A program made the translations under genes and the position numbers. Below, piece after piece: positions 1-64,000 of a stretch of DNA of 64,000 nt. The stretch is taken from positions 1 to 64,000 of the forward strand of contig CANQJC010000008.1 of the NCBI GenBank assembly GCA_947624165.1. The letters run 5' to 3'. Within the stretch, counting starts at the first letter, position 1, and every line of letters starts with the position of its first letter. Source of the stretch: an uncultured Clostridia bacterium. GTDB lineage: Bacteria > Bacillota > Clostridia > UBA1381. The notes under the pieces are model-generated. The model had not been told where the DNA came from, searched no databases, and saw only the letters and a program-made list of their open reading frames with translations.

Positions 1-30
1 GTCAAGATTTATAAGACGCCGACTGAATAA
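1..30 (+). CDS. possible 3' end of a further secreted-protein cassette (partial)
   Basis: The first 30 bases read VKIYKTPTE followed by a TAA stop, in a frame open from the window edge. The jelly-roll-like domains of the neighbouring proteins end in DN plus a short strand (DNVKIYDD occurs inside the 1982-aa protein, DNFLTKYVKAAPAE ends cassette B). This tail is followed about 30 bases later by the same palindromic terminator that follows cassette B. The likeliest reading is the C-terminus of another cassette-type protein facing cassette A. Only nine residues are visible, so this is a weak call resting on position and similarity of the tail. Confidence 0.35.
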   Translation, partial: VKIYKTPTE

Positions 31-60
31 TTCCACAACAGAGAAAATTGTATAACAATA

Positions 61-95
61 AAAAAAGGAACGGCAATTGCCGTTCCTTTTTTTAT
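61..95. terminator. bidirectional intrinsic terminator, perfect palindrome
   Basis: GGAACGGCAATTGCCGTTCC (67-86) is a perfect palindrome flanked by six or more A on the left and T on the right, so it can terminate from both sides. It sits between the tail at 1-30 and the 3' end of cassette A. The same palindrome recurs at 6123-6142 between cassette B and the 1982-aa gene. Confidence 0.85.
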
Positions 96-116
96 TACTG
101 TTTTGCGTTTCGATTA

Positions 117-2834
117 TTACTCAACCCAGCCTGCCTGAGCCTTGAAGTTATCGAACGAGATATAGCTTGTATCTGAACCTGTCAAACCTCCGGCACCCAT
201 GTCATGGAAGAAGATCACAGACTTAAGATCTCTCTTAAGTGCCTTCTTGTCCGTCAGGTCAAACGTCGCCGAGCCAAGCTCATCGCCGCCGTCTTTTGTC
301 TTGATGGTTACGTCGATCTTCGTATTGGTGAACGTAACTTCAGCCGTGTACCATGTATCCGCCGCAGGTACTACGTCAGCTTCGGTCTTCTGAACCTGAG
401 CAGGTGTAAGACCCGAAGTCATTACAAATGCGTTGGAACCCCATGCATCCTTATTGCTGTAAACACCGTCCTCACCACGGTAGCTAACCTTATCAATATT
501 CAAGTTAGCAGGTTCGGTAGCATAAATCTGGAGCATATGGTCTACCGCAGTTTGACCCTGCGGCTTCTCACGGCTCCAACGGAGTGCGAAGAGAGTATCG
601 TTTTCGCTGTTGGCAAACGAAATTTCCTCGGTGTAAGTTCTCTTATCGTCACCCATGGGATATGTGTTGTTCATCTTGAAATCAAACGACATCTTGGTCG
701 ACTGTGATTTTTCGAGAGAAACGGGCGTATCAATACTGTAAACGCTCTTTGAACGATTCAGCTTGTCGGCAGGGGTAGATTTACCGGGGGTAAACTTAAG
801 TGCCATATCGGCTGCCGAACCAACCTCCTCGGCATTTATCGTAACCTGTCTGTTCGTTGATCCCCATGTACCCTTAAGAGTACCTTCGTCTGTGCTGTCA
901 AACGCTTTATTCTGCTCGGCTATCTTAAACGGATGATATTCCGTCGAATCGTCGGTCGCCTGCGTCGTTACATGGTTGAAGTCAGCCGTGAAATACTGAC
1001 CCTCCCACGAATCGGTAACTGCCGAAACAGTTACATTCTTGGCGGGCATCGTGAAGGAATTGTCGCTGTTCTCAACGGGTCCTTCATCTGCGTCTTGAAC
1101 CGTAAGAGATGTGATCTGCTTGTTCGCCTTCGCGTAAACATTGATCTTATCGCCAACGTGAACCTTTGAAAGCTCCGTTGTAACCGTTCCGTTTACCGCG
1201 ATTTCAATGTCGTCGGAAGAGCTGTTTTCAATTGTCAGATCCTTAGCCTTGAATACAACGTAAACCGTTATATTGCCGGTTATGCTTGTCATGTCAAGCT
1301 CATAATCGGGATCCTGCTTGGTGATATCCTGCTTGGTTTCCGAATCACTGTCAAGCGCGTACTTGACCGTATCCACTTCATAACCGTCGTTCGGAGTAAC
1401 CTTTACAACGAGCGTCTTAGACTGACCGATCTCGGTAATATTCGTGCCGCCGTTCTTTTCGTCAAGCTGTACGGAACCGCCTTCAGCGGGCGTAACGTCC
1501 GTCGATACCTGATAAACAGGCTCCTGAGAAAGCTTAACTGCAAGCTCGCCGTCCTTAGTCGTTTCGGGAACCTCTACCTTTTCCTGAACCTTCGCGTATA
1601 TCTTTACCGTCTTGGCTCCGCTGAGCGTCGAAGGAACGGACAGCGTAGCCTGAAGCTCGTTATCCTCGTTCTGCGCAAGAGTAGCGTCGGTCTCTGAAAC
1701 CGTACCCGATCCGTCATCGGCTTTAAGCTCCCATGTAACCGTTATATTATCGTCATTTGTGAACTCATAACCCGCAACGTCCTTAACGGTTGCCGTATAA
1801 GTGTACGTTGCAGCCGCGTCTTCACCCATCGCAACGGTAGTGGGACCTGTCACGGTTACCGAATCGATATCGTTTCTCGCATATTCTACCGTAACGGCAA
1901 TCGATTCTTCATTACCGGTGGTCGTGTACTTATAAGTACCCGAATCCCCGGGTTCAACGCCTGTTTCTTCGCCGTTTACCTTGACAGCAGTCACCTTCTG
2001 ACCGTTCTTCTTGGTAGGTGTGATAGTTATTTCCTGTCCTGTCGTAGCCTTATCTTCTGTTGTATTTACAAATGCCGGTGATACCGTAGCGTCCGTCGCG
2101 TTTACTGCGATGGGAACGTTGAAGGTATCGTCGTTCATATAAATGTTATCTATATTGACAGTTGCGCTGTTCGTGTCGCTTGCAACAAAGATACCCGAAA
2201 CACCCGTCAATGTCGCGTCTCTCCAGCCGACAGGTGCCGATGTGGTATAGAGCGGCGTAGCGGTCGCATAGTTATTGTTTGCCTTGTAGTCGTATACCTT
2301 AAGTGAAACCTCCTTATTGGATGCGTTTACAACTGCTTCGATATGATACCACTTGGCAGCGAGATCCGTTCCCGCAACAGCAGTAGCCGTTGCATCCTCC
2401 GTGCTTGTGTATACGTTAAGCGTCGCGCCGGTATCTCTGCCGACAGATATAATTCTTCCGCCGGGATTATTATTTCTGTGATCTGTTGCAACAATAGGAG
2501 TATTACCCGCGATCGCGACCCACGTTTTATCATTCTGGAGGTTGATATCAAACGAAACGTCTATAGCTTCGCCCGTCATCGTATAAGACTCTGTGAACGG
2601 TATGAACTTAGCACCCGCAGGATGATTGTTTGCGGCAACAAGTCTTTCGAACTTCGTTTTGTTTCCGTTCGCGTTGCTCGCCGTGCTCGGTGTAAATCTA
2701 CTGAAGTCAACAAAGTTAGTCGTAGCGTCTTCCTCATCATATGTGATAGTGCCGACTTTACCCTTCGGATAGTCGACCGAAGCTTCTGCAACTTCACCTG
2801 TTTCTGCCGTAACTGAGCCGAGAGGGGCGCGCAA
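117..2834 (-). CDS. cassette A: long secreted-type multi-domain coding cassette without its own start region
   Basis: This is an open frame of about 905 codons with no signal peptide and no ribosome binding site. It can be extended upstream only through the antisense of the toxin promoter, so I end it at a TTG in the inverted repeat (the mirror of cassette B). It begins RAPLGSVTAETGEVA, the same peptide that begins cassette B, and shares GSVTAETG with residue 1144 of the 1982-aa protein. Downstream I see a first jelly-roll/LamG-like region ending in NIDNIYMN, Ig-like strands, beta repeats with the tail FTMPAKNVTVSAV (bacterial-repeat type), and a second jelly-roll ending in SFDNF near the C-terminus. 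No catalytic motif is recognised. As it stands it is probably silent: either a storage cassette for recombination into the expressed gene, or a 5'-truncated pseudogene. The coding frame is intact throughout, which favours the former. Confidence 0.7.
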   Translation of the reverse strand: MRAPLGSVTAETGEVAEASVDYPKGKVGTITYDEEDATTNFVDFSRFTPSTASNANGNKTKFERLVAANNHPAGAKFIPFTESYTMTGEAIDVSFDINLQNDKTWVAIAGNTPIVATDHRNNNPGGRIISVGRDTGATLNVYTSTEDATATAVAGTDLAAKWYHIEAVVNASNKEVSLKVYDYKANNNYATATPLYTTSAPVGWRDATLTGVSGIFVASDTNSATVNIDNIYMNDDTFNVPIAVNATDATVSPAFVNTTEDKATTGQEITITPTKKNGQKVTAVKVNGEETGVEPGDSGTYKYTTTGNEESIAVTVEYARNDIDSVTVTGPTTVAMGEDAAATYTYTATVKDVAGYEFTNDDNITVTWELKADDGSGTVSETDATLAQNEDNELQATLSVPSTLSGAKTVKIYAKVQEKVEVPETTKDGELAVKLSQEPVYQVSTDVTPAEGGSVQLDEKNGGTNITEIGQSKTLVVKVTPNDGYEVDTVKYALDSDSETKQDITKQDPDYELDMTSITGNITVYVVFKAKDLTIENSSSDDIEIAVNGTVTTELSKVHVGDKINVYAKANKQITSLTVQDADEGPVENSDNSFTMPAKNVTVSAVTDSWEGQYFTADFNHVTTQATDDSTEYHPFKIAEQNKAFDSTDEGTLKGTWGSTNRQVTINAEEVGSAADMALKFTPGKSTPADKLNRSKSVYSIDTPVSLEKSQSTKMSFDFKMNNTYPMGDDKRTYTEEISFANSENDTLFALRWSREKPQGQTAVDHMLQIYATEPANLNIDKVSYRGEDGVYSNKDAWGSNAFVMTSGLTPAQVQKTEADVVPAADTWYTAEVTFTNTKIDVTIKTKDGGDELGSATFDLTDKKALKRDLKSVIFFHDMGAGGLTGSDTSYISFDNFKAQAGWVE

Positions 2835-2855
2835 AAAATACCGCGCCCCCTTGAC
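2787..2855. repeat. left arm of 69-bp inverted repeat flanking a toxin-antitoxin pair
   Basis: Bases 2787-2855 are the reverse complement of 3429-3497 with one mismatch in 69 (A at 2796). The outer third is coding sequence of cassette A (GSVTAETGEVA). The inner part holds a small hairpin (GGGGCGCG / CGCGCCCC around an A-rich loop) and ends in TTGAC, which is also the start of the toxin promoter -35 box. Confidence 0.95.
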
Positions 2856-2880
2856 ACAAGCGAGTGGTGAATGATATAAT
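2851..2880 (+). promoter_or_regulatory. SigA-type promoter of the toxin-antitoxin pair
   Basis: The -35 box TTGACA (2851-2856) and the -10 box TATAAT (2875-2880) are both perfect consensus with an 18-base spacer. The -35 box overlaps the inner end of the left inverted-repeat arm, but the -10 lies in unique DNA, so only this side of the element carries the promoter. Confidence 0.85.
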
Positions 2881-2904
2881 AAAAGCAGTAAGGGAGTAGA
2901 TAAT

Positions 2905-3138
2905 ATGCTGCAAATTACATATACTAAGGATGCGCGCAAGTTTCTTAAGCGTCAGCCGCGCGACGTCGCGAACCGTATTTTGGACGCGATAGAAAATCTG
3001 CCGTTCGGCGACGTGAAGAAACTGAAAAATTCGGACTTGTACCGTCTGCGCGTCGGAAAATACAGAGTAATATTCGACCGACGCGGCGTTGTTATCAATG
3101 TTATCGAGATCGACAGCCGCGGTCAGATTTATAAGTAG
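2905..3138 (+). CDS. RelE/ParE-family toxin-like protein
   Basis: A 77-aa basic protein. The residues LQITYTKDARKFLKRQP, LYRLRVGKYRVIF and the closing IEIDSRGQIYK are typical of the RelE/ParE superfamily (YoeB/RelE type mRNA interferases or ParE gyrase poisons). Conserved arginines and tyrosines of the RelE fold are present, but I cannot tell mRNA cleavage from gyrase inhibition. It has a good ribosome binding site (AAGGGAG, 8 bases before ATG) and a consensus promoter. The partner gene starts 12 bases downstream, so the order is toxin first, as in higBA-like systems. The pair is enclosed by 69-bp inverted repeats that cut into two surface-protein cassettes, which suggests it belongs to the rearranging unit. 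Confidence 0.85.
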   Translation: MLQITYTKDARKFLKRQPRDVANRILDAIENLPFGDVKKLKNSDLYRLRVGKYRVIFDRRGVVINVIEIDSRGQIYK

Positions 3139-3150
3139 GGAGTGATTTAT

Positions 3151-3390
3151 ATGTCGGAGATAAAGGAACGCATTGTCGGCGCGTTGTCGATTATGAGCGA
3201 CAAGGACGCGGAATCCGTTTGGGCGTTCATACGCGACGGGTACGTGATAAAGACAAAAACATGGGCTGACGTTGAGGACGACGAAGCGGACGCGGAGGAG
3301 CTTGAATTGATAAAAAATTACAATTCCAATCCCGAAAATTACGCTCCCGCCGTATCTCATGAAGATTTGCGTAAGGAAATAAACTCCTGA
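3151..3390 (+). CDS. putative antitoxin paired with the RelE-like toxin
   Basis: A 79-aa acidic protein (clusters VEDDEADAEELE) downstream of the toxin. I chose the ATG at 3151, 8 bases after GGGAG, over an in-frame GTG at 3142. The N-terminal half (SEIKERIVGALSIMSDKDAE) is predicted helical and could be the dimer or DNA-binding part. The acidic C-terminal half ending HEDLRKEI would wrap the basic toxin. I do not recognise a named antitoxin family; the call rests on size, charge, and the 12-base spacing from the toxin gene. Confidence 0.6.
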   Translation: MSEIKERIVGALSIMSDKDAESVWAFIRDGYVIKTKTWADVEDDEADAEELELIKNYNSNPENYAPAVSHEDLRKEINS

Positions 3391-3428
3391 CGCGCCGAAA
3401 ATAATGTACGCGAAGCATACCGCGTCCC

Positions 3429-3497
3429 GTCAAGGGGGCGCGGTATTTTTTGCGCGCCCCTCTCGGCTCAGTTACGGCAGAAACAGGCGAAGTTGCA
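3429..3497. repeat. right arm of 69-bp inverted repeat flanking a toxin-antitoxin pair
   Basis: Mirror of 2787-2855 (68 of 69 bases). The outer part encodes GSVTAETGEVA of cassette B on the plus strand. Within it, 3465-3487 is the 23-base core also present at 2797-2819 and at 8670-8692 inside the 1982-aa gene. Confidence 0.95.
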
Positions 3498-6092
3498 ACG
3501 AATGCGATAGGCGTAACGTCGGTTGAGAAGGCGACGGGTGCTCTGTATGACGGTCTTGTTGACACCGACTACAAGGTACAGCTCGGCGCGGACAACAAGA
3601 TAACGGTTACGGGTACGCTTATGTACCAGAGTGCTAACCCCTCGTTCCCCGCGAGAAACAACACGGGCTACTACGTACCGCTTAAGTTCAACGGCAACGG
3701 AACATATTATGTTGAAATAACCGAAGCCGTATACAACGCTGAACACGAAACCAATCCCAACTTGATAGAATATCCTGCCGAGTCGGGCAAGTACGCGAGA
3801 AAGGTTACCGTAGACGACGGTTTCTTGAACGTACAGACAAAGGTTAAGGCTAACTCGGACAGCGAAGGAGAAGGCTTCAAGCTTGAGGAAGGCTTCAAGG
3901 TATACTATGATAAGGACGGCGACGCGACAGTATACGCGCCCGTTACATACACTGTTGACGCAAGCGCGCTCAAGTTCCTTGTGAACAGAATTTCGAACGG
4001 TCCCGTATCCGTAAGCGGTACACCGACCCAAGAAGAAACCTACACCACTCCGGCGGTTACAACTCCGATAACGGCGTCTCAGTGCGCTATCGGCGGACGC
4101 TCGGTAGACAACAAAAACGATCCTCCGGCAATCGGTGCAGAGGGCGAGTTTGGATTGACCGGAAGTGCCACCGACGGTGCGCGTTCGGCTGCGGTATTCA
4201 CCGTTAATGCGGGTCTTGCGGCGAACAAGATCGCGAAAGCTACGCTTACCTTCAACTCCAAGTGTATAGAAAAGAATTCCGACTTGTGTCTGTTCAGAAT
4301 AACGGATTCAGGCTTCACGCAGGGCGGCGACCTTACGTCGATCAGCATACAATCACTCAACGGCAAGACCATCAAATATATTGCGAATATGGGTAACGCG
4401 ACCGACGCCGGCGCAACCATTACATATGATTTGACGTCGGATCTGAGAGCTGCGAACGGTCAGGCGACTTACATCATATTCACAAAGACAAATCGTCAGC
4501 AGACCATAACAAACATGAAGGTCGCTGTTGACGAGGCTGATCATGAGCTTAAGAACACCGTAAAGGCGACCGTTAAGAAGGTCGTTGACGGTGCGGAACC
4601 CGAAGAAGTAATCGAAACAAAAACTGAAGAAAATCTTTGGGAAGGCGACAAGTTCGTTGCGACATACGAGAAGGCATTTGACAAGGGCGATAGTGTTCCC
4701 GACAAGTACCACTATGTATACACGGGTGCTGCCGGCGACGACACGATCAACTCACTTTCGGCTACGGACGATGAGAACGTTATAACGCTCAAGTATTCAA
4801 AGACGCCGTATAAGACAGCGAAGTTCGTAGTTAAGGTTGGCGACGACGCCAAGGAGGGTATTCCCGTTGTAGTTTCCGGCGGCGCGCTCACAGCTGCGCA
4901 GACACTCACCTCGGCTGAAACAACAGGCGAAGCTACGATAGACCTTCTCCCCGGCAACTACTCATGGTCAGTTGCCAAAGACTACCAGAAGGGCTACGGC
5001 GGCGCGAGCGGAACATTTGAAATCAAGGCTACGGAGGATCCCGCTGACATCGCGGTCAACCTCGAAGAACACACACCGATATTCACATCTATAAAGATGG
5101 ATACATCGAAGCTCAACGGCCCGACCATCATCATAGGCGAAGCTCGTGAAATTGGTACGGTTTCGACTGTACAGCTCGATACCGACGGTGAAACACCGAT
5201 GCTTGAGACAAAGCCTGTAACATACTCAGTTGCGGTTTCTGACGGCGGTACCGCAGATAAGGTAACGGTAGACGGTACAGGTAAGGTATCTATAGAAGCA
5301 GATGCTACCGCAGGCACATACAAGATTACAGCTTCCTCGACGCAGGGCGGTGCGGATGGTTCAACAACTGTTACATCTAATGAAGCAGTTCTCACGCTCG
5401 CGGCAACGGGTGAAGAAAAGGTTGCGGCTGCTTCGGATGACTTCAGCGGCTCGACGAGCTTGTTCACCGCCTTGAATTCATCGGGCGCGGCAGTTGGATT
5501 TGGTAAGAACTATCCCGGTAACCCTGTATTCAAGTTCGGCGATGCGGGTAAATCAAACACAGCTCCCACAGATGTTGCAAACGCTGTATTTGAGACGCCG
5601 CTTGCTCCGCTTGCGGACGACCAGACAGTCGAGATATCCTACGACCATTACGCAGGTTATATAGACAACGTCAAGAGCGGTGCTAACAGAGAAAAAGTTA
5701 TCATCAAGGCACTCAATGCTACTGATGAGGAGTTATTCTCTTACACATACGAGTGCTTTAGCACTAACGTAAGCAGCGTTAAACTGTTCGGCACAGAGAA
5801 AGTTACCGAGGCATTTGCCGGAGGAATGGGCAAAGGTCAGAACGGCTGGGATTCGTTCTCAGCCACGCCTACGAAGGTTACGGTTACGCTGACCGGCGGC
5901 GCGACGCCGAAGCTTACGGTTAAATTTGCCGGAACGGCTAACAAGACCTTTGAAGAATCTGCGCCGGTAAGCATAACAGGCGACAAGAAGATTTCAAAGA
6001 TAGTTGTTATGGGTAATGTTGGTAACAGCGACCGTTCGGGCGGTATCGACAACTTCCTGACGAAGTATGTCAAGGCTGCTCCTGCGGAATAA
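3450..6092 (+). CDS. cassette B: long secreted-type multi-domain coding cassette without its own start region
   Basis: An open frame of about 880 codons starting at a TTG with no ribosome binding site and no signal peptide; true coding information appears to begin at GSVTAETGEVA. From about residue 225 to 460 it is clearly paralogous to the C-terminal part of the 1982-aa protein. Shared blocks include KATLTF, a NSD(L/I)..(F/V)R(I/V)T(D) segment, TSDLR, VKKVVDGAE, ENLWEGDKFV and NVITLKY. The first block resembles DNRLRE/CBM96-type carbohydrate-binding modules (tentative). The C-terminus is a jelly-roll-like domain ending GIDNFLTKYVKAAPAE. It is convergent with the 1982-aa gene, sharing a terminator. 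Inversion between 3465-3487 and 8670-8692 would fuse this cassette in frame to the secreted N-terminus of that gene. Otherwise it is a 5'-truncated silent paralogue. Confidence 0.7.
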   Translation: MRAPLGSVTAETGEVATNAIGVTSVEKATGALYDGLVDTDYKVQLGADNKITVTGTLMYQSANPSFPARNNTGYYVPLKFNGNGTYYVEITEAVYNAEHETNPNLIEYPAESGKYARKVTVDDGFLNVQTKVKANSDSEGEGFKLEEGFKVYYDKDGDATVYAPVTYTVDASALKFLVNRISNGPVSVSGTPTQEETYTTPAVTTPITASQCAIGGRSVDNKNDPPAIGAEGEFGLTGSATDGARSAAVFTVNAGLAANKIAKATLTFNSKCIEKNSDLCLFRITDSGFTQGGDLTSISIQSLNGKTIKYIANMGNATDAGATITYDLTSDLRAANGQATYIIFTKTNRQQTITNMKVAVDEADHELKNTVKATVKKVVDGAEPEEVIETKTEENLWEGDKFVATYEKAFDKGDSVPDKYHYVYTGAAGDDTINSLSATDDENVITLKYSKTPYKTAKFVVKVGDDAKEGIPVVVSGGALTAAQTLTSAETTGEATIDLLPGNYSWSVAKDYQKGYGGASGTFEIKATEDPADIAVNLEEHTPIFTSIKMDTSKLNGPTIIIGEAREIGTVSTVQLDTDGETPMLETKPVTYSVAVSDGGTADKVTVDGTGKVSIEADATAGTYKITASSTQGGADGSTTVTSNEAVLTLAATGEEKVAAASDDFSGSTSLFTALNSSGAAVGFGKNYPGNPVFKFGDAGKSNTAPTDVANAVFETPLAPLADDQTVEISYDHYAGYIDNVKSGANREKVIIKALNATDEELFSYTYECFSTNVSSVKLFGTEKVTEAFAGGMGKGQNGWDSFSATPTKVTVTLTGGATPKLTVKFAGTANKTFEESAPVSITGDKKISKIVVMGNVGNSDRSGGIDNFLTKYVKAAPAE

Positions 6093-6115
6093 TCGATATT
6101 ACATAACAAAAGAAC

Positions 6116-6148
6116 AAAAAAAGGAACGGCAATTGCCGTTCCTTTTTA
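6116..6148. terminator. bidirectional intrinsic terminator, same palindrome as at 61-95
   Basis: The palindrome GGAACGGCAATTGCCGTTCC (6123-6142) with A and T flanks lies between the convergent cassette B and the 1982-aa gene. It is identical in its 20-base core to the terminator after cassette A, so each cassette carries the same 3' end signal. Confidence 0.85.
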
Positions 6149-6172
6149 TTATACGATTTACCGTACCGCGAA

Positions 6173-9100
6173 TCACGCGCCGGCAGCTTCGCTCTGAATA
6201 GCGAGGTTGTCAACGTTGATCGTTGCGGCGGCGTCTACTCTGTTGCCGGAGAACGTAACCTTACCTACCGCAAGTCTGATATATTGAATATCAGTTACGC
6301 TTTCAGGTACGGCTACCTCGGAAACTGTCGCCGTGTCCTCCTGACCGACAGTGTTAACCTTAATTGTCATTTGGTTATTCTCAACAACAATATTTACATG
6401 ATACCACTCTGTGCCATCAGCCTTGTTGAACTTACCGTCGGATATAGCCGTTGCGCTGAGTGCCGAAACCGCATCGCTGCTGACAGCACCCTCCGCGATG
6501 TCACGGCAGGAGCCGTAAAATGTCGGGTTGTTACCCGCGAAAGGACAACCGCCCTTTGCATAGTACGAAAGGTCAAAATCACCGTTTTGTCTGTACATTC
6601 CCAAGGAGACAAGATTTCTGTAAACCGTGTCGTCATTCGAACCTACCGACGCAGAAGATACAAAGTTGATCTCCGCTCCCTGCGTGTCGCTGTCCGAAAG
6701 ACCCGATACAGACATATCGAAATCGATCGTTACCTTCTTGCTCGCAAGCTCTATCGGTGTTTCAAGGTTGTGGATCAGGTTTCTCAAGCCGTTATTGCCG
6801 TTCATGATAGCACTTATGTACTTGGTGTCAAATACCTCTGCATCCTGCTTCGGCGTTATGGTAAACTTCGAGTTTCCGTCCTGTCCCGTCTTACTGTCGC
6901 CATTCGACCAGTAAGCCTTGGGAGTATCCTCCGCGGTTACACCCGAGAAGTCCTCATAGTAATCGAAGTGCTCGCCCAGATCCTCATAAACGAGAACGAT
7001 ATCCGTGGTCTCGCCTTCTACCGTCGTGTCCTGCGCTCCGCTCTTATACTTGTATATATGCTTCTGAGCACTGTTATCGACGGAAATGATTTCCGGCAAG
7101 TAATCCTTTTTAAGAAGCTCATCTACGGTAATCTTGTCGTCAACGAATTTGCTTACGTCAAACGTAGCACCGTTCACCGTTTTACCTTCAATTACGCCGG
7201 TATTCTTATCCTGAGTTGTGTAATAGATATTTACGGTAGTTCTCTGCTTGTTATTAGGCTGAAGCACGATTTCGGGAACGGACAGATCAGCGGCTTCTAT
7301 ATCGAATGAACCGTTGGTCGCAAGATAATCGTCCGTAGCGTCTATCGCATACGTATAGCTTCCGGGGAGAAGCTTGATCGTAGCCTGACCCGTTTCCGCT
7401 TCCGTCGTGATAGTCTGCTGTTCGATAGGTTCGCCCTTTACTGTCGGAGTTCCGTTTATCTTGATCTGAACGCCGTCCTTAGGTGCTTCGCTAAGCTTTG
7501 TTGTAAGTGTAGCCGTATACTTCGGCGTCTTTGTATACTTCAACGTGATAACGTTATCCTCTGACGTCGCGCTCAATTCGTTTATTGTAGCGTTTTCGGG
7601 ATCAGCCGACGCAAACTGGAAGTAACCCGCGTCGGTTTCGATCGTCTGCTTTTCGCTGTAATCGTAAACGAACTTGTCGCCTTCCCACAGATTTTCGATT
7701 GTTTCCTCTGCTTCAACATTTTCTGTTTCAGCACCGTCAACGACCTTCTTAACCTTTACCGAAACATTATTCGCAAGATCTTCTTCCGCTTCATCTATTG
7801 TAACCCTTACGTCTGTTATCTTCTGTTCACGTCCTGTCGCACATGCCAGGAGGTATGTCGCCTTACCCTCAGCCGTTCTGAGATCGGACGTAACGTCCAA
7901 TGTGAACGTTTGAGCAGCGTTGGCGTTACTGTTGCCGGCCTTTACAACTGTCTTTGCAGTCTTGCCGTTAACATCGTCATATGTGGCGTTTGCCAAATCG
8001 TCGCCGCTTGTGAAGGATTCGTCCGTTACTCTGACAAGCCATATATCGGAATTCTTGTTAGCAACGGTACACTGAGCGGTGAAGGTGAGCGTCGCCTTCT
8101 TGATTTTGTTCTTTATGGAGGCTGCGTCTACCGTGAACGCAAGAAGATTCATATCATATTTTCCGTCGCCGACTGTGAGCGCGCCTTCCATATCAACTTT
8201 ATCCATGTTCTTATTGCCGAGCTGGATCTGGTTTGTCGTCAGCTGGGTAAGATCTGTTATTGCGGGGTTATCATACTTCGCGTCTTCTTTTGTTTCGCTG
8301 TGACCGTCTTTAACGGTGTACTTGAACGATACGGGACCGCTTGTGATTCTGTTCTTTTCAAGAACAACAGCCGTCGTCGCGCTCAAACCCTCGTAACCGT
8401 CAGCCGATACAGTAACCTTTATGAATTTGCCTACCTTATCGTTGGGGATTACATATGTCGCGCCGCTCGCGTCGCCTATCGGCGTGAATTCGCCTTCGGC
8501 TGAGTCGGCTGCCGACCAAGCGTATGTAACCTCTACCTCGTCTTCGCCTTCGGCAGCCTTTGCGTAGTTCGCCGTAAGCGTCTGTCCAACCTCGGGCGAG
8601 GTCTTTGTCGAATCGGTCTCATCTACCTTCAAAGTAAGCGTACCCTTGAGTTTCGGCTGTACAACAGCACCTGTTTCTGCCGTAACTGAGCCTTTGAAGT
8701 TAGCGTCAGCTGCGGGAGCGGTGATCTCAACGGTGTAGGTCTGGCCTATTTCGTTAGGTGTGAATGTAGCAGATGTTGCTTCAGTAATTATTTCCTTATC
8801 ATCGCCTGTACCCTTGTACCACTGGTATGATACGCCTGTGGGTATGTCGTCGGTTACTTCTGCAAGCTTTTCAAGCGAAGCTGTAAGTTCCTGATTAACG
8901 ATAGCCGTGTTCTGCTCTGAGAGCGCGCCTGTCTCATTCTCGATAACAGCCTTAAACTTAGAGCTGAGTTCAGCCTTTGTCTTAGCAGCCGTTACTTCGA
9001 ACGCATTTTCATTAACATCAGCCGAAACGATGATCGAAGATGTCTCCGAACCGCCTACCTTAATTGTAGGAGCGTCATAACCCTCCGATGCGGTAGCTAC

Positions 9101-12100
9101 TATCGTGTATGTACCCGCGGGAACATCAGTTACGGTAGCTTTACCTGCAGCAATCGTAGCATTATAATTCTGGTCGCCCTGGAGTGTAACAGTAGCTACG
9201 CCATCGCTTACGTTACCGACAATCGTGTATGTCGGAGCGGTCTGCTCTAAAGTCGTGATAGTAACCGTTACGTCCTCAGCGGGCATCGTGAACGACTTAG
9301 TTGATGTGATATCAGTCTCAGCCATAGTCGCACCCTGAACCTTAATGCTGTCTACTACTCTGCCGGGAGCAGATACTTCAACAGTAACTGTCTTTCCTGC
9401 AAACGACTTGTTGTCCGTGAGAGCGGTATCCTCTACCTTATATGTAGCGGTCGCGCTGCCGGCGGGATCTGCAACAGTCGTGATACTGTACTTCTGCGCC
9501 TCTTCGAACGTAGCATTTACAGTTACGTCGCCGGCGGGCATTACGAATGTATACTTGCCGTCTGTTCCGAGCGTCGCATTCTGAGCTTCACCCGAAGCAG
9601 TCTTATATGTTACAGTCTTAACAACCTTATCTGCGGGAGCTGCTACGGTAAGAGTTACCGTATCGCCCTTTGCAGCGGTCGTGGGTTCAACAGTGATCGA
9701 ACCGCCTGCCGAAGTAACGGCGGGGTCAACCGAAATATTATACTTAACAGCATCAAACTCAGCAGTAACGTTTACGTTCTCAGCAGGCATGGTGAATGTG
9801 AACGTACCGGGTGCGGAGCCGGCCTGTGTAGGAACTACAGTACCGTCCGTCTTCGTTACCTTGAGTGAACTGTCTTTATATGTATAGCCTTCGTCAGCCG
9901 TTACGGTAAGAGTTACCGTTGCGTCAGCCGCAGCCTTCGCAGGCGAAGCTGTAACGTGACCGCCCGTAAGGTTACCTATAACGATGTCATAATCAACATA
10001 CGAGCTGTTCGTAACGGTTACAGCGGAGCAATACGGGAGAAGCGTTTCAACGCCGCCCCATACCATGAGCTTGTCGCCGTTGGAAATCTTATCGTCAGCC
10101 GCCATATTAACCGTCTGAGGAGCATCAGCAGAGATACCGCCTACGGCGTATGTCTTAACGCTCGAAAGCTCATCATCCGTATACTTGGCATGAATAAGAG
10201 TAGCCGCAAATGCATCGGTCTCGTCTGTCTTTACAACAGCACTTGTACCGTCAGCGGACGACTCAACAGTTACCTTGTGCGCCGAAACAGTCGGAGCGGT
10301 ACCTTCAACAACGTTGGGGAGGATGTTCGAATCAATCGGGTCCTCCGTAGCGTAAGCTATGATGTTGTCCAAAAGGTCTGTCGAGTTTGCAGCACTCGAC
10401 GAAGCGCAGTTGTCAAGGATAAGCGCGGGAAGCTTAACGGGCAGATATGCACCCGAGGCTTCCGTCGAAACCTTTGAACGCTTTACCGGCGCAGAAAGCT
10501 CGCCGTCAACCTTATAACCTGTCTCGTCGGGGTCTACCCAAATTCTGTAATTGTCGCCGCTCGTGATAGCGAGAACAACGGTATGCCACTGATCGGGCTC
10601 TACCTGAATGAGGTTGTTGTCGCTTCCGTTAGCCGCGAAGCCTTCATTTTCCTCGTCAGCGGAGATACAAGCAAGGAACGTCTTGTAATAAGCCGGAGCC
10701 GTTTCGGAATTATCTACGAACGGAGCCGCGCCGAGAGACTGACCTGCGTACTCGCCCGCACCGTCGGGAGCGTTACCCTGCGAGTCAACTATCCAAAGTC
10801 TGGACTTACCCTTTACGGCATTCTTTGACAGATATACCGAGAACGCCATAACAGCCGTGCCGTCGCCGACCTCGATATCAGGGTCATAATAGAATCTCGG
10901 ACCTCTGCCTGCCGTCGCATAGCCGCCGCCGTTAAACTTAACAGCCTTCGTGCCGTTTGTAACGTCAACGATCGAAGCATAGGAGTTCGGGTCGCCGCCG
11001 TCTCTGTCGGCAATCGAAATATGAGCTTTTCCGCCGCTGAGATCATAAGGCTCAGTGGGGAGATATTCGGGATTTGTAGAGGTATTCGAGTTACCTATCT
11101 CAAAAATCTTACCTGTTGCTTCAGCTTCGAAGTCAACCTTTGTTACATCACCTTCGTCGATTCTCTCGGGAAGCGTGAAGTCGGGAGCCATACCCGCAAC
11201 GGTCTCGGGAGCCGGAGGAGGTGTAACAACAGCAGCCGCACCTCTCAAGCCGTCCGTGCTGAATGCAGGAAGACTCGTCGTGTCGTCATAAATCTTTACA
11301 TTGTCTATCAATATCGTCGGAGGACCCGGATTGTCTATCTTGCCCGGAACTACGAAGTTATTGTCGCTTCTGGGCATCGTAAGATAAAGACAATTTACGC
11401 CTTCCGCGTCAGCGGGGAATTCCTGTCCGTTAAGATACTGTGTCGACTTCGAAGAAGCCGTAACGGTAGCTTTACCATTGGAAACAACGGCACGAACTCT
11501 TACCCATTCAGCGGGCTGTGTCTGGAAGTCGCCCTGTTCCATCGACAGATCCTCAGTACCGTCGTCGTTTATGAGCCACTTATCGAAAAGCTCGATTCTC
11601 GACGTAACGGACAAGCCGATGTCGGAAACCAGACCTTCGCCTGTGTGCGAAGAAGTATTCCAGTTGTTCGCACTACCGTTTGCCAAATAAGGCAGATATG
11701 CATCTGTTACGGACTGAGCGTACTCGCCGCCGTAATCACGCGAATCTTTCAGCGAAGCATCATAAGGTTCGCCGATAAACGCAGCCTGGGTGTAACGTCC
11801 GAGACGTCCCTGACCTGTACCCGCCGTTATCGACGTATCAAACTCGATAGCGTACTCGCCGCCCATGTCTTCATAGTCGCCGTTAGCGAACGTATAAGAC
11901 GCATAACCGTCGTTCGAGCCGCCGATAAATTCGAGATACTGGTCGGACGAGCCTTCCTCGGTTTTAACCACAGGAACGGCGGAGCCTTCCCAGCCATCAA
12001 CGGTGGAGCCGTCAAGAGTTACGACCGGAGCCGCCGCGCTCGCGGTAATCGTCATGCCGGCAAATGCCGATGTGGTCATAGCCGCAGCGCAAAGTAATGA

Positions 12101-12121
12101 AATCAGTTTTTTAATTTTCAT
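6173..12121 (-). CDS. 1982-aa secreted multi-domain surface or carbohydrate-binding protein (expressed copy, cassette C at its C-terminus)
   Basis: The start is the ATG at 12121, 5 bases after GGGAGAGAG-type purines; it gives a clear signal peptide (KIKKLISLLCAAAM, hydrophobic core, TASA-A cleavage region). Residues about 35-330 and 350-640 look like two jelly-roll/LamG-like modules, the first ending DNVKIYDD. Residues about 660-1000 carry three or more bacterial-repeat units recognised by MPAENVNVTAEF, MPAGDVTVNATF and MPAEDVTVTI. Ig-like segments follow. GSVTAETG begins at residue 1144 and marks the recombination-like site. After it come a CBM96/DNRLRE-like block, beta-sandwich linkers and a final jelly-roll ending INVDNLAIQSEAAGA. 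No SLH, LPXTG or dockerin is seen, so its surface attachment is unknown. It has its own promoter and terminator. Function is inferred only as extracellular binding; no catalytic residues were recognised. Confidence 0.85.
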   Translation of the reverse strand: MKIKKLISLLCAAAMTTSAFAGMTITASAAAPVVTLDGSTVDGWEGSAVPVVKTEEGSSDQYLEFIGGSNDGYASYTFANGDYEDMGGEYAIEFDTSITAGTGQGRLGRYTQAAFIGEPYDASLKDSRDYGGEYAQSVTDAYLPYLANGSANNWNTSSHTGEGLVSDIGLSVTSRIELFDKWLINDDGTEDLSMEQGDFQTQPAEWVRVRAVVSNGKATVTASSKSTQYLNGQEFPADAEGVNCLYLTMPRSDNNFVVPGKIDNPGPPTILIDNVKIYDDTTSLPAFSTDGLRGAAAVVTPPPAPETVAGMAPDFTLPERIDEGDVTKVDFEAEATGKIFEIGNSNTSTNPEYLPTEPYDLSGGKAHISIADRDGGDPNSYASIVDVTNGTKAVKFNGGGYATAGRGPRFYYDPDIEVGDGTAVMAFSVYLSKNAVKGKSRLWIVDSQGNAPDGAGEYAGQSLGAAPFVDNSETAPAYYKTFLACISADEENEGFAANGSDNNLIQVEPDQWHTVVLAITSGDNYRIWVDPDETGYKVDGELSAPVKRSKVSTEASGAYLPVKLPALILDNCASSSAANSTDLLDNIIAYATEDPIDSNILPNVVEGTAPTVSAHKVTVESSADGTSAVVKTDETDAFAATLIHAKYTDDELSSVKTYAVGGISADAPQTVNMAADDKISNGDKLMVWGGVETLLPYCSAVTVTNSSYVDYDIVIGNLTGGHVTASPAKAAADATVTLTVTADEGYTYKDSSLKVTKTDGTVVPTQAGSAPGTFTFTMPAENVNVTAEFDAVKYNISVDPAVTSAGGSITVEPTTAAKGDTVTLTVAAPADKVVKTVTYKTASGEAQNATLGTDGKYTFVMPAGDVTVNATFEEAQKYSITTVADPAGSATATYKVEDTALTDNKSFAGKTVTVEVSAPGRVVDSIKVQGATMAETDITSTKSFTMPAEDVTVTITTLEQTAPTYTIVGNVSDGVATVTLQGDQNYNATIAAGKATVTDVPAGTYTIVATASEGYDAPTIKVGGSETSSIIVSADVNENAFEVTAAKTKAELSSKFKAVIENETGALSEQNTAIVNQELTASLEKLAEVTDDIPTGVSYQWYKGTGDDKEIITEATSATFTPNEIGQTYTVEITAPAADANFKGSVTAETGAVVQPKLKGTLTLKVDETDSTKTSPEVGQTLTANYAKAAEGEDEVEVTYAWSAADSAEGEFTPIGDASGATYVIPNDKVGKFIKVTVSADGYEGLSATTAVVLEKNRITSGPVSFKYTVKDGHSETKEDAKYDNPAITDLTQLTTNQIQLGNKNMDKVDMEGALTVGDGKYDMNLLAFTVDAASIKNKIKKATLTFTAQCTVANKNSDIWLVRVTDESFTSGDDLANATYDDVNGKTAKTVVKAGNSNANAAQTFTLDVTSDLRTAEGKATYLLACATGREQKITDVRVTIDEAEEDLANNVSVKVKKVVDGAETENVEAEETIENLWEGDKFVYDYSEKQTIETDAGYFQFASADPENATINELSATSEDNVITLKYTKTPKYTATLTTKLSEAPKDGVQIKINGTPTVKGEPIEQQTITTEAETGQATIKLLPGSYTYAIDATDDYLATNGSFDIEAADLSVPEIVLQPNNKQRTTVNIYYTTQDKNTGVIEGKTVNGATFDVSKFVDDKITVDELLKKDYLPEIISVDNSAQKHIYKYKSGAQDTTVEGETTDIVLVYEDLGEHFDYYEDFSGVTAEDTPKAYWSNGDSKTGQDGNSKFTITPKQDAEVFDTKYISAIMNGNNGLRNLIHNLETPIELASKKVTIDFDMSVSGLSDSDTQGAEINFVSSASVGSNDDTVYRNLVSLGMYRQNGDFDLSYYAKGGCPFAGNNPTFYGSCRDIAEGAVSSDAVSALSATAISDGKFNKADGTEWYHVNIVVENNQMTIKVNTVGQEDTATVSEVAVPESVTDIQYIRLAVGKVTFSGNRVDAAATINVDNLAIQSEAAGA
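8670..8692 (-). repeat. internal copy of the 23-bp cassette-boundary site
   Basis: This is a 23-base stretch inside the 1982-aa gene, identical to 2797-2819 (25 bases if 2795-2796 and 8668-8669 are included) and, inverted, to 3465-3487. In all three places it encodes GSVTAETG in the same frame, so strand exchange here would keep the reading frame. Confidence 0.85.
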
Positions 12122-12249
12122 TCTCTCTCTCCCTTTCCTTTTCTTTATATAATATATTTTTTTTGCCCGTGCCCGGGCGTTTTGTTTTTCGGGCGCAGCG
12201 CGGGTCACCATGCCTGCGTTACCCTTGCGCGCTCGTCTACATGGTATAT

Positions 12250-12278
12250 ATTGTAGCACAATTTTAAAGATTTTGCAA
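12250..12278 (-). promoter_or_regulatory. SigA-type promoter of the 1982-aa gene
   Basis: On the minus strand TTGCAA (12273-12278) and TACAAT (12250-12255) are separated by 17 bases, about 130 bases upstream of the chosen ATG. The 12122-12454 gap holds only this promoter, the leader and the terminator of the neighbouring gene. Confidence 0.7.
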
Positions 12279-12404
12279 TACCCTTGATAAATATTTTTTC
12301 GGGATTTTGCATAAATTTTTCGGTCGTTTTTTGGGGAAATTTACGAATACGGTTCTGCGGGGCGCGCGGACGGCGGCCGCAGCCGCCATACGGGAGCGTG
12401 CGGC

Positions 12405-12437
12405 GGGAAAGAGAAAAGGACCGCCGAAGCGGTCCCC
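12405..12437 (-). terminator. intrinsic terminator of the esterase gene
   Basis: On the minus strand GGACCGC TTCG GCGGTCC is followed by TTTTCTCTTT. It lies just after the stop codon of the 1346-aa gene. Confidence 0.8.
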
Positions 12438-12454
12438 TTCCCAAACGTGTTGCT

Positions 12455-15400
12455 TTAATCCAAATACTCTGCATAAATGTTATCAATGGCGAATTTTCCG
12501 TAACTCCAATCGCCTACGAAATACATTCTGTCGAGGTTCGCCGCAGTCAGAGCGGCGTCGCCCGTGGCAAGTACCTTGCCAGCGGCGTTCGTCAGCGTGT
12601 ATTTCATCGTCTTTGCGGTAAAGTCAAGCTCGGTGTCCACGGCAACAAGCATTGCGGTGTTGAAGCCGGAAACCGCTTTTCCGTTGAAGCTCGACGGCGT
12701 AGTCTTGTCGCCGGTTCTAAGAAGCATACTGAAGACGGGAACAGGATTTGTGCCCTCCACGCCGGCGTATGTATCGTCTATAAATTGAAGCGTGGTGGAG
12801 GCGTCTTTGCCGTCGTTTCTGGATTTATGTACTTCTATCTCGAAGCCGAATTTCATCTTCGTGTGCGTCTTGAAGCCGTCGAAGACCTTGTTGTAGGCAA
12901 GGTTGTTGCCTGCGGCGTTACCGCCGTTTCCAACAACGAGAGCCTTACCGTTGCCGACGCTGCGCATCGCGGGGAAGTCGTCAATACCTTCCTCGGGAAT
13001 TATCGTGCTCAGCGGCACGGCCGAGGTGTCTTCGAACCAGTCTGAGGCGGACGCAACAGCCGAGAAGTCCTCAAAGTAATCGCAGTCGTAGAGAACGACT
13101 GAGATACTCTTCTTTATGCCGTTCAGCTCAGCCGTAACGGTAACGGTCTTCTTCGGCTCCGAAGAAGCGTAGCCGTCGGGGATAGTGAGAACGCCGTCGG
13201 TAAGCGTCAGAGCGGCGTCGTCGCACGACCAGGCCGCGGACGCGTTGTTAACTTCGTCGACGGGGGTCTTGTACTGGTCTACCGCGTCGATGATACCGAG
13301 GTTTATCTGCGTGCCGGAAGCGACCTTCACGCGCGTCTTGTCGGCACTGAGCGAGAAGGACTTCACGTCGTCTACGGTCGGCTTTATAACAAAGCGCGCG
13401 ACGATGGACGTGTCCTGACGTATACGGAAGGAGTATTCCGCGTCTGGGGAAATGACCTTCGAGGTATTGCCCTCCTTGTACCAGCCCGTGAATACATAGC
13501 CTTCGTTCGCGGTCGCTTTGGCGGTTATAACCGTGTTGAGCTTTGCCGTCAGTGATTTCGGTTCGCCGTTGCCCGCGATGATCGCTTCGGTAAGGGGCTT
13601 CATGCCGGAAACGGAATCCCAGAGCATGAGCTTGTTGCCCGCTTTCGCGCTTATCTGCTTCGTACCGGCTTCTTCAAATACAACGGGCGTTGATTTGACC
13701 GATTTGAGCGTGCCGTCGGTATTGTAGGCGACTTCGAGAAGCGTCATTTCGGCGGGGTTGTCGGACGTTATCACGGCTTCGTTAAAGTTGAAGGCAAGCT
13801 TCACGCCGTCGCCGAACAGTACGGGTCCCAGACCCGTCAAGCCGCCGCTGCCCGCCGCTGCGGCGGTTATCGTGACCGTACCGCGCTCGTCGTTCGAGGA
13901 CGACGCTTTCGCGGTAAATTCGGGTAACTCCTCGGTCTTGAGCGCGGTCACGCTGAGGTTCGCGATTTGTATACCCACGGGAACCTTTGAGGAGTCGAAT
14001 AATATAGAAGTAATTTTTTCGGGTTTAACGACGGGGTCGGTCGTCGTATACAAGTCGCAGTCTACCGTCACGGGGTCATAACCCGCGAGGTGAAGCGTCG
14101 CGGTACCGAAATCCATGTCGAGGACAAAGCGTACCTTGGCGAATCTGAGGGACGAGATCTGTCCCACGTCCTTGCCGCCTACCTTCAGCATACCCTCGTC
14201 GCCCACGGCGAATACGGGTACAACGGTGTCCGTTCCCGTAACGTTTGACGCGGACGGGTTAGTGGCGAGTTCGACGTTCATGCCGCCGCCGTTTACATAT
14301 CTTATATCGAAGGAAACCTCGTATTTGCCCGACGTGCCTATCGGCTCGGAAAGGCTCTTTGAGAGGTAGAACGAGCCGTCGGTGCCGTCGGTTTTTTTAC
14401 CCGTCGTCACAACGTTGGCGTAATTCATGTTTATGGGGTTTTCGTCGTCGCCGCCCACAACGGTCGTACCGAGCGTCGTTGTCTTTGCCGCGCTTCCGAC
14501 GTGCTGCCAGCCGCTGCCTTCGGCATTTTCGACAAGCGTCGCGCCCTCGTCCTCGTATACCGCGCCTTCATATGTAAAGTCGTCGGAAAGGTACGAGGAC
14601 GTCGCGGGTATGTAATCGTATTCAGCCGACAGGCGTTCGCCGCCCTCCTCCTCGGGAAGGAGCGCGAGATCGCCGTCCGTCTCGGTCGCCGTCCAGGTAT
14701 ACGCCTTAAACGTCTCGCCGTCGGCGATTGCCGCCGTTTCGGGGAACGCCACGGTCTGGAAGCCCTTGCCGGTGGAGTTGTCAACGTTCTTCGCGGAGAT
14801 GTACGAGGCTTTCTTCTCGCCGTCCGCGCCGTACACGTCGACAACGCCCATGGCGTATGTGCTCATCGTACCGATAACGTTTACGGTCATGTCCTTGATT
14901 TTGCCGTCGGCGACCGTAACGCTTTCAACGTCGGTCGGGTATTTATATTCGGGTCCCGAAACGTACTGGGGCCACGCCGAGCCGCCGAGCGGAGTGGACG
15001 TTATGGATTCGGGAATAAGATTCGGCTTTTCTTCGGTAATATTGTCAAGGAAACCGTTGAGGACAGCCTTTTCCGCTTCGCTCGTCGTCTCCTCCACTCT
15101 CGCCTTAGCCGATTCTATAAACTCGTACGCGAGATTTTCCGCGCCCGCGTCGTTCGGGTGCGTCGTGTCCGTCGCGCCGCCCTGCGCCGTCTGGAAGTAG
15201 TATTTGATAGCGTTGGGATCGTCGCCGTTTTCTTTTACTATTTTATTGTAGAAATCGAGACTGCGCTGCGTGAGTTCGACGAACGCGATATTTTCCGCGC
15301 CGTCGTCGGCGATTTTATCCTCGACGTATTTCTTACCCGCCGCCGAATAGTCTGTATCGTCTGTCTCGCTTATCTTTACAAACGAGTGTTCGTACTGCTT

Positions 15401-16495
15401 GGAACCGCTGTCCCATTTATTTATTCTCTCGATCGGGCTTACGATGAGAAGCTTCGCGTTCTTGGTCTTGCAAAGATTGTAGTATTTTGCGAGATTGGAA
15501 ATGTAACCGGGGACTTTATCGTCCTTGTGGTTGTGACCGTACTCAACGTAGAGGTAGTCGCCCGCCTTTATTCTGTTCGCAACCATGTCGTAGTGGAGAC
15601 TGTCGGCGGCGTTCAGACCGCCCTCGCCCTCGTTCACCATGGCGATGTCGCGCGGGAGATATTTGGTAAGTCCCGTGCCGACGCCGGTGTAGTTCTGAAG
15701 TCTGAAGAACGGAAGCGAGCAGTTGCCGTCCGTAACGGTCGAGTCACCGAGTACCCAGAATACGGGGTACTCCGCTACCTCCTGAATGATTATCGAGGAG
15801 ATCGCCGAGTTTTTGCCGAGCGCGCAGACGTTTACCATTTCGTCCTTGATCGCACCCGTCGGAGTTGATTTCTGATAGTAAATAGGAGTCGGTCTTACGG
15901 AAAACTCAACCGTCTTCTTTTCGCCGGGTTCGAGCTTCACGTCGGTGTAGAGCGGGTGTTTTCTCTCCGTGTAAAGCGAGACCTCCGCTTCCTTACTCGT
16001 GTCAAGCGTCGTAACGGTGGCTTGTACGCGGTAATAGTGGTCGTCCTCGGCTTTCAGGGCGAAACGAACGGGATAGTAGAGGTCTCCGGCGTTGCCGTAG
16101 AGGTCCTCGCCCGACGAGCCGATACCGTCGTCAAGACCCGTACCGCCGCCCGCTTTAAGCGTGATGACTTTATCGTCGTCGTTTTCCATCTGTTTCTTCT
16201 GTGTGCCGAAACCGTCGTAACGGTCTCCGAGCAGATAGTCGGATTCCTTTGTGCCGAGGAATCCAAAATCTGCGTCGCCGCCCTTTTCATAATGCATGTC
16301 GGGGGTCACGGCCGTCCAGCCGTCCTCGGCAGCCGTACCCGCCGCGCCGAAGTCAAACTTCCATTCCTTTTTGACTTCATCGCCTGGGAAGATGGGCGTC
16401 GTTTCGGCGTTCGCGGTGGTCGCGGGTAAAACTATCGTACCCGACGCCATCGCGAGCGTTAGAGCCGCGCAAAGCAGCTTTTTAAATTTTTTCAT
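12455..16495 (-). CDS. secreted SGNH-family esterase, rhamnogalacturonan acetylesterase (CE12)-like, with jelly-roll modules
   Basis: A 1346-aa protein with a signal peptide (KKFKKLLCAALTLAMASG... ANA). Residues about 45-240 form a galactose-binding-like N-terminal domain. Residues 245-490 are an SGNH hydrolase: GDSTV with Ser252, GGLNAADS, GHNH at 320-323, and DTTHPND with Asp443/His446 complete the catalytic set. This pattern fits CE12 rhamnogalacturonan or pectin acetylesterases, which remove acetyl groups from pectin outside the cell. Further downstream are a jelly-roll near 640-860, a bacterial-repeat segment (FTGWYKEG...) and a C-terminal jelly-roll ending FAIDNIYAEYLD, similar to the ends of the neighbouring cassettes. 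It has its own promoter and terminator. The SGNH call is firm; exact substrate is inferred. Confidence 0.85.
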   Translation of the reverse strand: MKKFKKLLCAALTLAMASGTIVLPATTANAETTPIFPGDEVKKEWKFDFGAAGTAAEDGWTAVTPDMHYEKGGDADFGFLGTKESDYLLGDRYDGFGTQKKQMENDDDKVITLKAGGGTGLDDGIGSSGEDLYGNAGDLYYPVRFALKAEDDHYYRVQATVTTLDTSKEAEVSLYTERKHPLYTDVKLEPGEKKTVEFSVRPTPIYYQKSTPTGAIKDEMVNVCALGKNSAISSIIIQEVAEYPVFWVLGDSTVTDGNCSLPFFRLQNYTGVGTGLTKYLPRDIAMVNEGEGGLNAADSLHYDMVANRIKAGDYLYVEYGHNHKDDKVPGYISNLAKYYNLCKTKNAKLLIVSPIERINKWDSGSKQYEHSFVKISETDDTDYSAAGKKYVEDKIADDGAENIAFVELTQRSLDFYNKIVKENGDDPNAIKYYFQTAQGGATDTTHPNDAGAENLAYEFIESAKARVEETTSEAEKAVLNGFLDNITEEKPNLIPESITSTPLGGSAWPQYVSGPEYKYPTDVESVTVADGKIKDMTVNVIGTMSTYAMGVVDVYGADGEKKASYISAKNVDNSTGKGFQTVAFPETAAIADGETFKAYTWTATETDGDLALLPEEEGGERLSAEYDYIPATSSYLSDDFTYEGAVYEDEGATLVENAEGSGWQHVGSAAKTTTLGTTVVGGDDENPINMNYANVVTTGKKTDGTDGSFYLSKSLSEPIGTSGKYEVSFDIRYVNGGGMNVELATNPSASNVTGTDTVVPVFAVGDEGMLKVGGKDVGQISSLRFAKVRFVLDMDFGTATLHLAGYDPVTVDCDLYTTTDPVVKPEKITSILFDSSKVPVGIQIANLSVTALKTEELPEFTAKASSSNDERGTVTITAAAAGSGGLTGLGPVLFGDGVKLAFNFNEAVITSDNPAEMTLLEVAYNTDGTLKSVKSTPVVFEEAGTKQISAKAGNKLMLWDSVSGMKPLTEAIIAGNGEPKSLTAKLNTVITAKATANEGYVFTGWYKEGNTSKVISPDAEYSFRIRQDTSIVARFVIKPTVDDVKSFSLSADKTRVKVASGTQINLGIIDAVDQYKTPVDEVNNASAAWSCDDAALTLTDGVLTIPDGYASSEPKKTVTVTAELNGIKKSISVVLYDCDYFEDFSAVASASDWFEDTSAVPLSTIIPEEGIDDFPAMRSVGNGKALVVGNGGNAAGNNLAYNKVFDGFKTHTKMKFGFEIEVHKSRNDGKDASTTLQFIDDTYAGVEGTNPVPVFSMLLRTGDKTTPSSFNGKAVSGFNTAMLVAVDTELDFTAKTMKYTLTNAAGKVLATGDAALTAANLDRMYFVGDWSYGKFAIDNIYAEYLD

Positions 16496-16544
16496 GGTTT
16501 TCTCTCCTTTTCTTTAAAATTTCGGACCATATTAAAGATAAGTA

Positions 16545-16573
16545 ATTATATCATAAAATAACGAAAAAGTAAA
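16545..16573 (-). promoter_or_regulatory. SigA-type promoter of the esterase gene
   Basis: On the minus strand TTTACT (16568-16573), a 17-base spacer and TATAAT (16545-16550), about 50 bases before the ATG. Confidence 0.65.
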
Positions 16574-16602
16574 TAATTTTGGATTATTATGTGAATATTT
16601 TA

Positions 16603-16634
16603 AACAAAAAAATCGGGATTTTAATCCCGATTTC
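16603..16634 (-). terminator. intrinsic terminator after the U32 gene
   Basis: On the minus strand AAATCGGGATT pairs with AATCCCGATTT and is followed by a run of T. It ends the mltG-trmR-U32 operon. Confidence 0.85.
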
Positions 16635-16669
16635 GATTTATTGTAATTTTGTATCATTTTGTTTTGCTG

Positions 16670-17893
16670 TTATCTTTTTTTCCTTAACATCGCGCCCTTG
16701 ACTACGCTCTGTGAGAGCGGTATGAATATCCGCTGCTCGGCGTGGTTCGCAACCTCTATCTCCCCGCCGTTTTCGTCCGTCATTTTTTCGATTTTCTGCG
16801 TAAAATACGGCTTCATCGGCTGTATTATCTCCGCTTCGTCACCCTTAAAAAAGCGGTTGCGCTGCGTTATCTGCGCTATGCCGGTGCTTTCGTCGTACTC
16901 CTCGACTATGCCTATCAAATCGTAATCGCGTATATACGAGCTCGACTCGTATACCTGCGCGTCAGCGTCAGGCTTGGAGAAGTAAAAGCCGGTCGTGTAG
17001 GGGCGGTGGCTCACCTTGCAAAGCTCGTCGTATTCGTCCTCGTTGAAAACGTAGTTTTCGGGGTCGGCGAAATAGCGGTCGATCTCGCGTCTGTACGCGC
17101 CCACGACCGTCGCGACGTAGTACGAGGTTTTGACGCGTCCCTCGATTTTAAGGCTCGAAACGCCGCTTTTTACCAATTCGGGTATATGGCGTATCATGCA
17201 TAGATCCTTTGAATTGAAAATAAACGTGCCGCGTTCGTTTTCGACAACGTCCATGTATTCGCCCGGGCGCGTCTCCTCGACGAGGCTGTATTTCCAGCGG
17301 CACGGGTGCGCGCACGCGCCGCGGTTTGAGTCGCGTCCCGTCATATAACTTGAAAGAAGGCAGCGTCCCGAATAAGATATGCACATCGCGCCGTGAACGA
17401 ATACCTCAAATTCGAGGTCGTCCGGCGTATTTGCGCGTATCTGCGCGATCTCGTCAAACGACATTTCGCGCGCCAGCACGACGCGCTTCGCACCCAGCCT
17501 GTGCCACATCAAAGCGGAGCGGTAGTTTACGTTGTTCGCCTGAGTGCTGACGTGTATAGGGATATTCGGCGCGTTTGTACGCATCAGATCGAACGCGCCG
17601 AGGTCGGCGACAAGCGCGGCGTCGAAGCCGTAATCTTTTATCTCGCCGATATATCGTTCAAAATCGGATAAGTCGGAATTATGCGGGATTATATTCGCGG
17701 TAAGATACACCTTTTTCCCGCGTTCGTGCGCGAAGCGTATGCCCTCGGTCATTTCTTCCTTCGTGAAATTTTCCGCCGCGGCGCGCAGAGAAAACGCTTC
17801 GCCGCCGATATATACCGCGTCCGCGCCGTACTCGATCGCAGTTTTCAGTTTTTCCAGGCTCCCCGCGGGAGCGAGCAATTCCGGTTTCTTCAT
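16670..17893 (-). CDS. U32-family protein, tRNA 5-hydroxyuridine synthesis (TrhP-like)
   Basis: A 407-aa protein starting KKPELLAPAGSLEKLK with the U32 features: AVYIGGEAFSLRA, the signature region GACAHPCRWKY, and clustered cysteines (about residues 160-195) thought to bind an iron-sulfur cluster. Although annotated as peptidases, family members TrhP in Escherichia coli and Bacillus act in prephenate-dependent hydroxylation of U34 in tRNA. The next gene upstream encodes TrmR, which methylates the same 5-hydroxyuridine, so the neighbourhood supports the tRNA role. Bacillus subtilis has two U32 genes at this locus (yrrN, yrrO); only one is seen here. The ATG at 17893 follows AAAGGA by 8 bases. 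Confidence 0.9.
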   Translation of the reverse strand: MKKPELLAPAGSLEKLKTAIEYGADAVYIGGEAFSLRAAAENFTKEEMTEGIRFAHERGKKVYLTANIIPHNSDLSDFERYIGEIKDYGFDAALVADLGAFDLMRTNAPNIPIHVSTQANNVNYRSALMWHRLGAKRVVLAREMSFDEIAQIRANTPDDLEFEVFVHGAMCISYSGRCLLSSYMTGRDSNRGACAHPCRWKYSLVEETRPGEYMDVVENERGTFIFNSKDLCMIRHIPELVKSGVSSLKIEGRVKTSYYVATVVGAYRREIDRYFADPENYVFNEDEYDELCKVSHRPYTTGFYFSKPDADAQVYESSSYIRDYDLIGIVEEYDESTGIAQITQRNRFFKGDEAEIIQPMKPYFTQKIEKMTDENGGEIEVANHAEQRIFIPLSQSVVKGAMLRKKR

Positions 17894-17948
17894 GATCTAC
17901 GTCCTTTAATATTGTATTTCTCCGACACATTCGGCGCGCGTTACCTTT

Positions 17949-18608
17949 TCAAATTTTCACGGAAACCGTCACGCCGTCGCCCAGCGGAAGTATCGCGGTT
18001 TCAAGCTCCTTGTTTTCCATAAGCATATCAACGTAGCGTCTGAGCCGTTTCACTATCGTGATTTTACGGCGCACGACATGGCCGTCGTCGGCGGTCATAC
18101 CCTTGTAGAGAACGTTGTCCGTTACGATTATCCCGCCCTTTTTCAAGAGACGCACACACTCGTCGAGCATATAAATATAATGCGCCTTCGGTCCGTCGAG
18201 AAAAATCATATCAAAAATTTCGTCCTCGTCAAGGTAAGCCAGATAGTCCTTCGCGTCGGCTTCCGCTACCTTGATTTTATCCGTATATCCCGCTTTTTCG
18301 ATATTGTCCCTCGCCATACGCGCCATATCCGAGTTACATTCCAGCGTCAATATCTCGCAGCGCGCCGCTTTCTCCATGAGTATCGCGCTGTATCCTATCG
18401 CCGCCCCGACCTCCAATATCCTTTTCGGTCTCACGGCGCGGCACATCACCGACAAAAAGCGCGCCGTCTCCGGCTCGACGATAGGCACGCTGTTTTCGGC
18501 GGCGTATTCCTCCATTTCGTGAAGGAGCGCGTCGCCGTGAACGGTCTTTTCGCGCAGATACTGCGTTATATACGGCGGTACGATCGCGTTTTTGTCATAT
18601 TCTATCAT
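17949..18608 (-). CDS. trmR: SAM-dependent O-methyltransferase, tRNA 5-hydroxyuridine methyltransferase (TrmR/YrrM)
   Basis: A 219-aa class I methyltransferase of the caffeoyl-CoA/catechol O-methyltransferase type: ILEVGAAIGYSAI is the SAM-binding glycine loop, FLDGPKAHY and VTDNVLYKG are the metal-binding aspartate/asparagine segments of the family. YrrM/TrmR of Bacillus methylates 5-hydroxyuridine at tRNA position 34 to 5-methoxyuridine. It lies between mltG and the U32 gene exactly as yrrM lies between yrrL and yrrN, with gaps of about 24 and 55 bases, so one operon is likely. Confidence 0.85.
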   Translation of the reverse strand: MIEYDKNAIVPPYITQYLREKTVHGDALLHEMEEYAAENSVPIVEPETARFLSVMCRAVRPKRILEVGAAIGYSAILMEKAARCEILTLECNSDMARMARDNIEKAGYTDKIKVAEADAKDYLAYLDEDEIFDMIFLDGPKAHYIYMLDECVRLLKKGGIIVTDNVLYKGMTADDGHVVRRKITIVKRLRRYVDMLMENKELETAILPLGDGVTVSVKI

Positions 18609-18632
18609 TTACGTTTCCCTTTCAAAAGCGGC

Positions 18633-19715
18633 TCACTGTTTAAGTCCGTCCTGATTTTCGATCGCGCTTCCGTCCACGCTCATCGTCGGATCCGCGCTGC
18701 CCATCGCCGCGAGATGCTCCTCATACGTATTCGAGAACACGTGCGTGCCGTCCTTGCCGAGCACGAAATAATACGCGTCAGTGACCTCGGGATAAAGCGC
18801 GGCTTTAATGCTTTCTATCCCGGGATTGCATATCGGTCCTATCGGGAATCCCGGGTAGATGTATGTATTGTACGGGGAATCTATCTGCGTATCGGCAATC
18901 GTCAGCACGGGCTTTCTTTCACCAAGAATATACTGCACGGTCGCGCATGACTGGAATTTCATACCCGCATTACGTCTGTTGTAGAACACGCCCGCAACCT
19001 TAGCTCTCTCTTCGTCGTCGCCCGCTTCTCTCTCGACTATCGACGCCATTGTGATTATCTCGTCGACCGTCATGCCAAGCTCGGCGGCGCGCGCGTAATA
19101 TTCGTCGGTAAACTGACTGTCAAACGCGGACAGCATCAAGTCGATTATATCGTGCGCGGACATTCCCTCGGGAATATCGTAAGTCGCCGGAAACAGATAT
19201 CCCTCCATCGCGCCGTCGCGCTGGGGCAGACCGCTCAGGAACGGGTAATCGTAATCCTGCGGATTGAGCGCGGCGTAAAAATCCTCCCACGCAACGATAC
19301 CCTCCTCGTTAAGCTTGTCCGCAATCTGTTTTATCTCATAGCCTTCAGGTATGGTCACCTTCCTCATTCCCCTGTTGGGCGTTATCAGCAAATCGAGAAT
19401 CTCGCCGTAGCTCATACCGTCGCTGACCGTTACGGCTCCGGGCTGAAAATTGCCGTCGTAGCCGCCGAGCTTAGACTGTATTTTAAACAGCCACGGATAT
19501 TTTATTATGTTCTCGTCGTGCAGCATGTCGGCTACGGCGGACGTACCGTCGCCCTCCGCGACTTCGGTTTGTCTCGAACCCTCCGGCACGCTTACTCCCA
19601 GACTGTCCTTTAACAGTATTCCCGCCGCCGCAAGACATATAACTATAACCGCCGCGGCTATTATAACGGGCGTTTTCCATTTGCCGTATCCCGTTTCGCT
19701 TACCTTGACTGCCAT
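18633..19715 (-). CDS. mltG: endolytic murein transglycosylase MltG
   Basis: A 360-aa protein from the ATG at 19715, which follows AAGGAGG; an in-frame ATG at 19796 lies upstream of the promoter -10 and is rejected. One N-terminal membrane segment (residues about 16-37, VIIAAAVIVICLAAAGILL) anchors an extracellular YceG domain. The motif MASIVEREA contains the catalytic glutamate of the family, and the block NRRNAGMKFQSCATVQYILG is characteristic. MltG cleaves nascent glycan strands and sets their length. First gene of the mltG-trmR-U32 operon. Confidence 0.92.
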   Translation of the reverse strand: MAVKVSETGYGKWKTPVIIAAAVIVICLAAAGILLKDSLGVSVPEGSRQTEVAEGDGTSAVADMLHDENIIKYPWLFKIQSKLGGYDGNFQPGAVTVSDGMSYGEILDLLITPNRGMRKVTIPEGYEIKQIADKLNEEGIVAWEDFYAALNPQDYDYPFLSGLPQRDGAMEGYLFPATYDIPEGMSAHDIIDLMLSAFDSQFTDEYYARAAELGMTVDEIITMASIVEREAGDDEERAKVAGVFYNRRNAGMKFQSCATVQYILGERKPVLTIADTQIDSPYNTYIYPGFPIGPICNPGIESIKAALYPEVTDAYYFVLGKDGTHVFSNTYEEHLAAMGSADPTMSVDGSAIENQDGLKQ

Positions 19716-19746
19716 ATAAAGGTCCTCCTTTTTATATGTTTGGTTT

Positions 19747-19775
19747 ATTGTACAACAAATTCTTATTTTCGTCAA
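19747..19775 (-). promoter_or_regulatory. SigA-type promoter of the mltG operon
   Basis: On the minus strand TTGACG (19770-19775), 17-base spacer, TACAAT (19747-19752), about 32 bases before the mltG ATG. Confidence 0.75.
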
Positions 19776-19837
19776 GCTTTGCGGTTTTTTTGTCATTTTA
19801 TACTATTAACACGCTTATAATTTTTGCATATTACTGA

Positions 19838-19866
19838 TTGAAAAAAGCCGCGGATTATTGTATAAT
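19838..19866 (+). promoter_or_regulatory. SigA-type promoter of the phosphoglucomutase gene
   Basis: TTGAAA (19838-19843), 17-base spacer, TATAAT (19861-19866), 38 bases before the ATG. Confidence 0.8.
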
Positions 19867-19904
19867 GATTCTATCAGATTAAATTACTCAAGGAGGGTTT
19901 ACCA

Positions 19905-21638
19905 ATGGGTTATAAGGAAACATACAACCGATGGCTTACGAGTCCCGTCGTTGACGAGGATACGAAAGCGGAGCTTCGGTCCGTCGCCGGCGACGAAAAG
20001 GAGATCGAAGAACGTTTTTACCGCGAGCTTGAATTCGGCACGGCGGGTATGCGCGGCATAATCGGCGCGGGTACGAACCGAATCAACATCTATAACGTGC
20101 GCCGCGCGAGCCAGGGCGTCGCAAAATATGTAAACTCAATGGGCGCGGACGCCGCGAAAGCGGGCGTTCTTATCGGCTACGATACGCGCAATTTCTCCCG
20201 TGTGTTTGCGGAGGAAACGGCGAAAGTCCTCGCGGCGAACGGCGTTAACGTGCATTTGTTCCCGATAGTTCACTCCGTCCCCGAGGTGTCGTTCGGAATA
20301 CGTACTCTCGGCTGTGCCGCGGGCGTTATGATAACGGCGAGCCACAATCCGAAGGAATACAACGGATATAAGGTATACGGCTCGGACGGCGGTCAGCTCC
20401 CGCCCGACGCGGCTGACGTTGTCGTTGCGGCGATAGACAGCTACGACATTTTCGACGACGTGAAGTTCATGGATCTTAAGGAAGCGATGGATAAGGGTAT
20501 CGTCACCGTTATCGGCTCCGACCTCGACGAGAAATTCCTCGAAACGGTCATGACGCAGCGGCAGAATCCCGAAGCCGTGGAAGCCGTCGCGGATACCTTT
20601 AAGCTTATATACACGCCGTTCCACGGTACCGGCTCGCGTCCCGTGAAGGAGATTTTAAAGCGTATCGGTTTCAAAAATGTGCTTGTCGTTAAAGAACAGG
20701 ACACCGAGGACGGTAATTTCCCGACGGTCAAATCACCGAACCCCGAAGATAAAGAGGGCTTCGAGATAGCCATACGCATGGCGAAGGAAAACGACGTCGA
20801 CGTTATAATCGGCACGGATCCCGACTGCGACCGCGTAGGTATCGTTGTCCGCGACGCGGACGGCGTTTACAGAACGCTTACGGGAAACCAGACCGGCGCG
20901 CTGCTCGTGGAATATATCCTGAGATCAAAAAAAGAAAAAGGAACGCTTCCCGACAACGGCGTAGTTATAAAGACTATCGTGACTACGGAGCTTGCCGCCG
21001 CGATCGCGGATTCGTACGGCGTTGAAATAATGAACGTACTGACCGGATTTAAGTACATCGGCGAAAAGATGACCGAATTTGCCGAAAAGGGAAATCACAC
21101 GTACCTGATCGGATTTGAGGAAAGCTACGGTTACCTTGTCGGCACGCACGCGCGTGACAAGGACGGCGTTGTCGCGACGATGCTTATCGCGGAAATGGCG
21201 GCGTATTACAAGACGAAGGGCAAGTCGCTTTACGAAGCTCTCATGGACATTTACGAAAAGTACGGCTATTATGCGGAAAAGACCGTTTCGTTCACGATGC
21301 CCGGAAAGGACGGCATGGAAAAGATGTCGAAGCTGCTTGCGGACCTGCGCGAAAATCCGCCCGTCAAGGTCGCGGGTATGGATATCGTGCTTTACACGGA
21401 CTATCAGTCGCAGACGGTGAAGGATACAAAAGGCGGCGTGTCGCCGCTTAAGGGGCTGCCGAAATCAAACGTGCTGAAATATAACCTGTCGGACGACAAG
21501 ACGTATTTCATCGTGCGTCCTTCTGGTACCGAGCCGAAAATCAAAATTTATCTCGGCACCTTCGCGGAAAGCTTTGAATCCGCGACGGCTGCTATCGAAA
21601 AGGTCCTTGCGGACTGCAAGGAGCAGTTCGGACTTTAA
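19905..21638 (+). CDS. pgcA: phosphoglucomutase/phosphomannomutase (alpha-D-phosphohexomutase)
   Basis: A 577-aa protein of the usual length for the PgcA-type enzyme that interconverts glucose 1- and 6-phosphate, feeding UDP-glucose and cell-envelope synthesis. All four domain signatures are visible: TASHNPKEYNGYKVYG (phosphoserine loop), GTDPDCDRVG (Mg2+ loop), EESYGYLVG (sugar specificity) and RPSGTEPKIKIY (phosphate binding). The ATG follows AAGGAGG by 8 bases. It stands alone with its own promoter and terminator. The symbol follows the Bacillus enzyme; mannose specificity cannot be excluded. Confidence 0.93.
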   Translation: MGYKETYNRWLTSPVVDEDTKAELRSVAGDEKEIEERFYRELEFGTAGMRGIIGAGTNRINIYNVRRASQGVAKYVNSMGADAAKAGVLIGYDTRNFSRVFAEETAKVLAANGVNVHLFPIVHSVPEVSFGIRTLGCAAGVMITASHNPKEYNGYKVYGSDGGQLPPDAADVVVAAIDSYDIFDDVKFMDLKEAMDKGIVTVIGSDLDEKFLETVMTQRQNPEAVEAVADTFKLIYTPFHGTGSRPVKEILKRIGFKNVLVVKEQDTEDGNFPTVKSPNPEDKEGFEIAIRMAKENDVDVIIGTDPDCDRVGIVVRDADGVYRTLTGNQTGALLVEYILRSKKEKGTLPDNGVVIKTIVTTELAAAIADSYGVEIMNVLTGFKYIGEKMTEFAEKGNHTYLIGFEESYGYLVGTHARDKDGVVATMLIAEMAAYYKTKGKSLYEALMDIYEKYGYYAEKTVSFTMPGKDGMEKMSKLLADLRENPPVKVAGMDIVLYTDYQSQTVKDTKGGVSPLKGLPKSNVLKYNLSDDKTYFIVRPSGTEPKIKIYLGTFAESFESATAAIEKVLADCKEQFGL

Positions 21639-21649
21639 ATACCGGCAAC

Positions 21650-21692
21650 AAAAAAAGCTTCCGCTGATTTTATATCGCGGAAGCTTTTTTAT
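21650..21692. terminator. bidirectional intrinsic terminator
   Basis: AAAAAAGCTTCCGC pairs with GCGGAAGCTTTTTT. It lies between the convergent phosphoglucomutase gene and the acidic membrane protein gene. Confidence 0.85.
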
Positions 21693-21705
21693 TATCTTTT
21701 TTGTA

Positions 21706-22755
21706 TTATGCTGCGGGTGAAGCTGCGGGTGAAGCTTCGGGTGAGGCTTCGGGCGAAGCTTCGGGTGAAGCACTTTCCTCAGGCTCCTCCTCGGCTTCGG
21801 AAGCCTGCTTGGCTTCTTCCTTCTCGGCTTCTATTCTCGTTTCTCTGTCCTTTTCGTCAACCGTCTGTCTTACCTCGCCCCAAAGCGTATCGGCGGTGAC
21901 GTCGTCTCCAAGACCGTAGTATTCCTTGAACTCGCCGAGGTTATCCTCGCCGACATACGCGCCGAGCGTTACCTTGCCTATGGCTTCGCCCCAGGGTGTG
22001 TCGTCGGTAACGTCATCGGGCATCTTGAGTATCTCCTTCATCTGACTTACGTCCATGCCGTATGTCTTAGCCATGCTCGAAAGGGGAATGTTGTTATACG
22101 CCGCGCTTTCGGTCGTGTTCTCCGGCATATCGGCGGGCAGACCGAACTGTTCGAGGAAAGCGTCGTATTCCATACCCGCTTCCTCGGCGACCTCGCCGAC
22201 AGTACGTCCGCTTACGTCCACGTAACCCATTCTGTTATACTTGTTGAAGATAGACGAACCGAAGAATATGAATATAAGAACAAGTGCGATAACAAGCACC
22301 GCCGCCACTATAACGGCAATGATCGCGCCCTTCTTGGACTTTGAGTCGTTGTCGTTTACCTTGTATGAGGACGCTATGTCCTGCACGGTGTTTTCGGTCG
22401 TCTCAGCCGCGCCTTCAAGCGTGTCGCCAACTTCGGCGGCTGCCTGTTCCACGGCTTCGCCGCTCGCGTCCTCGGTCGTTTCGCTTACCTCGTCCGCAAC
22501 GTCCTGCGCGCCGTCCCCGACTTCGGCTTCAAGCGATTCCACGGTCTCGGGAACCTCGCTGTCCTCGGTCGGAACGGAGTCAACGACGTTCTCCTCCGTC
22601 GTCTCCGCAATTACGGCTTCCTCTGCGGCTTCTTCGATTTTTTCCTCTGTGGTTTCCGCCGCGCTTTCCACCGCTTCGTCAACGGTTTCCTCAACCTCTT
22701 CGGGAACAGCGGTCACTTCTTCGTTTTCCTCATTGAAATTCTTTTCGTCATTCAC
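21706..22755 (-). CDS. acidic single-pass membrane protein with repeated small helical modules, function unknown
   Basis: About 349 aa if started at the GTG at 22755, which is 10 bases after AGGAG; a TTG at 22764 is only one base from it. Residues about 1-145 are extremely rich in Glu, Val, Ala and Thr, with no basic stretch. One membrane segment follows (AIIAVIVAAVLVIALVLIFIF, about 150-170). The C-terminal half carries repeated units of the form T/V-x-E-x-A-x-x-x-G-M-x-x-x-x-(F/M)-L-x-x-x-(G/M)-(L/M)-P followed by DDVT-DT-W. The protein ends in a low-complexity tail of SPEA repeats. It is a paralogue of the next gene, 28 bases upstream. I recognise no characterised family. Confidence 0.75.
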   Translation of the reverse strand: MNDEKNFNEENEEVTAVPEEVEETVDEAVESAAETTEEKIEEAAEEAVIAETTEENVVDSVPTEDSEVPETVESLEAEVGDGAQDVADEVSETTEDASGEAVEQAAAEVGDTLEGAAETTENTVQDIASSYKVNDNDSKSKKGAIIAVIVAAVLVIALVLIFIFFGSSIFNKYNRMGYVDVSGRTVGEVAEEAGMEYDAFLEQFGLPADMPENTTESAAYNNIPLSSMAKTYGMDVSQMKEILKMPDDVTDDTPWGEAIGKVTLGAYVGEDNLGEFKEYYGLGDDVTADTLWGEVRQTVDEKDRETRIEAEKEEAKQASEAEEEPEESASPEASPEASPEASPAASPAA

Positions 22756-22792
22756 TTTTATCAATCTCCTAACATAAATAATTTACAAATAT

Positions 22793-23431
22793 TTAACCCT
22801 GCGGCTGCTGCGCTTCGTCGGCGGCAGCGGTTTCCTCGGGAGCCTGCTCGGCGTCGGGCGCGGCAGTCTGAGCGGTTTCTTCGGCGGCAGCCTGCGCTTC
22901 ATTTGCCGCCTGCTCCAGTATCTTCTCAAAGTCGCCGTAGGACATATCCATCGTCACATCGTCTCCGAGAGCAAGCTGTTCCTTGATCTGATTGAACGTC
23001 GTCTCGTCGTACACCATCTTTACGGGCATCTGCGGCATAAAGTCTTTCCAGAGTGTGTCCTTCGTCACGGTATCCGTAAGTCCCGCGTCGGAAATGACCT
23101 GATCCGCGGTCTGTTCCATTCCCGTATATTTCAGATAGTTTTCGATAGTCATGTTGTCGGTCATGTCGCTTTCAGTCGAATCTTTTGTTACGGTATCGGA
23201 AAGCGTAAGCCCGTACTGCGCGAGATAGTCCTCCACAGTCATGTTCGCCTGTTTTGCGAGGTACTCTACGTCGGCTTCCTTCTCTCCGTTCGTTATCGCC
23301 TTTTCCTCGATACCTTCAGATATTTTTCCGTATGTCGCGTACACGCCCGCGCAGACGAACGCCGCGATCGCGACCGCGATGACCGCGTTCACCAGCTTAT
23401 CGGTGCCGGACGCCTTTTTCTTTTCATTCAT
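22793..23431 (-). CDS. membrane-anchored protein paralogous to its neighbour, function unknown
   Basis: A 212-aa protein with an N-terminal membrane segment (residues about 13-33, VNAVIAVAIAAFVCAGVYATY) and an extracellular part holding two or three copies of the module seen in the downstream gene: MTVEDYLAQYGLTLSDTVTKD, MTIENYLKYTGM, then LALGDDVTMDMSYGDF. The last 40 residues are Ala/Glu/Gln-rich and probably disordered. The ATG follows AAAGGAG. It has its own promoter and probably forms an operon with the larger paralogue. No family name is recognised. Confidence 0.75.
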   Translation of the reverse strand: MNEKKKASGTDKLVNAVIAVAIAAFVCAGVYATYGKISEGIEEKAITNGEKEADVEYLAKQANMTVEDYLAQYGLTLSDTVTKDSTESDMTDNMTIENYLKYTGMEQTADQVISDAGLTDTVTKDTLWKDFMPQMPVKMVYDETTFNQIKEQLALGDDVTMDMSYGDFEKILEQAANEAQAAAEETAQTAAPDAEQAPEETAAADEAQQPQG

Positions 23432-23504
23432 AACGCTGTAAAATCTCCTTTCGTTTGACGCGGAAGCGCAGCGCGCTTATTCCGCATTTTACATCATATT
23501 CTAC

Positions 23505-23533
23505 AATATACCACTTAAACACAAAAAAATCAA
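23505..23533 (-). promoter_or_regulatory. SigA-type promoter of the paired membrane-protein genes
   Basis: On the minus strand TTGATT (23528-23533), 17-base spacer, TATATT (23505-23510). Confidence 0.65.
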
Positions 23534-23594
23534 TACATTTTTTATGAATTTTTTTTTGAACGTCGTAAAATACGTAAAAAGAGCGCGGCGGCGT

Positions 23595-23623
23595 TTGACT
23601 TATAGGCGGCAAAGAGGTATAAT
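23595..23623 (+). promoter_or_regulatory. SigA-type promoter of folC
   Basis: TTGACT (23595-23600), 17-base spacer, TATAAT (23618-23623), 27 bases before the ATG. Confidence 0.8.
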
Positions 23624-23650
23624 AATACAAAAAATATATTGGAGAAAAAA

Positions 23651-24886
23651 ATGAATTATACCGAAGCGTTAAATTATATACATTCCATACCGAAATTCAG
23701 ACGACCCCTCGGCAACGAAAATCTCGAAAAGCTCCTTTTTTCTCTCGGCGATCCGCATAAACGGCTTAAATACGTGCATATAGCGGGTACGAACGGAAAA
23801 GGCTCGACGGCGGCACTCATCGAGAGTATCCTGCGCGCGGCGGGATATAAAACGGGACTGTACACGTCGCCTTATATAGAGACGTTCAACGAGAGAATAC
23901 GCGTAAACGGCGAAAACATTCCCGACGACAGCCTCGCGCTGTACGCGTCGCGCGTTAGACGAGCCATGGAAAACGCGGACGCGCCCGTTTCGGAGTTTGC
24001 GTTCGTCACCGCGCTCGCGTTTTTATATTTCGACGAGCTTGACTGCGACGCGGTAGTGCTTGAAGCGGGCATGGGCGGCAGGCTCGACGCGACGAACGTC
24101 ATAGAGGACAGTCTCGTGAGCGTAATTTGCAGCATCGGTCTTGACCACACGCGCTATCTGGGCGATACCGCAGAGGATATCGCGTTCGAAAAATGCGGGA
24201 TAATACGCGAAGGCTCCGCGGTCGTTTCATATCCGAACGACGCGGCGGCTCAAAGCGTGATACGCCGCGCGGCAAACGAAAAAAAGGCGCGGCTCATTGT
24301 CGCGGATAAGGCGCGCGCCGCCGAAAACGGATTTATATATAAGGGAAAAACGTATCCGCTTTCGCTTCGCGGCGCGTACCAGCCGCAGAACGCCGCGTCC
24401 GCTCTCGAAGCGGTGAACGTTCTGCGCGCGCGCGGCTTCGATATCAGCGACGAAGCCGTACAAAATGGATTGCAAAACGCGCGCTGGGCGGCGAGGTTCG
24501 AGTTTCTGTCGGAGGATCTCGTCATAGACGGAGGTCATAACCCCGACGGCGTAAAGGTCCTGCTCGGCTCCCTGCTCGCGCTTAAACGTCCTTTTGTGCT
24601 TGTGACGGCGATGATGGAGGACAAGGATTACGAAAGCTGCGCGCGGATAATCGCGCCGTATGCGAGAGCGGTATGGACGACCGAGCTTGACATGCCGCGC
24701 TGCCTGAGCGCGGAACGTCTCGCCGACGCCGTGAGAAAGGTAAATCCGCGCGTCACGGTAAACAAAAACGCGGTTTCAGCGGTCGCCGACGCTTTAAAAG
24801 CCGCAGACGGCGCGCTGACCTGCGTATACGGTTCGCTTTACCTCGCGGGTGAGATTCGAAGGCATTTTAAGCGCGGCGGTGAATAA
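23651..24886 (+). CDS. folC: folylpolyglutamate synthase / dihydrofolate synthase
   Basis: A 411-aa protein of the Mur-ligase superfamily. HIAGTNGKGSTAA is the P-loop, TSPYIETFNERIRVNG the folate-binding omega-loop region, and the block LEAGMGGRLDATN is characteristic of FolC. The C-terminal domain has DGGHNPDGVK. The enzyme adds glutamates to folates, and in many Firmicutes also makes dihydrofolate from dihydropteroate. I chose ATG 23651, preceded by GGAGAAAAAA, over a TTG at 23639. It is monocistronic by its promoter, with rpmE starting from a separate promoter downstream. Confidence 0.93.
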   Translation: MNYTEALNYIHSIPKFRRPLGNENLEKLLFSLGDPHKRLKYVHIAGTNGKGSTAALIESILRAAGYKTGLYTSPYIETFNERIRVNGENIPDDSLALYASRVRRAMENADAPVSEFAFVTALAFLYFDELDCDAVVLEAGMGGRLDATNVIEDSLVSVICSIGLDHTRYLGDTAEDIAFEKCGIIREGSAVVSYPNDAAAQSVIRRAANEKKARLIVADKARAAENGFIYKGKTYPLSLRGAYQPQNAASALEAVNVLRARGFDISDEAVQNGLQNARWAARFEFLSEDLVIDGGHNPDGVKVLLGSLLALKRPFVLVTAMMEDKDYESCARIIAPYARAVWTTELDMPRCLSAERLADAVRKVNPRVTVNKNAVSAVADALKAADGALTCVYGSLYLAGEIRRHFKRGGE

Positions 24887-24922
24887 AGACGGCGCAAATG
24901 CCGAAAATAAAGAAAAAAAGTC

Positions 24923-24951
24923 TTGCAAAACAAAAATATTTATGTTATACT
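24923..24951 (+). promoter_or_regulatory. SigA-type promoter of rpmE
   Basis: TTGCAA (24923-24928), 17-base spacer, TATACT (24946-24951). Confidence 0.8.
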
Positions 24952-25000
24952 ACATCATGGTATGTTTTGTACCGAGAAAATACAGAAGGAGGTGCGGAAA

Positions 25001-25213
25001 GTGAAAGAGGGTATCCATCCCGATTACAAGCAGACTACGATAACCTGCGCGTGCGGAGAAGTTATAGAAACGGGTTCCACGAAGGAAAATATCCAGGTTG
25101 AAATTTGTTCGAAATGTCATCCGTTCTTTACGGGTAAGCAGAAGCTTGTTGATACGGGCGGTCGTGTTGAAAAGTTCAACAGACGTTTCAACAGAACGAC
25201 AAAGCAGAGCTGA
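25001..25213 (+). CDS. rpmE: 50S ribosomal protein L31 (zinc-binding type)
   Basis: A 70-aa protein starting at a GTG 6-7 bases after [27 protein letters not shown] and the block [15 protein letters not shown] are diagnostic of L31. The cysteines (CAC, CSKC) mark the zinc-binding C+ form, which is usually expressed when zinc is sufficient. A longer reading from 24923 would start inside the promoter and is rejected. Confidence 0.95.
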
Positions 25214-25326
25214 CACGCTCGGAAAAATTGTTTTATTTAGATTCAAAATTGAACCCTTGGCTTGGAAAACCGAATCACCAACGGTATCTCGGCAGCGGGC
25301 GATGATTTATCATAGGAGGTGAAATC
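25214..25326 (+). promoter_or_regulatory. rpsO leader, possible S15 autoregulatory structure
   Basis: This 113-base leader ends in a small hairpin (ATGAT TT ATCAT) directly against the AGGAGG of rpsO and contains a second potential stem (CCGA ... TCGG). S15 represses its own translation through leader structures in several bacteria; whether this leader does so is inference from the position of the hairpin. No clear promoter was recognised here. Confidence 0.35.
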
Positions 25327-25593
25327 ATGACAAAGGAACGTAAGGCGGAAATAATCAAGACGTTTGCAACTCATGAAGGCGACACAGGTTCGCCCGAGGT
25401 GCAAATCGCGCTTCTCACGGAGAGGATCAACCATCTCAACAACGAGCATCTTAATATCCACAAGAAGGATCACCACTCAAGAAGAGGTCTTCTTATGATG
25501 GTCGGTAAGAGACGCGGTCTTATGAATTACCTTAAAGAGCAGGATATCGAAAGATATCGTGCGCTCGTGGCTAAATTAGGCTTGAGAAAGTAA
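25327..25593 (+). CDS. rpsO: 30S ribosomal protein S15
   Basis: An 88-aa protein of standard length. The blocks [30 protein letters not shown] and RRGLMNYLK are the conserved 16S rRNA-binding helices of S15. The start ATG follows AGGAGGTGAAATC. It precedes pnp, as in most bacteria, with a structured 156-base spacer between the two. Confidence 0.97.
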
Positions 25594-25602
25594 TTTTGTT
25601 AT

Positions 25603-25735
25603 ATGGGGCAAACCGACGCGTTCGGTTTGCCTATATATATTTACGGAGATATTTGTTTAGCAAATAAACAGAGGACGGGAGTATCTCCCCTCTTGTATTT
25701 ATCTGCTAAAACATATCTCCGAAAAAATAAAGAAA
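25603..25735 (+). promoter_or_regulatory. pnp leader with two strong hairpins (candidate RNase III site)
   Basis: Hairpin 1: GGCAAACCGA (25607-25616) pairs with TCGGTTTGCC (25622-25631) over a 5-base loop. Hairpin 2 spans 25644-25721: CGGAGATAT pairs with ATATCTCCG at its base, then TTTAGCA with TGCTAAA, a short A/T helix, AGAGG with CCTCT and GGGAG with CTCCC at the tip. Neither is followed by a T run, so these are not simple terminators. The nearly continuous double strand of about 30 bp resembles the RNase III-processed pnp leader known from Escherichia coli. Confidence 0.6.
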
Positions 25736-25749
25736 AGGAGAAAAAACAA

Positions 25750-27837
25750 ATGTTTAGAACATTCGAAACAACACTTGCGAACAGACCTCTTATCATAGAA
25801 ACCGGTAAGATGGCTCAGCTCGCCAACGGAAACTGCCTTGTCCGCTACGGCGACACGGCTGTAATGGTAAACGTTACGGCGTCCCGCACGCCGAGAGAAG
25901 GAATAGACTTCTTCCCTTTGAGCGTCGACTATGAAGAAAAACTCTACTCGGTAGGCAAGATCCCCGGAGGTTACATCAAGCGCGAGGGTAAGCCGTCCGA
26001 AAAGGCGATACTTACGAGCCGCGTTATCGACAGACCGATAAGACCCCTGTTCCCGTCGGATTTGAGAAACGACGTGACGGTAGTCGCCACGGTCCTTTCG
26101 GTCGAGCAGGACAACCCGCCTGAGGTAGCGGCGATGATAGGAACGTCGATCGCTCTGTCAATATCGGACATTCCCTGGAACGGTCCGATAGGCGGCGTAT
26201 GGCTCGGTCTTGTTGACGGCGAATATGTTATAAACCCGACCGTCGAGCAGAGAGAAAAGAGCGAAATGCTCGTTACCGTAGCCGGTACGAAGCAGAAGGT
26301 CGTTATGATCGAAGCGGGCGCGAACGAAGTCGAGGAAAGCGTCATGCTCGAGGGTATCAAGTTCGCCCACGGCGTTATAAAGGAATTATGCGACTTCATC
26401 AGCGGCATACAAGCCGAAATAGGAAAAGAAAAATTCACATACGAAGCACACGACGTAGATCACGACCTTTACGACAAAATAAAGGAAATGGTATTCGATA
26501 AGCTTCAGTACGCGCTCGACACCGACGACAAAAACGAGCGCGACGCGAGAATAGGCGTTATCACGGACGAAATCACCGAACAGCTCGACGAGGAGTATCC
26601 CGACCTTTCGGAACAGCTCGGCGAGATACTTTACAAGATGCAGAAGGAAATAGTACGCGCATGGCTTGTGCAGGGCAGACGCGTGGACGGACGAGGTCTC
26701 GACGAGATCAGACCGCTTTCCGCAGAGGTAGATCTGCTTGCGAGAGTACACGGCTCGGGTCTCTTCACAAGAGGACAGACACAGGTCCTTTCCGTGGCGA
26801 CGCTCGCGCCGCTGTCGGAGCATCAGCGTCTTGACGGCATAGATACCGAAGAAGAAAAGAGATATATGCACCACTATAATTTCCCGTCGTATTCGGTCGG
26901 TGAAACAAGACCGTCAAGAGGACCCGGCAGACGCGAGATAGGACACGGCGCGCTGGCTGAGCGTTCGCTTGTTCCCGTACTCCCGTCAGAGGACGATTTC
27001 CCTTACGCGATAAGAGTGGTATCGGAGGTCCTCTCCTCAAACGGCTCGACCTCGCAGGGCAGCGTATGCGGCTCCACGCTTTCGCTTATGGCGGCGGGCG
27101 TACCGATAAAGGCTCCCGTTGCGGGTATATCGTGCGGTCTTATCACGACAGACGACGGCTTTACGACTATGGTCGACATACAAGGTCTCGAGGACTTCTA
27201 CGGCGAAATGGATTTCAAGGTCGCCGGTACAAAGAAGGGTATTACGTCGATACAGGTCGATATAAAGAACGACGGTCTCCCCTACGAGGTTATCGAGGAG
27301 GCTCTGCGCAAGACGAGAGACGCGAGATATTACATCATTGACGAGATACTCTTAAAGGCTATCCCCGCGCCGAGAGAAGAGCTTTCACCGTACGCGCCGA
27401 AGGCTGAAACCATGAAGATAGACGTTGACAAGATCCGCGACGTAATAGGTCAGGGCGGCAAGGTTATCCAGAAAATCGTCGCAGAAACAGGCGCGAAGAT
27501 AGATATCGAGGACGACGGTACCATACACATTTTCGCCGTTGACCAGGAATCGGGCAAGGCGGCGAGAGACGCTATTGAAACGATAGTCAAGGAACCCGAA
27601 GTGGGCGAGATTTATACGGGACTTGTTAAAACAATACAGCCGTTCGGAGCGTTTGTTGAAATCCTCCCCGGCAAGGACGGTCTCTGCCACATTTCAAAGC
27701 TTGCCAATCACAGAGTTGAAAAGGTCGAGGACGTTGTCAAGGAGGGCGACTGGCTCAAGGTCAAGGTCATGGACGTCGATCCCAAGACCGGCAAGATATC
27801 GCTGTCGCACAAGGACGTCGCCGAGGACGAGGAATAA
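25750..27837 (+). CDS. pnp: polyribonucleotide nucleotidyltransferase (PNPase)
   Basis: A 695-aa protein from ATG 25750, 9-10 bases after AAAGGAG; upstream in-frame codons lie in the leader. Two RNase PH domains (about 10-230 and 310-550) flank an alpha-helical domain. The second contains FTRGQTQVLSV and the phosphate-binding GSTSQGSVCGSTL, with the metal ligands in DFYGEMDFKVAGT. A KH domain (IRDVIGQGGKVIQKI, near 555) and a C-terminal S1 domain (VKTIQPFGAFVEI) bind RNA. PNPase degrades RNA 3' to 5' with phosphate. The terminator follows at once. Confidence 0.97.
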   Translation: MFRTFETTLANRPLIIETGKMAQLANGNCLVRYGDTAVMVNVTASRTPREGIDFFPLSVDYEEKLYSVGKIPGGYIKREGKPSEKAILTSRVIDRPIRPLFPSDLRNDVTVVATVLSVEQDNPPEVAAMIGTSIALSISDIPWNGPIGGVWLGLVDGEYVINPTVEQREKSEMLVTVAGTKQKVVMIEAGANEVEESVMLEGIKFAHGVIKELCDFISGIQAEIGKEKFTYEAHDVDHDLYDKIKEMVFDKLQYALDTDDKNERDARIGVITDEITEQLDEEYPDLSEQLGEILYKMQKEIVRAWLVQGRRVDGRGLDEIRPLSAEVDLLARVHGSGLFTRGQTQVLSVATLAPLSEHQRLDGIDTEEEKRYMHHYNFPSYSVGETRPSRGPGRREIGHGALAERSLVPVLPSEDDFPYAIRVVSEVLSSNGSTSQGSVCGSTLSLMAAGVPIKAPVAGISCGLITTDDGFTTMVDIQGLEDFYGEMDFKVAGTKKGITSIQVDIKNDGLPYEVIEEALRKTRDARYYIIDEILLKAIPAPREELSPYAPKAETMKIDVDKIRDVIGQGGKVIQKIVAETGAKIDIEDDGTIHIFAVDQESGKAARDAIETIVKEPEVGEIYTGLVKTIQPFGAFVEILPGKDGLCHISKLANHRVEKVEDVVKEGDWLKVKVMDVDPKTGKISLSHKDVAEDEE

Positions 27838-27846
27838 TAAATCAAA

Positions 27847-27887
27847 AACAAAAAAACCGCTTTTTCAAAAAGCGGTTTTTATTTTTT
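27847..27887. terminator. bidirectional intrinsic terminator
   Basis: AAAACCGCTTTTT pairs with AAAAAGCGGTTTT, with T and A runs on both sides. It serves pnp and the convergent malQ. Confidence 0.9.
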
Positions 27888-29368
27888 TAAAATCTTTCGC
27901 ACCTTCCGTATGTACGCGTCATATCTGCAATTTTCTGCGCCAATTTCTTTGTCGCGTCTCTTTTCGTCATTCGCCATGTCCAGTTGCCGCCCGTAGTGGA
28001 CGGTATGTTCATTCTCGCTTCGCTTCCCAGCTCCAGATAATCCTGCATCTGTATTATCGCCGTATCGCTCACGCTTGCCAATGCGGCGCGTATCATTTTA
28101 AATACGAGATCGCCGTCGTCCGCGTCTATATATTTTTTGCAGAAATCGAGAGTGTCCTTGTCAACCTCCTTTGCCCAGCCGGCTATCGTGTCGTTGTCGT
28201 GCGTGCCGGCATAAACGACGCTGTTGTACGTGTATGTATGAGGCAGATAATTGCTGACCTCTCTCGGATCAAACGCAAATTCGAGCACCTTCATACCGGG
28301 GAAGCCCGACGCTCGCAAAAGCTCGCGTACGTCCTCGGTCAAAAATCCCAGATCCTCGGCTATGATAGGCGGCTCTCCCAAAGCGTTCCTGACCGCTCCG
28401 AAAAGCTCCATACCCGGACCCTTCAGCCACTGTCCGTGTTCGGCGGTCTCATCGCCGTAGGGAATGGTATAATATCCTTCAAAGCCGCGGAAATGGTCTA
28501 TCCTTACAATGTCATACAATTCCGCCGCCGTTCTTATCCTGTCTATCCACCAGCCGTAGCCAAGCTCCCTGTGACGCTGCCAGCGGTATATCGGATTTCC
28601 CCAAAGCTGACCCGTCGGAGAGAACGCGTCGGGCGGGCATCCCGCCACAACGGTGGGATTCAGATCCGCGTCAAGCTCGAACAAATCGGGATATACCCAC
28701 ACGTCCGCGCTGTCGAGCGCGACGTATATCGGTATGTCGCCGATTATTTCTATCTCTCTGTCGTTCGCATATTTTTTGAGCTTTTCCCACTGTTCGAAGA
28801 ATTTGAACTGTACAAATTCCCAGAAAAGTATATCGTCGCCGTGCTTCGTGTTAAACTCCCAGAGCGCGTGAGGATCGCGTCTTCTCAGCTCTTCGTCCCA
28901 TTCAAGCCACGACTTGCCGCCGTTCGCGTCTTTGATGCTCATAAACATGGCGTAATTGGATATCCATTTGTCGTTTTTACTCAAAAACTCGTTAAACGCC
29001 TCGGGTATGTTTTTTTGAAAAGCCTTAAACGCCTTGCGCAGCACCTTGAAACGATTCGCGTAAATCGCTTCGTAATCGATGCGCCTTATATCGCCGCCCC
29101 AGTTAAGCGTCGCGTAATCGCTTTTCTTGAGCAAGCCCTCCTCGCAGAGAATGTCGAGGTCGATAAAGTACGGATTGCCCGCGTTGGTCGAAAACGACTG
29201 ATACGGCGAATCGCCGTAGCTTGTCGGTCCTATCGGCAGTATCTGCCATCTTTTCTGCTTCGCTTCGCATAAAAAATCCGCAAATTTATATGCTTCCGCT
29301 CCCATTGTGCCTATGCCGTAATTCGACGGCAAGGACGATATATGCATAAGTATTCCGCTTGTTCTCAT
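27887..29368 (-). CDS. malQ: 4-alpha-glucanotransferase (amylomaltase, GH77)
   Basis: A 493-aa protein of typical GH77 length. It opens RTSGILMHISSLPSNYGIG, followed by WQILPIGPTSYGDSPYQ, both hallmarks of amylomaltase. VRIDHFRGFEGYY carries the nucleophile aspartate, IAEDLGFL the acid/base glutamate and GTHDNDT the third catalytic aspartate. The enzyme transfers maltooligosaccharides between glucans in glycogen and maltodextrin metabolism. It is alone on this strand. Confidence 0.95.
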   Translation of the reverse strand: MRTSGILMHISSLPSNYGIGTMGAEAYKFADFLCEAKQKRWQILPIGPTSYGDSPYQSFSTNAGNPYFIDLDILCEEGLLKKSDYATLNWGGDIRRIDYEAIYANRFKVLRKAFKAFQKNIPEAFNEFLSKNDKWISNYAMFMSIKDANGGKSWLEWDEELRRRDPHALWEFNTKHGDDILFWEFVQFKFFEQWEKLKKYANDREIEIIGDIPIYVALDSADVWVYPDLFELDADLNPTVVAGCPPDAFSPTGQLWGNPIYRWQRHRELGYGWWIDRIRTAAELYDIVRIDHFRGFEGYYTIPYGDETAEHGQWLKGPGMELFGAVRNALGEPPIIAEDLGFLTEDVRELLRASGFPGMKVLEFAFDPREVSNYLPHTYTYNSVVYAGTHDNDTIAGWAKEVDKDTLDFCKKYIDADDGDLVFKMIRAALASVSDTAIIQMQDYLELGSEARMNIPSTTGGNWTWRMTKRDATKKLAQKIADMTRTYGRCERF

Positions 29369-29429
29369 TTTACAATAACCTTCCTGTCCTTAAAATTATG
29401 TTCTCCGCGCGCCGAAAACGGCGGCGCGT

Positions 29430-29521
29430 TTTAGTGTCCCCATAAATATATTTGATTTAGTGTCCCTTTTATTATTTAGTGTCCCCGTATCGTTTTAGTG
29501 TCCCCAATTATTTAGTGTCCC
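29430..29521 (-). repeat. array of five copies of an 11-bp repeat
   Basis: On the minus strand GGGACACTAAA occurs five times, at 29430-29440, 29456-29466, 29475-29485, 29494-29504 and 29511-29521, with start-to-start spacing of 26, 19, 19 and 17 bases. Three of the five have an extra leading G. The last copy forms the final codons of the HAD gene (Gly/Arg-Asp-Thr-Lys-stop). The intervening bases are not conserved. There is no transposase nearby. The purpose is unknown: it could be a protein-binding array or the relic end of an element with multiple transposase sites. Confidence 0.85.
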
Positions 29522-30197
29522 TTGACGGCTGTTTTTTATCCGGCACGAGCTGGAGCAGGGCGTGCGGCTCGGATATTATATAATCCGCTCCCGCGCGGAC
29601 AAGCTCCGTGCGCGAACGGAAGCCCCACAATACGCCTACCGATATCATCGACGCGTTCTTCGCCGTGAGTATGTCCACATTAGTGTCCCCGATGAACAAA
29701 CATTCTTCGCTTTTCACTCCCAGAGCGGACGCAGCCTTCAGGGCGGGGTACGGGTCCGGCTTTACGGGATTGCCGTCCAGCGCGCCGCTTATCGCGTCAA
29801 AGCAGTCCGCGCCGAAAATACTTTCTATGACAAAATGCGCCACGTTCGAGGGCTTATTTGTGCATACGGCGAGCTTTATCCCCCTGTCCCGAAGCTCCGA
29901 GAGCAATTCGCGGACGCCGTCGTACGCGTCGGTATCGTAGAGGTAATCCTTTTCATAATTGTCGTCATAAACGCGGCATACCTTTTTGAACATTTCCGGC
30001 GTGTCGTTCGAGCGCGCGTTTAAAATCCTATGTATCAGCTTATCGCGTCCGTCGCCGACATACATTTTGTAATCCTCGACGTCTATACTTTCCATTCCGT
30101 AAGCGTTGAGAGCCATATTCCCGAAATGAGCGATAGCGTATATGGTGTTTGTCAATGTGCCGTCCAGATCGAACACGCATGCTTTTATATCAGACAT
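29508..30197 (-). CDS. HAD-superfamily phosphatase, phosphoglycolate phosphatase-like
   Basis: A 229-aa protein with HAD motif I FDLDGTLTNT (nucleophile and acid/base aspartates), a helical cap domain, motif II CTNKP, motif III lysine (NPVKPDPYP) and motif IV FIGDTNVDI. This combination fits the Gph/PpaX group, which removes phosphate from small metabolites such as phosphoglycolate or pyrophosphate; the substrate is not decidable. The ATG follows GGAGG by 10 bases. Its final codons fall in the 11-bp repeat array, so the C-terminal RDTK may be encoded by inserted repeat DNA. Confidence 0.85.
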   Translation of the reverse strand: MSDIKACVFDLDGTLTNTIYAIAHFGNMALNAYGMESIDVEDYKMYVGDGRDKLIHRILNARSNDTPEMFKKVCRVYDDNYEKDYLYDTDAYDGVRELLSELRDRGIKLAVCTNKPSNVAHFVIESIFGADCFDAISGALDGNPVKPDPYPALKAASALGVKSEECLFIGDTNVDILTAKNASMISVGVLWGFRSRTELVRAGADYIISEPHALLQLVPDKKQPSRDTK

Positions 30198-30463
30198 AAT
30201 AATTTTTCCTCCGATGTTTTAAAATTTTCGGCTTTTCTATTATATATCGGAAAAAGTATTATGTCAATGTGAATAGATTATGAATTTTTTTCTCCGCGCT
30301 TGATTTTTTTTGACCGCTGTGTTAGTATATGTGTGAAGCTTATGCTTCATGCGGGACGTTCGGGCATATTGCTCCCTCTCCCGTATCCCGCGCGCCGAAC
30401 GTCCGCGGCGGCGCGGCGCGGGAATTTACCGTTAACGCGGACGGAAAGGCTATGGAAATTGAC

Positions 30464-31066
30464 ATGAACAAGAAAATTATAACCGTTCTTCTCGCCTGCG
30501 CGCTCGTATTGCCGGCGGCAGGCTGCGCAAAGAATGACAACGCGGGCGGCGCGCCGCAAGCCACCGAACGCACCGACGCTTCGGGCGCGTATGAAGGCGC
30601 GGCTTCGGACGCAAATCCCGTCCCCGCGGACGGAGATTACTCCGAGATGGTCGATATGGAAAAGGTAGAGGGCGAGGAAGCGTCATCGGATTCCGACAAG
30701 GACGACTTCAAGGGCGATTTGAAAAATGCCGAAGTGACGATAGAGGACGCCAAGGTCATCAAATATGAGGATTCCGACGTTGCTGTGATTTCGCTCAAAT
30801 ACAAAAACAATTCCTCCGAACCGCAGGCGTTCACAAGCTCGGTTACGGTGAACGCGTATCAGAACGGCGACGAGCTTCGTCCGGCGGTCGTAACGGATGT
30901 TGAGGGTGTGGAAATGCTCGCGCAGACGCAGTTTGTCGAGTCCGGCGACACAATAACGGTCCAGAAGGCGTTCGTGCTCGACGACAAGTCGCCGATGACC
31001 GTAGAGGCGGTATACGCGCTCGACAAGACGAGCTACGATCCGCTTGTGAAGGTATTTAATTTCTGA
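30464..31066 (+). CDS. secreted lipoprotein with DUF5067-like domain
   Basis: About 200 aa from ATG 30464 (an ATG at 30452 is equally possible). The signal sequence KKIITVLLACALVLPAAGC has a lipobox with the lipidated cysteine at about residue 20, so the protein is probably anchored to the outer face of the membrane. An acidic linker follows, then about 110 residues (VTIEDAKVIKYEDSDVAVIS to the end) that fit the DUF5067/telokin-like immunoglobulin fold seen in Firmicute lipoproteins. No enzymatic residues are seen. Monocistronic, with a terminator directly after. Confidence 0.8.
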   Translation: MNKKIITVLLACALVLPAAGCAKNDNAGGAPQATERTDASGAYEGAASDANPVPADGDYSEMVDMEKVEGEEASSDSDKDDFKGDLKNAEVTIEDAKVIKYEDSDVAVISLKYKNNSSEPQAFTSSVTVNAYQNGDELRPAVVTDVEGVEMLAQTQFVESGDTITVQKAFVLDDKSPMTVEAVYALDKTSYDPLVKVFNF

Positions 31067-31074
31067 TCGGAACA

Positions 31075-31110
31075 AAAAAACGGGACGTTTATAAGGAACG
31101 TCCCGTTTTG
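31075..31110. terminator. bidirectional intrinsic terminator
   Basis: AAAACGGGACGTT pairs with AACGTCCCGTTTT. It lies between the lipoprotein gene and the convergent rplT. Confidence 0.88.
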
Positions 31111-31124
31111 AATTTTCTTTTTAA

Positions 31125-31478
31125 TTAAAGAGCGGATTTAGCCGTTTCAACGAGCTTTGCGAAAGCCGCGCTGTCGGCGATCGCTATCTCCGAAAGCATC
31201 TTTCTGTTCATCTCAACGCCGGATTTCTTAAGACCGTTCATAAACGTCGAATAGTTCATGCCGTTCTGCTTGCATGCGGCTGATATTCTCGTTATCCAAA
31301 GACGACGGAAATCTCTCTTTCTTCTTTTTCTGCCGACATAGGCGTTCTGCATCGAGCGCATAACAGCCTGATTGGCAACTCTGTACTGCTTGCTCTCCGC
31401 GCCGCGGAAGCCCTTAGCAAGTTTCAATATTCTTTTATGTCTTTTTCTTGTATTTAAAGCACCCTTTACTCTTGCCAT
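31125..31478 (-). CDS. rplT: 50S ribosomal protein L20
   Basis: A 117-aa basic protein of standard length. [37 protein letters not shown] and [16 protein letters not shown] are conserved L20 segments. L20 binds 23S rRNA early in assembly and, in Bacillus, also binds the infC leader to terminate its own operon. Last gene of infC-rpmI-rplT, 22 bases after rpmI. Confidence 0.97.
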
Positions 31479-31500
31479 TAGTTTCTACCTCTCTTTCAGA

Positions 31501-31698
31501 TTATTTGTAAGGAATAAGCTTTTTGATGACTGCCGCGTTCGCCTTTGAGCAGTAAGCCTGTTTTCTCAGATGTCTCTTTCTCTTTGTCGTTTTCTTGTTC
31601 AGAATGTGTCTTCTGAACGCTCTGTTCATCTTAACCTTACCGTTTTTTGTAAGATTAAATCTTTTTGCTGCGCCTCTGTGTGTCTTTATTTTAGGCAT
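31501..31698 (-). CDS. rpmI: 50S ribosomal protein L35
   Basis: A 65-aa protein with the L35 pattern [16 protein letters not shown] and [20 protein letters not shown]. It sits between infC (32 bases upstream) and rplT as in nearly all bacteria. The ATG follows GGAAGGAG. Confidence 0.97.
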
Positions 31699-31730
31699 GA
31701 TTTACACTCCTTCCGAATTAAAAAATCGTC

Positions 31731-32243
31731 TTATGACAGCGGAGCAAGAAACATTGTCATGTTTCTTCCCTCCAGCTTCGCGGGCTTTTCGACGCTGCCC
31801 GCTTCCTTTGCCTGCTCGGCAAATTTTTCAAGCAGGGTAAAACCAATCTGCGAATGACTCAGCTCGCGTCCGCGGAAACGCACAATGACCTTAACTTTGT
31901 CGCCCTTTTTAAGGAACTTTATCGCGTGGTTGCATTTTGTGTTGAAATCGTTCGTGTCTATGGAAGGAGAAAGCTGAACCTCCTTGATGTTAACGACCTT
32001 TTGATTTCTTCTGTTTTCCTTTTCACGCTTATTAAGCTCAAATTTGTACTTACCGTAGTCCATTATCTTGCACACGGGCGGTTTCGCCTGCGGCGCGATT
32101 TTGACCAAATCCATTCCCTTTTCATATGCGATCTCCTGCGCATCGCGCGCGCTCATCAGCCCAAGCTGCTGACCGTCCGCGGATACGACGCGTACCTCGC
32201 TGTCACGGATTTGCTCATTGATCTGCAAATCATTCTTACTAAT
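31731..32243 (-). CDS. infC: translation initiation factor IF-3 (ATT start codon)
   Basis: A 170-aa protein if translation starts at the ATT at 32243, 8 bases after GGGAGG; the first residues then read (M)SKNDLQINEQIRD, exactly where IF-3 proteins begin. The only upstream alternatives in frame lie inside the leader terminator. ATT starts are known for infC in Escherichia coli and allow IF-3 to repress itself, since IF-3 discriminates against non-canonical starts. The N-domain motif KPPVCKIMDYGKYKFE and C-domain blocks HDVQ-like IDTNDFNTKCNHAIKFLKKGDKVKV and RFRGRELSHSQIG are conserved. First gene of infC-rpmI-rplT. Confidence 0.95.
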   Translation of the reverse strand: MSKNDLQINEQIRDSEVRVVSADGQQLGLMSARDAQEIAYEKGMDLVKIAPQAKPPVCKIMDYGKYKFELNKREKENRRNQKVVNIKEVQLSPSIDTNDFNTKCNHAIKFLKKGDKVKVIVRFRGRELSHSQIGFTLLEKFAEQAKEAGSVEKPAKLEGRNMTMFLAPLS

Positions 32244-32389
32244 TGTTAATCCCTCCCTTTGAGCGTTAAAAAAACGGACGCAAAACGCACCCGTAAAACA
32301 CATGATACCATCGGTATCGCTGTATTTACCGCAAAGCCTTCGCCGTACGGTGAGAACGGAGCCGTTCTGCTTGTTTTATTTTCCTGTGT
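32244..32389 (-). promoter_or_regulatory. L20-type leader of the infC-rpmI-rplT operon
   Basis: An untranslated leader of about 140 bases lies between the promoter and infC and ends in the attenuator. It contains several short complementary segments (for example AGAACGG / CCGTTCT and GATACC / GGTATC) that could form the L20-binding stem or an antiterminator. I cannot fold it reliably by eye. The assignment rests on operon identity, leader length and the terminator. Confidence 0.6.
32267..32294 (-). terminator. leader attenuator upstream of infC
   Basis: On the minus strand ACGGGTGCG TTT TGCGTCCGT forms a stem (with G-U pairs) followed by seven T, ending 23 bases before the infC start. A terminator inside the leader between promoter and gene is expected for L20-controlled attenuation of the infC operon as described in Bacillus subtilis. 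Confidence 0.7.
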
Positions 32390-32418
32390 ATTATACCATG
32401 GTAAAAGACGAGTGTCAA
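32390..32418 (-). promoter_or_regulatory. consensus SigA promoter of the infC operon
   Basis: On the minus strand TTGACA (32413-32418), 17-base spacer, TATAAT (32390-32395): both boxes perfect, as expected for a strong ribosomal operon promoter. Confidence 0.92.
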
Positions 32419-32491
32419 GTGTTTTTTTGAAAAATTTTTCCGCCGCGCGGATCAGGTCGGCGCGCGGCGCGTATGTTACGGAAAAACGGCT

Positions 32492-33127
32492 TTAACCCGC
32501 AAGCTCTCTCCATGATTTTATATAATCGTCCGCTATGTCCTTGAGCGTTTCCGTTTCGTCGGCGTTCGTATCGTCGTAAACGGCGCAGGTCATAAAACCG
32601 CCCTTTTTCGCGCCGGATATCCCCGCGACGATATCCTCGTAAACAACGCAGTCCTCCGGCCGCACGCCTATGCGTTCGGCGGCGAGCAGATACACGTCGG
32701 GGTTGGATTTGTTGACGCCCACCTCCGACGAAAAGGCGCACGCGTCGATATAACGCCATACGCCCAGGCGCGTGAACGCCTTGCGGCAAAGTTCTTCGTA
32801 GCCGGAAGTCGCGATCGCGATTTTTACGCCGCTCTCATGCAGACGCTTCATGTATTCGCGCGCGCCGTCTTTAAGCTCAAGAGACGTTTCGTATTTACGC
32901 GCCGCCATACCGCGTATGGTATTCAGTACCTCGTCCTTTTCCTCGGACAGACCGAGACTTTCTATCATTATGGGAATGGATTCGTCGAGCGTTACCTCCT
33001 TAAATCCCGCAGCCTCCTCCTCGGACAGATCCGCGCCGTGGTCGCGGTAGAAATCTATCAGAACGTCCCACCACACGCCCATCGAATCGAGAAGCGTGCC
33101 GTCAACGTCAAATATCGCTCCGCGCAT
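32492..33127 (-). CDS. HAD-superfamily hydrolase, beta-phosphoglucomutase-like
   Basis: A 211-aa protein from ATG 33127, 8 bases after AAGGAG. HAD motif I is FDVDGTLLDS; motif II lies in IATSGY; the motif III lysine is in VNKSNPDVY and motif IV in CVVYEDIVAG. The VYED form of motif IV and the helical cap place it with beta-phosphoglucomutase-like and sugar-phosphate phosphatases. The substrate is unknown. It follows recD2 by about 26 bases, so it may belong to the same operon as the decarboxylase and recD2. Confidence 0.85.
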   Translation of the reverse strand: MRGAIFDVDGTLLDSMGVWWDVLIDFYRDHGADLSEEEAAGFKEVTLDESIPIMIESLGLSEEKDEVLNTIRGMAARKYETSLELKDGAREYMKRLHESGVKIAIATSGYEELCRKAFTRLGVWRYIDACAFSSEVGVNKSNPDVYLLAAERIGVRPEDCVVYEDIVAGISGAKKGGFMTCAVYDDTNADETETLKDIADDYIKSWRELAG

Positions 33128-33153
33128 AAAAATCACTCCTTTGAAATATATCG

Positions 33154-35400
33154 TTATTCATTATTATCGTCCGCTTTCGCAAGACGGCTTATCGTCACAA
33201 GTCTTTCCCTCAGACCGCTGAAACGCTGCTTAAACTGATTGTTGAGCGTCATATTCATCACCGTCTTTTCGCTGCCCACGAGAATAACCATGTCGCGCGC
33301 GCGCGTTACGGCGGTGTAAAACAGGTTGCGGCTCATAAGCATGGGCGAAAACGAGCAGACGGGCATTATTACTATCGGAAATTCGCTTCCCTGGCTTTTA
33401 TGAACGGTGATCGCGTAGGCGAGGTCAAGCTCGTCAAGCGACGCGAATGGATATTCAACAAGCTTATCCTCGTCGAAAAGTATGCTCATATACTTGTCGC
33501 GCACCGAGATATTCTCTATAATTCCCATATCGCCGTTAAAAATTCCGGTTCCGTCCTCGCCCGCTTCGCGCGAAAACGCAATATCGTAATTGTTTTTTGT
33601 CTGCATCACCTTGTCGCCGACTCTGAACGTTGTGGCACCGTAAACATACTGCGGACGGCGTTCGTCGTAAGGGTTGATGTGCGACTGTAAAAGAGTATTG
33701 AGCGCGACTGTGCCGGCGGGTCCCTTTTTCGTCGGGGACAGGACTTGTATCGAGGTTATCGGATCCACGCCGTAGCTTTTCGGCAGACGGTCGCGGAACA
33801 AATCCTTTACCGTATACGCGCTCTCCTTCGGCGTTTTGCGGCGAAGGAAAAAGAAATCGCTCGAGCGTGCGCCAAGATCTGGCATTTCGCCGCGGTTGAT
33901 TCGGTGTGCGTTCATGATAATAAGGCTTTCCTCCGCTTGACGGAATATGCGGTTAAGGTGTATCACAGGTACGACGCCGCTTTCGATTATATCGTGGATT
34001 ATATTGCCCGGTCCGACGGATGGGAGCTGATCCGCGTCGCCCGAAAGGATAAGACGCGCGCCGCGTTTCACAGCCTTCAGAAACGACGACATGAGATTTA
34101 TGTCGATCATGCTCACCTCGTCGATAATGATAACGTCCGCGCTCAGCGGGTTTTCCTCGTTATGCGTGAACGAGCCGTAGCCGTCGCTGCCGTGCTGCGT
34201 ACCCAAAAGGCGGTGTATTGTTTTCGCTTCGCAGCCGGTGACCTGGCTCATACGTTTTGCCGCGCGTCCCGTCGGCGCGGCAAGCGCGACGCTGAGTTTC
34301 AGATCCTCCGTCAGCTTTATGATGGTATTTATTGTCGTGGTCTTACCCGTACCGGGTCCGCCGGTCAGTACCATACACCCTTCCGACAATGCCGTAACGA
34401 CCGCGCCGCGCTGTTCGCTTTCGAGGTAAACGCCCGTCTTTTTTTCAAGAGCGTCTATGGCTTCCTCGGCGCGCTCGGGCGTCATGGTAAATTTCTGTGA
34501 CGCGGACACAAGCGATACAAGTCTGTGCGCTATATAATATTCCGCGTTGTAATATTCGTAAAGATAGTACGCGTCGTCGTTCTCGACCCTCGAAGCAAAA
34601 ATCTCCTTCGACGCCATAAGCTCCGCTTCGCCCGCTTCGGCTTCGTCCTCGCTTATTCCGAGCGTGTACGCCGCGTGTTCCGTAAGCACGGTTTTCGGCA
34701 GATACACGTGACCGTGCGTATACGCCGCTTCGCGCAGTATATGCTTGATACCGGCTCTTATACGCATGGGGCTGTTCTTCGGTACGCCCATGTTGAACGC
34801 TATCGTGTCGGCTGTCTTGAAGCTTATCCCCTCCACGGCGTCCGCGAGAATATACGGATCGGTCTTTATCATATCGACCGCGCCCGCGCCGAGCGCGTTA
34901 TGGACCTTCACCGCCATATTCGCGCTTATACCGTACTGCTGAAGGTACATGACTATATTCTGTACCGAGCGCAGGGCGGCAAATTCGGCTCCGATCTTTA
35001 CGGCTTTTTCGCGGCTTATGCCCTTCACCTCGGACAGGCGTTCGGGGCTTGAAGCCATAACGTCAAGCACGTCGGTCCCGAAATGCTCGACGAGCTTTGC
35101 GGCTGTCGCGGCGCGTATTCCGTGTATGATGCCCGAGCCGAGATATTTTTTTATCGATTCTTCGTCGGACGGCATAACTCTCTCGTAATATTCCGTTTTG
35201 AATTGCTCTCCGTAATCGGGGTGCGTGACCCACGCGCCGGAAAGCGCGACGCTTTCGCCCTCGTTGAGGAACGGCATATATCCCGTGGCGGTAAACAGTC
35301 CCTCGTCGCTGCTTTCCACGCCGCAGACAGTATAGCCGTTGTCGGGGTTTGAATATATTATTTCTTCAACCGTGCCGGTAATAGTAATTATCTCGTTCAT
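33154..35400 (-). CDS. recD2: RecD-like ATP-dependent DNA helicase RecD2
   Basis: A 748-aa protein with the RecD2 N-terminal OB-like region (ITGTVEEIIYSNPDNGYTV), helix-hairpin-helix segments (IHGIRAATAAKLVEHFG), and superfamily 1 helicase motifs: Walker A GGPGTGKTTT, Walker B IIDEVSMID, GDADQLPSVGPG and the C-terminal TVHKSQGSEFP and YTAVTRA. RecD2 is a 5'-3' helicase acting in replication-fork maintenance and repair without RecBC. Its ATG overlaps the stop codon of the decarboxylase gene (ATGA), implying translational coupling. Confidence 0.93.
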   Translation of the reverse strand: MNEIITITGTVEEIIYSNPDNGYTVCGVESSDEGLFTATGYMPFLNEGESVALSGAWVTHPDYGEQFKTEYYERVMPSDEESIKKYLGSGIIHGIRAATAAKLVEHFGTDVLDVMASSPERLSEVKGISREKAVKIGAEFAALRSVQNIVMYLQQYGISANMAVKVHNALGAGAVDMIKTDPYILADAVEGISFKTADTIAFNMGVPKNSPMRIRAGIKHILREAAYTHGHVYLPKTVLTEHAAYTLGISEDEAEAGEAELMASKEIFASRVENDDAYYLYEYYNAEYYIAHRLVSLVSASQKFTMTPERAEEAIDALEKKTGVYLESEQRGAVVTALSEGCMVLTGGPGTGKTTTINTIIKLTEDLKLSVALAAPTGRAAKRMSQVTGCEAKTIHRLLGTQHGSDGYGSFTHNEENPLSADVIIIDEVSMIDINLMSSFLKAVKRGARLILSGDADQLPSVGPGNIIHDIIESGVVPVIHLNRIFRQAEESLIIMNAHRINRGEMPDLGARSSDFFFLRRKTPKESAYTVKDLFRDRLPKSYGVDPITSIQVLSPTKKGPAGTVALNTLLQSHINPYDERRPQYVYGATTFRVGDKVMQTKNNYDIAFSREAGEDGTGIFNGDMGIIENISVRDKYMSILFDEDKLVEYPFASLDELDLAYAITVHKSQGSEFPIVIMPVCSFSPMLMSRNLFYTAVTRARDMVILVGSEKTVMNMTLNNQFKQRFSGLRERLVTISRLAKADDNNE

Positions 35401-36752
35401 TTTTTCGTTCCCGTAACCGTAATTTCTCCGTTGTCGACGCCCGTTACCGCGCCGCCGTATCCAAGGATATGTTTTATGTAATCAAGTTTTTCGTCCGTCA
35501 CCGTCTCTCCGATCGTTATTATCGGTATACCGGGAGGGTACGGCGCGACGTTCACGCACGACACGCGTCCCGACGCGTCGGATAATTTTACCTGTTCTCT
35601 CTCCGCGAAAAAGGCGGCGGACGGATCAAGCGTTTTACCGCATATCGGCGGCGCGTCTATATGCGGCAGCGGCGGTTTTTTTTCTGTTCCGACCGCAATA
35701 TCCGCGACCGCAAAACGAAGCGCGTCTACCTCGTCCTGCGTGTTGGACGGCGTGATTATCGTCACGACCGAATATAAATCAGCCATTTCCGTATCTATGC
35801 CGCGTTCGGAAAGCGCGGCGTTCAATTCGAATCCCGTCATGCCGATGCGCGGCAGACCGAACACGACGCGCGTCATGTCGTCGTTATCCGGCATGTCCGC
35901 GCCCAATTCGGAAAGATTTTTCCGCAAAACGGCGCACCGCGCGTAATTTTCCTCCCACGCGCGCGCGTCCTCGATATCCTCGCGCGCCGTATCCGCAGAC
36001 GACGCAATCACGTACGACGGGCTTGACGACTGAAATACGGAAAGCGCGGCGCGCGTTCTTTGAGTGTCGATAAGCGCGCCGTTTATATGAAGGTAAGCCG
36101 CGCCCGTGAGCGCGTTGAGCGTCTTATGCGCGCTGTGGCATACCGCGTCCGCGTATTTTACGGCTGTTTCGGGAAAGAGCGCGCTCGCCGCAAAGTGCGC
36201 GCCGTGCGCTTCGTCGACAAGAAGCGGAATATGTCTTGCGTGACATTCCCGCGCCGCCGTTTTGATATCCGAGCATATTCCGTAATAATTCGGCGAGACG
36301 AGCATTACCGCGTCAGTATCGTCGGTTATGTATTCCGCAACGGAGCTTACGCCGCGCGGTATACAAAAATCCTTATCGAACAGCGTTGGGATAAATCGTA
36401 TTCTTATTCCCATAACGGCGCACGCGTTCACGACGCTTTGATGGCAGTCCGCGGACGCAAGCAACAGGCCGCCGGGGGCGACCGCGCCGCATATCATGGA
36501 CTGCACCGCCGCGGTAGAACCGCCGGTCAGTATATAACTGTCCCCGCTTCCGTAAAGGCGGGAAAGGAGCCGCCGTGCCTCGGTCACGTACTCGCCGCCG
36601 TGATGAAGATCTTCCGTCCCGTCAAGCTCCGTAACGTCAAGGGACAGTAAATCCTTTTTCAGTCCCGCGCCGCCTTTATGTCCCGGCATTGCGAACGATA
36701 TTCTGTTCCGGCGCGCATAATCTCCTATACGCTCGTAAAGCGGCGATGACAT
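35397..36752 (-). CDS. Orn/Lys/Arg decarboxylase-family PLP enzyme (short form)
   Basis: A 451-aa protein from ATG 36752 (GTG at 36755 is an alternative). FAMPGHKGG, the substrate/PLP segment LTGGSTAAVQS, DEAHGAHF and SAHKTLNALTG (PLP lysine) are the family signature. It is the short Gram-positive form (like YaaO/SpeA) without the N-terminal wing domain. Members make polyamine precursors such as agmatine, cadaverine or putrescine; specificity cannot be read from sequence. The coupling to recD2 is unusual, since in Bacillus yaaO lies near tmk. Promoter not identified. Confidence 0.88.
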   Translation of the reverse strand: MSSPLYERIGDYARRNRISFAMPGHKGGAGLKKDLLSLDVTELDGTEDLHHGGEYVTEARRLLSRLYGSGDSYILTGGSTAAVQSMICGAVAPGGLLLASADCHQSVVNACAVMGIRIRFIPTLFDKDFCIPRGVSSVAEYITDDTDAVMLVSPNYYGICSDIKTAARECHARHIPLLVDEAHGAHFAASALFPETAVKYADAVCHSAHKTLNALTGAAYLHINGALIDTQRTRAALSVFQSSSPSYVIASSADTAREDIEDARAWEENYARCAVLRKNLSELGADMPDNDDMTRVVFGLPRIGMTGFELNAALSERGIDTEMADLYSVVTIITPSNTQDEVDALRFAVADIAVGTEKKPPLPHIDAPPICGKTLDPSAAFFAEREQVKLSDASGRVSCVNVAPYPPGIPIITIGETVTDEKLDYIKHILGYGGAVTGVDNGEITVTGTKK

Positions 36753-36837
36753 CACGCGTTTCCCCCTTAAAATAAACTTATCAACGTATATTATACATAA
36801 TTTTTCGATTTATGTAAAGTAAAAGCCGTCATAAAAA

Positions 36838-36866
36838 TTGAAAAGAGGGGAAAAGTGTGGTAAAAT
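36838..36866 (+). promoter_or_regulatory. SigA-type promoter of the nitroreductase gene
   Basis: TTGAAA (36838-36843), 17-base spacer, TAAAAT (36861-36866), 32 bases before the ATG. Confidence 0.75.
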
Positions 36867-36898
36867 AGCGGTAAGAAATATTAAAGGAGGAAAAGACA

Positions 36899-37471
36899 AT
36901 GAATGTGTACGACGCGATAATGACGAGGAGAACGATAAGAAAATTCGAGCAGAAAAGCGTGGGGCGCGAATCTCTTAAAAGGCTGGCGGACTGCGCGAGA
37001 GTGGCGGCTTACGGCGCGAATGTGCAGCCGCTGAAATTCATGCTGATAGACGACGAAGAAACGCTCAAGGGCATTTACCCGTTCACAAAATGGGCGGGCG
37101 CGCTCAAGGACGGCGCGCCGAAGGAGGACGAACGTCCCGCCGCATATATCGCAGTCCTCGGCGACAAAAGCATAAAGCCGAACGGGGGTTTTGAGGTCGA
37201 AGCGGGCGCGGCAGTCACGACGATGATGCTCGAAGCGGTCGAAATGGGGCTTGCGACGTGCTGGCTCGGAGCAATCGACAGAGCCGGCATAAAGAAGCTG
37301 CTCGATTTAAGCGAAGTATTTGACGTCGCGTATCTGCTCGCCGTAGGCTATCCCATGCAAAAAAGCCGAATGACAGAAATGAAAAACGGCGACGTGAAAT
37401 ATTTTGAAAGCGACGACGGGACGATAAACGTTCCGAAACGCTCTCTCGACGAGGTATTGATAAATCCGTGA
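36899..37471 (+). CDS. nitroreductase-family FMN oxidoreductase
   Basis: A 190-aa protein with the nitroreductase fold pattern: VYDAIMTRRTIRKFEQK (N-terminal Arg-rich FMN phosphate site), AAYGANVQPLKFMLI, a central GAAVTTMMLEAVEMGLATCWLGA helix that closes the flavin pocket, and LLAVGYP near the C-terminus. Such enzymes reduce quinones, nitro compounds or other electrophiles with NAD(P)H; the substrate is not known. Monocistronic, with its own promoter and terminator. The ATG follows AAAGGAGG. Confidence 0.88.
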   Translation: MNVYDAIMTRRTIRKFEQKSVGRESLKRLADCARVAAYGANVQPLKFMLIDDEETLKGIYPFTKWAGALKDGAPKEDERPAAYIAVLGDKSIKPNGGFEVEAGAAVTTMMLEAVEMGLATCWLGAIDRAGIKKLLDLSEVFDVAYLLAVGYPMQKSRMTEMKNGDVKYFESDDGTINVPKRSLDEVLINP

Positions 37472-37474
37472 CAT

Positions 37475-37510
37475 GAAAAAACGCCGCGATTGAAAAGCGG
37501 CGTTTTTTTA
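37475..37510. terminator. bidirectional intrinsic terminator
   Basis: AAAAACGCCGC pairs with GCGGCGTTTTT. It lies between the nitroreductase gene and the convergent gyrB. Confidence 0.88.
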
Positions 37511-37520
37511 TGCAAATTAC

Positions 37521-39449
37521 TCATATGTCGAGATTGGAGACGTATTTCGCGTGTTTTTCGATAAAGTCGCGGCGCGGCTCCACCTTGTCGCCCATAAGAA
37601 TGGTAAACGTCTCGTCGGCGGCGATCGCATCAGCGAGGTCGACGCGCAATATCGTGCGTTTCGCGGGATCCATCGTCGTTTCCTTAAGCTCCGCGGGATC
37701 CATCTCGCCGAGACCCTTATATCTCTGAACCTTCGCTCCCGTGCCCATTTCCGCAAGGAGAGCGTCGCGCTCGTCGTCGGTGAAAGCAAATTTTTCAACA
37801 AGATTCTTGTTCTTGCCCTTAAAGACCTTATACAGCGGCGGCTGCGCAATATAAATATTGCCGTTTTCGATAAGCTTGGGCATATATCTGAAGAAGAAGG
37901 TCAGAAGCAGAGTTCTTATATGCGCTCCGTCAACGTCCGCATCCGCCATTATTACTACCTTGCCGTATTTGAGGTTATTTATGTCGAAGTCCTCGCCTAT
38001 TCCCGTACCGAGAGCCTGTATGACGGGGAGAAGCTTTTCGTTGGAATATACTTTGTCAATACGCGATTTCTCAACGTTGAGCATTTTTCCCCAAAGCGGG
38101 AGGATAGCCTGGAAGCGTCTGTTTCTGCCCTGCTTCGCGCTGCCGCCCGCGCTGTCTCCCTCGACGATGAACAGCTCCGCGTAATCCTCGCCCTCGTCCG
38201 TGCATTTCGCAAGCTTACCGAGCAGAGAAGAATTGCTCGCGTTCGCGTTCTTTCTTGAAGCTTCTCTCGCCTTTTTCGCCGCTTCGCGCGCGCGGCAGGC
38301 GGTCAAGGTTTTTTCAACTATCGTTCTCGCGACGCGCGGATTTTCCTCAAGGAACGCGGAAAGCTTGTCTCCCAGAGCGTTCTCTACAAGCGTTCTCGCT
38401 TCGCTGTTGCCGAGCTTTGTTTTTGTCTGTCCCTCAAACTGCGCTTCGACGACCTTCACGCTTATTATCGCGGTAAGTCCTTCGCGCGTGTCCTCGCCGG
38501 AAAGATTCGGATCCTTTTCCTTCAGCAGATTATACTTTCTCGCGTAATCGTTTATCACGCGCGTAAGTCCCGCCTTGAAGCCCGTTTCATGCGTACCGCC
38601 GTCGCCGGTGTGGATATTGTTCGCGAAGCTCATCAACGCTTCCGAATACGAGGTCGTATACTGCATCGCGACCTCCACAGTCATGTCGCTGCGCTGAGCT
38701 TCGAAATAGATTATCTCGTCGTGAATGGCGTCCTTGTTTTTGTTCAGATATTTTACGAATTCCTTGATGCCGCCCTCCGCGTGGAGCGTTACCGTCTCGG
38801 GGTTTTCCACTCTGTAATCGGTAAGCAGTATCTTTACTCCTTTATTCAGGAACGCCTGCTCTCTCAGACGCTTCAAAAGCACATCGTAATCAAATTCGAG
38901 GACCTCGAATATCTCTTTGTCGGGCTTAAACGTTATCTTCGTACCCGTCTTGTCCGTGTCGCCGATTATCCTCAGCTTGCACGTCGGCTTGCCGCGTTCA
39001 TAAGACTGATAATGAACGTGTTCGCCGTCGGAAACCTCGACCTCGAGTTTTTCCGAAAGCGCGTTTACGACGGACGAGCCTACTCCGTGCAGACCGCCCG
39101 AGACCTTATATCCGCCGCCGCCGAATTTTCCTCCCGCGTGGAGTATCGTCAGCACGACTTCGACGGTCGGTATTCCCTGCTGGGGGTGTATGCCGACAGG
39201 TATGCCGCGTCCGTTGTCCGTTACCGTCACGGAATTGTCGGCGTTAATGTCGACCTTGATTTCCGTACAGTATCCGGCGAGTGCTTCGTCGATGGAGTTG
39301 TCCACAATTTCATAAACGAGATGATGCAGACCCGCCGAGGAGGTGGAGCCGATATACATACCGGGACGCTTTCTGACCGCGTCAAGTCCCTCCAGCACTT
39401 GTATCTGACTTTCGTCATACGTTGTTTCAATCTTTTCCAAATCATTCAT
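37521..39449 (-). CDS. gyrB: DNA gyrase subunit B
   Basis: A 642-aa protein of standard length. The GHKL ATPase is marked by [15 protein letters not shown], the block [13 protein letters not shown] and [14 protein letters not shown]; the Toprim domain by [19 protein letters not shown] and the metal aspartates in [15 protein letters not shown]; the C-terminal tail by [10 protein letters not shown]. With GyrA it introduces negative supercoils using ATP. It is the last gene of the recJ-relA-yaaA-recF-remB-gyrB row, 40 bases after remB. gyrA is not in the window. Confidence 0.97.
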
Positions 39450-39489
39450 AGCTTAATAATCTCCTTATCCTGATTTTAACCCTTTTCGT

Positions 39490-39741
39490 TCATCGTAAAC
39501 CGCGTTTTGCCAATATTTTCGACGAAACGGAGGAGATCAAAACGTCGGTTTTTCCGTCCCTGCTCGTTACGACGAAGGATTTCGGCAAATCTGCGGTTGA
39601 ATTTATAATCAGACCGTTTTTCTCGGCTTTGGGCAAAAACGTCCGCCCAAGTCTCGATACGGTCGTGTTATCCATATCGAATATTCCTATTATGTCGTTT
39701 GTGTTTACAACGAGGTTATCCTCTACCCTCATATACATCAT
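39490..39741 (-). CDS. remB: RemB/YaaB-like DUF370 extracellular-matrix regulator
   Basis: An 83-aa protein with the DUF370 pattern NDIIGIFDMDNTTVS. In Bacillus subtilis yaaB (remB) lies between recF and gyrB, as here, and RemA/RemB proteins are needed for matrix (exopolysaccharide) gene expression. The ATG at 39741 overlaps the recF stop (ATGA), so translation is coupled. A further ATG at 39738 is possible. Whether it acts on the exopolysaccharide genes at 55-64 kb is only a suggestion. Confidence 0.88.
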   Translation of the reverse strand: MMYMRVEDNLVVNTNDIIGIFDMDNTTVSRLGRTFLPKAEKNGLIINSTADLPKSFVVTSRDGKTDVLISSVSSKILAKRGLR

Positions 39742-40832
39742 TTGTCCTCCTTGACGACCGAACCGTTTTTTATGTGAATGAGCCGAGTGTTGTCCGTGCT
39801 TTTCACAATGTCGGTATCGGTCGAGGTTATAAGCACCTGCTTGCCGCGTATGCGGCGTTCGAGATACGCGCGCCGGTTTATGTCAAGCTCGCTCATTATA
39901 TCGTCGAGCAGAAGCACGGGGTATTCTCCTTTAATGCTTTTCAGATAGTCGGCTTCCGCTATCTTCATCGAAAGCGCGGCGGTGCGCTGCTGACCCTGAG
40001 AGCAGTACGCGCGCGCGTCCGTGCCGTTTACGGATATGGAAAGGTCGTCGCGCTGTACTCCCACCTGCGCCGATGCAAATTCTATTTCACGGCGTTGATT
40101 TTTTTCGAGATATCGGAATATCGAGCTTTTGTCGGTATCGTCCGTTTTTATGCCCGGCGAGTATTGTATTTTCAGTTCCTCGCGCGATATCTCGCGCTGT
40201 ATTTTGGACGCGTAATCGTTTACAAGCTGTATGAAATCCGAACGGTATTCCATTATCTTCGACGCTTCGATCGCAAGCTGTTCGTTCCATACCGACAGCA
40301 TTACGTCGCTTTTCGCGCCCTTTGCTCTGAGCTCCTTCAAAAGGCTGTTCTTCTGAGCAAGTGCTTTGTGATAGTCTATCAGGCTCGTCAAATAGCGCGG
40401 GTAAAGCTGACTTACGGACGAGTCCATATATCTGCGCCGCGCCGACGGCGCGCCCTTTACCAAATCGAGATCCTCGGGCGAGAACATGACCACGTTCAGA
40501 TAATTCATCAGCATGCTCAGCTTCGTTATCTGAACATGATTTATTTTTATGCTCTTCTTGCCGTTTTTGAAAAGCTGAAGAGTGGCTTTGTAATCGCGTT
40601 CCGCGTCGTGAAACGAAAGACGCAGCTTTGCGAAGTCTTTGCCGAATTTTATCAGTTCCCTGTCGGTTTTTGCTCTGTGGCTCCTGCCCAGAGAAAACAT
40701 ACAGACCGCTTCGAGGATATTCGTCTTACCCTGAGCGTTGTCACCGTAAATGACGTTTGTGTACGGCGACAGCTCGATTTCTTCCGAGGAATAATTCCTG
40801 AAATTTGAAAGCTTTAAAGAGGAAATATACAT
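39738..40832 (-). CDS. recF: DNA replication and repair protein RecF
   Basis: A 364-aa SMC-like ATPase. ISSLKLSNFRNY is the typical N-terminus, GDNAQGKTN the Walker A, SQGQQRTAALSMK the ABC signature and PVLLLDDIMSELD the Walker B. RecF with RecO/RecR loads RecA at single-strand gaps. Its ATG overlaps the yaaA stop (TAATG). Confidence 0.96.
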   Translation of the reverse strand: MYISSLKLSNFRNYSSEEIELSPYTNVIYGDNAQGKTNILEAVCMFSLGRSHRAKTDRELIKFGKDFAKLRLSFHDAERDYKATLQLFKNGKKSIKINHVQITKLSMLMNYLNVVMFSPEDLDLVKGAPSARRRYMDSSVSQLYPRYLTSLIDYHKALAQKNSLLKELRAKGAKSDVMLSVWNEQLAIEASKIMEYRSDFIQLVNDYASKIQREISREELKIQYSPGIKTDDTDKSSIFRYLEKNQRREIEFASAQVGVQRDDLSISVNGTDARAYCSQGQQRTAALSMKIAEADYLKSIKGEYPVLLLDDIMSELDINRRAYLERRIRGKQVLITSTDTDIVKSTDNTRLIHIKNGSVVKEDK

Positions 40833-41062
40833 TATTCTTTCCCTACCTCGATCTCAACGGTCCCGTCCTCGAAACGCACCGACGCGGCGTCGCCGGGGCG
40901 AAGCTTCCTGCCGCGCATCTCGCACACTTCGCCGTTAACGGACACTATCCCGTCTAAAATCATATCCTTCGCTTCCGCGCCGCTTTCGGCGAGAGCGGAA
41001 AATTTCAGAAGCTGATCGAGCTTTATATATTCTGTTGTTATGTTTATTTTCATCTTTTCCAT
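40832..41062 (-). CDS. yaaA: S4-domain RNA-binding protein YaaA
   Basis: A 76-aa S4 domain: EYIKLDQLLKFSALAESGAEAK then GIVSVNGEVCEMRGRKLRPGD is the RNA-binding fold. In Firmicutes this gene always precedes recF; in Bacillus it has been linked to ribosome maturation. The ATG follows GGGAG by 6 bases, 21 bases after relA. Confidence 0.92.
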   Translation of the reverse strand: MEKMKINITTEYIKLDQLLKFSALAESGAEAKDMILDGIVSVNGEVCEMRGRKLRPGDAASVRFEDGTVEIEVGKE

Positions 41063-41083
41063 AATAATCTCCCGCGGCGCGTT

Positions 41084-43342
41084 TTAATTCTGAAGTCTTG
41101 TCACGGATGTGACGCCGTGTATTTGAATTATTTTTTTTCTCAGAAGCGCGAGGTCGGACGTGTTTCTTATTTCCACGCCTATCTGTATGACCGCTATACC
41201 TTTTTTCGTAACGAACGCGTTTACCGATTTGAACGGGATCTTGAGCGTCGCAAGAATATTGGTTATCTCAAGCAGCACGCCGTCGCGGTCGGGAGCTTCG
41301 ATCTGAAGATTGGCAATATACGAGGTGCTGCGTTCGTCGTCCCAGTATACTTCTATGAAACGTCCCTTGTCCTCGTCCGACATCGCGTCGGGATTCATAT
41401 TCGGGCAATCGCGTCTGTGTACGCTCACTCCTCTGCCTTTTGTGATGAATCCGACTATATCGTCTCCCGCCACCGGATTGCAGCAGCGCGCAAGACGCAC
41501 AAGACAGTTGTCGATATCCTTCACGATTATACCCTTGTTCGAAGCGTGGCGTTTCGCAGGCTCGGCGGCAACGGTATGACTCTCCTCGTCGTAGACGGCT
41601 TCGAGAGTTTTTTTTGCTTCGAGAGCTTTATTCTGTTTGAGCCATTCGTCACGAAGCCGCACGACCACCTTCTGGGCGGTAAGACCGCCGTAGCCGACGG
41701 ACGCGTACAGGTCGTCTATCGTGTTAAAGCCGTAGCGGCGTATCAGGATAGCTATCCATTCGGGCTTAAAAAGCTGTTCGTGCGTGTTGCCGAGACGGCG
41801 CAGCTCGCGCTCGATAAGCTCCTTGCCGTGTTCTATGTTCTCGTCGCGGCGTTCGCGCTTGAACCACTGATTGATTTTATTCTTCGCCTGCGAGGTACGG
41901 CATATTTTGAGCCAGTCGCGGCTGGGTCCGTGCGTATTGGCGGTCAGTATTTCGACTATCTCTCCGTTTTGTACAATGTAATTGTTCGGGACTATCTTCC
42001 CGTTCACCTTCGCGCCGCTCATTTTATATCCAACCTGGGAATGTATCGCAAAAGCGAAATCTATTACGGTGCTCTTGGCGGGAAGAGAGATGACTTTACC
42101 CTGCGGCGTGAATACGAACACCTCGTCCTCGAACAAGTCAAATTTCAGAGTGTTGAAGAAGTCGTCCGTGTCTATAATGCTCGTTTGCGTATCGAGAAGC
42201 TTGCGCACCCATTCAAGCTTGGAATCCATGTCGGTCACGCCCGACACGCCCTCCTTGTATTTCCAGTGAGCCGCGATACCGTTTTCGGCGACCTGATGCA
42301 TTTCCCACGTTCTTATCTGTATTTCGAACGGCGTGCCGTTCGGTCCTATCACCGTGGTATGAAGCGACTGGTACATATTCGGCTTCGGCATCGCTATATA
42401 ATCCTTAAACCGCATCGGTACGGGCGTGTAGAGATCGTGTACCATGCCGAGAACGGCATAACAGTCGGCTACCGTATCGACGATTATTCTTACGGCAAAA
42501 AGGTCGTACAGCTCGTCTATCGTCTTGTTCTGCGTATACATTTTGCGGAATATACTGTAAAAATGCTTCGCGCGTCCCGTGACCTGTCCTTTGATATTCA
42601 TCTTTTCGAGCTTCTCGCGTAAAATGTCCATAATATCGCGTATGTACTTTTCACGCTCGTCTTTTTTCTGATTTATGCTCTGCGTTATTTCCTCATACGC
42701 GACGGGGTCAAGGTATTTCAGCGCGAGATCCTCAAGTTCTATTTTTATCTTCGACATACCGAGACGATGCGCCAGCGGCGCGTACACGTCGAGCGTCTCC
42801 TTCGATATAAGGAGCTGCTTGGCGCGCGGCATGAACTTGAGCGTGCGCATATTATGAAGTCTGTCGATAAGCTTTATCATTACGACGCGTATGTCCTTTG
42901 CCATGGCGAGGAACATCTTGCGCAGATTTTCCACCTGCTGTTCTTCGCGCGTATTATATTTTATCTGCTTGAGCTTCGTCACTCCGTCCACAAGCTCCGC
43001 GACGCTTTTGCCGAACAGATCCTCTATGTTTTCGTATGTGTACGGCGTGTCCTCGACAACGTCGTGAAGGAGCGCGGCGGAGATCGCCGTCGCGTCGAGC
43101 GAAAGCTGCGCCGCAATATAGGCTATCTGTACGGGATGTTCTATATACGGCGCGCCGCTGCGTCTGAACTGATGCTTGTGCGCCGACTTGGCAAGACGGT
43201 AAGCCACGTAAATCATATCCGTATTTGCCGACGGACTGTAATCTTTGACCATGTCTATTATTTTATCCACAAGAACATCGGTATCGTCCGCGTGCTGCGG
43301 TATTTTCTCCGGGGAAAGAATTACCGTGTTGGTATCCTCCAT
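41084..43342 (-). CDS. relA: bifunctional (p)ppGpp synthetase/hydrolase RelA/SpoT (Rel)
   Basis: A 752-aa long RSH protein. The HD hydrolase domain has HDVVEDTPYTYENI and RLHNMRTLK; the synthetase domain follows (residues about 230-360); TGS is marked by VFTPQGKVISLPAKSTVIDF, the zinc-finger region by RLARCCNPVAGDDIVGF and HRRDCPN, and a C-terminal ACT domain closes the protein. Both active sites look complete, so it can make and destroy the alarmone. The ATG at 43342 follows AGGAGG, which lies inside the last codons of recJ; an upstream GTG within the ribosome binding site is rejected. Confidence 0.95.
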   Translation of the reverse strand: MEDTNTVILSPEKIPQHADDTDVLVDKIIDMVKDYSPSANTDMIYVAYRLAKSAHKHQFRRSGAPYIEHPVQIAYIAAQLSLDATAISAALLHDVVEDTPYTYENIEDLFGKSVAELVDGVTKLKQIKYNTREEQQVENLRKMFLAMAKDIRVVMIKLIDRLHNMRTLKFMPRAKQLLISKETLDVYAPLAHRLGMSKIKIELEDLALKYLDPVAYEEITQSINQKKDEREKYIRDIMDILREKLEKMNIKGQVTGRAKHFYSIFRKMYTQNKTIDELYDLFAVRIIVDTVADCYAVLGMVHDLYTPVPMRFKDYIAMPKPNMYQSLHTTVIGPNGTPFEIQIRTWEMHQVAENGIAAHWKYKEGVSGVTDMDSKLEWVRKLLDTQTSIIDTDDFFNTLKFDLFEDEVFVFTPQGKVISLPAKSTVIDFAFAIHSQVGYKMSGAKVNGKIVPNNYIVQNGEIVEILTANTHGPSRDWLKICRTSQAKNKINQWFKRERRDENIEHGKELIERELRRLGNTHEQLFKPEWIAILIRRYGFNTIDDLYASVGYGGLTAQKVVVRLRDEWLKQNKALEAKKTLEAVYDEESHTVAAEPAKRHASNKGIIVKDIDNCLVRLARCCNPVAGDDIVGFITKGRGVSVHRRDCPNMNPDAMSDEDKGRFIEVYWDDERSTSYIANLQIEAPDRDGVLLEITNILATLKIPFKSVNAFVTKKGIAVIQIGVEIRNTSDLALLRKKIIQIHGVTSVTRLQN

Positions 43343-43347
43343 ACGGC

Positions 43348-45060
43348 TCACCTCCTTTTTATATCCTTTAAAATCAGCTGGACCGACTCGGTCCCCTGAT
43401 ATGAATTGATATCCATATGAAACGCCAGATTTACAACGTCGCCCTTTTCAAGCTCGGACGCGTACTTCCCCATTCCAAAGCCTATGCAATTCAACGCCTT
43501 GTTATTCTTTATCGCGCGCAGTCTCAGATGTTTATTGTCCATGCCTATCGCGCTTACGTTCGCTATCTGCGCTCCGGCGATGGCGAACACGGGTTTTTCG
43601 TTGCCCATGCCGAACGGCTCAAGCTTTGAAATAAGCTTGGCGTTCGCGATCGTGACGGCGCGTTCCGAAAGAGGACAGTCTATGTCGACCGTCGGTATCA
43701 TATCGCGTTCTCCGAGCGTTTCGTCGGCGTAGCGGTTTATTTCCTTTATGAATTTATCGAGATCGGACATGTTTATATTAAGTCCCGCCGCGACCGCATG
43801 ACCGCCGAATTCCACAAGATGCTTTTCACAGTGCGACAGGGCGTCGAACAAATTAAACGTCTTTATGCTGCGTCCCGAACCTTTTCCCACGCCGTTGGAG
43901 TGAGAGATCAGTATACACGGCTTATAATACATATCGCAAAGTCTCGACGCGACTATGCCTATAACTCCCCTGTGCCAGTCCTCATGCGCGAGCACGATCA
44001 CCTTTTTCTTCTCAAAATCGGCGTCGGCGGCTATCATCTCGAGGGCTTCGTCGAATATACGCTTTTCGGTGATTTGACGTTCCTTATTTTCATCGTCGAG
44101 CGCGGCGGCAAGCTTTTCGGCTTCTGCGGCGTTTTTTGTGAGAAGCAGCTTTACCGAATCAGCCGCGCTGCCGAGCCTGCCCGCCGCGTTAAGGCGCGGC
44201 GCGAGACCGAACGCAATGACCGACGCGTTGACGGGCTTGTTTTTCACTCCGGCAATATCCATGAGCGCGTCTATACCGACCCTTTTCGGGTCGCTCAGAA
44301 GTTTTAAGCCTTTGTCCGTTATAACTCTGTTCTCGTCCGTAAGCGGCACTACGTCCGCTATGGTGCCGAGCGTGGCAAGGTCGGCGTACTCCGTGAAAAC
44401 GTCGTTTGTGTTCATGCCGCGTTCCATGGCGACGGCAAGTATCAGCTTAAACGCCACGCCCACTCCGGCGAGCGATTTGAACGGATATTCACAGTCCGGC
44501 CGCTTGGGATTCAAAATCGCCGCGGCTGCCGTGGGCAGTCTGTCCTTACAGGTGTGATGATCCGTAATTATCATATCCATATGCTGGAGCTTGGCAAACT
44601 CGGCTTCCCCGATCGCGGTAATGCCGCAATCGACGGTTATCATCAGATTTACGCCTTTTTTCAAGAGCGTGTTGACAGCCATGATATTTATGCCGTATCC
44701 CTCGTCCCTGCGGTCGGGAATATAATATTCCACATCCGCGCCGAGACGCGAAAGAAAGTCGTACATAAGCGCGGTCGCCGTTATTCCGTCAACGTCGTAA
44801 TCGCCGTAGACGGCAATTTTTTCTCCGTTGTCCACCGCGCTGTTTATGCGGCGCGCCGCCTTGTCCATGTCCTTCATCAGCATTGGATTTACTATGTCTG
44901 ACATTGACTTTCTCAAAAACGCCGCCGCCTTGTCGGCGGTTATGGAACGATTTAAAAGAATGACCGCCAAAACGCGCGGTATACCGTGCGTATCAGCCAT
45001 ATCGTCTATATCGCGTTCGTTAAGCGTCTTGTTCCTGAAATTCCAAATCTTATCTGTCAT
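43348..45060 (-). CDS. recJ: single-stranded-DNA-specific exonuclease RecJ
   Basis: A 570-aa DHH-family 5'-3' nuclease. YGDYDVDGITATALM, the aspartate VDCGI and ITDHHTCKDRLPTA carry the Mn2+ ligands; the C-terminal DHHA1 part has GFGGHAVAAGLN-like VEFGGHAVAAGLNI, and an OB fold closes the protein. I chose ATG 45060, 6 bases after GGAG, over a TTG at 45078. It is first in the recJ-relA-yaaA-recF-remB-gyrB row. Confidence 0.95.
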   Translation of the reverse strand: MTDKIWNFRNKTLNERDIDDMADTHGIPRVLAVILLNRSITADKAAAFLRKSMSDIVNPMLMKDMDKAARRINSAVDNGEKIAVYGDYDVDGITATALMYDFLSRLGADVEYYIPDRRDEGYGINIMAVNTLLKKGVNLMITVDCGITAIGEAEFAKLQHMDMIITDHHTCKDRLPTAAAAILNPKRPDCEYPFKSLAGVGVAFKLILAVAMERGMNTNDVFTEYADLATLGTIADVVPLTDENRVITDKGLKLLSDPKRVGIDALMDIAGVKNKPVNASVIAFGLAPRLNAAGRLGSAADSVKLLLTKNAAEAEKLAAALDDENKERQITEKRIFDEALEMIAADADFEKKKVIVLAHEDWHRGVIGIVASRLCDMYYKPCILISHSNGVGKGSGRSIKTFNLFDALSHCEKHLVEFGGHAVAAGLNINMSDLDKFIKEINRYADETLGERDMIPTVDIDCPLSERAVTIANAKLISKLEPFGMGNEKPVFAIAGAQIANVSAIGMDNKHLRLRAIKNNKALNCIGFGMGKYASELEKGDVVNLAFHMDINSYQGTESVQLILKDIKRR

Positions 45061-45140
45061 AGTATACTCCGAAACCAAAATTATACTTCCTTATTATTTT
45101 AACATTTTTTCAGGTAAAATTCAAGTAAAACAGGGATTTT

Positions 45141-45169
45141 TGCATAAAAATATAATCACGGGACAAAAT
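45141..45169 (+). promoter_or_regulatory. possible forespore (SigF/SigG-type) promoter of the Asn-rich gene
   Basis: GCATA (45141-45145), a 17-base spacer and CAAAATA (45163-45169) resemble the SigG consensus of Bacillus (GHATR and CATnnTA with 17-18 bases). A TATAAT at 45150-45155 is present too but has no -35 box at the right distance. Confidence 0.35.
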
Positions 45170-45196
45170 AAGAATACAGAAAGGAGTGATACGGTA

Positions 45197-45349
45197 ATGA
45201 GCGGCAACAACAATAACAATAACAATAACAATGGCTTTAAGAACGAAAAAGACGGCGGTCAGAACGTCAACCAAACTCAAAACAAAAAGCAGAAATCGAC
45301 CGGCAAGAACGAAAAGAGTAATCAGAATAACCAGAATAACGAATTTTAA
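45197..45349 (+). CDS. small Asn/Gln/Lys-rich protein, unknown (possible spore-type small protein)
   Basis: A 50-aa protein that starts SGNNNNNNNNNGFKN and ends SNQNNQNNEF. It contains almost only Asn, Gln, Lys, Gly, Ser, Glu and Thr, and no hydrophobic core. A strong ribosome binding site (AAGGAG, about 10 bases from ATG) and a terminator right after the stop support a real gene. Composition recalls gamma-type SASP and other small spore proteins, but I see no family motif. It lies divergently from recJ and convergent to prfB. The longer frame starting at 44828 runs antisense to recJ and is rejected. Confidence 0.65.
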   Translation: MSGNNNNNNNNNGFKNEKDGGQNVNQTQNKKQKSTGKNEKSNQNNQNNEF

Positions 45350-45392
45350 AAAAACGCGCCGACGCGGCAAATTTCGCGGCGGCGCGTTTTTT
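45347..45392. terminator. bidirectional intrinsic terminator
   Basis: AAAACGCGCCG-CGCG pairs with CGCG-CGGCGCGTTTT. It lies between the Asn-rich gene and the convergent prfB. Confidence 0.85.
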
Positions 45393-45412
45393 GTTTACGG
45401 TTTTGACTGCGA

Positions 45413-46526
45413 TCAAAGAGTTCCGAGACTGGCGGCTTTGAGATAAGCGTTTATGAATCCGTTCAAATCGCCGTCCATGACCGCGCCGATATTACCCATT
45501 TCAAAGCCGGTACGCAGATCCTTTACCATTGTATACGGCTGGAAAACATACGAGCGTATCTGGCTTCCCCAGCCGTTGTCCATCTGCACGCCCTTTATGT
45601 CCGATATCTTTTCCATCTGCTGCTGCTCCGCAATTTCCACAAGCTTGGACTTCAGCATTTTCATGGCGTAGTCTCTGTTCTGGTGCTGGGAACGCTGAGT
45701 TTGGCACGAAACGACCACTCCGGTCGGAATATGCGTAAGGCGTACCGCGGACGATGTTTTGTTTATGTGCTGACCGCCCGCGCCGGAAGCGCGGAACGCT
45801 TCCATTTTTATGTCCTCGGGACGTATGTCGACCTCGACGGCGTCGTCAAGCTCCGGCATGACCTCTATCGACGCGAACGACGTCATACGCTTTCCCGCGC
45901 TGTTGAACGGAGATATCCTCACAAGACGGTGTACGCCTTTTTCGGCTTTTAAATAACCGTAAGCGTTAAGTCCGTCCACCTCTATCGTACAGCTCTTTAT
46001 TCCAGCGTCGTCACCCGGGAGCGAATCGAGAACGGTTACAGAATAACCGTTCTTCTGCGCCCACATCTGGTACATTCTTATGAGCATTTCGCACCAGTCC
46101 TGCGCTTCCGTGCCGCCCGCGCCCGCGTGGAACGTCATTATGGCGTTATTCTTGTCGTAGGTACCCGAAAGCAAGGTTTCGAGCGTCATTGTTTCTATTG
46201 TGTTTTCAATCTCCTCAGCCGCAAGCTTTACGTCGGGGAGCATACTGTCGTCGTTTTCCTCGTTCGCGAGGTCGATCAAAACAAGCGTATCCTCCCATTT
46301 GCTTTTGAGCGCGTCGAACGACGCGACTTTATCCTTGAGCTGCTTCGTTTTCTGCAAGACCTTCTGAGAATTTTCCATGTCGTCCCAGAAGCCCTCGCTC
46401 ATGCTCTGCTTCTCAAGTTCCTCTATTTCCTTCAACGCTCCCGCGACGTCAAAGTGAATCCCTCAAATCCGTTATGCTTTTTTCAAGACCCTGAAGTCTT
46501 AAGCGGTACTCGTCGTACTCCAACAA
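45413..46526 (-). CDS. prfB: peptide chain release factor 2 with programmed +1 frameshift
   Basis: Coding is in two frames: 46526-46452 (25 codons, ending CTT) and 46450-45413 (345 codons), skipping the T at 46451. The junction CTT TGA C is the classic RF2 shift site with an internal Shine-Dalgarno-like AGGG six bases upstream in TTGAGGGATTCA. The product is about 370 aa. It has the stop-codon anticodon tripeptide SPF (VRISPFNSAGKR) and the GGQ motif (GAGGQHINKTSSAVR). RF2 ends translation at TGA and TAA; when scarce, the ribosome slips past the in-frame TGA and makes more. The start is the TTG at 46526 (8 bases after AGAAG); TTG 46523 or GTG 46535 are possible. It follows secA by 22 bases. 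Confidence 0.93.
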
Positions 46527-46548
46527 ATCTATCACTTCTTTCTGAAAA

Positions 46549-49272
<2,724 letters not shown>

Positions 49273-49508
49273 TTCCATTTCTCCTCATTTATTTTGTGTA
49301 TCTGTAAAGCCGCACAATGGGGGATTTTACATTATTATAATCAGTATACCACAATTATCGGTCAATTACTACTATTTTTTATTAACTTTTTGTAAATTTA
49401 AGTAATTTAACCAATAAACAAGGACGAGACGCGGTTATTTCCCAAGCCTTTGTACCAATGAACGAACAAGCTCCGATGAAATACGCCGTATAATTTCCCG
49501 AAAAAGTC

Positions 49509-49537
49509 TTGCATTTCACGAAAACATATGTTATAAT
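49509..49537 (+). promoter_or_regulatory. SigA-type promoter of the pheS T-box transcript
   Basis: TTGCAT (49509-49514), 17-base spacer, TATAAT (49532-49537). Confidence 0.82.
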
Positions 49538-49544
49538 ACCACCG

Positions 49545-49812
49545 AATTGAATAATTAAAGGCGATGAAGGAACAAAGTAGGGCGCGTCCCGCCAAAAGAG
49601 AGTACGGATTATTAAGCTGGAAGTCCGTGCGGTAAGGGTGCGATACCGAAATTTCATTCCGGAGCTTCGCGGGTGAAACGATGCGTTAAGTAGTCCGCGG
49701 CGGGTAATGCCGTTATCCATAAATGAGAGCCGAATAAAATCGGAAGTCGGGTGGTACCGCGGAGTAATATGAGCACACTTCGTCCCAATACGGGACAGAG
49801 TGTGCTTTTTAG
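49545..49812 (+). promoter_or_regulatory. T-box riboswitch (tRNA-Phe) controlling pheS
   Basis: The leader starts with GATGAAGGAACAAAGTAG (T-box stem I entry and AGTA-type loop E). A TTC Phe specifier candidate followed by A lies at 49653-49655. The invariant T-box sequence TGGTACCGCGG is at 49752-49762, and a terminator stem AGCACACT...AGTGTGCT with T run is at 49772-49810. Uncharged tRNA-Phe would pair with the specifier and the T-box bulge to form the antiterminator and allow pheS transcription. Specifier identity is inferred by position; the T-box itself is certain. Confidence 0.93.
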
Positions 49813-49841
49813 GTTTATTAAAACTGCGTAATTGATGTTGC

Positions 49842-49905
49842 AGGGGCGAACCGCGTTCGCCCGCCGAGCCGCATCAAAACGGACGACCGCGAAGGCCGCC
49901 CCCGC
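49842..49905. repeat. GC-rich inverted-repeat element between T-box and pheS
   Basis: Two related arms, GGGGCGAACCGCGTTCGCCCG and the inverted form around CGGACGACCGCGAAGGCCGCCCC, surround a 22-base centre. This is a small intergenic palindromic element of the type scattered in gut Clostridia genomes (from memory of the class). It lies between the T-box terminator and the pheS ribosome binding site, so it is transcribed. Confidence 0.5.
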
Positions 49906-49950
49906 GTGATTTAACTAAACAGTCCGCTATACCAAATCGGAAGGAGAAAT

Positions 49951-50973
49951 ATGATGAAACAAAAACTTGAAGAAATCAGAAACGCCGCGCACACTACCCT
50001 TGCGGACGCGCTGAGTTTGGACGCGCTTGAAGAAGCGAGAATCAAATTCCTCGGCAAAAAGGGCGAGCTTACCGCCGTTTTAAAGGGCATGGGTAAGCTG
50101 AGCGCGGAGGAAAGACCGAAAATCGGCGCGCTCGCAAACGAGATACGTTCCGCAATCGAAAACGAAATCGAATCAAAAAAAGCGGAAATAGCGTCGAAGC
50201 TTGAAGAAATCAAGCTTAAAGCCGAGGTGCTGGACGTTACGATGCCCGGCAGAGCAAAGAAAACGGGCGAGATACACCCGCTCACAAAAGTAATGAACAA
50301 CATAAAGGAAACGTTTATCGGCATGGGCTTCGAAATCGCCGACGGACCCGAGGTGGAATACGATTATTATAACTTTGAAGCACTCAATATACCGAAAAAC
50401 CACCCCGCGCGCGATACGCAGGACACGTTCTATGTGAGCGACAACATAGTTTTGAGAACGCAGACGTCGGGAATGCAGGTGCGCGTTATGGAAAAGCAGA
50501 AGCCGCCTATACGCATAATCGCGCCCGGTAAGGTTTACAGAAGCGACGCGGTGGACGCGACACATTCGCCGGTGTTTCATCAAATCGAAGGACTTGTCGT
50601 CGACAAGGGCGTTACAATGGCTGATTTGAAAGGCACTCTCGAAATGTTCATTCATCGGCTTTACGGCGATCAGACGAAGGTGCGCTTCCGTCCGCATCAT
50701 TTCCCGTTCACGGAGCCGTCTGCGGAGCTTGACATATCGTGCTTCAAGTGCGGCGGCAAAGGCTGTCCCGTATGCAAGGGCGAAGGCTGGATCGAGATTT
50801 TGGGCTGCGGCATGGTCCACCCGAAGGTGCTTTCAAACTGCGGGATCGATCCCGAAATTTACTCGGGCTTCGCGTTCGGTATAGGACTTGAAAGAATTGC
50901 CATGGGTAAGTATGACATTAACGACCTGCGTCTTTTCTTCGAAAACGACCTGCGCTTCTTAAGTCAGTTTTAA
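49951..50973 (+). CDS. pheS: phenylalanyl-tRNA synthetase alpha subunit
   Basis: A 340-aa protein of standard length. An N-terminal coiled coil (about 1-85) binds tRNA; the class II catalytic core has [20 protein letters not shown], the motif 2 region [21 protein letters not shown], and the motif 3 block [13 protein letters not shown]. Two ATGs in a row follow AAGGAG; the second (49954) has slightly better spacing. It is transcribed from the T-box leader. pheT is separated from it by a kinase gene and a repeat, which is unusual since the two genes normally touch. Confidence 0.95.
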
Positions 50974-50975
50974 TC

Positions 50976-51503
50976 ATGGATAAAATAATGATTTTCGGCT
51001 TTTCCGGCTGCGGAAAATCGACCCTCGCGAGACGTTTGGGCGCGACGCTCGGCGTCGAGCCGCTCCACTTCGACACTATACACTGGCTGCCCGACTGGAC
51101 GGAGAGCAGCGATGAATATAAAATCGAACGAGTGAAAAAGGAGCTTGAAAAAGACCGCTGGATAATCGAGGGCAGTTACAGGCGCATACTCTGGAGGGAG
51201 CGCGTCGACGCTGCGGACACGGTCATATTCCTCGATTTTAACAGATTCCTGTGTTTGTACCGCGTTATAAAGCGTCGGATAATGTATGCCGGAAAGACGC
51301 GTCCCGACATGGGCGAAGGCTGCGTGGAAAAAATCGATTTCGAGTTCCTGCGCTGGGTGTTCCTGGACGGACGGAAGAAGCGGAAGCGGAAAAGCTATTT
51401 GGAATTGATGGAGCGTTTGAAAGGCATGGAAGGCAAAAACGCATACACGTTTAAAAACCCGAGGGAATTGGAACGATTCGTTCGGGAGATAGAGGGAGTG
51501 TAA
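50976..51503 (+). CDS. P-loop kinase, adenylate-kinase/topology-modulation-like
   Basis: A 175-aa protein that starts 2 bases after the pheS stop. IFGFSGCGKSTLARRLG is a Walker A loop, HFDTIHWLPDW and IIEGSYRR follow, and VIFLDFNR is the Walker B-like strand. This fits the AAA_18/FlaR topology-modulation-like small kinases, whose substrates are unknown. Overlapping placement with pheS means it shares the T-box transcript. It splits pheS from pheT, and no functional tie to phenylalanine charging is evident. Confidence 0.8.
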   Translation: MDKIMIFGFSGCGKSTLARRLGATLGVEPLHFDTIHWLPDWTESSDEYKIERVKKELEKDRWIIEGSYRRILWRERVDAADTVIFLDFNRFLCLYRVIKRRIMYAGKTRPDMGEGCVEKIDFEFLRWVFLDGRKKRKRKSYLELMERLKGMEGKNAYTFKNPRELERFVREIEGV

Positions 51504-51517
51504 ATTGAGATTTATGG

Positions 51518-51638
51518 GCGAAAGGCCCTCTTGTTAAAGGGGGCTGTCAGCGTAGCTGACCGGGGGATTCCTTCGCTATTTTACAATGAATCCCTCCACC
51601 GCCTTCGGCGGTCCCCCTCCCTTTGACAAGGGAGGCTA
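51518..51638. repeat. MITE-like palindromic repeat element between the kinase gene and pheT
   Basis: Two imperfect arms face each other around CTTCGCTATTTTACAAT: the left arm runs CCTCTTGTTAAAGGGGGCTG through a GTCAGCGTAGCTGAC hairpin to GGGGGATTC, the right arm is its inverted relative with an ACCGCCTTCGGCGGT hairpin and GGGAGG ends. This is a widespread class of small repeat in gut Clostridia genomes (recollection, not checked). It carries no coding sequence. Confidence 0.75.
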
Positions 51639-51692
51639 CCAGCCGCTGAATCACAATTTACCGAACCAAAAAAATGAAAGGAATGAAAATAA

Positions 51693-54077
51693 ATGAAACT
51701 ACCGTTAAGCTGGCTTAACGACTACATGGATATAGACGTTACGCCGAAAGAATATTCCGACACATTGACAATGACAGGCTCAAAGGTCGAGGGCTATGAG
51801 AACATGGGCGAGGAGCTGGAAAACGTCGTTACGGGTAAAGTCCTGACGTGCGAACCGCACCCCGACAGCGATCACCTTTCAGTCTGCACGGTGGACGCAG
51901 GCACGGGCGAAATACTGCAAATCGTGTGCGGCGCGCCGAACGTAAAGGCTGATATAATCGTACCCGTCGCGCTCAACGGCGCGAAGCTTCCGGGAGGAAT
52001 AAAAATCAAAAAGACAAAAATGCGCGGAGTGGAATCAAACGGAATGCTGTGCTCGCACGAGGAGCTTGGCATAAGCGAGGATGTCCTGGGCTATGAGCCC
52101 GAATACGGCATACTGATCCTGCCCGACGACACGCAGATAGGCAAGGACATACGCGATATCTACGGACTTAACGAAACGGTCGTGGAGTTTGAGATCACGT
52201 CCAACAGACCCGATTGCTTCTCGATAATCGGTCTTGCGAGAGAGACAGCCGCGTCGTTTAACAAGAAATTTACCGTTCCCGAAATCAAATTCACGCAGAA
52301 CGGCGAAAACATAGCCGACACGCTTTCCGTGGAGGTGCTCGATAAAGATAAGTGCAAGCGTTACTGCGCGAGAATGGTTAAAAACGTAAAAATCGCTCCG
52401 TCGCCGTCGTGGATGCAGCAGCGTCTCACCGCCTGCGGCGTTCGTCCGATAAACAACATAGTCGACATCACAAACTATGTCCTGCTCGAATATGGTCAGC
52501 CGATGCACGCGTTCGACCTGCGCGATATCGAGGATAACAAAATAACGGTACGCCGCGCCGAGCAAGGCGAGGTCATCAAAACGCTCGACGACAAGGACAG
52601 AACTCTCACGTCGGACGACCTTGTCATCGCCGACGGAAAGAGAGCGGTCGCGGTCGCGGGCGTAATGGGCGGCTTTAACAGCGAGGTCAAGGACGACACG
52701 ACGACCGTCGTGTTTGAATCGGCGACATTCGACGCGTCGTCCGTAAGACTGACGGCGCAGAGAATAGGCCTGAGAACGGAGGCGTCGTCACGCTACGAGA
52801 AGGGTCTCGACTACAACAACACCGTTCCCGCAGTTGAGCGCGCGTGCCAGCTTGTGGAAATGCTCGGCTGCGGAGAAAACGTGGGCGGTATGATCGACGT
52901 TATGGGCAACGTGACCGACATGAAGCCGCTGCCGTTCCGTCCCGATAAAATAAACGCGTTCCTCGGCACGGATATGCCGACGGACGACATGGTTAAAATT
53001 TTCAGCGCGCTTGAAATTAAAACAGACCTCAAAAATATGACCGTCACGCCGCCGTCGTTCCGTCCCGACCTGACGGGAGAAGCGGATATCGCGGAGGAAG
53101 CGGCGCGTTTCTACGGCTATGACAAAATCCCCGTCACGCTGCTGTCCGGCGAAGCGACGTGCGGAAAGAAAACGCCGCGCCAGAAGGTCGGCGACGACAT
53201 AAACGACGCTCTGACGTCTCAGGGATTGTATGAAATTTACACGTACACGTTCGTCAGTCCGTCAAGTCTCGATAAAATCAACGTCGCGCCCGACAGCCCG
53301 CTGCGGAAAATGGTCAAAATCACAAATCCGCTCGGCGAGGACACTTCCGTTATGCGCACGACGACTATCGCAAGCATGCTCGACATACTCGCGCGTAATT
53401 ATAATTACAGGAACGCCGAAGCAAGGCTGTTTGAAGTGGGTAAGGTATTCATACCGAGAAACGAGGGCGAGCTTCCCCGCGAGCCGCTCAAAATATCGCT
53501 CGGCATATACGGCGGCGGTACGGATTTCTACGACATAAAGGGCGTGTGCGAAAATATGTTCGGACGTTTGCACGTTGAGGGAGTAAGCTACGAAGCCGTC
53601 ACGGACGATCAGACATTCCACCCCGGACGCTGCGCGCTTATCAAAGCCGGCGGCAAAAAGCTCGGCGTGATAGGAGAGATCCACCCTTCGGTAAGCAAGC
53701 GGTTCGGTATAGACACTCCCGTATATGTCGGAGAGCTTGATTTTGAAAACATATTCCTTAATATCAAGAGTGACGTTAAATTCAAGGAGCTGCCCAAGTT
53801 CCCCGCGGTCACGCGCGATATAGCCATGCTCGTTGACAAGAGCGTGCCTGTCGCGCAGATAGAAGCCGTCATACGCAAGTCGTCGGGCAAAACTCTCGAA
53901 AGTATCGAGCTGTTCGACGTTTACGAGGGCGAGCAGATACCCGAGGGCAAGAAGAGCGTCGCTTACAGCGCGGTATATCGCGCAGCGGACAGGAGCCTTA
54001 CGGGCGAAGAGGTGCAAAAATCCTTCGATAAGGCCGTTAAAAATCTTGAAGCGCGTCTCGGAGCGCAGCTAAGATAA
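51693..54077 (+). CDS. pheT: phenylalanyl-tRNA synthetase beta subunit
   Basis: A 794-aa full-length bacterial PheT. Residues about 40-150 are the EMAP-like tRNA-binding fold (LTCEPHPDSDHLSVCTVD); then the B3/B4 editing domain (about 210-380), the B5 DNA-binding-like domain, the inactive class II core and the C-terminal FDX-ACB anticodon-binding domain (FPAVTRDIAMLVDK, near 705). It pairs with PheS as an alpha2-beta2 enzyme. The ATG follows AAGGA by about 10 bases. Likely still on the pheS transcript, through the repeat. Confidence 0.96.
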   Translation: MKLPLSWLNDYMDIDVTPKEYSDTLTMTGSKVEGYENMGEELENVVTGKVLTCEPHPDSDHLSVCTVDAGTGEILQIVCGAPNVKADIIVPVALNGAKLPGGIKIKKTKMRGVESNGMLCSHEELGISEDVLGYEPEYGILILPDDTQIGKDIRDIYGLNETVVEFEITSNRPDCFSIIGLARETAASFNKKFTVPEIKFTQNGENIADTLSVEVLDKDKCKRYCARMVKNVKIAPSPSWMQQRLTACGVRPINNIVDITNYVLLEYGQPMHAFDLRDIEDNKITVRRAEQGEVIKTLDDKDRTLTSDDLVIADGKRAVAVAGVMGGFNSEVKDDTTTVVFESATFDASSVRLTAQRIGLRTEASSRYEKGLDYNNTVPAVERACQLVEMLGCGENVGGMIDVMGNVTDMKPLPFRPDKINAFLGTDMPTDDMVKIFSALEIKTDLKNMTVTPPSFRPDLTGEADIAEEAARFYGYDKIPVTLLSGEATCGKKTPRQKVGDDINDALTSQGLYEIYTYTFVSPSSLDKINVAPDSPLRKMVKITNPLGEDTSVMRTTTIASMLDILARNYNYRNAEARLFEVGKVFIPRNEGELPREPLKISLGIYGGGTDFYDIKGVCENMFGRLHVEGVSYEAVTDDQTFHPGRCALIKAGGKKLGVIGEIHPSVSKRFGIDTPVYVGELDFENIFLNIKSDVKFKELPKFPAVTRDIAMLVDKSVPVAQIEAVIRKSSGKTLESIELFDVYEGEQIPEGKKSVAYSAVYRAADRSLTGEEVQKSFDKAVKNLEARLGAQLR

Positions 54078-54088
54078 AATAAAACGTC

Positions 54089-54121
54089 AAAAAAGAGCGT
54101 ATCGTTTGATACGCTCTTTTT
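54089..54121. terminator. bidirectional intrinsic terminator
   Basis: AAAAAGAGCGTATC pairs with GATACGCTCTTTTT. It lies between pheT and the convergent Rrf2 regulator gene. Confidence 0.9.
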
Positions 54122-54166
54122 ATGTGCCATCGCGGTATTATCATATCCGTAATGTAAAAATATCGG

Positions 54167-54607
54167 TCATATGCAAAAGTCAAGCGCGTCGTTTGCCTTT
54201 TTTCCCGCGTTTACCAGGTCTTCGAGAGTGATACTGTCCACATAATTGTTTATGGTTTCGTAAAGTCCCTTCCATACGCCGATCGTGGGACACGAAGCGA
54301 CGCGCGGACATTGGTTTACCTCATCGTCAAGACACGATACGGGCGAGAGAGAGCCCTCCGTTATGCGCAGGATATCTCCGACAGTATATTCGGAGGGTTT
54401 TTTCGCAAGACGGTAACCGCCCTGCGCGCCGCGTATGCTTTTAAGATAACCTACGCGCACAAGCATGCTCACAAGCTGTTCGAGATATTTCGTCGATATA
54501 CCCTGCCGTTCCGATATGCCGCGTATTGAAACGTTGCTCATCTCGCCGTGCTGGGCAATATCCAGCATAAGCCTGAGCGAATATCTTCCTTTTGTCGATA
54601 TTTTCAT
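54167..54607 (-). CDS. Rrf2-family transcriptional regulator (IscR-like, three cysteines)
   Basis: A 146-aa winged-helix protein opening MKISTKGRYSLRLMLDIAQH with the wing segment GAQGGYRLAKKPSEYTVGDIL. The three cysteines CLDDEVNQCPRVASC (about 92, 100, 106) resemble the Fe-S ligands of IscR and related sensors, so iron-sulfur sensing is plausible; CymR-type regulators lack them. No isc or suf genes are in the window. It is divergent from the DtxR-type gene, with both promoters in 157 bases. Confidence 0.9.
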   Translation of the reverse strand: MKISTKGRYSLRLMLDIAQHGEMSNVSIRGISERQGISTKYLEQLVSMLVRVGYLKSIRGAQGGYRLAKKPSEYTVGDILRITEGSLSPVSCLDDEVNQCPRVASCPTIGVWKGLYETINNYVDSITLEDLVNAGKKANDALDFCI

Positions 54608-54636
54608 GGTTTTCAGCCCCTTTGTGTACGTTATGA

Positions 54637-54665
54637 ATTATATCACCGCGCGCGCGTTTTGTCAA
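54637..54665 (-). promoter_or_regulatory. SigA-type promoter of the Rrf2 gene
   Basis: On the minus strand TTGACA (54660-54665), 17-base spacer, TATAAT (54637-54642), both perfect. Confidence 0.88.
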
Positions 54666-54699
54666 TATCCCGCGCGGCCGCCGGTCGGTAATTCCGTAC

Positions 54700-54728
54700 T
54701 TGAAATCTATCGGGATATGTGATAAAAT
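54700..54728 (+). promoter_or_regulatory. SigA-type promoter of the DtxR-type gene
   Basis: TTGAAA (54700-54705), 17-base spacer, TAAAAT (54723-54728). The A/T-rich repeats ATATAATATAAT just after it could hold an operator. Confidence 0.72.
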
Positions 54729-54763
54729 ATAATATAATCTAATTTGTACGGGGAGTTTTGGAA

Positions 54764-55126
54764 ATGGAATTACACGAATCCGGCGAGATGTACCTCGAAA
54801 CAATTCTTATATTGAAAAACCGTTTCGGATATGTGCGCTCGATAGATATCGCCAACGAGATGGGCGTTTCAAAACCGAGCGTAAGCAGAGCCGTGGGGCT
54901 TTTGAAGGATAACGGTTATATTGCCTTTGACCCCAACGGTATGATTTTGCTGACCGAAAGCGGCAAAACGGTCGCGGATAAAATTTACGAGCGTCACAAG
55001 CTTCTCACAAAATTCCTCACCTCGCTCGGAGTAAGCGGCGAAACCGCCGCGCGCGACGCGTGCAAGATCGAACACGTCATAAGCGACGAGACGTTCTCGC
55101 TTCTCAAAAAGAAAATGAACGAATAA
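54764..55126 (+). CDS. DtxR/MntR-family metal-dependent regulator
   Basis: A 120-aa protein from ATG 54764, 8 bases after GGGGAG (TTG 54758 rejected). The winged helix is VRSIDIANEMGVSKPSVSRAV; the dimer domain follows. The residues EMYL near the N-terminus and CKIEH near residue 100 match the primary metal site of DtxR/IdeR (Met10, Cys102, Glu105, His106) rather than the Glu-rich MntR site, so iron(II) is the likelier effector. It has no SH3-like domain. No metal-transport gene is adjacent. Confidence 0.88.
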   Translation: MELHESGEMYLETILILKNRFGYVRSIDIANEMGVSKPSVSRAVGLLKDNGYIAFDPNGMILLTESGKTVADKIYERHKLLTKFLTSLGVSGETAARDACKIEHVISDETFSLLKKKMNE

Positions 55127-55155
55127 AAACGGCAGTCCGAAAGGACTGTCGTTTT
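55127..55155. terminator. bidirectional intrinsic terminator
   Basis: ACGGCAGTCC GAAA GGACTGTCGT with A and T flanks. It closes both the DtxR-type gene and the exopolysaccharide operon. Confidence 0.85.
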
Positions 55156-55823
55156 CAGTACGCGCCCCTTTTGAAAAGGACCGCGAATATTGTTTTCACT
55201 ATCAATTTTATATCGAGCATGACGCCGCGCCGTTTTATGTACTGCATATCCATGTTCATCCAATCGACAAACGACAGCTCGCTTCTGCCGTACGCCTGCC
55301 AGAAACAGGTCAGTCCGGGCTTTATGAGGAGACGCTGCATCTGATATGAGTCGTACTGCTCCACCTCTCCCAAAAGCGGCGGGCGCGGTCCCACAACGGA
55401 CATGTCGCCCTTCAAGATATTTACAAGCTGCGGCAGCTCGTCTATACTGTACTTCCTGATAAACTTCCCCACTTTTGTTATACGCGGGTCGTTTTTCATT
55501 TTAAAAACGGGTCCGTCCATCTCGTTATACTGCATCAATTCGTCTCGAAGCTTTTCCGCGTCGGGACACATACTCCGAAATTTGTACATTTTGAACGTCT
55601 TGTTATTTTTACCCGCTCTGTCCTGAGTATAAAAGGCTTTGCCACCGTCGGTTTTTACGGCGATCGCCGTCGCGAGAAAGATTGGAGAAAGCACCACAAG
55701 AGCCGCGCATGAAGCGAGTATATCAAAAATACGCTTCACAAACTCATACACGGGTTTATGCAGATCGTCCGAAGTTATTATGATCGTTGATTTTGTTTCT
55801 GCGCGCGTCTCTTGAGGTAACAT
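55155..55823 (-). CDS. undecaprenyl-phosphate sugar-1-phosphate transferase (bacterial sugar transferase)
   Basis: A 222-aa short-form enzyme. One membrane hairpin (FDILASCAALVVLSPIFLATAIAV) is followed by FYTQDRAGKNNKTFKMYKFRSM, SIDELPQLVNILKGDMSVVGPRP and GLTCFWQAYGRSEL, the hallmarks of PglC/WcaJ-type phosphoglycosyl transferases. It lacks the four-helix N-terminal part of the long form. It would load the first sugar phosphate onto the lipid carrier for the polysaccharide built by this operon. Last gene of the operon. Confidence 0.93.
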   Translation of the reverse strand: MLPQETRAETKSTIIITSDDLHKPVYEFVKRIFDILASCAALVVLSPIFLATAIAVKTDGGKAFYTQDRAGKNNKTFKMYKFRSMCPDAEKLRDELMQYNEMDGPVFKMKNDPRITKVGKFIRKYSIDELPQLVNILKGDMSVVGPRPPLLGEVEQYDSYQMQRLLIKPGLTCFWQAYGRSELSFVDWMNMDMQYIKRRGVMLDIKLIVKTIFAVLFKRGAY

Positions 55824-55840
55824 TTAATCCCACTCTTTCA

Positions 55841-56821
55841 TCAATACCATCCTATGTCTATAACCGCGATCTCCGGCTTATTGTTTATCCTCGGTACAAG
55901 TCCCGATTTGCCCAGTCCGCGCGTGATTATCAGCTTGCTGTTGCCGATCTCGTGATACCCGTCGCACAGCTCCGGGAATATTCCCTGGTCGGCGGAATAC
56001 AGACCGCCGATTATCGGAAGTCTTACCTGACCGCCGTGCGCGTGACCCGAAAGCGCGAGGTCGATGTTGTATTCGTCAAGTACTCCCTGGAAGTTTTCGG
56101 GATAATGCGTCAGAACAAGCTTGAAATGTTCGGGATCCTTTTCCATCGCCTTGTAGAAGAAACCGAGTCCGTATTCGTAAAATTCCTTGGGGTTTTGCGT
56201 CAGACCTATAACGTCTATTAAATTTCCCTTGATCTCGACTGTTTCGGTCTCGTTATTGAAAATCTTTATTCCTTCCTTCTTTATGTCGTCGTATATATTC
56301 GAGTCACCGAAAAGCATTGCGTCTATTTCGTGATTGCCGAGACTGTAATATACGGGCGCGGTCTTATTGAGTTCTTTGACGAGAGTCACCACGCAGCCGT
56401 AGTTATCCGGCTCCTCTTCCATATTCATATCTCCGACGACGGCAATCAGGTCGGGACTGAGATTTTTGATCTCAGTCACCAGCCGTTCATTATCGGTGCC
56501 GAATTCCTTCAAGTGCATATCCGATATGCATACAATCCTTACGTTGTCTACCACTTTATTGGACTGAACCTGATAGAAGCTTTTTTCAAGCTGCGTGTTC
56601 TGATATATGGTCCAGACCGTACCGAGAGCGATAAGCAATACTATGATCAGCAGGATAATCGGCAGTTTTCTGACTTTCTTTTCGCGGTACTGTTCGGGTA
56701 TATCGGTACCGTTCTCTTCCGCGCCGAGCGCGGCTGTTTCGTCCGAAGCGGCTTCGGGCGGCGTTTGGGAGGTTTGCTCCTCCGGTTCCTTTTCGGGTTC
56801 GATACGCTCGTTATCAGCCAT
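55841..56821 (-). CDS. membrane-anchored metallophosphoesterase
   Basis: A 326-aa calcineurin-like phosphoesterase. An acidic cytoplasmic N-terminus (1-48) and one membrane segment (53-73) precede the catalytic domain, which has DMHL (101-104), VGDMN (Asp131), GNHE (162-165), LTHYPENF and SGHAHGGQ, i.e. all five metal-binding blocks. It resembles YkuE-like enzymes. The domain should be extracellular. It sits between the Wzz-GGDEF protein (19 bases) and the sugar transferase (17 bases), so a role in lipid-linked or wall polymer phosphate turnover is possible but unproven. Confidence 0.88.
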   Translation of the reverse strand: MADNERIEPEKEPEEQTSQTPPEAASDETAALGAEENGTDIPEQYREKKVRKLPIILLIIVLLIALGTVWTIYQNTQLEKSFYQVQSNKVVDNVRIVCISDMHLKEFGTDNERLVTEIKNLSPDLIAVVGDMNMEEEPDNYGCVVTLVKELNKTAPVYYSLGNHEIDAMLFGDSNIYDDIKKEGIKIFNNETETVEIKGNLIDVIGLTQNPKEFYEYGLGFFYKAMEKDPEHFKLVLTHYPENFQGVLDEYNIDLALSGHAHGGQVRLPIIGGLYSADQGIFPELCDGYHEIGNSKLIITRGLGKSGLVPRINNKPEIAVIDIGWY

Positions 56822-56840
56822 TGTTCATTCCTCCCTATCG

Positions 56841-58766
56841 TCAGTTATTTTCGGGTCGTGCGTCCGTCGTCCGCGTCTCTTGGGCGGGTCCGGCTTCTTT
56901 CTCGGCGTCGGCCGTTTTTGCGTTCTGTTCCGTTTCCGGCTTCTTTGCCGCGTCACGGTTGTTAAACGACGAAGCTTTTCTGAAGGTCGCGCCCATGAGC
57001 TTTCTTATATCGTAAATTTCCTCATCGTTCGTCTCGGATACGGTAACGCTCAGCTGTATGTTCGTATTGGGCGACTGTACGTTATGATAACGCACAAGCT
57101 CTTCGAGATACTGCTTGAAGTCGTTCGCTCTTTCGAGAGTACATTCCTCAAACATACCGATAAACTGGTCGCTGCCGTTATATCCGGCGAAGCCGTAGCT
57201 TGAAGCCGCGCGTTTGAGTATCTTACCGAACGCCTTAAGCAGCGCGTCGCCGGCTTCTCTGCCGCCCTTATCGTTGACATATTTAAGATTATCGATCTTG
57301 ATAAGCGCGAATACGAACGAATCCTTAAGCTTTTCGGCGGCGTATTTCTCGATCTCGATATCGCACATCGCTCTGTTGGGAAGTCCCGTCTTTCTGTCGG
57401 TGTACATGATGTAATCGAGAAATTCCTTACTTCTGCCGAGAATTATCGCGCCGATGCATCCTCCGAAGAAGAATATTATTATCGCGAGGAAAATATACAT
57501 CTTTACGTTGATTTTCTCGCTCGTCGAAATGCTTGCAAGCGTGGATACGTTGTACGCGCCGACATATTGGTTATACTCGTCGACGGTATCGGAAACTATC
57601 GAGTACATATCGTCAAGCTGCTCCGACAGCTCGTCGAGACTTTTTTCTATCGTCACGGTGTTGCTCTTGTCCGACGGCTCCATATTATCGGTGAATATGG
57701 CGAGAATGTTTCTCTTGTGATCCAAATCGACTTGCAGCTTCTGCTTGTCCGCTTCAAGGTAAACATACTCGTTGATGAGCGTGTCATACGTCGTTTCGCT
57801 TGAAATCTGGAAGTCCTCGTTATGCTCCTCGTAAACGTCTTTTAAGATGTAGTCGCTCGAATTGTTACCCTCCTCGGTGCTCGTTCCGAAGTGATATTCC
57901 GCGCCTTCTTTGTTTTTGTCGGAATACTTCGTGATAAGATCGTTCAAGTCGTTTATTTTGGTCTGCATATTCTGCAAATCAAGCTCGTATGTGCCTATAT
58001 CGCTTTGATACTTCTTGATAAGCGTGTCGCGGTCCTCCGTGACCTCCTGTTCAAGAATGAGCGAATATATCTGCGGCAGGTCGTAATCCAGATACGACTT
58101 GTATATCTCGTACAGGTCGCCGAACGAATAGCCCGTTGCCGCGCTTCTGTAAGTCGGCTGCGTTTCCTGCTTCGCCGCGAGGTAGTCGAAAATATTGTTT
58201 ACCCACGCGTCGAGTATCTCGGCGCGCTCGATATAATCGTACTGACCGTCCTTACCGCGGACGCTGTTATTGGGAAGCGTCTGCTGGTTTATGTATTTCT
58301 CGCCGTATGTCGAGAAATAATTCTTTATAATGGAGTCAAGGACGGTTCTGGCGAAATCTTGATTATACTCGCTGCCGACGGAGAACGAAACGACGTAATC
58401 CGTCGGGAAAAACTCGTACTCCTCGCCCTGTTCGAGCAACGCTTCTTTTCTTATTTCCTCGTCGGGAGGAGTTATCGGCTCGACGCGGCAGTTTGAACGT
58501 ATCGCGTCCGCGCCTATGTTGAGATTCAAGTCCTCGAGCACGTTCGTGATTACCGCCGCGGAATAAACCTCCGTCACGTCGAGGTCGTCGCCGCTCGGCG
58601 TTCGTCCGTTGACGGCGTCCGAATTCGTGTAGCTTATTACCGTGCTTGCCGTATATTCCTGATTGTACATCGCGTACTGATAAACCAGAAACGCGCCGAG
58701 CACGCAGACGATGAAAATCAGCCATTTCCACTTGCTGAGGTATCTTAGCAAATTAAATTTATTCAT
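56841..58766 (-). CDS. Wzz/PCP-type chain-length protein fused to a degenerate GGDEF domain
   Basis: A 641-aa protein from ATG 58766, 9 bases after AGGAGG. TM1 at about 15-37, a long extracytoplasmic region with coiled-coil segments (38-418), TM2 at about 420-443, then a cytoplasmic GGDEF-fold domain (about 451-603) recognised by DRKTGLPNRA, the block IDNLKYVNDKGGREAGDALL and GYNGSDQF. The signature GGDEF is GSDQF (531-535): the second Gly and the essential Glu are lost, so diguanylate cyclase activity is unlikely; GTP or c-di-GMP sensing is an option. An Ala/Glu/Thr-rich tail ends the protein. Directly follows a second Wzz-like gene (4-base gap). Confidence 0.85.
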   Translation of the reverse strand: MNKFNLLRYLSKWKWLIFIVCVLGAFLVYQYAMYNQEYTASTVISYTNSDAVNGRTPSGDDLDVTEVYSAAVITNVLEDLNLNIGADAIRSNCRVEPITPPDEEIRKEALLEQGEEYEFFPTDYVVSFSVGSEYNQDFARTVLDSIIKNYFSTYGEKYINQQTLPNNSVRGKDGQYDYIERAEILDAWVNNIFDYLAAKQETQPTYRSAATGYSFGDLYEIYKSYLDYDLPQIYSLILEQEVTEDRDTLIKKYQSDIGTYELDLQNMQTKINDLNDLITKYSDKNKEGAEYHFGTSTEEGNNSSDYILKDVYEEHNEDFQISSETTYDTLINEYVYLEADKQKLQVDLDHKRNILAIFTDNMEPSDKSNTVTIEKSLDELSEQLDDMYSIVSDTVDEYNQYVGAYNVSTLASISTSEKINVKMYIFLAIIIFFFGGCIGAIILGRSKEFLDYIMYTDRKTGLPNRAMCDIEIEKYAAEKLKDSFVFALIKIDNLKYVNDKGGREAGDALLKAFGKILKRAASSYGFAGYNGSDQFIGMFEECTLERANDFKQYLEELVRYHNVQSPNTNIQLSVTVSETNDEEIYDIRKLMGATFRKASSFNNRDAAKKPETEQNAKTADAEKEAGPAQETRTTDARPENN

Positions 58767-58770
58767 TTGC

Positions 58771-60135
58771 TCAGTCCTCCTTTCTGCGGATATATCCGTC
58801 AACCATGTAATACAGGAAGCATAGCAGTACGAAGAACAAAACCGTAAGTCCTATCACGGAACGCAGGATGAACAGTCTGCCGTCCGAATTGTTATACTCC
58901 GTAAATGTCAGATAATCCTTTGTCGTATGTTTTATATAGTCCTTATCCGTCGTGTCGGCAATATTGGCGACGTTTTTCAGCTCCGCGTCCACGTTGTCTA
59001 TAAGCTCCTCCGCCTTTTGATATTCGCTCTCGCCGACCGTCGACGCGGAGACCTTGGCGATTATATCGTTGTTTTCGATTATGTCACGCTCGATCGCGCT
59101 TCCCTGCGTCAAGCTGAAGTCCGCGTCGCGCGTCAGATAGTCGGTACCGATATTCGTTCTCGACATGTAGTATTCCTGACGCTCGTTTACGGACGGTACC
59201 ATGACGGTGCCTATCATCGCGCTGTCGTAATTTTGTACGGTCTGCTTTCTGACGTTATAGTCTATCATAAACTTCTGATATTTTATGTCCAGCATATCGT
59301 TATGATAATTCAGAGTTCTTATGTAGTGGTCTCGGTTGCGTGAAAGTCCCGATTCGAGTGCGAACGCGTAATATTTCTTTATGCTGTACGACTGGACGTT
59401 TTGTATCATTCTGCGTATGGTCTGGAAGCTCTGTCCCGTCAAGTCCGAACGATACGTCGCGTTCTCGTTTATTCTTTTGTCTATGTAACGCAGCATCTGG
59501 TTCGACTTGTTCGTAAACGTTCTCGCGATCTCGATATACTCCATATTGTCTATATCGCCCAAGTCATACTTCAAAACGGAATTTGTTCCGACGTAATTTT
59601 GGTGGAACACGTCGTTATACGCCTTGCATATCAGCTCCATCATGTCCTCGGTCGAAATATTTTTGATTTCTCTGTTTCGTCTGTACGTAATGGTGTAGCT
59701 TGTCGATATGTAATAAGTATTCTCGTCGAGCGGGTCGATCACCTTTCCGCTGTTGTTTTCGGCGATGTCTATATGGTCCGCAAGCTCGGCGGGCGTAAGC
59801 ACGTCCTGAAGTCCCGCGTATGCGATCGCCCTTTCCATTACCTCGTCCGACTCCAACTCATAAATATTGTACCGCGTCAAATTCGGGTTCTGACCTTTCG
59901 ACGCTTCCTGATAGTTGAGCGAAAGTACAAGGGTGCGCCTGTCAAGACTGCCGATATACATCACGACCGTGCAGACCGCAACAAATATACACATCAAAAC
60001 AAGTATCGTCTTGATGTTGCTGGCGATGGCGCAGAATATCTTTTTGAATATATTCGCGTCGTCTAAGTCTACGTTCGTAAACTTTTCCTCGCTTCGCCGA
60101 AACAAACGGCGAAGCCACTTCCTTTCTTTTTTCAT
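58771..60135 (-). CDS. Wzz/PCP-type polysaccharide chain-length or export protein
   Basis: A 454-aa protein with a basic N-terminus, TM1 at about 38-60 (IKTILVLMCIFVAVCTVVMYI), a large extracytoplasmic helical region and TM2 at about 425-448 (VIGLTVLFFVLLCFLYYM), ending RRKED. This two-helix layout with a long helical loop is that of polysaccharide co-polymerases, though sequence identity to named Wzz is not visible to me. Its last codons overlap the ribosome binding site of the next gene. The two may act as a hetero-pair. The ATG follows GAGGAG by 8 bases. Confidence 0.75.
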   Translation of the reverse strand: MKKERKWLRRLFRRSEEKFTNVDLDDANIFKKIFCAIASNIKTILVLMCIFVAVCTVVMYIGSLDRRTLVLSLNYQEASKGQNPNLTRYNIYELESDEVMERAIAYAGLQDVLTPAELADHIDIAENNSGKVIDPLDENTYYISTSYTITYRRNREIKNISTEDMMELICKAYNDVFHQNYVGTNSVLKYDLGDIDNMEYIEIARTFTNKSNQMLRYIDKRINENATYRSDLTGQSFQTIRRMIQNVQSYSIKKYYAFALESGLSRNRDHYIRTLNYHNDMLDIKYQKFMIDYNVRKQTVQNYDSAMIGTVMVPSVNERQEYYMSRTNIGTDYLTRDADFSLTQGSAIERDIIENNDIIAKVSASTVGESEYQKAEELIDNVDAELKNVANIADTTDKDYIKHTTKDYLTFTEYNNSDGRLFILRSVIGLTVLFFVLLCFLYYMVDGYIRRKED

Positions 60136-60195
60136 TGAAAAAACTCCTCTGTCACATTTTTCCCTAAGCGTTTATATTATCGTCGGGATAAATCG

Positions 60196-61491
60196 TTACC
60201 CCGATTGCAGGCTCTTCTGCGCTCTTACCCACGGCCATAGTCGTATATCCTGCTGCGTTTTCTCGTGAAACGCGTAAGCCATGGGCATAAGACGAAGCAC
60301 AAGACTTGTGTAGAAATAGTACATCGTGTTATCCGTCATATAAGTAATAAATATATACAGCTCGCTGAAGAAGAACAGCATAGCCACTTTTTCGCCCCAG
60401 TGGTTGAGCATCCACCGAAGCTGGAATATCCAAGTGTAAGCCATCCAAGCCCAAAATCCGATAAAGCCCATTTCGATATAAAGCGTCAGAATATTGTTAT
60501 GCAAGGCAAGCGCGCTGATATGCGCTTCAGGATTCGACTCGATCGTTCTCTGTAAAATTACGGTCGTGTATTCGAAGCCGTATCCGATAAAGCCGAGACT
60601 TATCGTATAATATTTTTCGATGTATTTATACAAATCGGTTCGACCCATCGTGTTTATCCCGTATTTGGTCGTAAATTCCTCAAATATACCCGTCCTCGTT
60701 GCCACGACGTACGTAAACGCCACCGCAACCAAAATCCACGCCAAAAGCTGCATCAGGCGCACTCTCGATTTTGTACGCATGCGTCCCATTACGAGCGCGA
60801 GGAAAATCGTCACGGGCAGCGCAGCCATTGCTATTCTTTTCCAGCCGAGTATGAAATAGAACACAGCCACAAATATATCGAAGATCCTCTCCTTGTTGTG
60901 TTGCGCGAAGAACAGGAAATATATTATAAAGAATCCGTATGTAAAGGTTATATCATGTATTTCCATCGAGCGCGCAAAGCCCTGCTGCGCTTCCGCGCCC
61001 TGAAACATCGCAAGTATTGAATTTAAGCTCTCGGCGGGGCCGTATCTTGCGATATTCATTATCATTATTATCGTATTCGCAAGCGCAAGCCCGTAAAATG
61101 TGGTATGCACCGCCCTTTCGCCGAACATATACGTACCGGCGAACATTATCAGCAGAACAAGGAACTGGTACATGAATTTCATAGTTCCGCGCATGATAAA
61201 GTCGACCGTTTCGAGGTTTATTATCCACAGGAATATGGACCATACTATTATGGCGACAAGTATAAAAGCGTACACGCCGACAAATCTCGCGCCGGTTTTG
61301 ATGCGGTCCATGTTGCCGCTTACGAAAAGCATTGACGCGGCTATAACCACTATAACAAGGCTTATCGCCTTCATCGCGCGCGACAGATCCGCCGAAAACG
61401 ACGGTATATCGCCTATCGCGGAAGCGGCGAGCACGATTATGTAGATTATTTGCAGAACTACTCTGCGCTTTTCTGCTCCCTCGTCAAACAA
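60196..61491 (-). CDS. O-antigen polymerase/ligase-like membrane protein (Wzy type)
   Basis: A 431-aa protein with about ten to twelve hydrophobic helices and a large loop near residues 290-345 containing YKYIEKYYTISLGFIGYGFEY and SALALHNNILTLYIEMGFIG, as in the Wzy_C/O-antigen-ligase family (the H-N-x-x-L-x-x-x-x-E-x-G motif is visible). It would polymerise lipid-linked repeat units outside the membrane. The start is a TTG at 61491, 9 bases after AGGAAG, overlapping the acetyltransferase stop by 8 bases. Confidence 0.85.
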   Translation of the reverse strand: MFDEGAEKRRVVLQIIYIIVLAASAIGDIPSFSADLSRAMKAISLVIVVIAASMLFVSGNMDRIKTGARFVGVYAFILVAIIVWSIFLWIINLETVDFIMRGTMKFMYQFLVLLIMFAGTYMFGERAVHTTFYGLALANTIIMIMNIARYGPAESLNSILAMFQGAEAQQGFARSMEIHDITFTYGFFIIYFLFFAQHNKERIFDIFVAVFYFILGWKRIAMAALPVTIFLALVMGRMRTKSRVRLMQLLAWILVAVAFTYVVATRTGIFEEFTTKYGINTMGRTDLYKYIEKYYTISLGFIGYGFEYTTVILQRTIESNPEAHISALALHNNILTLYIEMGFIGFWAWMAYTWIFQLRWMLNHWGEKVAMLFFFSELYIFITYMTDNTMYYFYTSLVLRLMPMAYAFHEKTQQDIRLWPWVRAQKSLQSG

Positions 61492-62077
61492 AAGTGTCCA
61501 CTTCCTTTTCCTCTATGTTACGCCGCTCGGTAACTGTCTGCTCGCGTTTTTGTATAATGACCGCATACGGCGGGTACGTTCCCTTTATAACGCTTCCCGC
61601 GCCGACGACGCAGCCTTTTCCCAACACGGAACCGCGCAGTATGACGCTGTTCGCGCCTACCCAAACGTCGTCGCCTATCGACACCGCCGCCGTTACAAAA
61701 CCGCTGTCATGTATTTTTTCACCACAGTGGATATCATGGTCATGATCGTACACAAGCACATTCGGTCCGAACGATACGCGGCTGCCTATCGAGACGTTTT
61801 TCTTCGCGACGATCATGGAACCGTTGTTGAAAAAACAGCCGCCGCCTATTTCAAGCGTCCCGCCGTCGGCTTCAAAAACGACGTTGCGCCGCGCATGTAT
61901 TCCCGCGCCGAGCTTCATTTTGCCGCCGTTTTTTATTGAGATCGAGGCGGACGCCGAAAAGTCCTCCTTCACTGACGAAGAGAACGCGCCGAAATTGAAT
62001 ATTTTGATAAACACTGTGCGCACAAGCGTCCACGCGCAGCGCGCGTACAGTGAAATTCGCGTTTTCAATATAATCAT
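61484..62077 (-). CDS. hexapeptide-repeat acetyltransferase (WbbJ-like)
   Basis: A 197-aa left-handed beta-helix protein with hexapeptide turns from IKNGGKMKLGAGIHARRNVV to VVGAGSVIKGTYPPYAV, and the catalytic-type histidine stretch VLVYDHDHDIHCG. Proteins of this type O-acetylate sugars of surface polysaccharides. Its ATG overlaps the stop of the upstream glycosyltransferase (ATGA). Substrate not known. Confidence 0.88.
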   Translation of the reverse strand: MIILKTRISLYARCAWTLVRTVFIKIFNFGAFSSSVKEDFSASASISIKNGGKMKLGAGIHARRNVVFEADGGTLEIGGGCFFNNGSMIVAKKNVSIGSRVSFGPNVLVYDHDHDIHCGEKIHDSGFVTAAVSIGDDVWVGANSVILRGSVLGKGCVVGAGSVIKGTYPPYAVIIQKREQTVTERRNIEEKEVDTFV

Positions 62078-63174
62078 TCCCTATACAATTCAACGGTTTT
62101 TTCCGTTATCCTATCCCAGCTGTAATTTCTTTTTATATATTCGATCTGTTCCGTTTTGTCACTTTTCGGAGCCGATAAAATATCGTTAAGCTTCTCCTTA
62201 AGGTCGCGCGTGTCCGCGCGTCTGAACGTGCGCACGTAAGGACCGCCCGCGCCCGTTATCGTCTCGATATCGCTTACGAGACATTCGCAGCCGCACGCCA
62301 TCGCTTCCAAAAGAGTCAGCGGCATACCCTCCACGTCGCTTGGGAGAACGTAAGCCCGGCAGTTGTGGTAAAGCTCCCAAAGCTCCTTACCCTCGACGTA
62401 GCCCGTGAAAATCACGCGGCTGTCCGAGGACGCTTTCTCCTTTACGGCGCGCGCGTATTCCTCCGTATGGCTCGCCGCGCCGGCAACGACAAGTTTTATA
62501 TCCGTGTCGATATCCGCGAACGCGTCGAGCAGATAATGAAGTCCCTTTTCGGGTACTATGCGCGCCAGAAACAATATGTAGCCGTCTTTCGAAAGACCGT
62601 ATTTCTCACGTATGACGTCGGGCGGCTCGTAATCGCAGACCTCCGTGCCGTTCGGCAGAAATACAGTTTCTCTGCCGTATGTTTCGGCAAAATATCGCTT
62701 CGTACCCTCCGACAGCACTATGATTTTATCCGCGTACTTCGCGGCTGTTTTTTCTCCGAATTTAAGGAATCTTGTCGCGAAGCCTCCCCATTTGGCTCTG
62801 CGCCAGTCAAGTCCGTGTATCGTCGCCACGGTGCGGACGCCGAAAAGATGCGGGAGCCACAGCATGGAGCACGGTCCCTCCGCGTGAAAATGTATTACGT
62901 CGTAGCGTCCGAAAAGAGCCGCCGCAGACGCAAGCACGGAATATACCACGGCGTTCAGCTTGCCGTTTTCGAAGGTCGGTATGTTCTTTATTCTGACGCC
63001 CTCATATTCTTTTATATCGATCCGCTTGCCGAGCGCGACGTGTTTACCGCGTCTGTTGTATGCCGTAACGTCGTGTCCCGACTTTGCCATTCTCACGGCA
63101 AGCGACTCGACGACGACCTCCACGCCGCCTTCGCGCGACGGTATGCGCTTATGTCCTATCATCGCGATTTTCAT
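62074..63174 (-). CDS. GT4-family glycosyltransferase
   Basis: A 366-aa GT-B enzyme. The N-terminus MKIAMIGHKRIPSREGGVE is the DUF1972/rhamnosyltransferase-type start; TIHGLDWRRAKW and VLPNGTEV-like FLPNGTEVCDYE lie mid-protein; LARIVPEKGLHYLLDAF and DVEGMPLTLLEAMACG (the EX7E motif) mark the GT4 donor-binding domain. It would add one sugar to the lipid-linked repeat unit in the cytoplasm. Four bases after the upstream glycosyltransferase. Confidence 0.92.
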   Translation of the reverse strand: MKIAMIGHKRIPSREGGVEVVVESLAVRMAKSGHDVTAYNRRGKHVALGKRIDIKEYEGVRIKNIPTFENGKLNAVVYSVLASAAALFGRYDVIHFHAEGPCSMLWLPHLFGVRTVATIHGLDWRRAKWGGFATRFLKFGEKTAAKYADKIIVLSEGTKRYFAETYGRETVFLPNGTEVCDYEPPDVIREKYGLSKDGYILFLARIVPEKGLHYLLDAFADIDTDIKLVVAGAASHTEEYARAVKEKASSDSRVIFTGYVEGKELWELYHNCRAYVLPSDVEGMPLTLLEAMACGCECLVSDIETITGAGGPYVRTFRRADTRDLKEKLNDILSAPKSDKTEQIEYIKRNYSWDRITEKTVELYRE

Positions 63175-63178
63175 TCTA

Positions 63179-64000
63179 TCATTCCTTTATACAGTCAGAA
63201 TATATTTTGACCAATTTATCGGCGTATTCGGAAATCGTATCGTAGCGCAAAGACGCGCAGTTACTGCTCATGGCGCGGCACAATTCCCTGTTCTCATGCA
63301 GATATTCTATTTTCTCCTTCAGCATCTCAGCGTTTCCGCTTTCAAAAAGCATGCCCGTAACGCCCTCGTCTATAAGCTCAGGTATACCGCCTATATCCGC
63401 GCCAAGCACGGGAGTACGGAGCGTCTGTGATTCCATTACCGAAAACGGGCAGTTTTCGGACCACTCCGACGGAAGTACCGTGAACGCCGCTTTTTCTATA
63501 ACGGAATGAAGGGAGCCGCCGGTCAGAAAACCCACGTTCCGTATGTTCGGCACGGCGTCGATCTCGTTTTCAAGCTCGCCCGCGCCGGCAAAAACAAACT
63601 GTATCTTCCCCAAAGCCTTTGCGGCTTTTATAAGGGTCCTTATGCCCTTTTCCTCGCTGTAACGCCCGAAATACAAAACGTAATTCTCGCGTTCCGCGCC
63701 TGAGGGCTTTATTTCGTCAATAAAATTATATAACTTTTTTGTTTTACCTTCAATGGCAATATTATGAACAAGCTCTCTTTCCATAAATTCGGACGGACAA
63801 ATCACCGTGTCGAGCAGAGAATACGTGCCGAGACGACGATAAATATATCCCTCCGCCGCGCCGATCGCGCTGCGTAAAAGCGACGAATGGATACAGCGGT
63901 TCCCGATACAGTTAATGTACGCGCCGCCGTAGCATTTGCGGCACAGCCCGTCCGTATTTTCGTTCCTGAGCTTGTGGTTTGGGCATACAAGCTGTACGTC
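63179..64000 (-). CDS. GT4-family glycosyltransferase with cysteine cluster (partial, runs off the window)
   Basis: The frame is open to the window edge, giving 273 residues without the N-terminus; the GTG at 63805 is internal. The C-terminal donor domain has FGRYSEEKGIRTLIKAA and SEWSENCPFSVMESQTLRTPVLG (EX7E region). Near the visible N-terminal edge is a cysteine cluster with spacing C-x13-C-x2-C-x7-C-x4-C (CPNH ... CRKC ... C ... C), which may bind zinc and is seen in a subgroup of GT4 enzymes. First visible gene of the exopolysaccharide operon. Confidence 0.88.
   Translation of the reverse strand, partial: DVQLVCPNHKLRNENTDGLCRKCYGGAYINCIGNRCIHSSLLRSAIGAAEGYIYRRLGTYSLLDTVICPSEFMERELVHNIAIEGKTKKLYNFIDEIKPSGAERENYVLYFGRYSEEKGIRTLIKAAKALGKIQFVFAGAGELENEIDAVPNIRNVGFLTGGSLHSVIEKAAFTVLPSEWSENCPFSVMESQTLRTPVLGADIGGIPELIDEGVTGMLFESGNAEMLKEKIEYLHENRELCRAMSSNCASLRYDTISEYADKLVKIYSDCIKE

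Follow-up and report, generated by a model that had tools for sequence, protein, structure and literature searches.

The analysed window is a 64,000-nt stretch from an uncultured Clostridia bacterium (UBA1381; contig CANQJC010000008.1 of assembly GCA_947624165.1), whose left part carries one complete gene for a very large secreted protein, two open cassettes without a start region and a toxin–antitoxin-like pair. The locus continues onto contig C17 of the same genome, which holds a third open cassette and a tyrosine recombinase gene, the C17–window junction resting on a 77-nt overlap (Table 1). The complete gene may start at 12121 (MKIKKLISLLCAAAMTTSAFA), with its stop ending at 6173, and homologues of its N-terminal half were found in 12 of 15 other genomes of the genus (E ≤ 1e-10).

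Table 1 Features of the locus (window coordinates unless on C17)
Feature	Position	Strand	Basis or remark
Constant N-terminal half, up to site	8693..12121	-	ORF and translation; signal-peptide-like start, InlB B-type repeats (PF18998)
Cassette D, C-terminus now fused to N-terminal half	6173..8669	-	837 residues from VTAETG
Silent cassette B, without start region	3488..6092	+	Open from site to stop
Silent cassette A, without start region	117..2796	-	Open from site to stop
Silent cassette C, on C17 (L005)	48-3122	-	1024-codon ORF
Site s4, within expressed gene	8670..8692	-	Exact 23-mer
Site s3, cassette B start, inverted to s4	3465..3487	+	Exact 23-mer
Site s2, cassette A start, direct to s4	2797..2819	-	Exact 23-mer
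Site s1, on C17 (L005)	3082-3104	-	Exact 23-mer
Recombinase gene, on C17 (L005)	3161-4321	-	Intact tyrosine recombinase, 386 aa, PF00589 E 2.2e-23
C17 overlap	1..77		Exact, 77 nt; joins C17 end to window's left end
69-nt inverted repeat, left arm, contains s2	2787..2855		
69-nt inverted repeat, right arm, contains s3	3429..3497		
Promoter-like site of toxin–antitoxin pair, TTGACA-18-TATAAT	2851..2880	+	12/12 consensus positions; consensus match only
ParE/RelE-like toxin gene, 77 aa	2905..3138	+	PF05016 E 1.6e-6; phrog_1213 E 1.1e-16
Candidate antitoxin gene, 79 aa	3151..3390	+	Position only
Terminator-like stem and T run, between antitoxin and s3	3417..3446	+	
Palindromic terminator-like element, between C (on C17) and A ends	57..96		
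Terminator-like element, between B and D ends	6113..6147		

Site and cassette arrangement

The 23-mer GGCTCAGTTACGGCAGAAACAGG is exact at s2, s3 and s4, the three window matches obtained at ≤3 mismatches; 100 shuffles of the window gave none (mean 0.00, maximum 0). A fourth exact copy (s1) lies on C17; beyond these four, the 23-mer is absent at ≤3 mismatches across the 1.76 Mb of this genome, which is listed as 82% complete. A single reading frame runs through all four sites, cassettes A, B, C and D are free of stops, and translation of the three window ORFs gives GSVTAETG at the site in the identical frame. The terminator-like elements at about 57–96 and 6113–6147 share a 35-nt inverted match (97%). 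The site copies with their coordinates, the common frame, the open state of A and B without start regions and the common terminator had all been described in the initial annotation and were confirmed here.

The sites follow one another in the order + − + −, with cassettes C, A, B and D in frame, and the array reads recombinase > [C/A] [toxin–antitoxin] [B/D] < N-terminal gene. The initial annotation had proposed that inversion swaps cassettes into the gene. This stands for B, whose site is inverted to that of the gene; A cannot join the gene via a single s2/s4 inversion because s2 is direct to s4, and bringing it there needs inversions using other sites.

Recombinase, toxin–antitoxin-like segment and proposed mechanism

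A search beyond the window, as that annotation had suggested, yielded both the additional site copy on C17 and, 56 bp from it, the intact recombinase gene. The recombinase has only 22 residues after Y364, which we take to be its catalytic tyrosine on the basis of known motifs, and about 60 conserved N-terminal residues that gave no Pfam or PDB match; according to PMC8138268, Pfam may miss the arm-binding domain. Paired arm-type repeats occur near the gene, on its 3′ side. The enzyme seems to have been acquired from a mobile element. Four of 15 other genomes of the genus, representing four sister species, encode a recombinase 85–87% identical to that of C17 next to a variant site; in each, the core lies 65 nt past the last sense codon of the recombinase and is followed by an open frame.

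Together, the adjacent recombinase, site s1 with silent cassette C, the layout in sister species and the junction signs in relatives' assemblies (see below) support the shufflon reading of the initial annotation, and we assign a probability of roughly 0.9 to the locus being a chromosomal shufflon whose four C-termini are exchangeable by inversion. In this mechanism the constant N-terminal half of the gene would end at the 23-bp site and be followed by one of four alternative C-termini (D at present, the other three being silent), arranged as convergent pairs in the invertible segments [C/A] and [B/D] with the toxin–antitoxin segment between them. The tyrosine recombinase at the far end on C17, presumably the enzyme of the array, would act on pairs of inverted sites, in a core roughly 12 bp long (CAGTTACGKCAG), and flipping of a segment would fuse a different cassette in frame to the N-terminus. 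The array of the window itself would then be active.

Quite improbable by comparison is a mobile-element integrase that sits at the locus by chance, with the repeats as remnants of attachment sites and the cassettes as unswitched gene copies. The recombinase does belong to the integrase family, it keeps arm-type repeats, its nearest tree relatives are tRNA-adjacent integrases, and relatives adjoin tRNA genes at 16 of 32 named loci. With regard to a possible phage origin, a scan of viral contigs gave 28 loci, with a best identity of 58%. However, none of the eight C17 ORFs tested belongs to a phage or conjugation family, each of the four sites falls at the same cassette codon, and the shufflon-type recombinases form one separate clade (100/97) among the tRNA-adjacent, mobile-element-type integrases, with the site and an open cassette maintained across species (tree excluding L146 and L147, at 24–31%, and rows under 350 aa). 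A tRNA gene as target is absent 3′ of the window's recombinase, where an open cassette is found instead. A second, upstream repeat pair is present at 7 of 8 shufflon-type loci versus 0 of 14 tRNA-type loci. For G002 and G062, whose recombinases are 65% and 61% identical, the search pattern found a single site copy per genome, which speaks against the shufflon reading; in the tree the two carry the shufflon-type label on the strength of their open frame 3′ of the recombinase, and G000_C11 was labelled tRNA-type by eye. The mobile-element assignment was set aside on position, clade and neighbours.

The arms of the 69-nt inverted repeat match at 99% and enclose the toxin–antitoxin-like pair, a feature absent from the initial annotation. 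The pair may be of type II (ParDE/RelBE), and it recurs within two other arrays. The candidate antitoxin has no family match in Pfam, NCBIfam or PHROGs; a similar ORF adjoins the toxin homologues in G007 and G010. Around the terminator-like stem that follows the pair, the fold z-score is −3.0 (3391–3490). For each of the 16 arrangements that inversion can produce, the toxin–antitoxin segment is the one segment that would be lost in every deletion between direct sites. It is conceivable, although we consider it rather unlikely, that a host shufflon arose by domestication of both the integrase and the toxin–antitoxin pair of a mobile element, in which shufflon the integrase, its arm-type repeats retained, would invert the C-terminal cassettes and the pair would act as a guard by killing cassette-losing cells.

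Cassette diversity and contig ends

Cassettes B and D are related, with 36% identity over 518 aa, and A matches the cassette attached to the N-terminal gene in relative G001 (38% over 543 aa). In G001, the frame of the N-terminal gene continues through the site into this cassette, the opposite, where examined, of the situation raised in the initial annotation in which relatives would carry such cassettes with N-termini of their own. Substitutions between cassettes are enriched at third codon positions, giving a coding-type pattern for A and B. No Pfam family scored above cut-off in A, B or C, and in the whole gene PF18998, in the N-terminal half, was the only one to do so. The last domain of D is jelly-roll-like. 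A structure model of the N-terminal part (pTM 0.51) matched CBM22, sialidase, laminin G, lectin-like and neurotoxin binding domains in the PDB; in this predicted model the matches indicate a beta-sandwich only, and function was not drawn from them. The product is probably a variable, carbohydrate-binding secreted protein, the binding of which would be altered by the exchange of C-termini.

That related cassettes are exchanged by gene conversion or homologous recombination, without a site-specific recombinase, seems still less probable than a chance integrase. In favour of such exchange, the cassettes are mosaic, with D sharing 61% identity with G011_y over the first 113 aa and being dissimilar afterwards, and other cassette pairs also have parts in common; yet the exact sequence common to all four cassettes of the window array comprises only the 23-bp site and four nearby bases, which is very short for homologous recombination, and a recombinase gene adjoins the site. 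On longer timescales, conversion may still contribute to the mosaic pattern.

Conservation extends over 23 bp within the window and over a 12-bp core across species; the positions of this core at contig ends in relatives bear on the proposed inversions. In G007, an 8140-bp contig has the first base of the core at both its start and end; its two ends have 30 nt in common, the recombinase-side contig stops at the 30th base, and the contig of the N-terminal gene overlaps one of the ends by 77 nt. In G001, the point at which two cassettes diverge falls within the site, and it is here that the contig of the N-terminal gene stops; another contig has a 77-nt overlap with that contig, and the contig on the recombinase side ends 77 nt past the first base of the core. 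Much less than 77 nt of sequence is shared at the cuts in G007 and G001, which should not by itself break a k = 77 assembly graph. As far as contig sequences can tell, the cuts in both genomes match what alternative junctions within a sample would cause; a mixture of strains, each with a fixed arrangement, would yield identical cuts. Evidence for alternative junctions is weaker in a third relative, G061, where two prefixes with only 10 nt in common before the core both lead into one cassette start (67 nt from the core), a pattern that a duplicated cassette start may also produce.

Core copies lie ≤100 bp from a contig end in 8 of 15 cases versus 0.09 expected, a count based on G000, G001, G007, G011 and G015 that uses rounded contig figures, treats copies as independent although they are not, and excludes the six copies of G061 as well as G005:C37 (1 mismatch), G015:C12:20766 and G015:C30:3912 (12-mer matches). 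The last three were taken as chance matches since no recombinase of the clade is listed beside them. In G061, four of the six copies are ≤100 bp from a contig end. None of the four sites in the window's own genome (and neither of the two in G015) is near a contig end; the assembly of the window's genome thus contains one arrangement only and gives no hint of another.

Several other contig ends were rejected as junction evidence. A second prefix pattern in G061, in which prefix Y seemed joined to two cassettes, was dropped because the last 64 nt of Y are found both in C23 and at the end of C43, and this repeat together with the site exceeds 77 nt, so that the pattern proves nothing. The far end of C43 is cut inside the site. 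In G011, the contig end is 64 nt, not 77, from the last base common to its other cassette, and no second contig was found at the junction. In G010, which like G004, G005 and G008 has a different repeat, the ends of the array contig have 77 nt in common, and a true repeat could explain the cut.

Least probable of all is a misjoining of repeated sequence by the short-read assembler: every genome involved is a draft and contigs meet in 77-nt overlaps, but the sharing at the G007 and G001 cuts falls well below that length, a single contig spans the G015 locus, three sites are assembled through in the window, and cuts fall at the exact bases where alternative junctions would diverge.

Known systems and significance

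The R64/IncI shufflon (pilV, Rci), as outlined in PMC5430464 and PMC11852207, has the same architecture as the window array, with a constant N-terminal half, partial C-terminal ORFs opposed in pairs within invertible segments, sites between them and the tyrosine recombinase Rci at the far end. R64 is a plasmid system that acts on a pilus tip, whereas the window array is chromosomal, concerns a giant secreted protein and has a toxin–antitoxin pair inside. Rci is described in PMC11852207 as having an extra C-terminal domain beyond the catalytic domain, for which the residues after the putative catalytic Y364 of the window recombinase would leave no room. The site of Rci is an asymmetric 31-bp sequence (12-7-12) that limits the enzyme to inversion, compared with the 23-bp stretch and 12-bp core here.

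The Rin shufflon of Bifidobacterium prophages (PMC6109161) likewise belongs to gut bacteria and uses a tyrosine recombinase and short sites, with coding regions that are constant at the N-terminal and variable at the C-terminal end. It diversifies a phage receptor-binding protein in prophages and its recombinase is described as lacking an arm-type domain, whereas at the window array about 60 N-terminal residues and paired arm-type repeats are kept. Bacteroides fragilis Tsr0667, which carries out multi-inversion of SusC/SusD genes (PMC11852207), is similar in shuffling surface protein genes in a gut bacterium, but places alternative alleles on different promoters, whereas exchange in the window array would concern C-terminal coding cassettes of a single gene. 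The arm-binding integrases of IntTn916 type (a subgroup as defined in PMC8138268) resemble the window recombinase in family and, by relationship, in layout, with arm-type repeats 3′; the window recombinase differs in that neither a tRNA target nor mobile genes were seen alongside.

With this locus, multi-inversion of the R64 kind reaches the chromosome of uncultured Clostridia of the gut, in which it would diversify one very large secreted protein. The contig-cut signature, with ends at the core or one k-mer away, may reveal such arrays in short-read assemblies without the need for reads. With the shufflon recombinases placed as one clade among integrases that adjoin tRNA genes, the idea that an invertase arose from an integrase can be put to the test, and the toxin–antitoxin pair inside the array suggests how a host could prevent self-deletion of the array.

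Sites, cassettes and recombinase of the locus

The following elements of the initial annotation were confirmed as described in the window: three copies of the 23-bp site, one complete gene and two open frames lacking a start region. At ≤3 mismatches, the 23-mer occurs at 3 places only in the window and is absent from 100 shuffles. The further sites and recombinase gene that the initial annotation proposed to look for outside the window are represented by one extra 23-mer copy and a tyrosine recombinase ORF, both on contig C17 of the same genome (1.76 Mb searched, 40 contigs, listed as 82% complete). Because the reverse-complemented end of C17 is identical to window positions 1–77, C17 extends the window leftward, and the order of the locus is recombinase > s1 > cassette C, terminator, < cassette A < s2, toxin–antitoxin pair, s3 > cassette B, terminator, < D < s4 < N-terminal gene (s1–s4, sites; A–C, silent cassettes; D, the cassette now fused to the constant N-terminal gene, or N gene). 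One common reading frame passes through the site in all four cassettes; CCCCTCTC lies immediately 5' of the site in the silent A, B and C, the expressed copy being different there.

In family searches, the 386-aa recombinase hit Phage_integrase at 2.2e-23 as well as SAM-like core-binding domains, and its best PHROG match was phrog_1 (integrase). Residues R223, K260, H328, R331, H354 and Y364, which we take to be catalytic from family motifs, are invariant across six homologues. Eight other ORFs in C17 1–20 kb, tested at a threshold of E 1e-4, gave rhamnogalacturonan lyase matches in two (one with SLH domains) and single matches to an impB/mucB/samB-type polymerase, an FMN reductase and a glutamine amidotransferase with a phosphoribosyltransferase domain; three had no match at this threshold and none of the eight matched phage or conjugation families.

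The silent cassettes contain no stops in the read frame versus 38–81 in the other forward frames, and vary most at third codon positions, with differences by codon position of 0.46/0.40/0.66 (A against relative G001), 0.40/0.37/0.59 (C against relative G011) and 0.45/0.39/0.66 (B against D) at saturated dS values of 1.8–3.0. At 38% over 543 aa, cassette A resembles the G001 cassette that is attached to the N gene; cassette C resembles the cassette on the recombinase side in G011, at 39% over 844 aa. The model of the last domain of D (8 sequences; mean pLDDT 60, pTM 0.68) has mainly lectins, calreticulin and alginate lyases among its 50 best PDB matches (TM 0.4–0.5), and we assign it with modest confidence to the concanavalin-like jelly rolls. 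From this predicted fold and pectin-related-looking neighbour genes, we infer carbohydrate binding by the cassette domains.

Coordinates of features at the locus and in related loci
Feature	Sequence	Position	Strand	Remark
40-nt palindrome	window	57–96		C17/window contig break at its exact centre, away from any site
Neighbour gene	window	12455–16495	minus	1346-aa secreted-looking protein; last domain aligns with that of the cassettes; presumably begins like an SGNH hydrolase (by eye)
31-nt stretch	window	6939–6969 and 13056–13086		90% common
Recombinase paralogue (L039)	own genome C11	819–1964		56%; adjoins what by eye resembles a tRNA-Ala gene; ordinary mobile-element type
Site-flanked locus (L158)	G061:C23	49–6407		purine-synthesis-like ORFs at 157–2797
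26-nt repeat loci L174, L186, L187, L188, L189, L190, L198, L199	G010, G008, G004, G005

Contig ends and putative alternative junctions in relatives

A search of 15 other genomes of the genus gave the recombinase at 85–87% identity in four (G001, G007, G011 and G015) and at 65% in G002, with weaker matches (≤57%) in the remainder. The four at 85–87% are uncultured Clostridia MAGs labelled Lapin, which we take to mean rabbit, with contigs named NODE, presumably by SPAdes. In all four, the ~12-bp core of the site, CAGTTACGTCAG, starts 65 nt past the last sense codon of the recombinase and leads into an open frame, while a second core lies within, or at the broken end of, the N-gene homologue (G001, G007 and G015) or near a contig end in similar protein context (G011). 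In G015, the recombinase, the N gene and the two sites are all assembled on a single contig.

In G007, both ends of an 8140-bp contig (C26) fall at base 1 of the core, and from each an open frame runs inward; the two frames are convergent, 899 and 1096 codons long, and have their first 30 nt in common. The recombinase-side contig stops exactly at the 30th common base, and an overlap of exactly 77 nt links one end of C26 with the N-gene contig. The N-gene contig of G001 terminates within the site, at CAGTTACGTCAGA, and the base that comes next differs between the two known cassettes; a second contig shares 77 nt with that end and continues in frame, and the recombinase-side contig ends 77 nt past the first base of the core. 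The contig overlaps indicate an assembly k of 77, and the 12-mer core occurs nowhere else in either genome. Since the shared stretches are far shorter than 77 nt, repeats alone should not break the graph at these points, where reads for alternative joins should. Overall, a contig end is no more than 100 bp away for 8 of the 15 type-1 core copies versus 0.09 expected, the copies not being independent; the figures are 0/4 for the window's own genome and 0/2 for G015. A mixture of strains, each with a fixed arrangement, would give the same cuts, which therefore speak for recombined junctions in the relatives and not for a rate of switching.

The more distant relative G061 (recombinase 62%) contains six exact copies of a different core, CAGTTGAATCAACCGAAAC. 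One cassette start there is preceded by two prefixes, and the contig breaks off 77 nt away from the first base common to both; this evidence for a junction is weaker, as one prefix is itself repeated and the cassette start could also be duplicated.

A second repeat family and published shufflons

A different 26-nt repeat, ACGACTTATACCTTCNNNATGCCCGC, is common to four other species (G004, G005, G008 and G010), where it occurs inside genes for large secreted proteins that belong to the same family, several copies being near contig ends. It is found within a large gene beginning MKSKKLISFLCAAAMTV in G005, G008 and G010; in G008 and G010 an inverted copy adjoins an open frame, and an outer copy lies near a lyase-like gene in G004, G005 and G010, with no recombinase between the two. 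No enzyme for this repeat was found, and the arrays are possibly another shufflon.

Our full-text literature search turned up plasmid, prophage and Bacteroides shufflons. The portions of PMC6109161 and PMC5903667 covered describe no chromosomal shufflon in Clostridia, and those of the latter report signatures of inversion for 15 Firmicutes samples, of which 14 were Clostridia. An earlier report of a chromosomal Clostridia shufflon is possible, subscription papers and bioRxiv preprints being mostly outside the search.

Possible origin of the recombinase and the predicted toxin–antitoxin pair

A tree of 32 recombinases, rooted by midpoint only, was labelled from the sequence 3' of each gene (eight rows unlabelled), where ARAGORN predicted a tRNA in 16 of 32 named loci. 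The eight shufflon-type recombinases fall together on one side of a branch (100/97); next to them (98/99) stands an integrase whose gene adjoins one for tRNA-Leu, and tRNA-type ones surround them. Arm-type repeats (CGTGTA-N5-CGTGTA, two variable letters allowed) follow the gene in 14/14 tRNA-type loci tested and 7/8 shufflon-type loci, and a second pair lies ≤300 nt upstream in 7/8 shufflon-type versus 0/14 tRNA-type loci; one locus, L118, has neither pair under this pattern. The placement amid tRNA-type integrases, under the midpoint root, and the arm-type repeats fit a shufflon recombinase that would be a domesticated mobile-element integrase.

The ParE/RelE-like gene (77 aa) and candidate antitoxin (79 aa) between s2 and s3 are preceded by a promoter-like sequence that matches the consensus at 12/12 positions, and a terminator-like stem stands ahead of s3. 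Across 16 genomes of the genus, homologues of the toxin reach at least 84% only in the own genome, in G007 (91%, inside its invertible segment) and in G010 (84%, inside a different cassette array), the next best being 57%. Three homologues at 53–54% sit ~1 kb or less upstream of tRNA-type integrases (G001:C79, G008:C2 and G002:C12), so the pair may have come in together with the integrase; possibly such a toxin beside a tRNA-type integrase is a standard pairing in these mobile elements.

By enumeration, 16 arrangements are reachable by inversion, every cassette stands at the gene in four and the toxin–antitoxin segment remains central in all; modules of Rci arrays are described as keeping their parity (PMC11852207). 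Deletion between either direct-site pair (s1–s3 or s2–s4) would remove the toxin–antitoxin pair in every arrangement, and a role in guarding the array against cassette-losing deletion is suggested for the predicted pair. However, direct-site deletion is impossible in G007, as its only two sites are inverted, the listed toxin matches of G001, G011 and G015 are all off their array contigs, and an Rci-like asymmetry of the site could block deletion anyway.

In G061, two directly oriented site copies (locus L158) flank ORFs that by eye resemble purine-synthesis genes, and deletion between these sites would cost the cell those genes.
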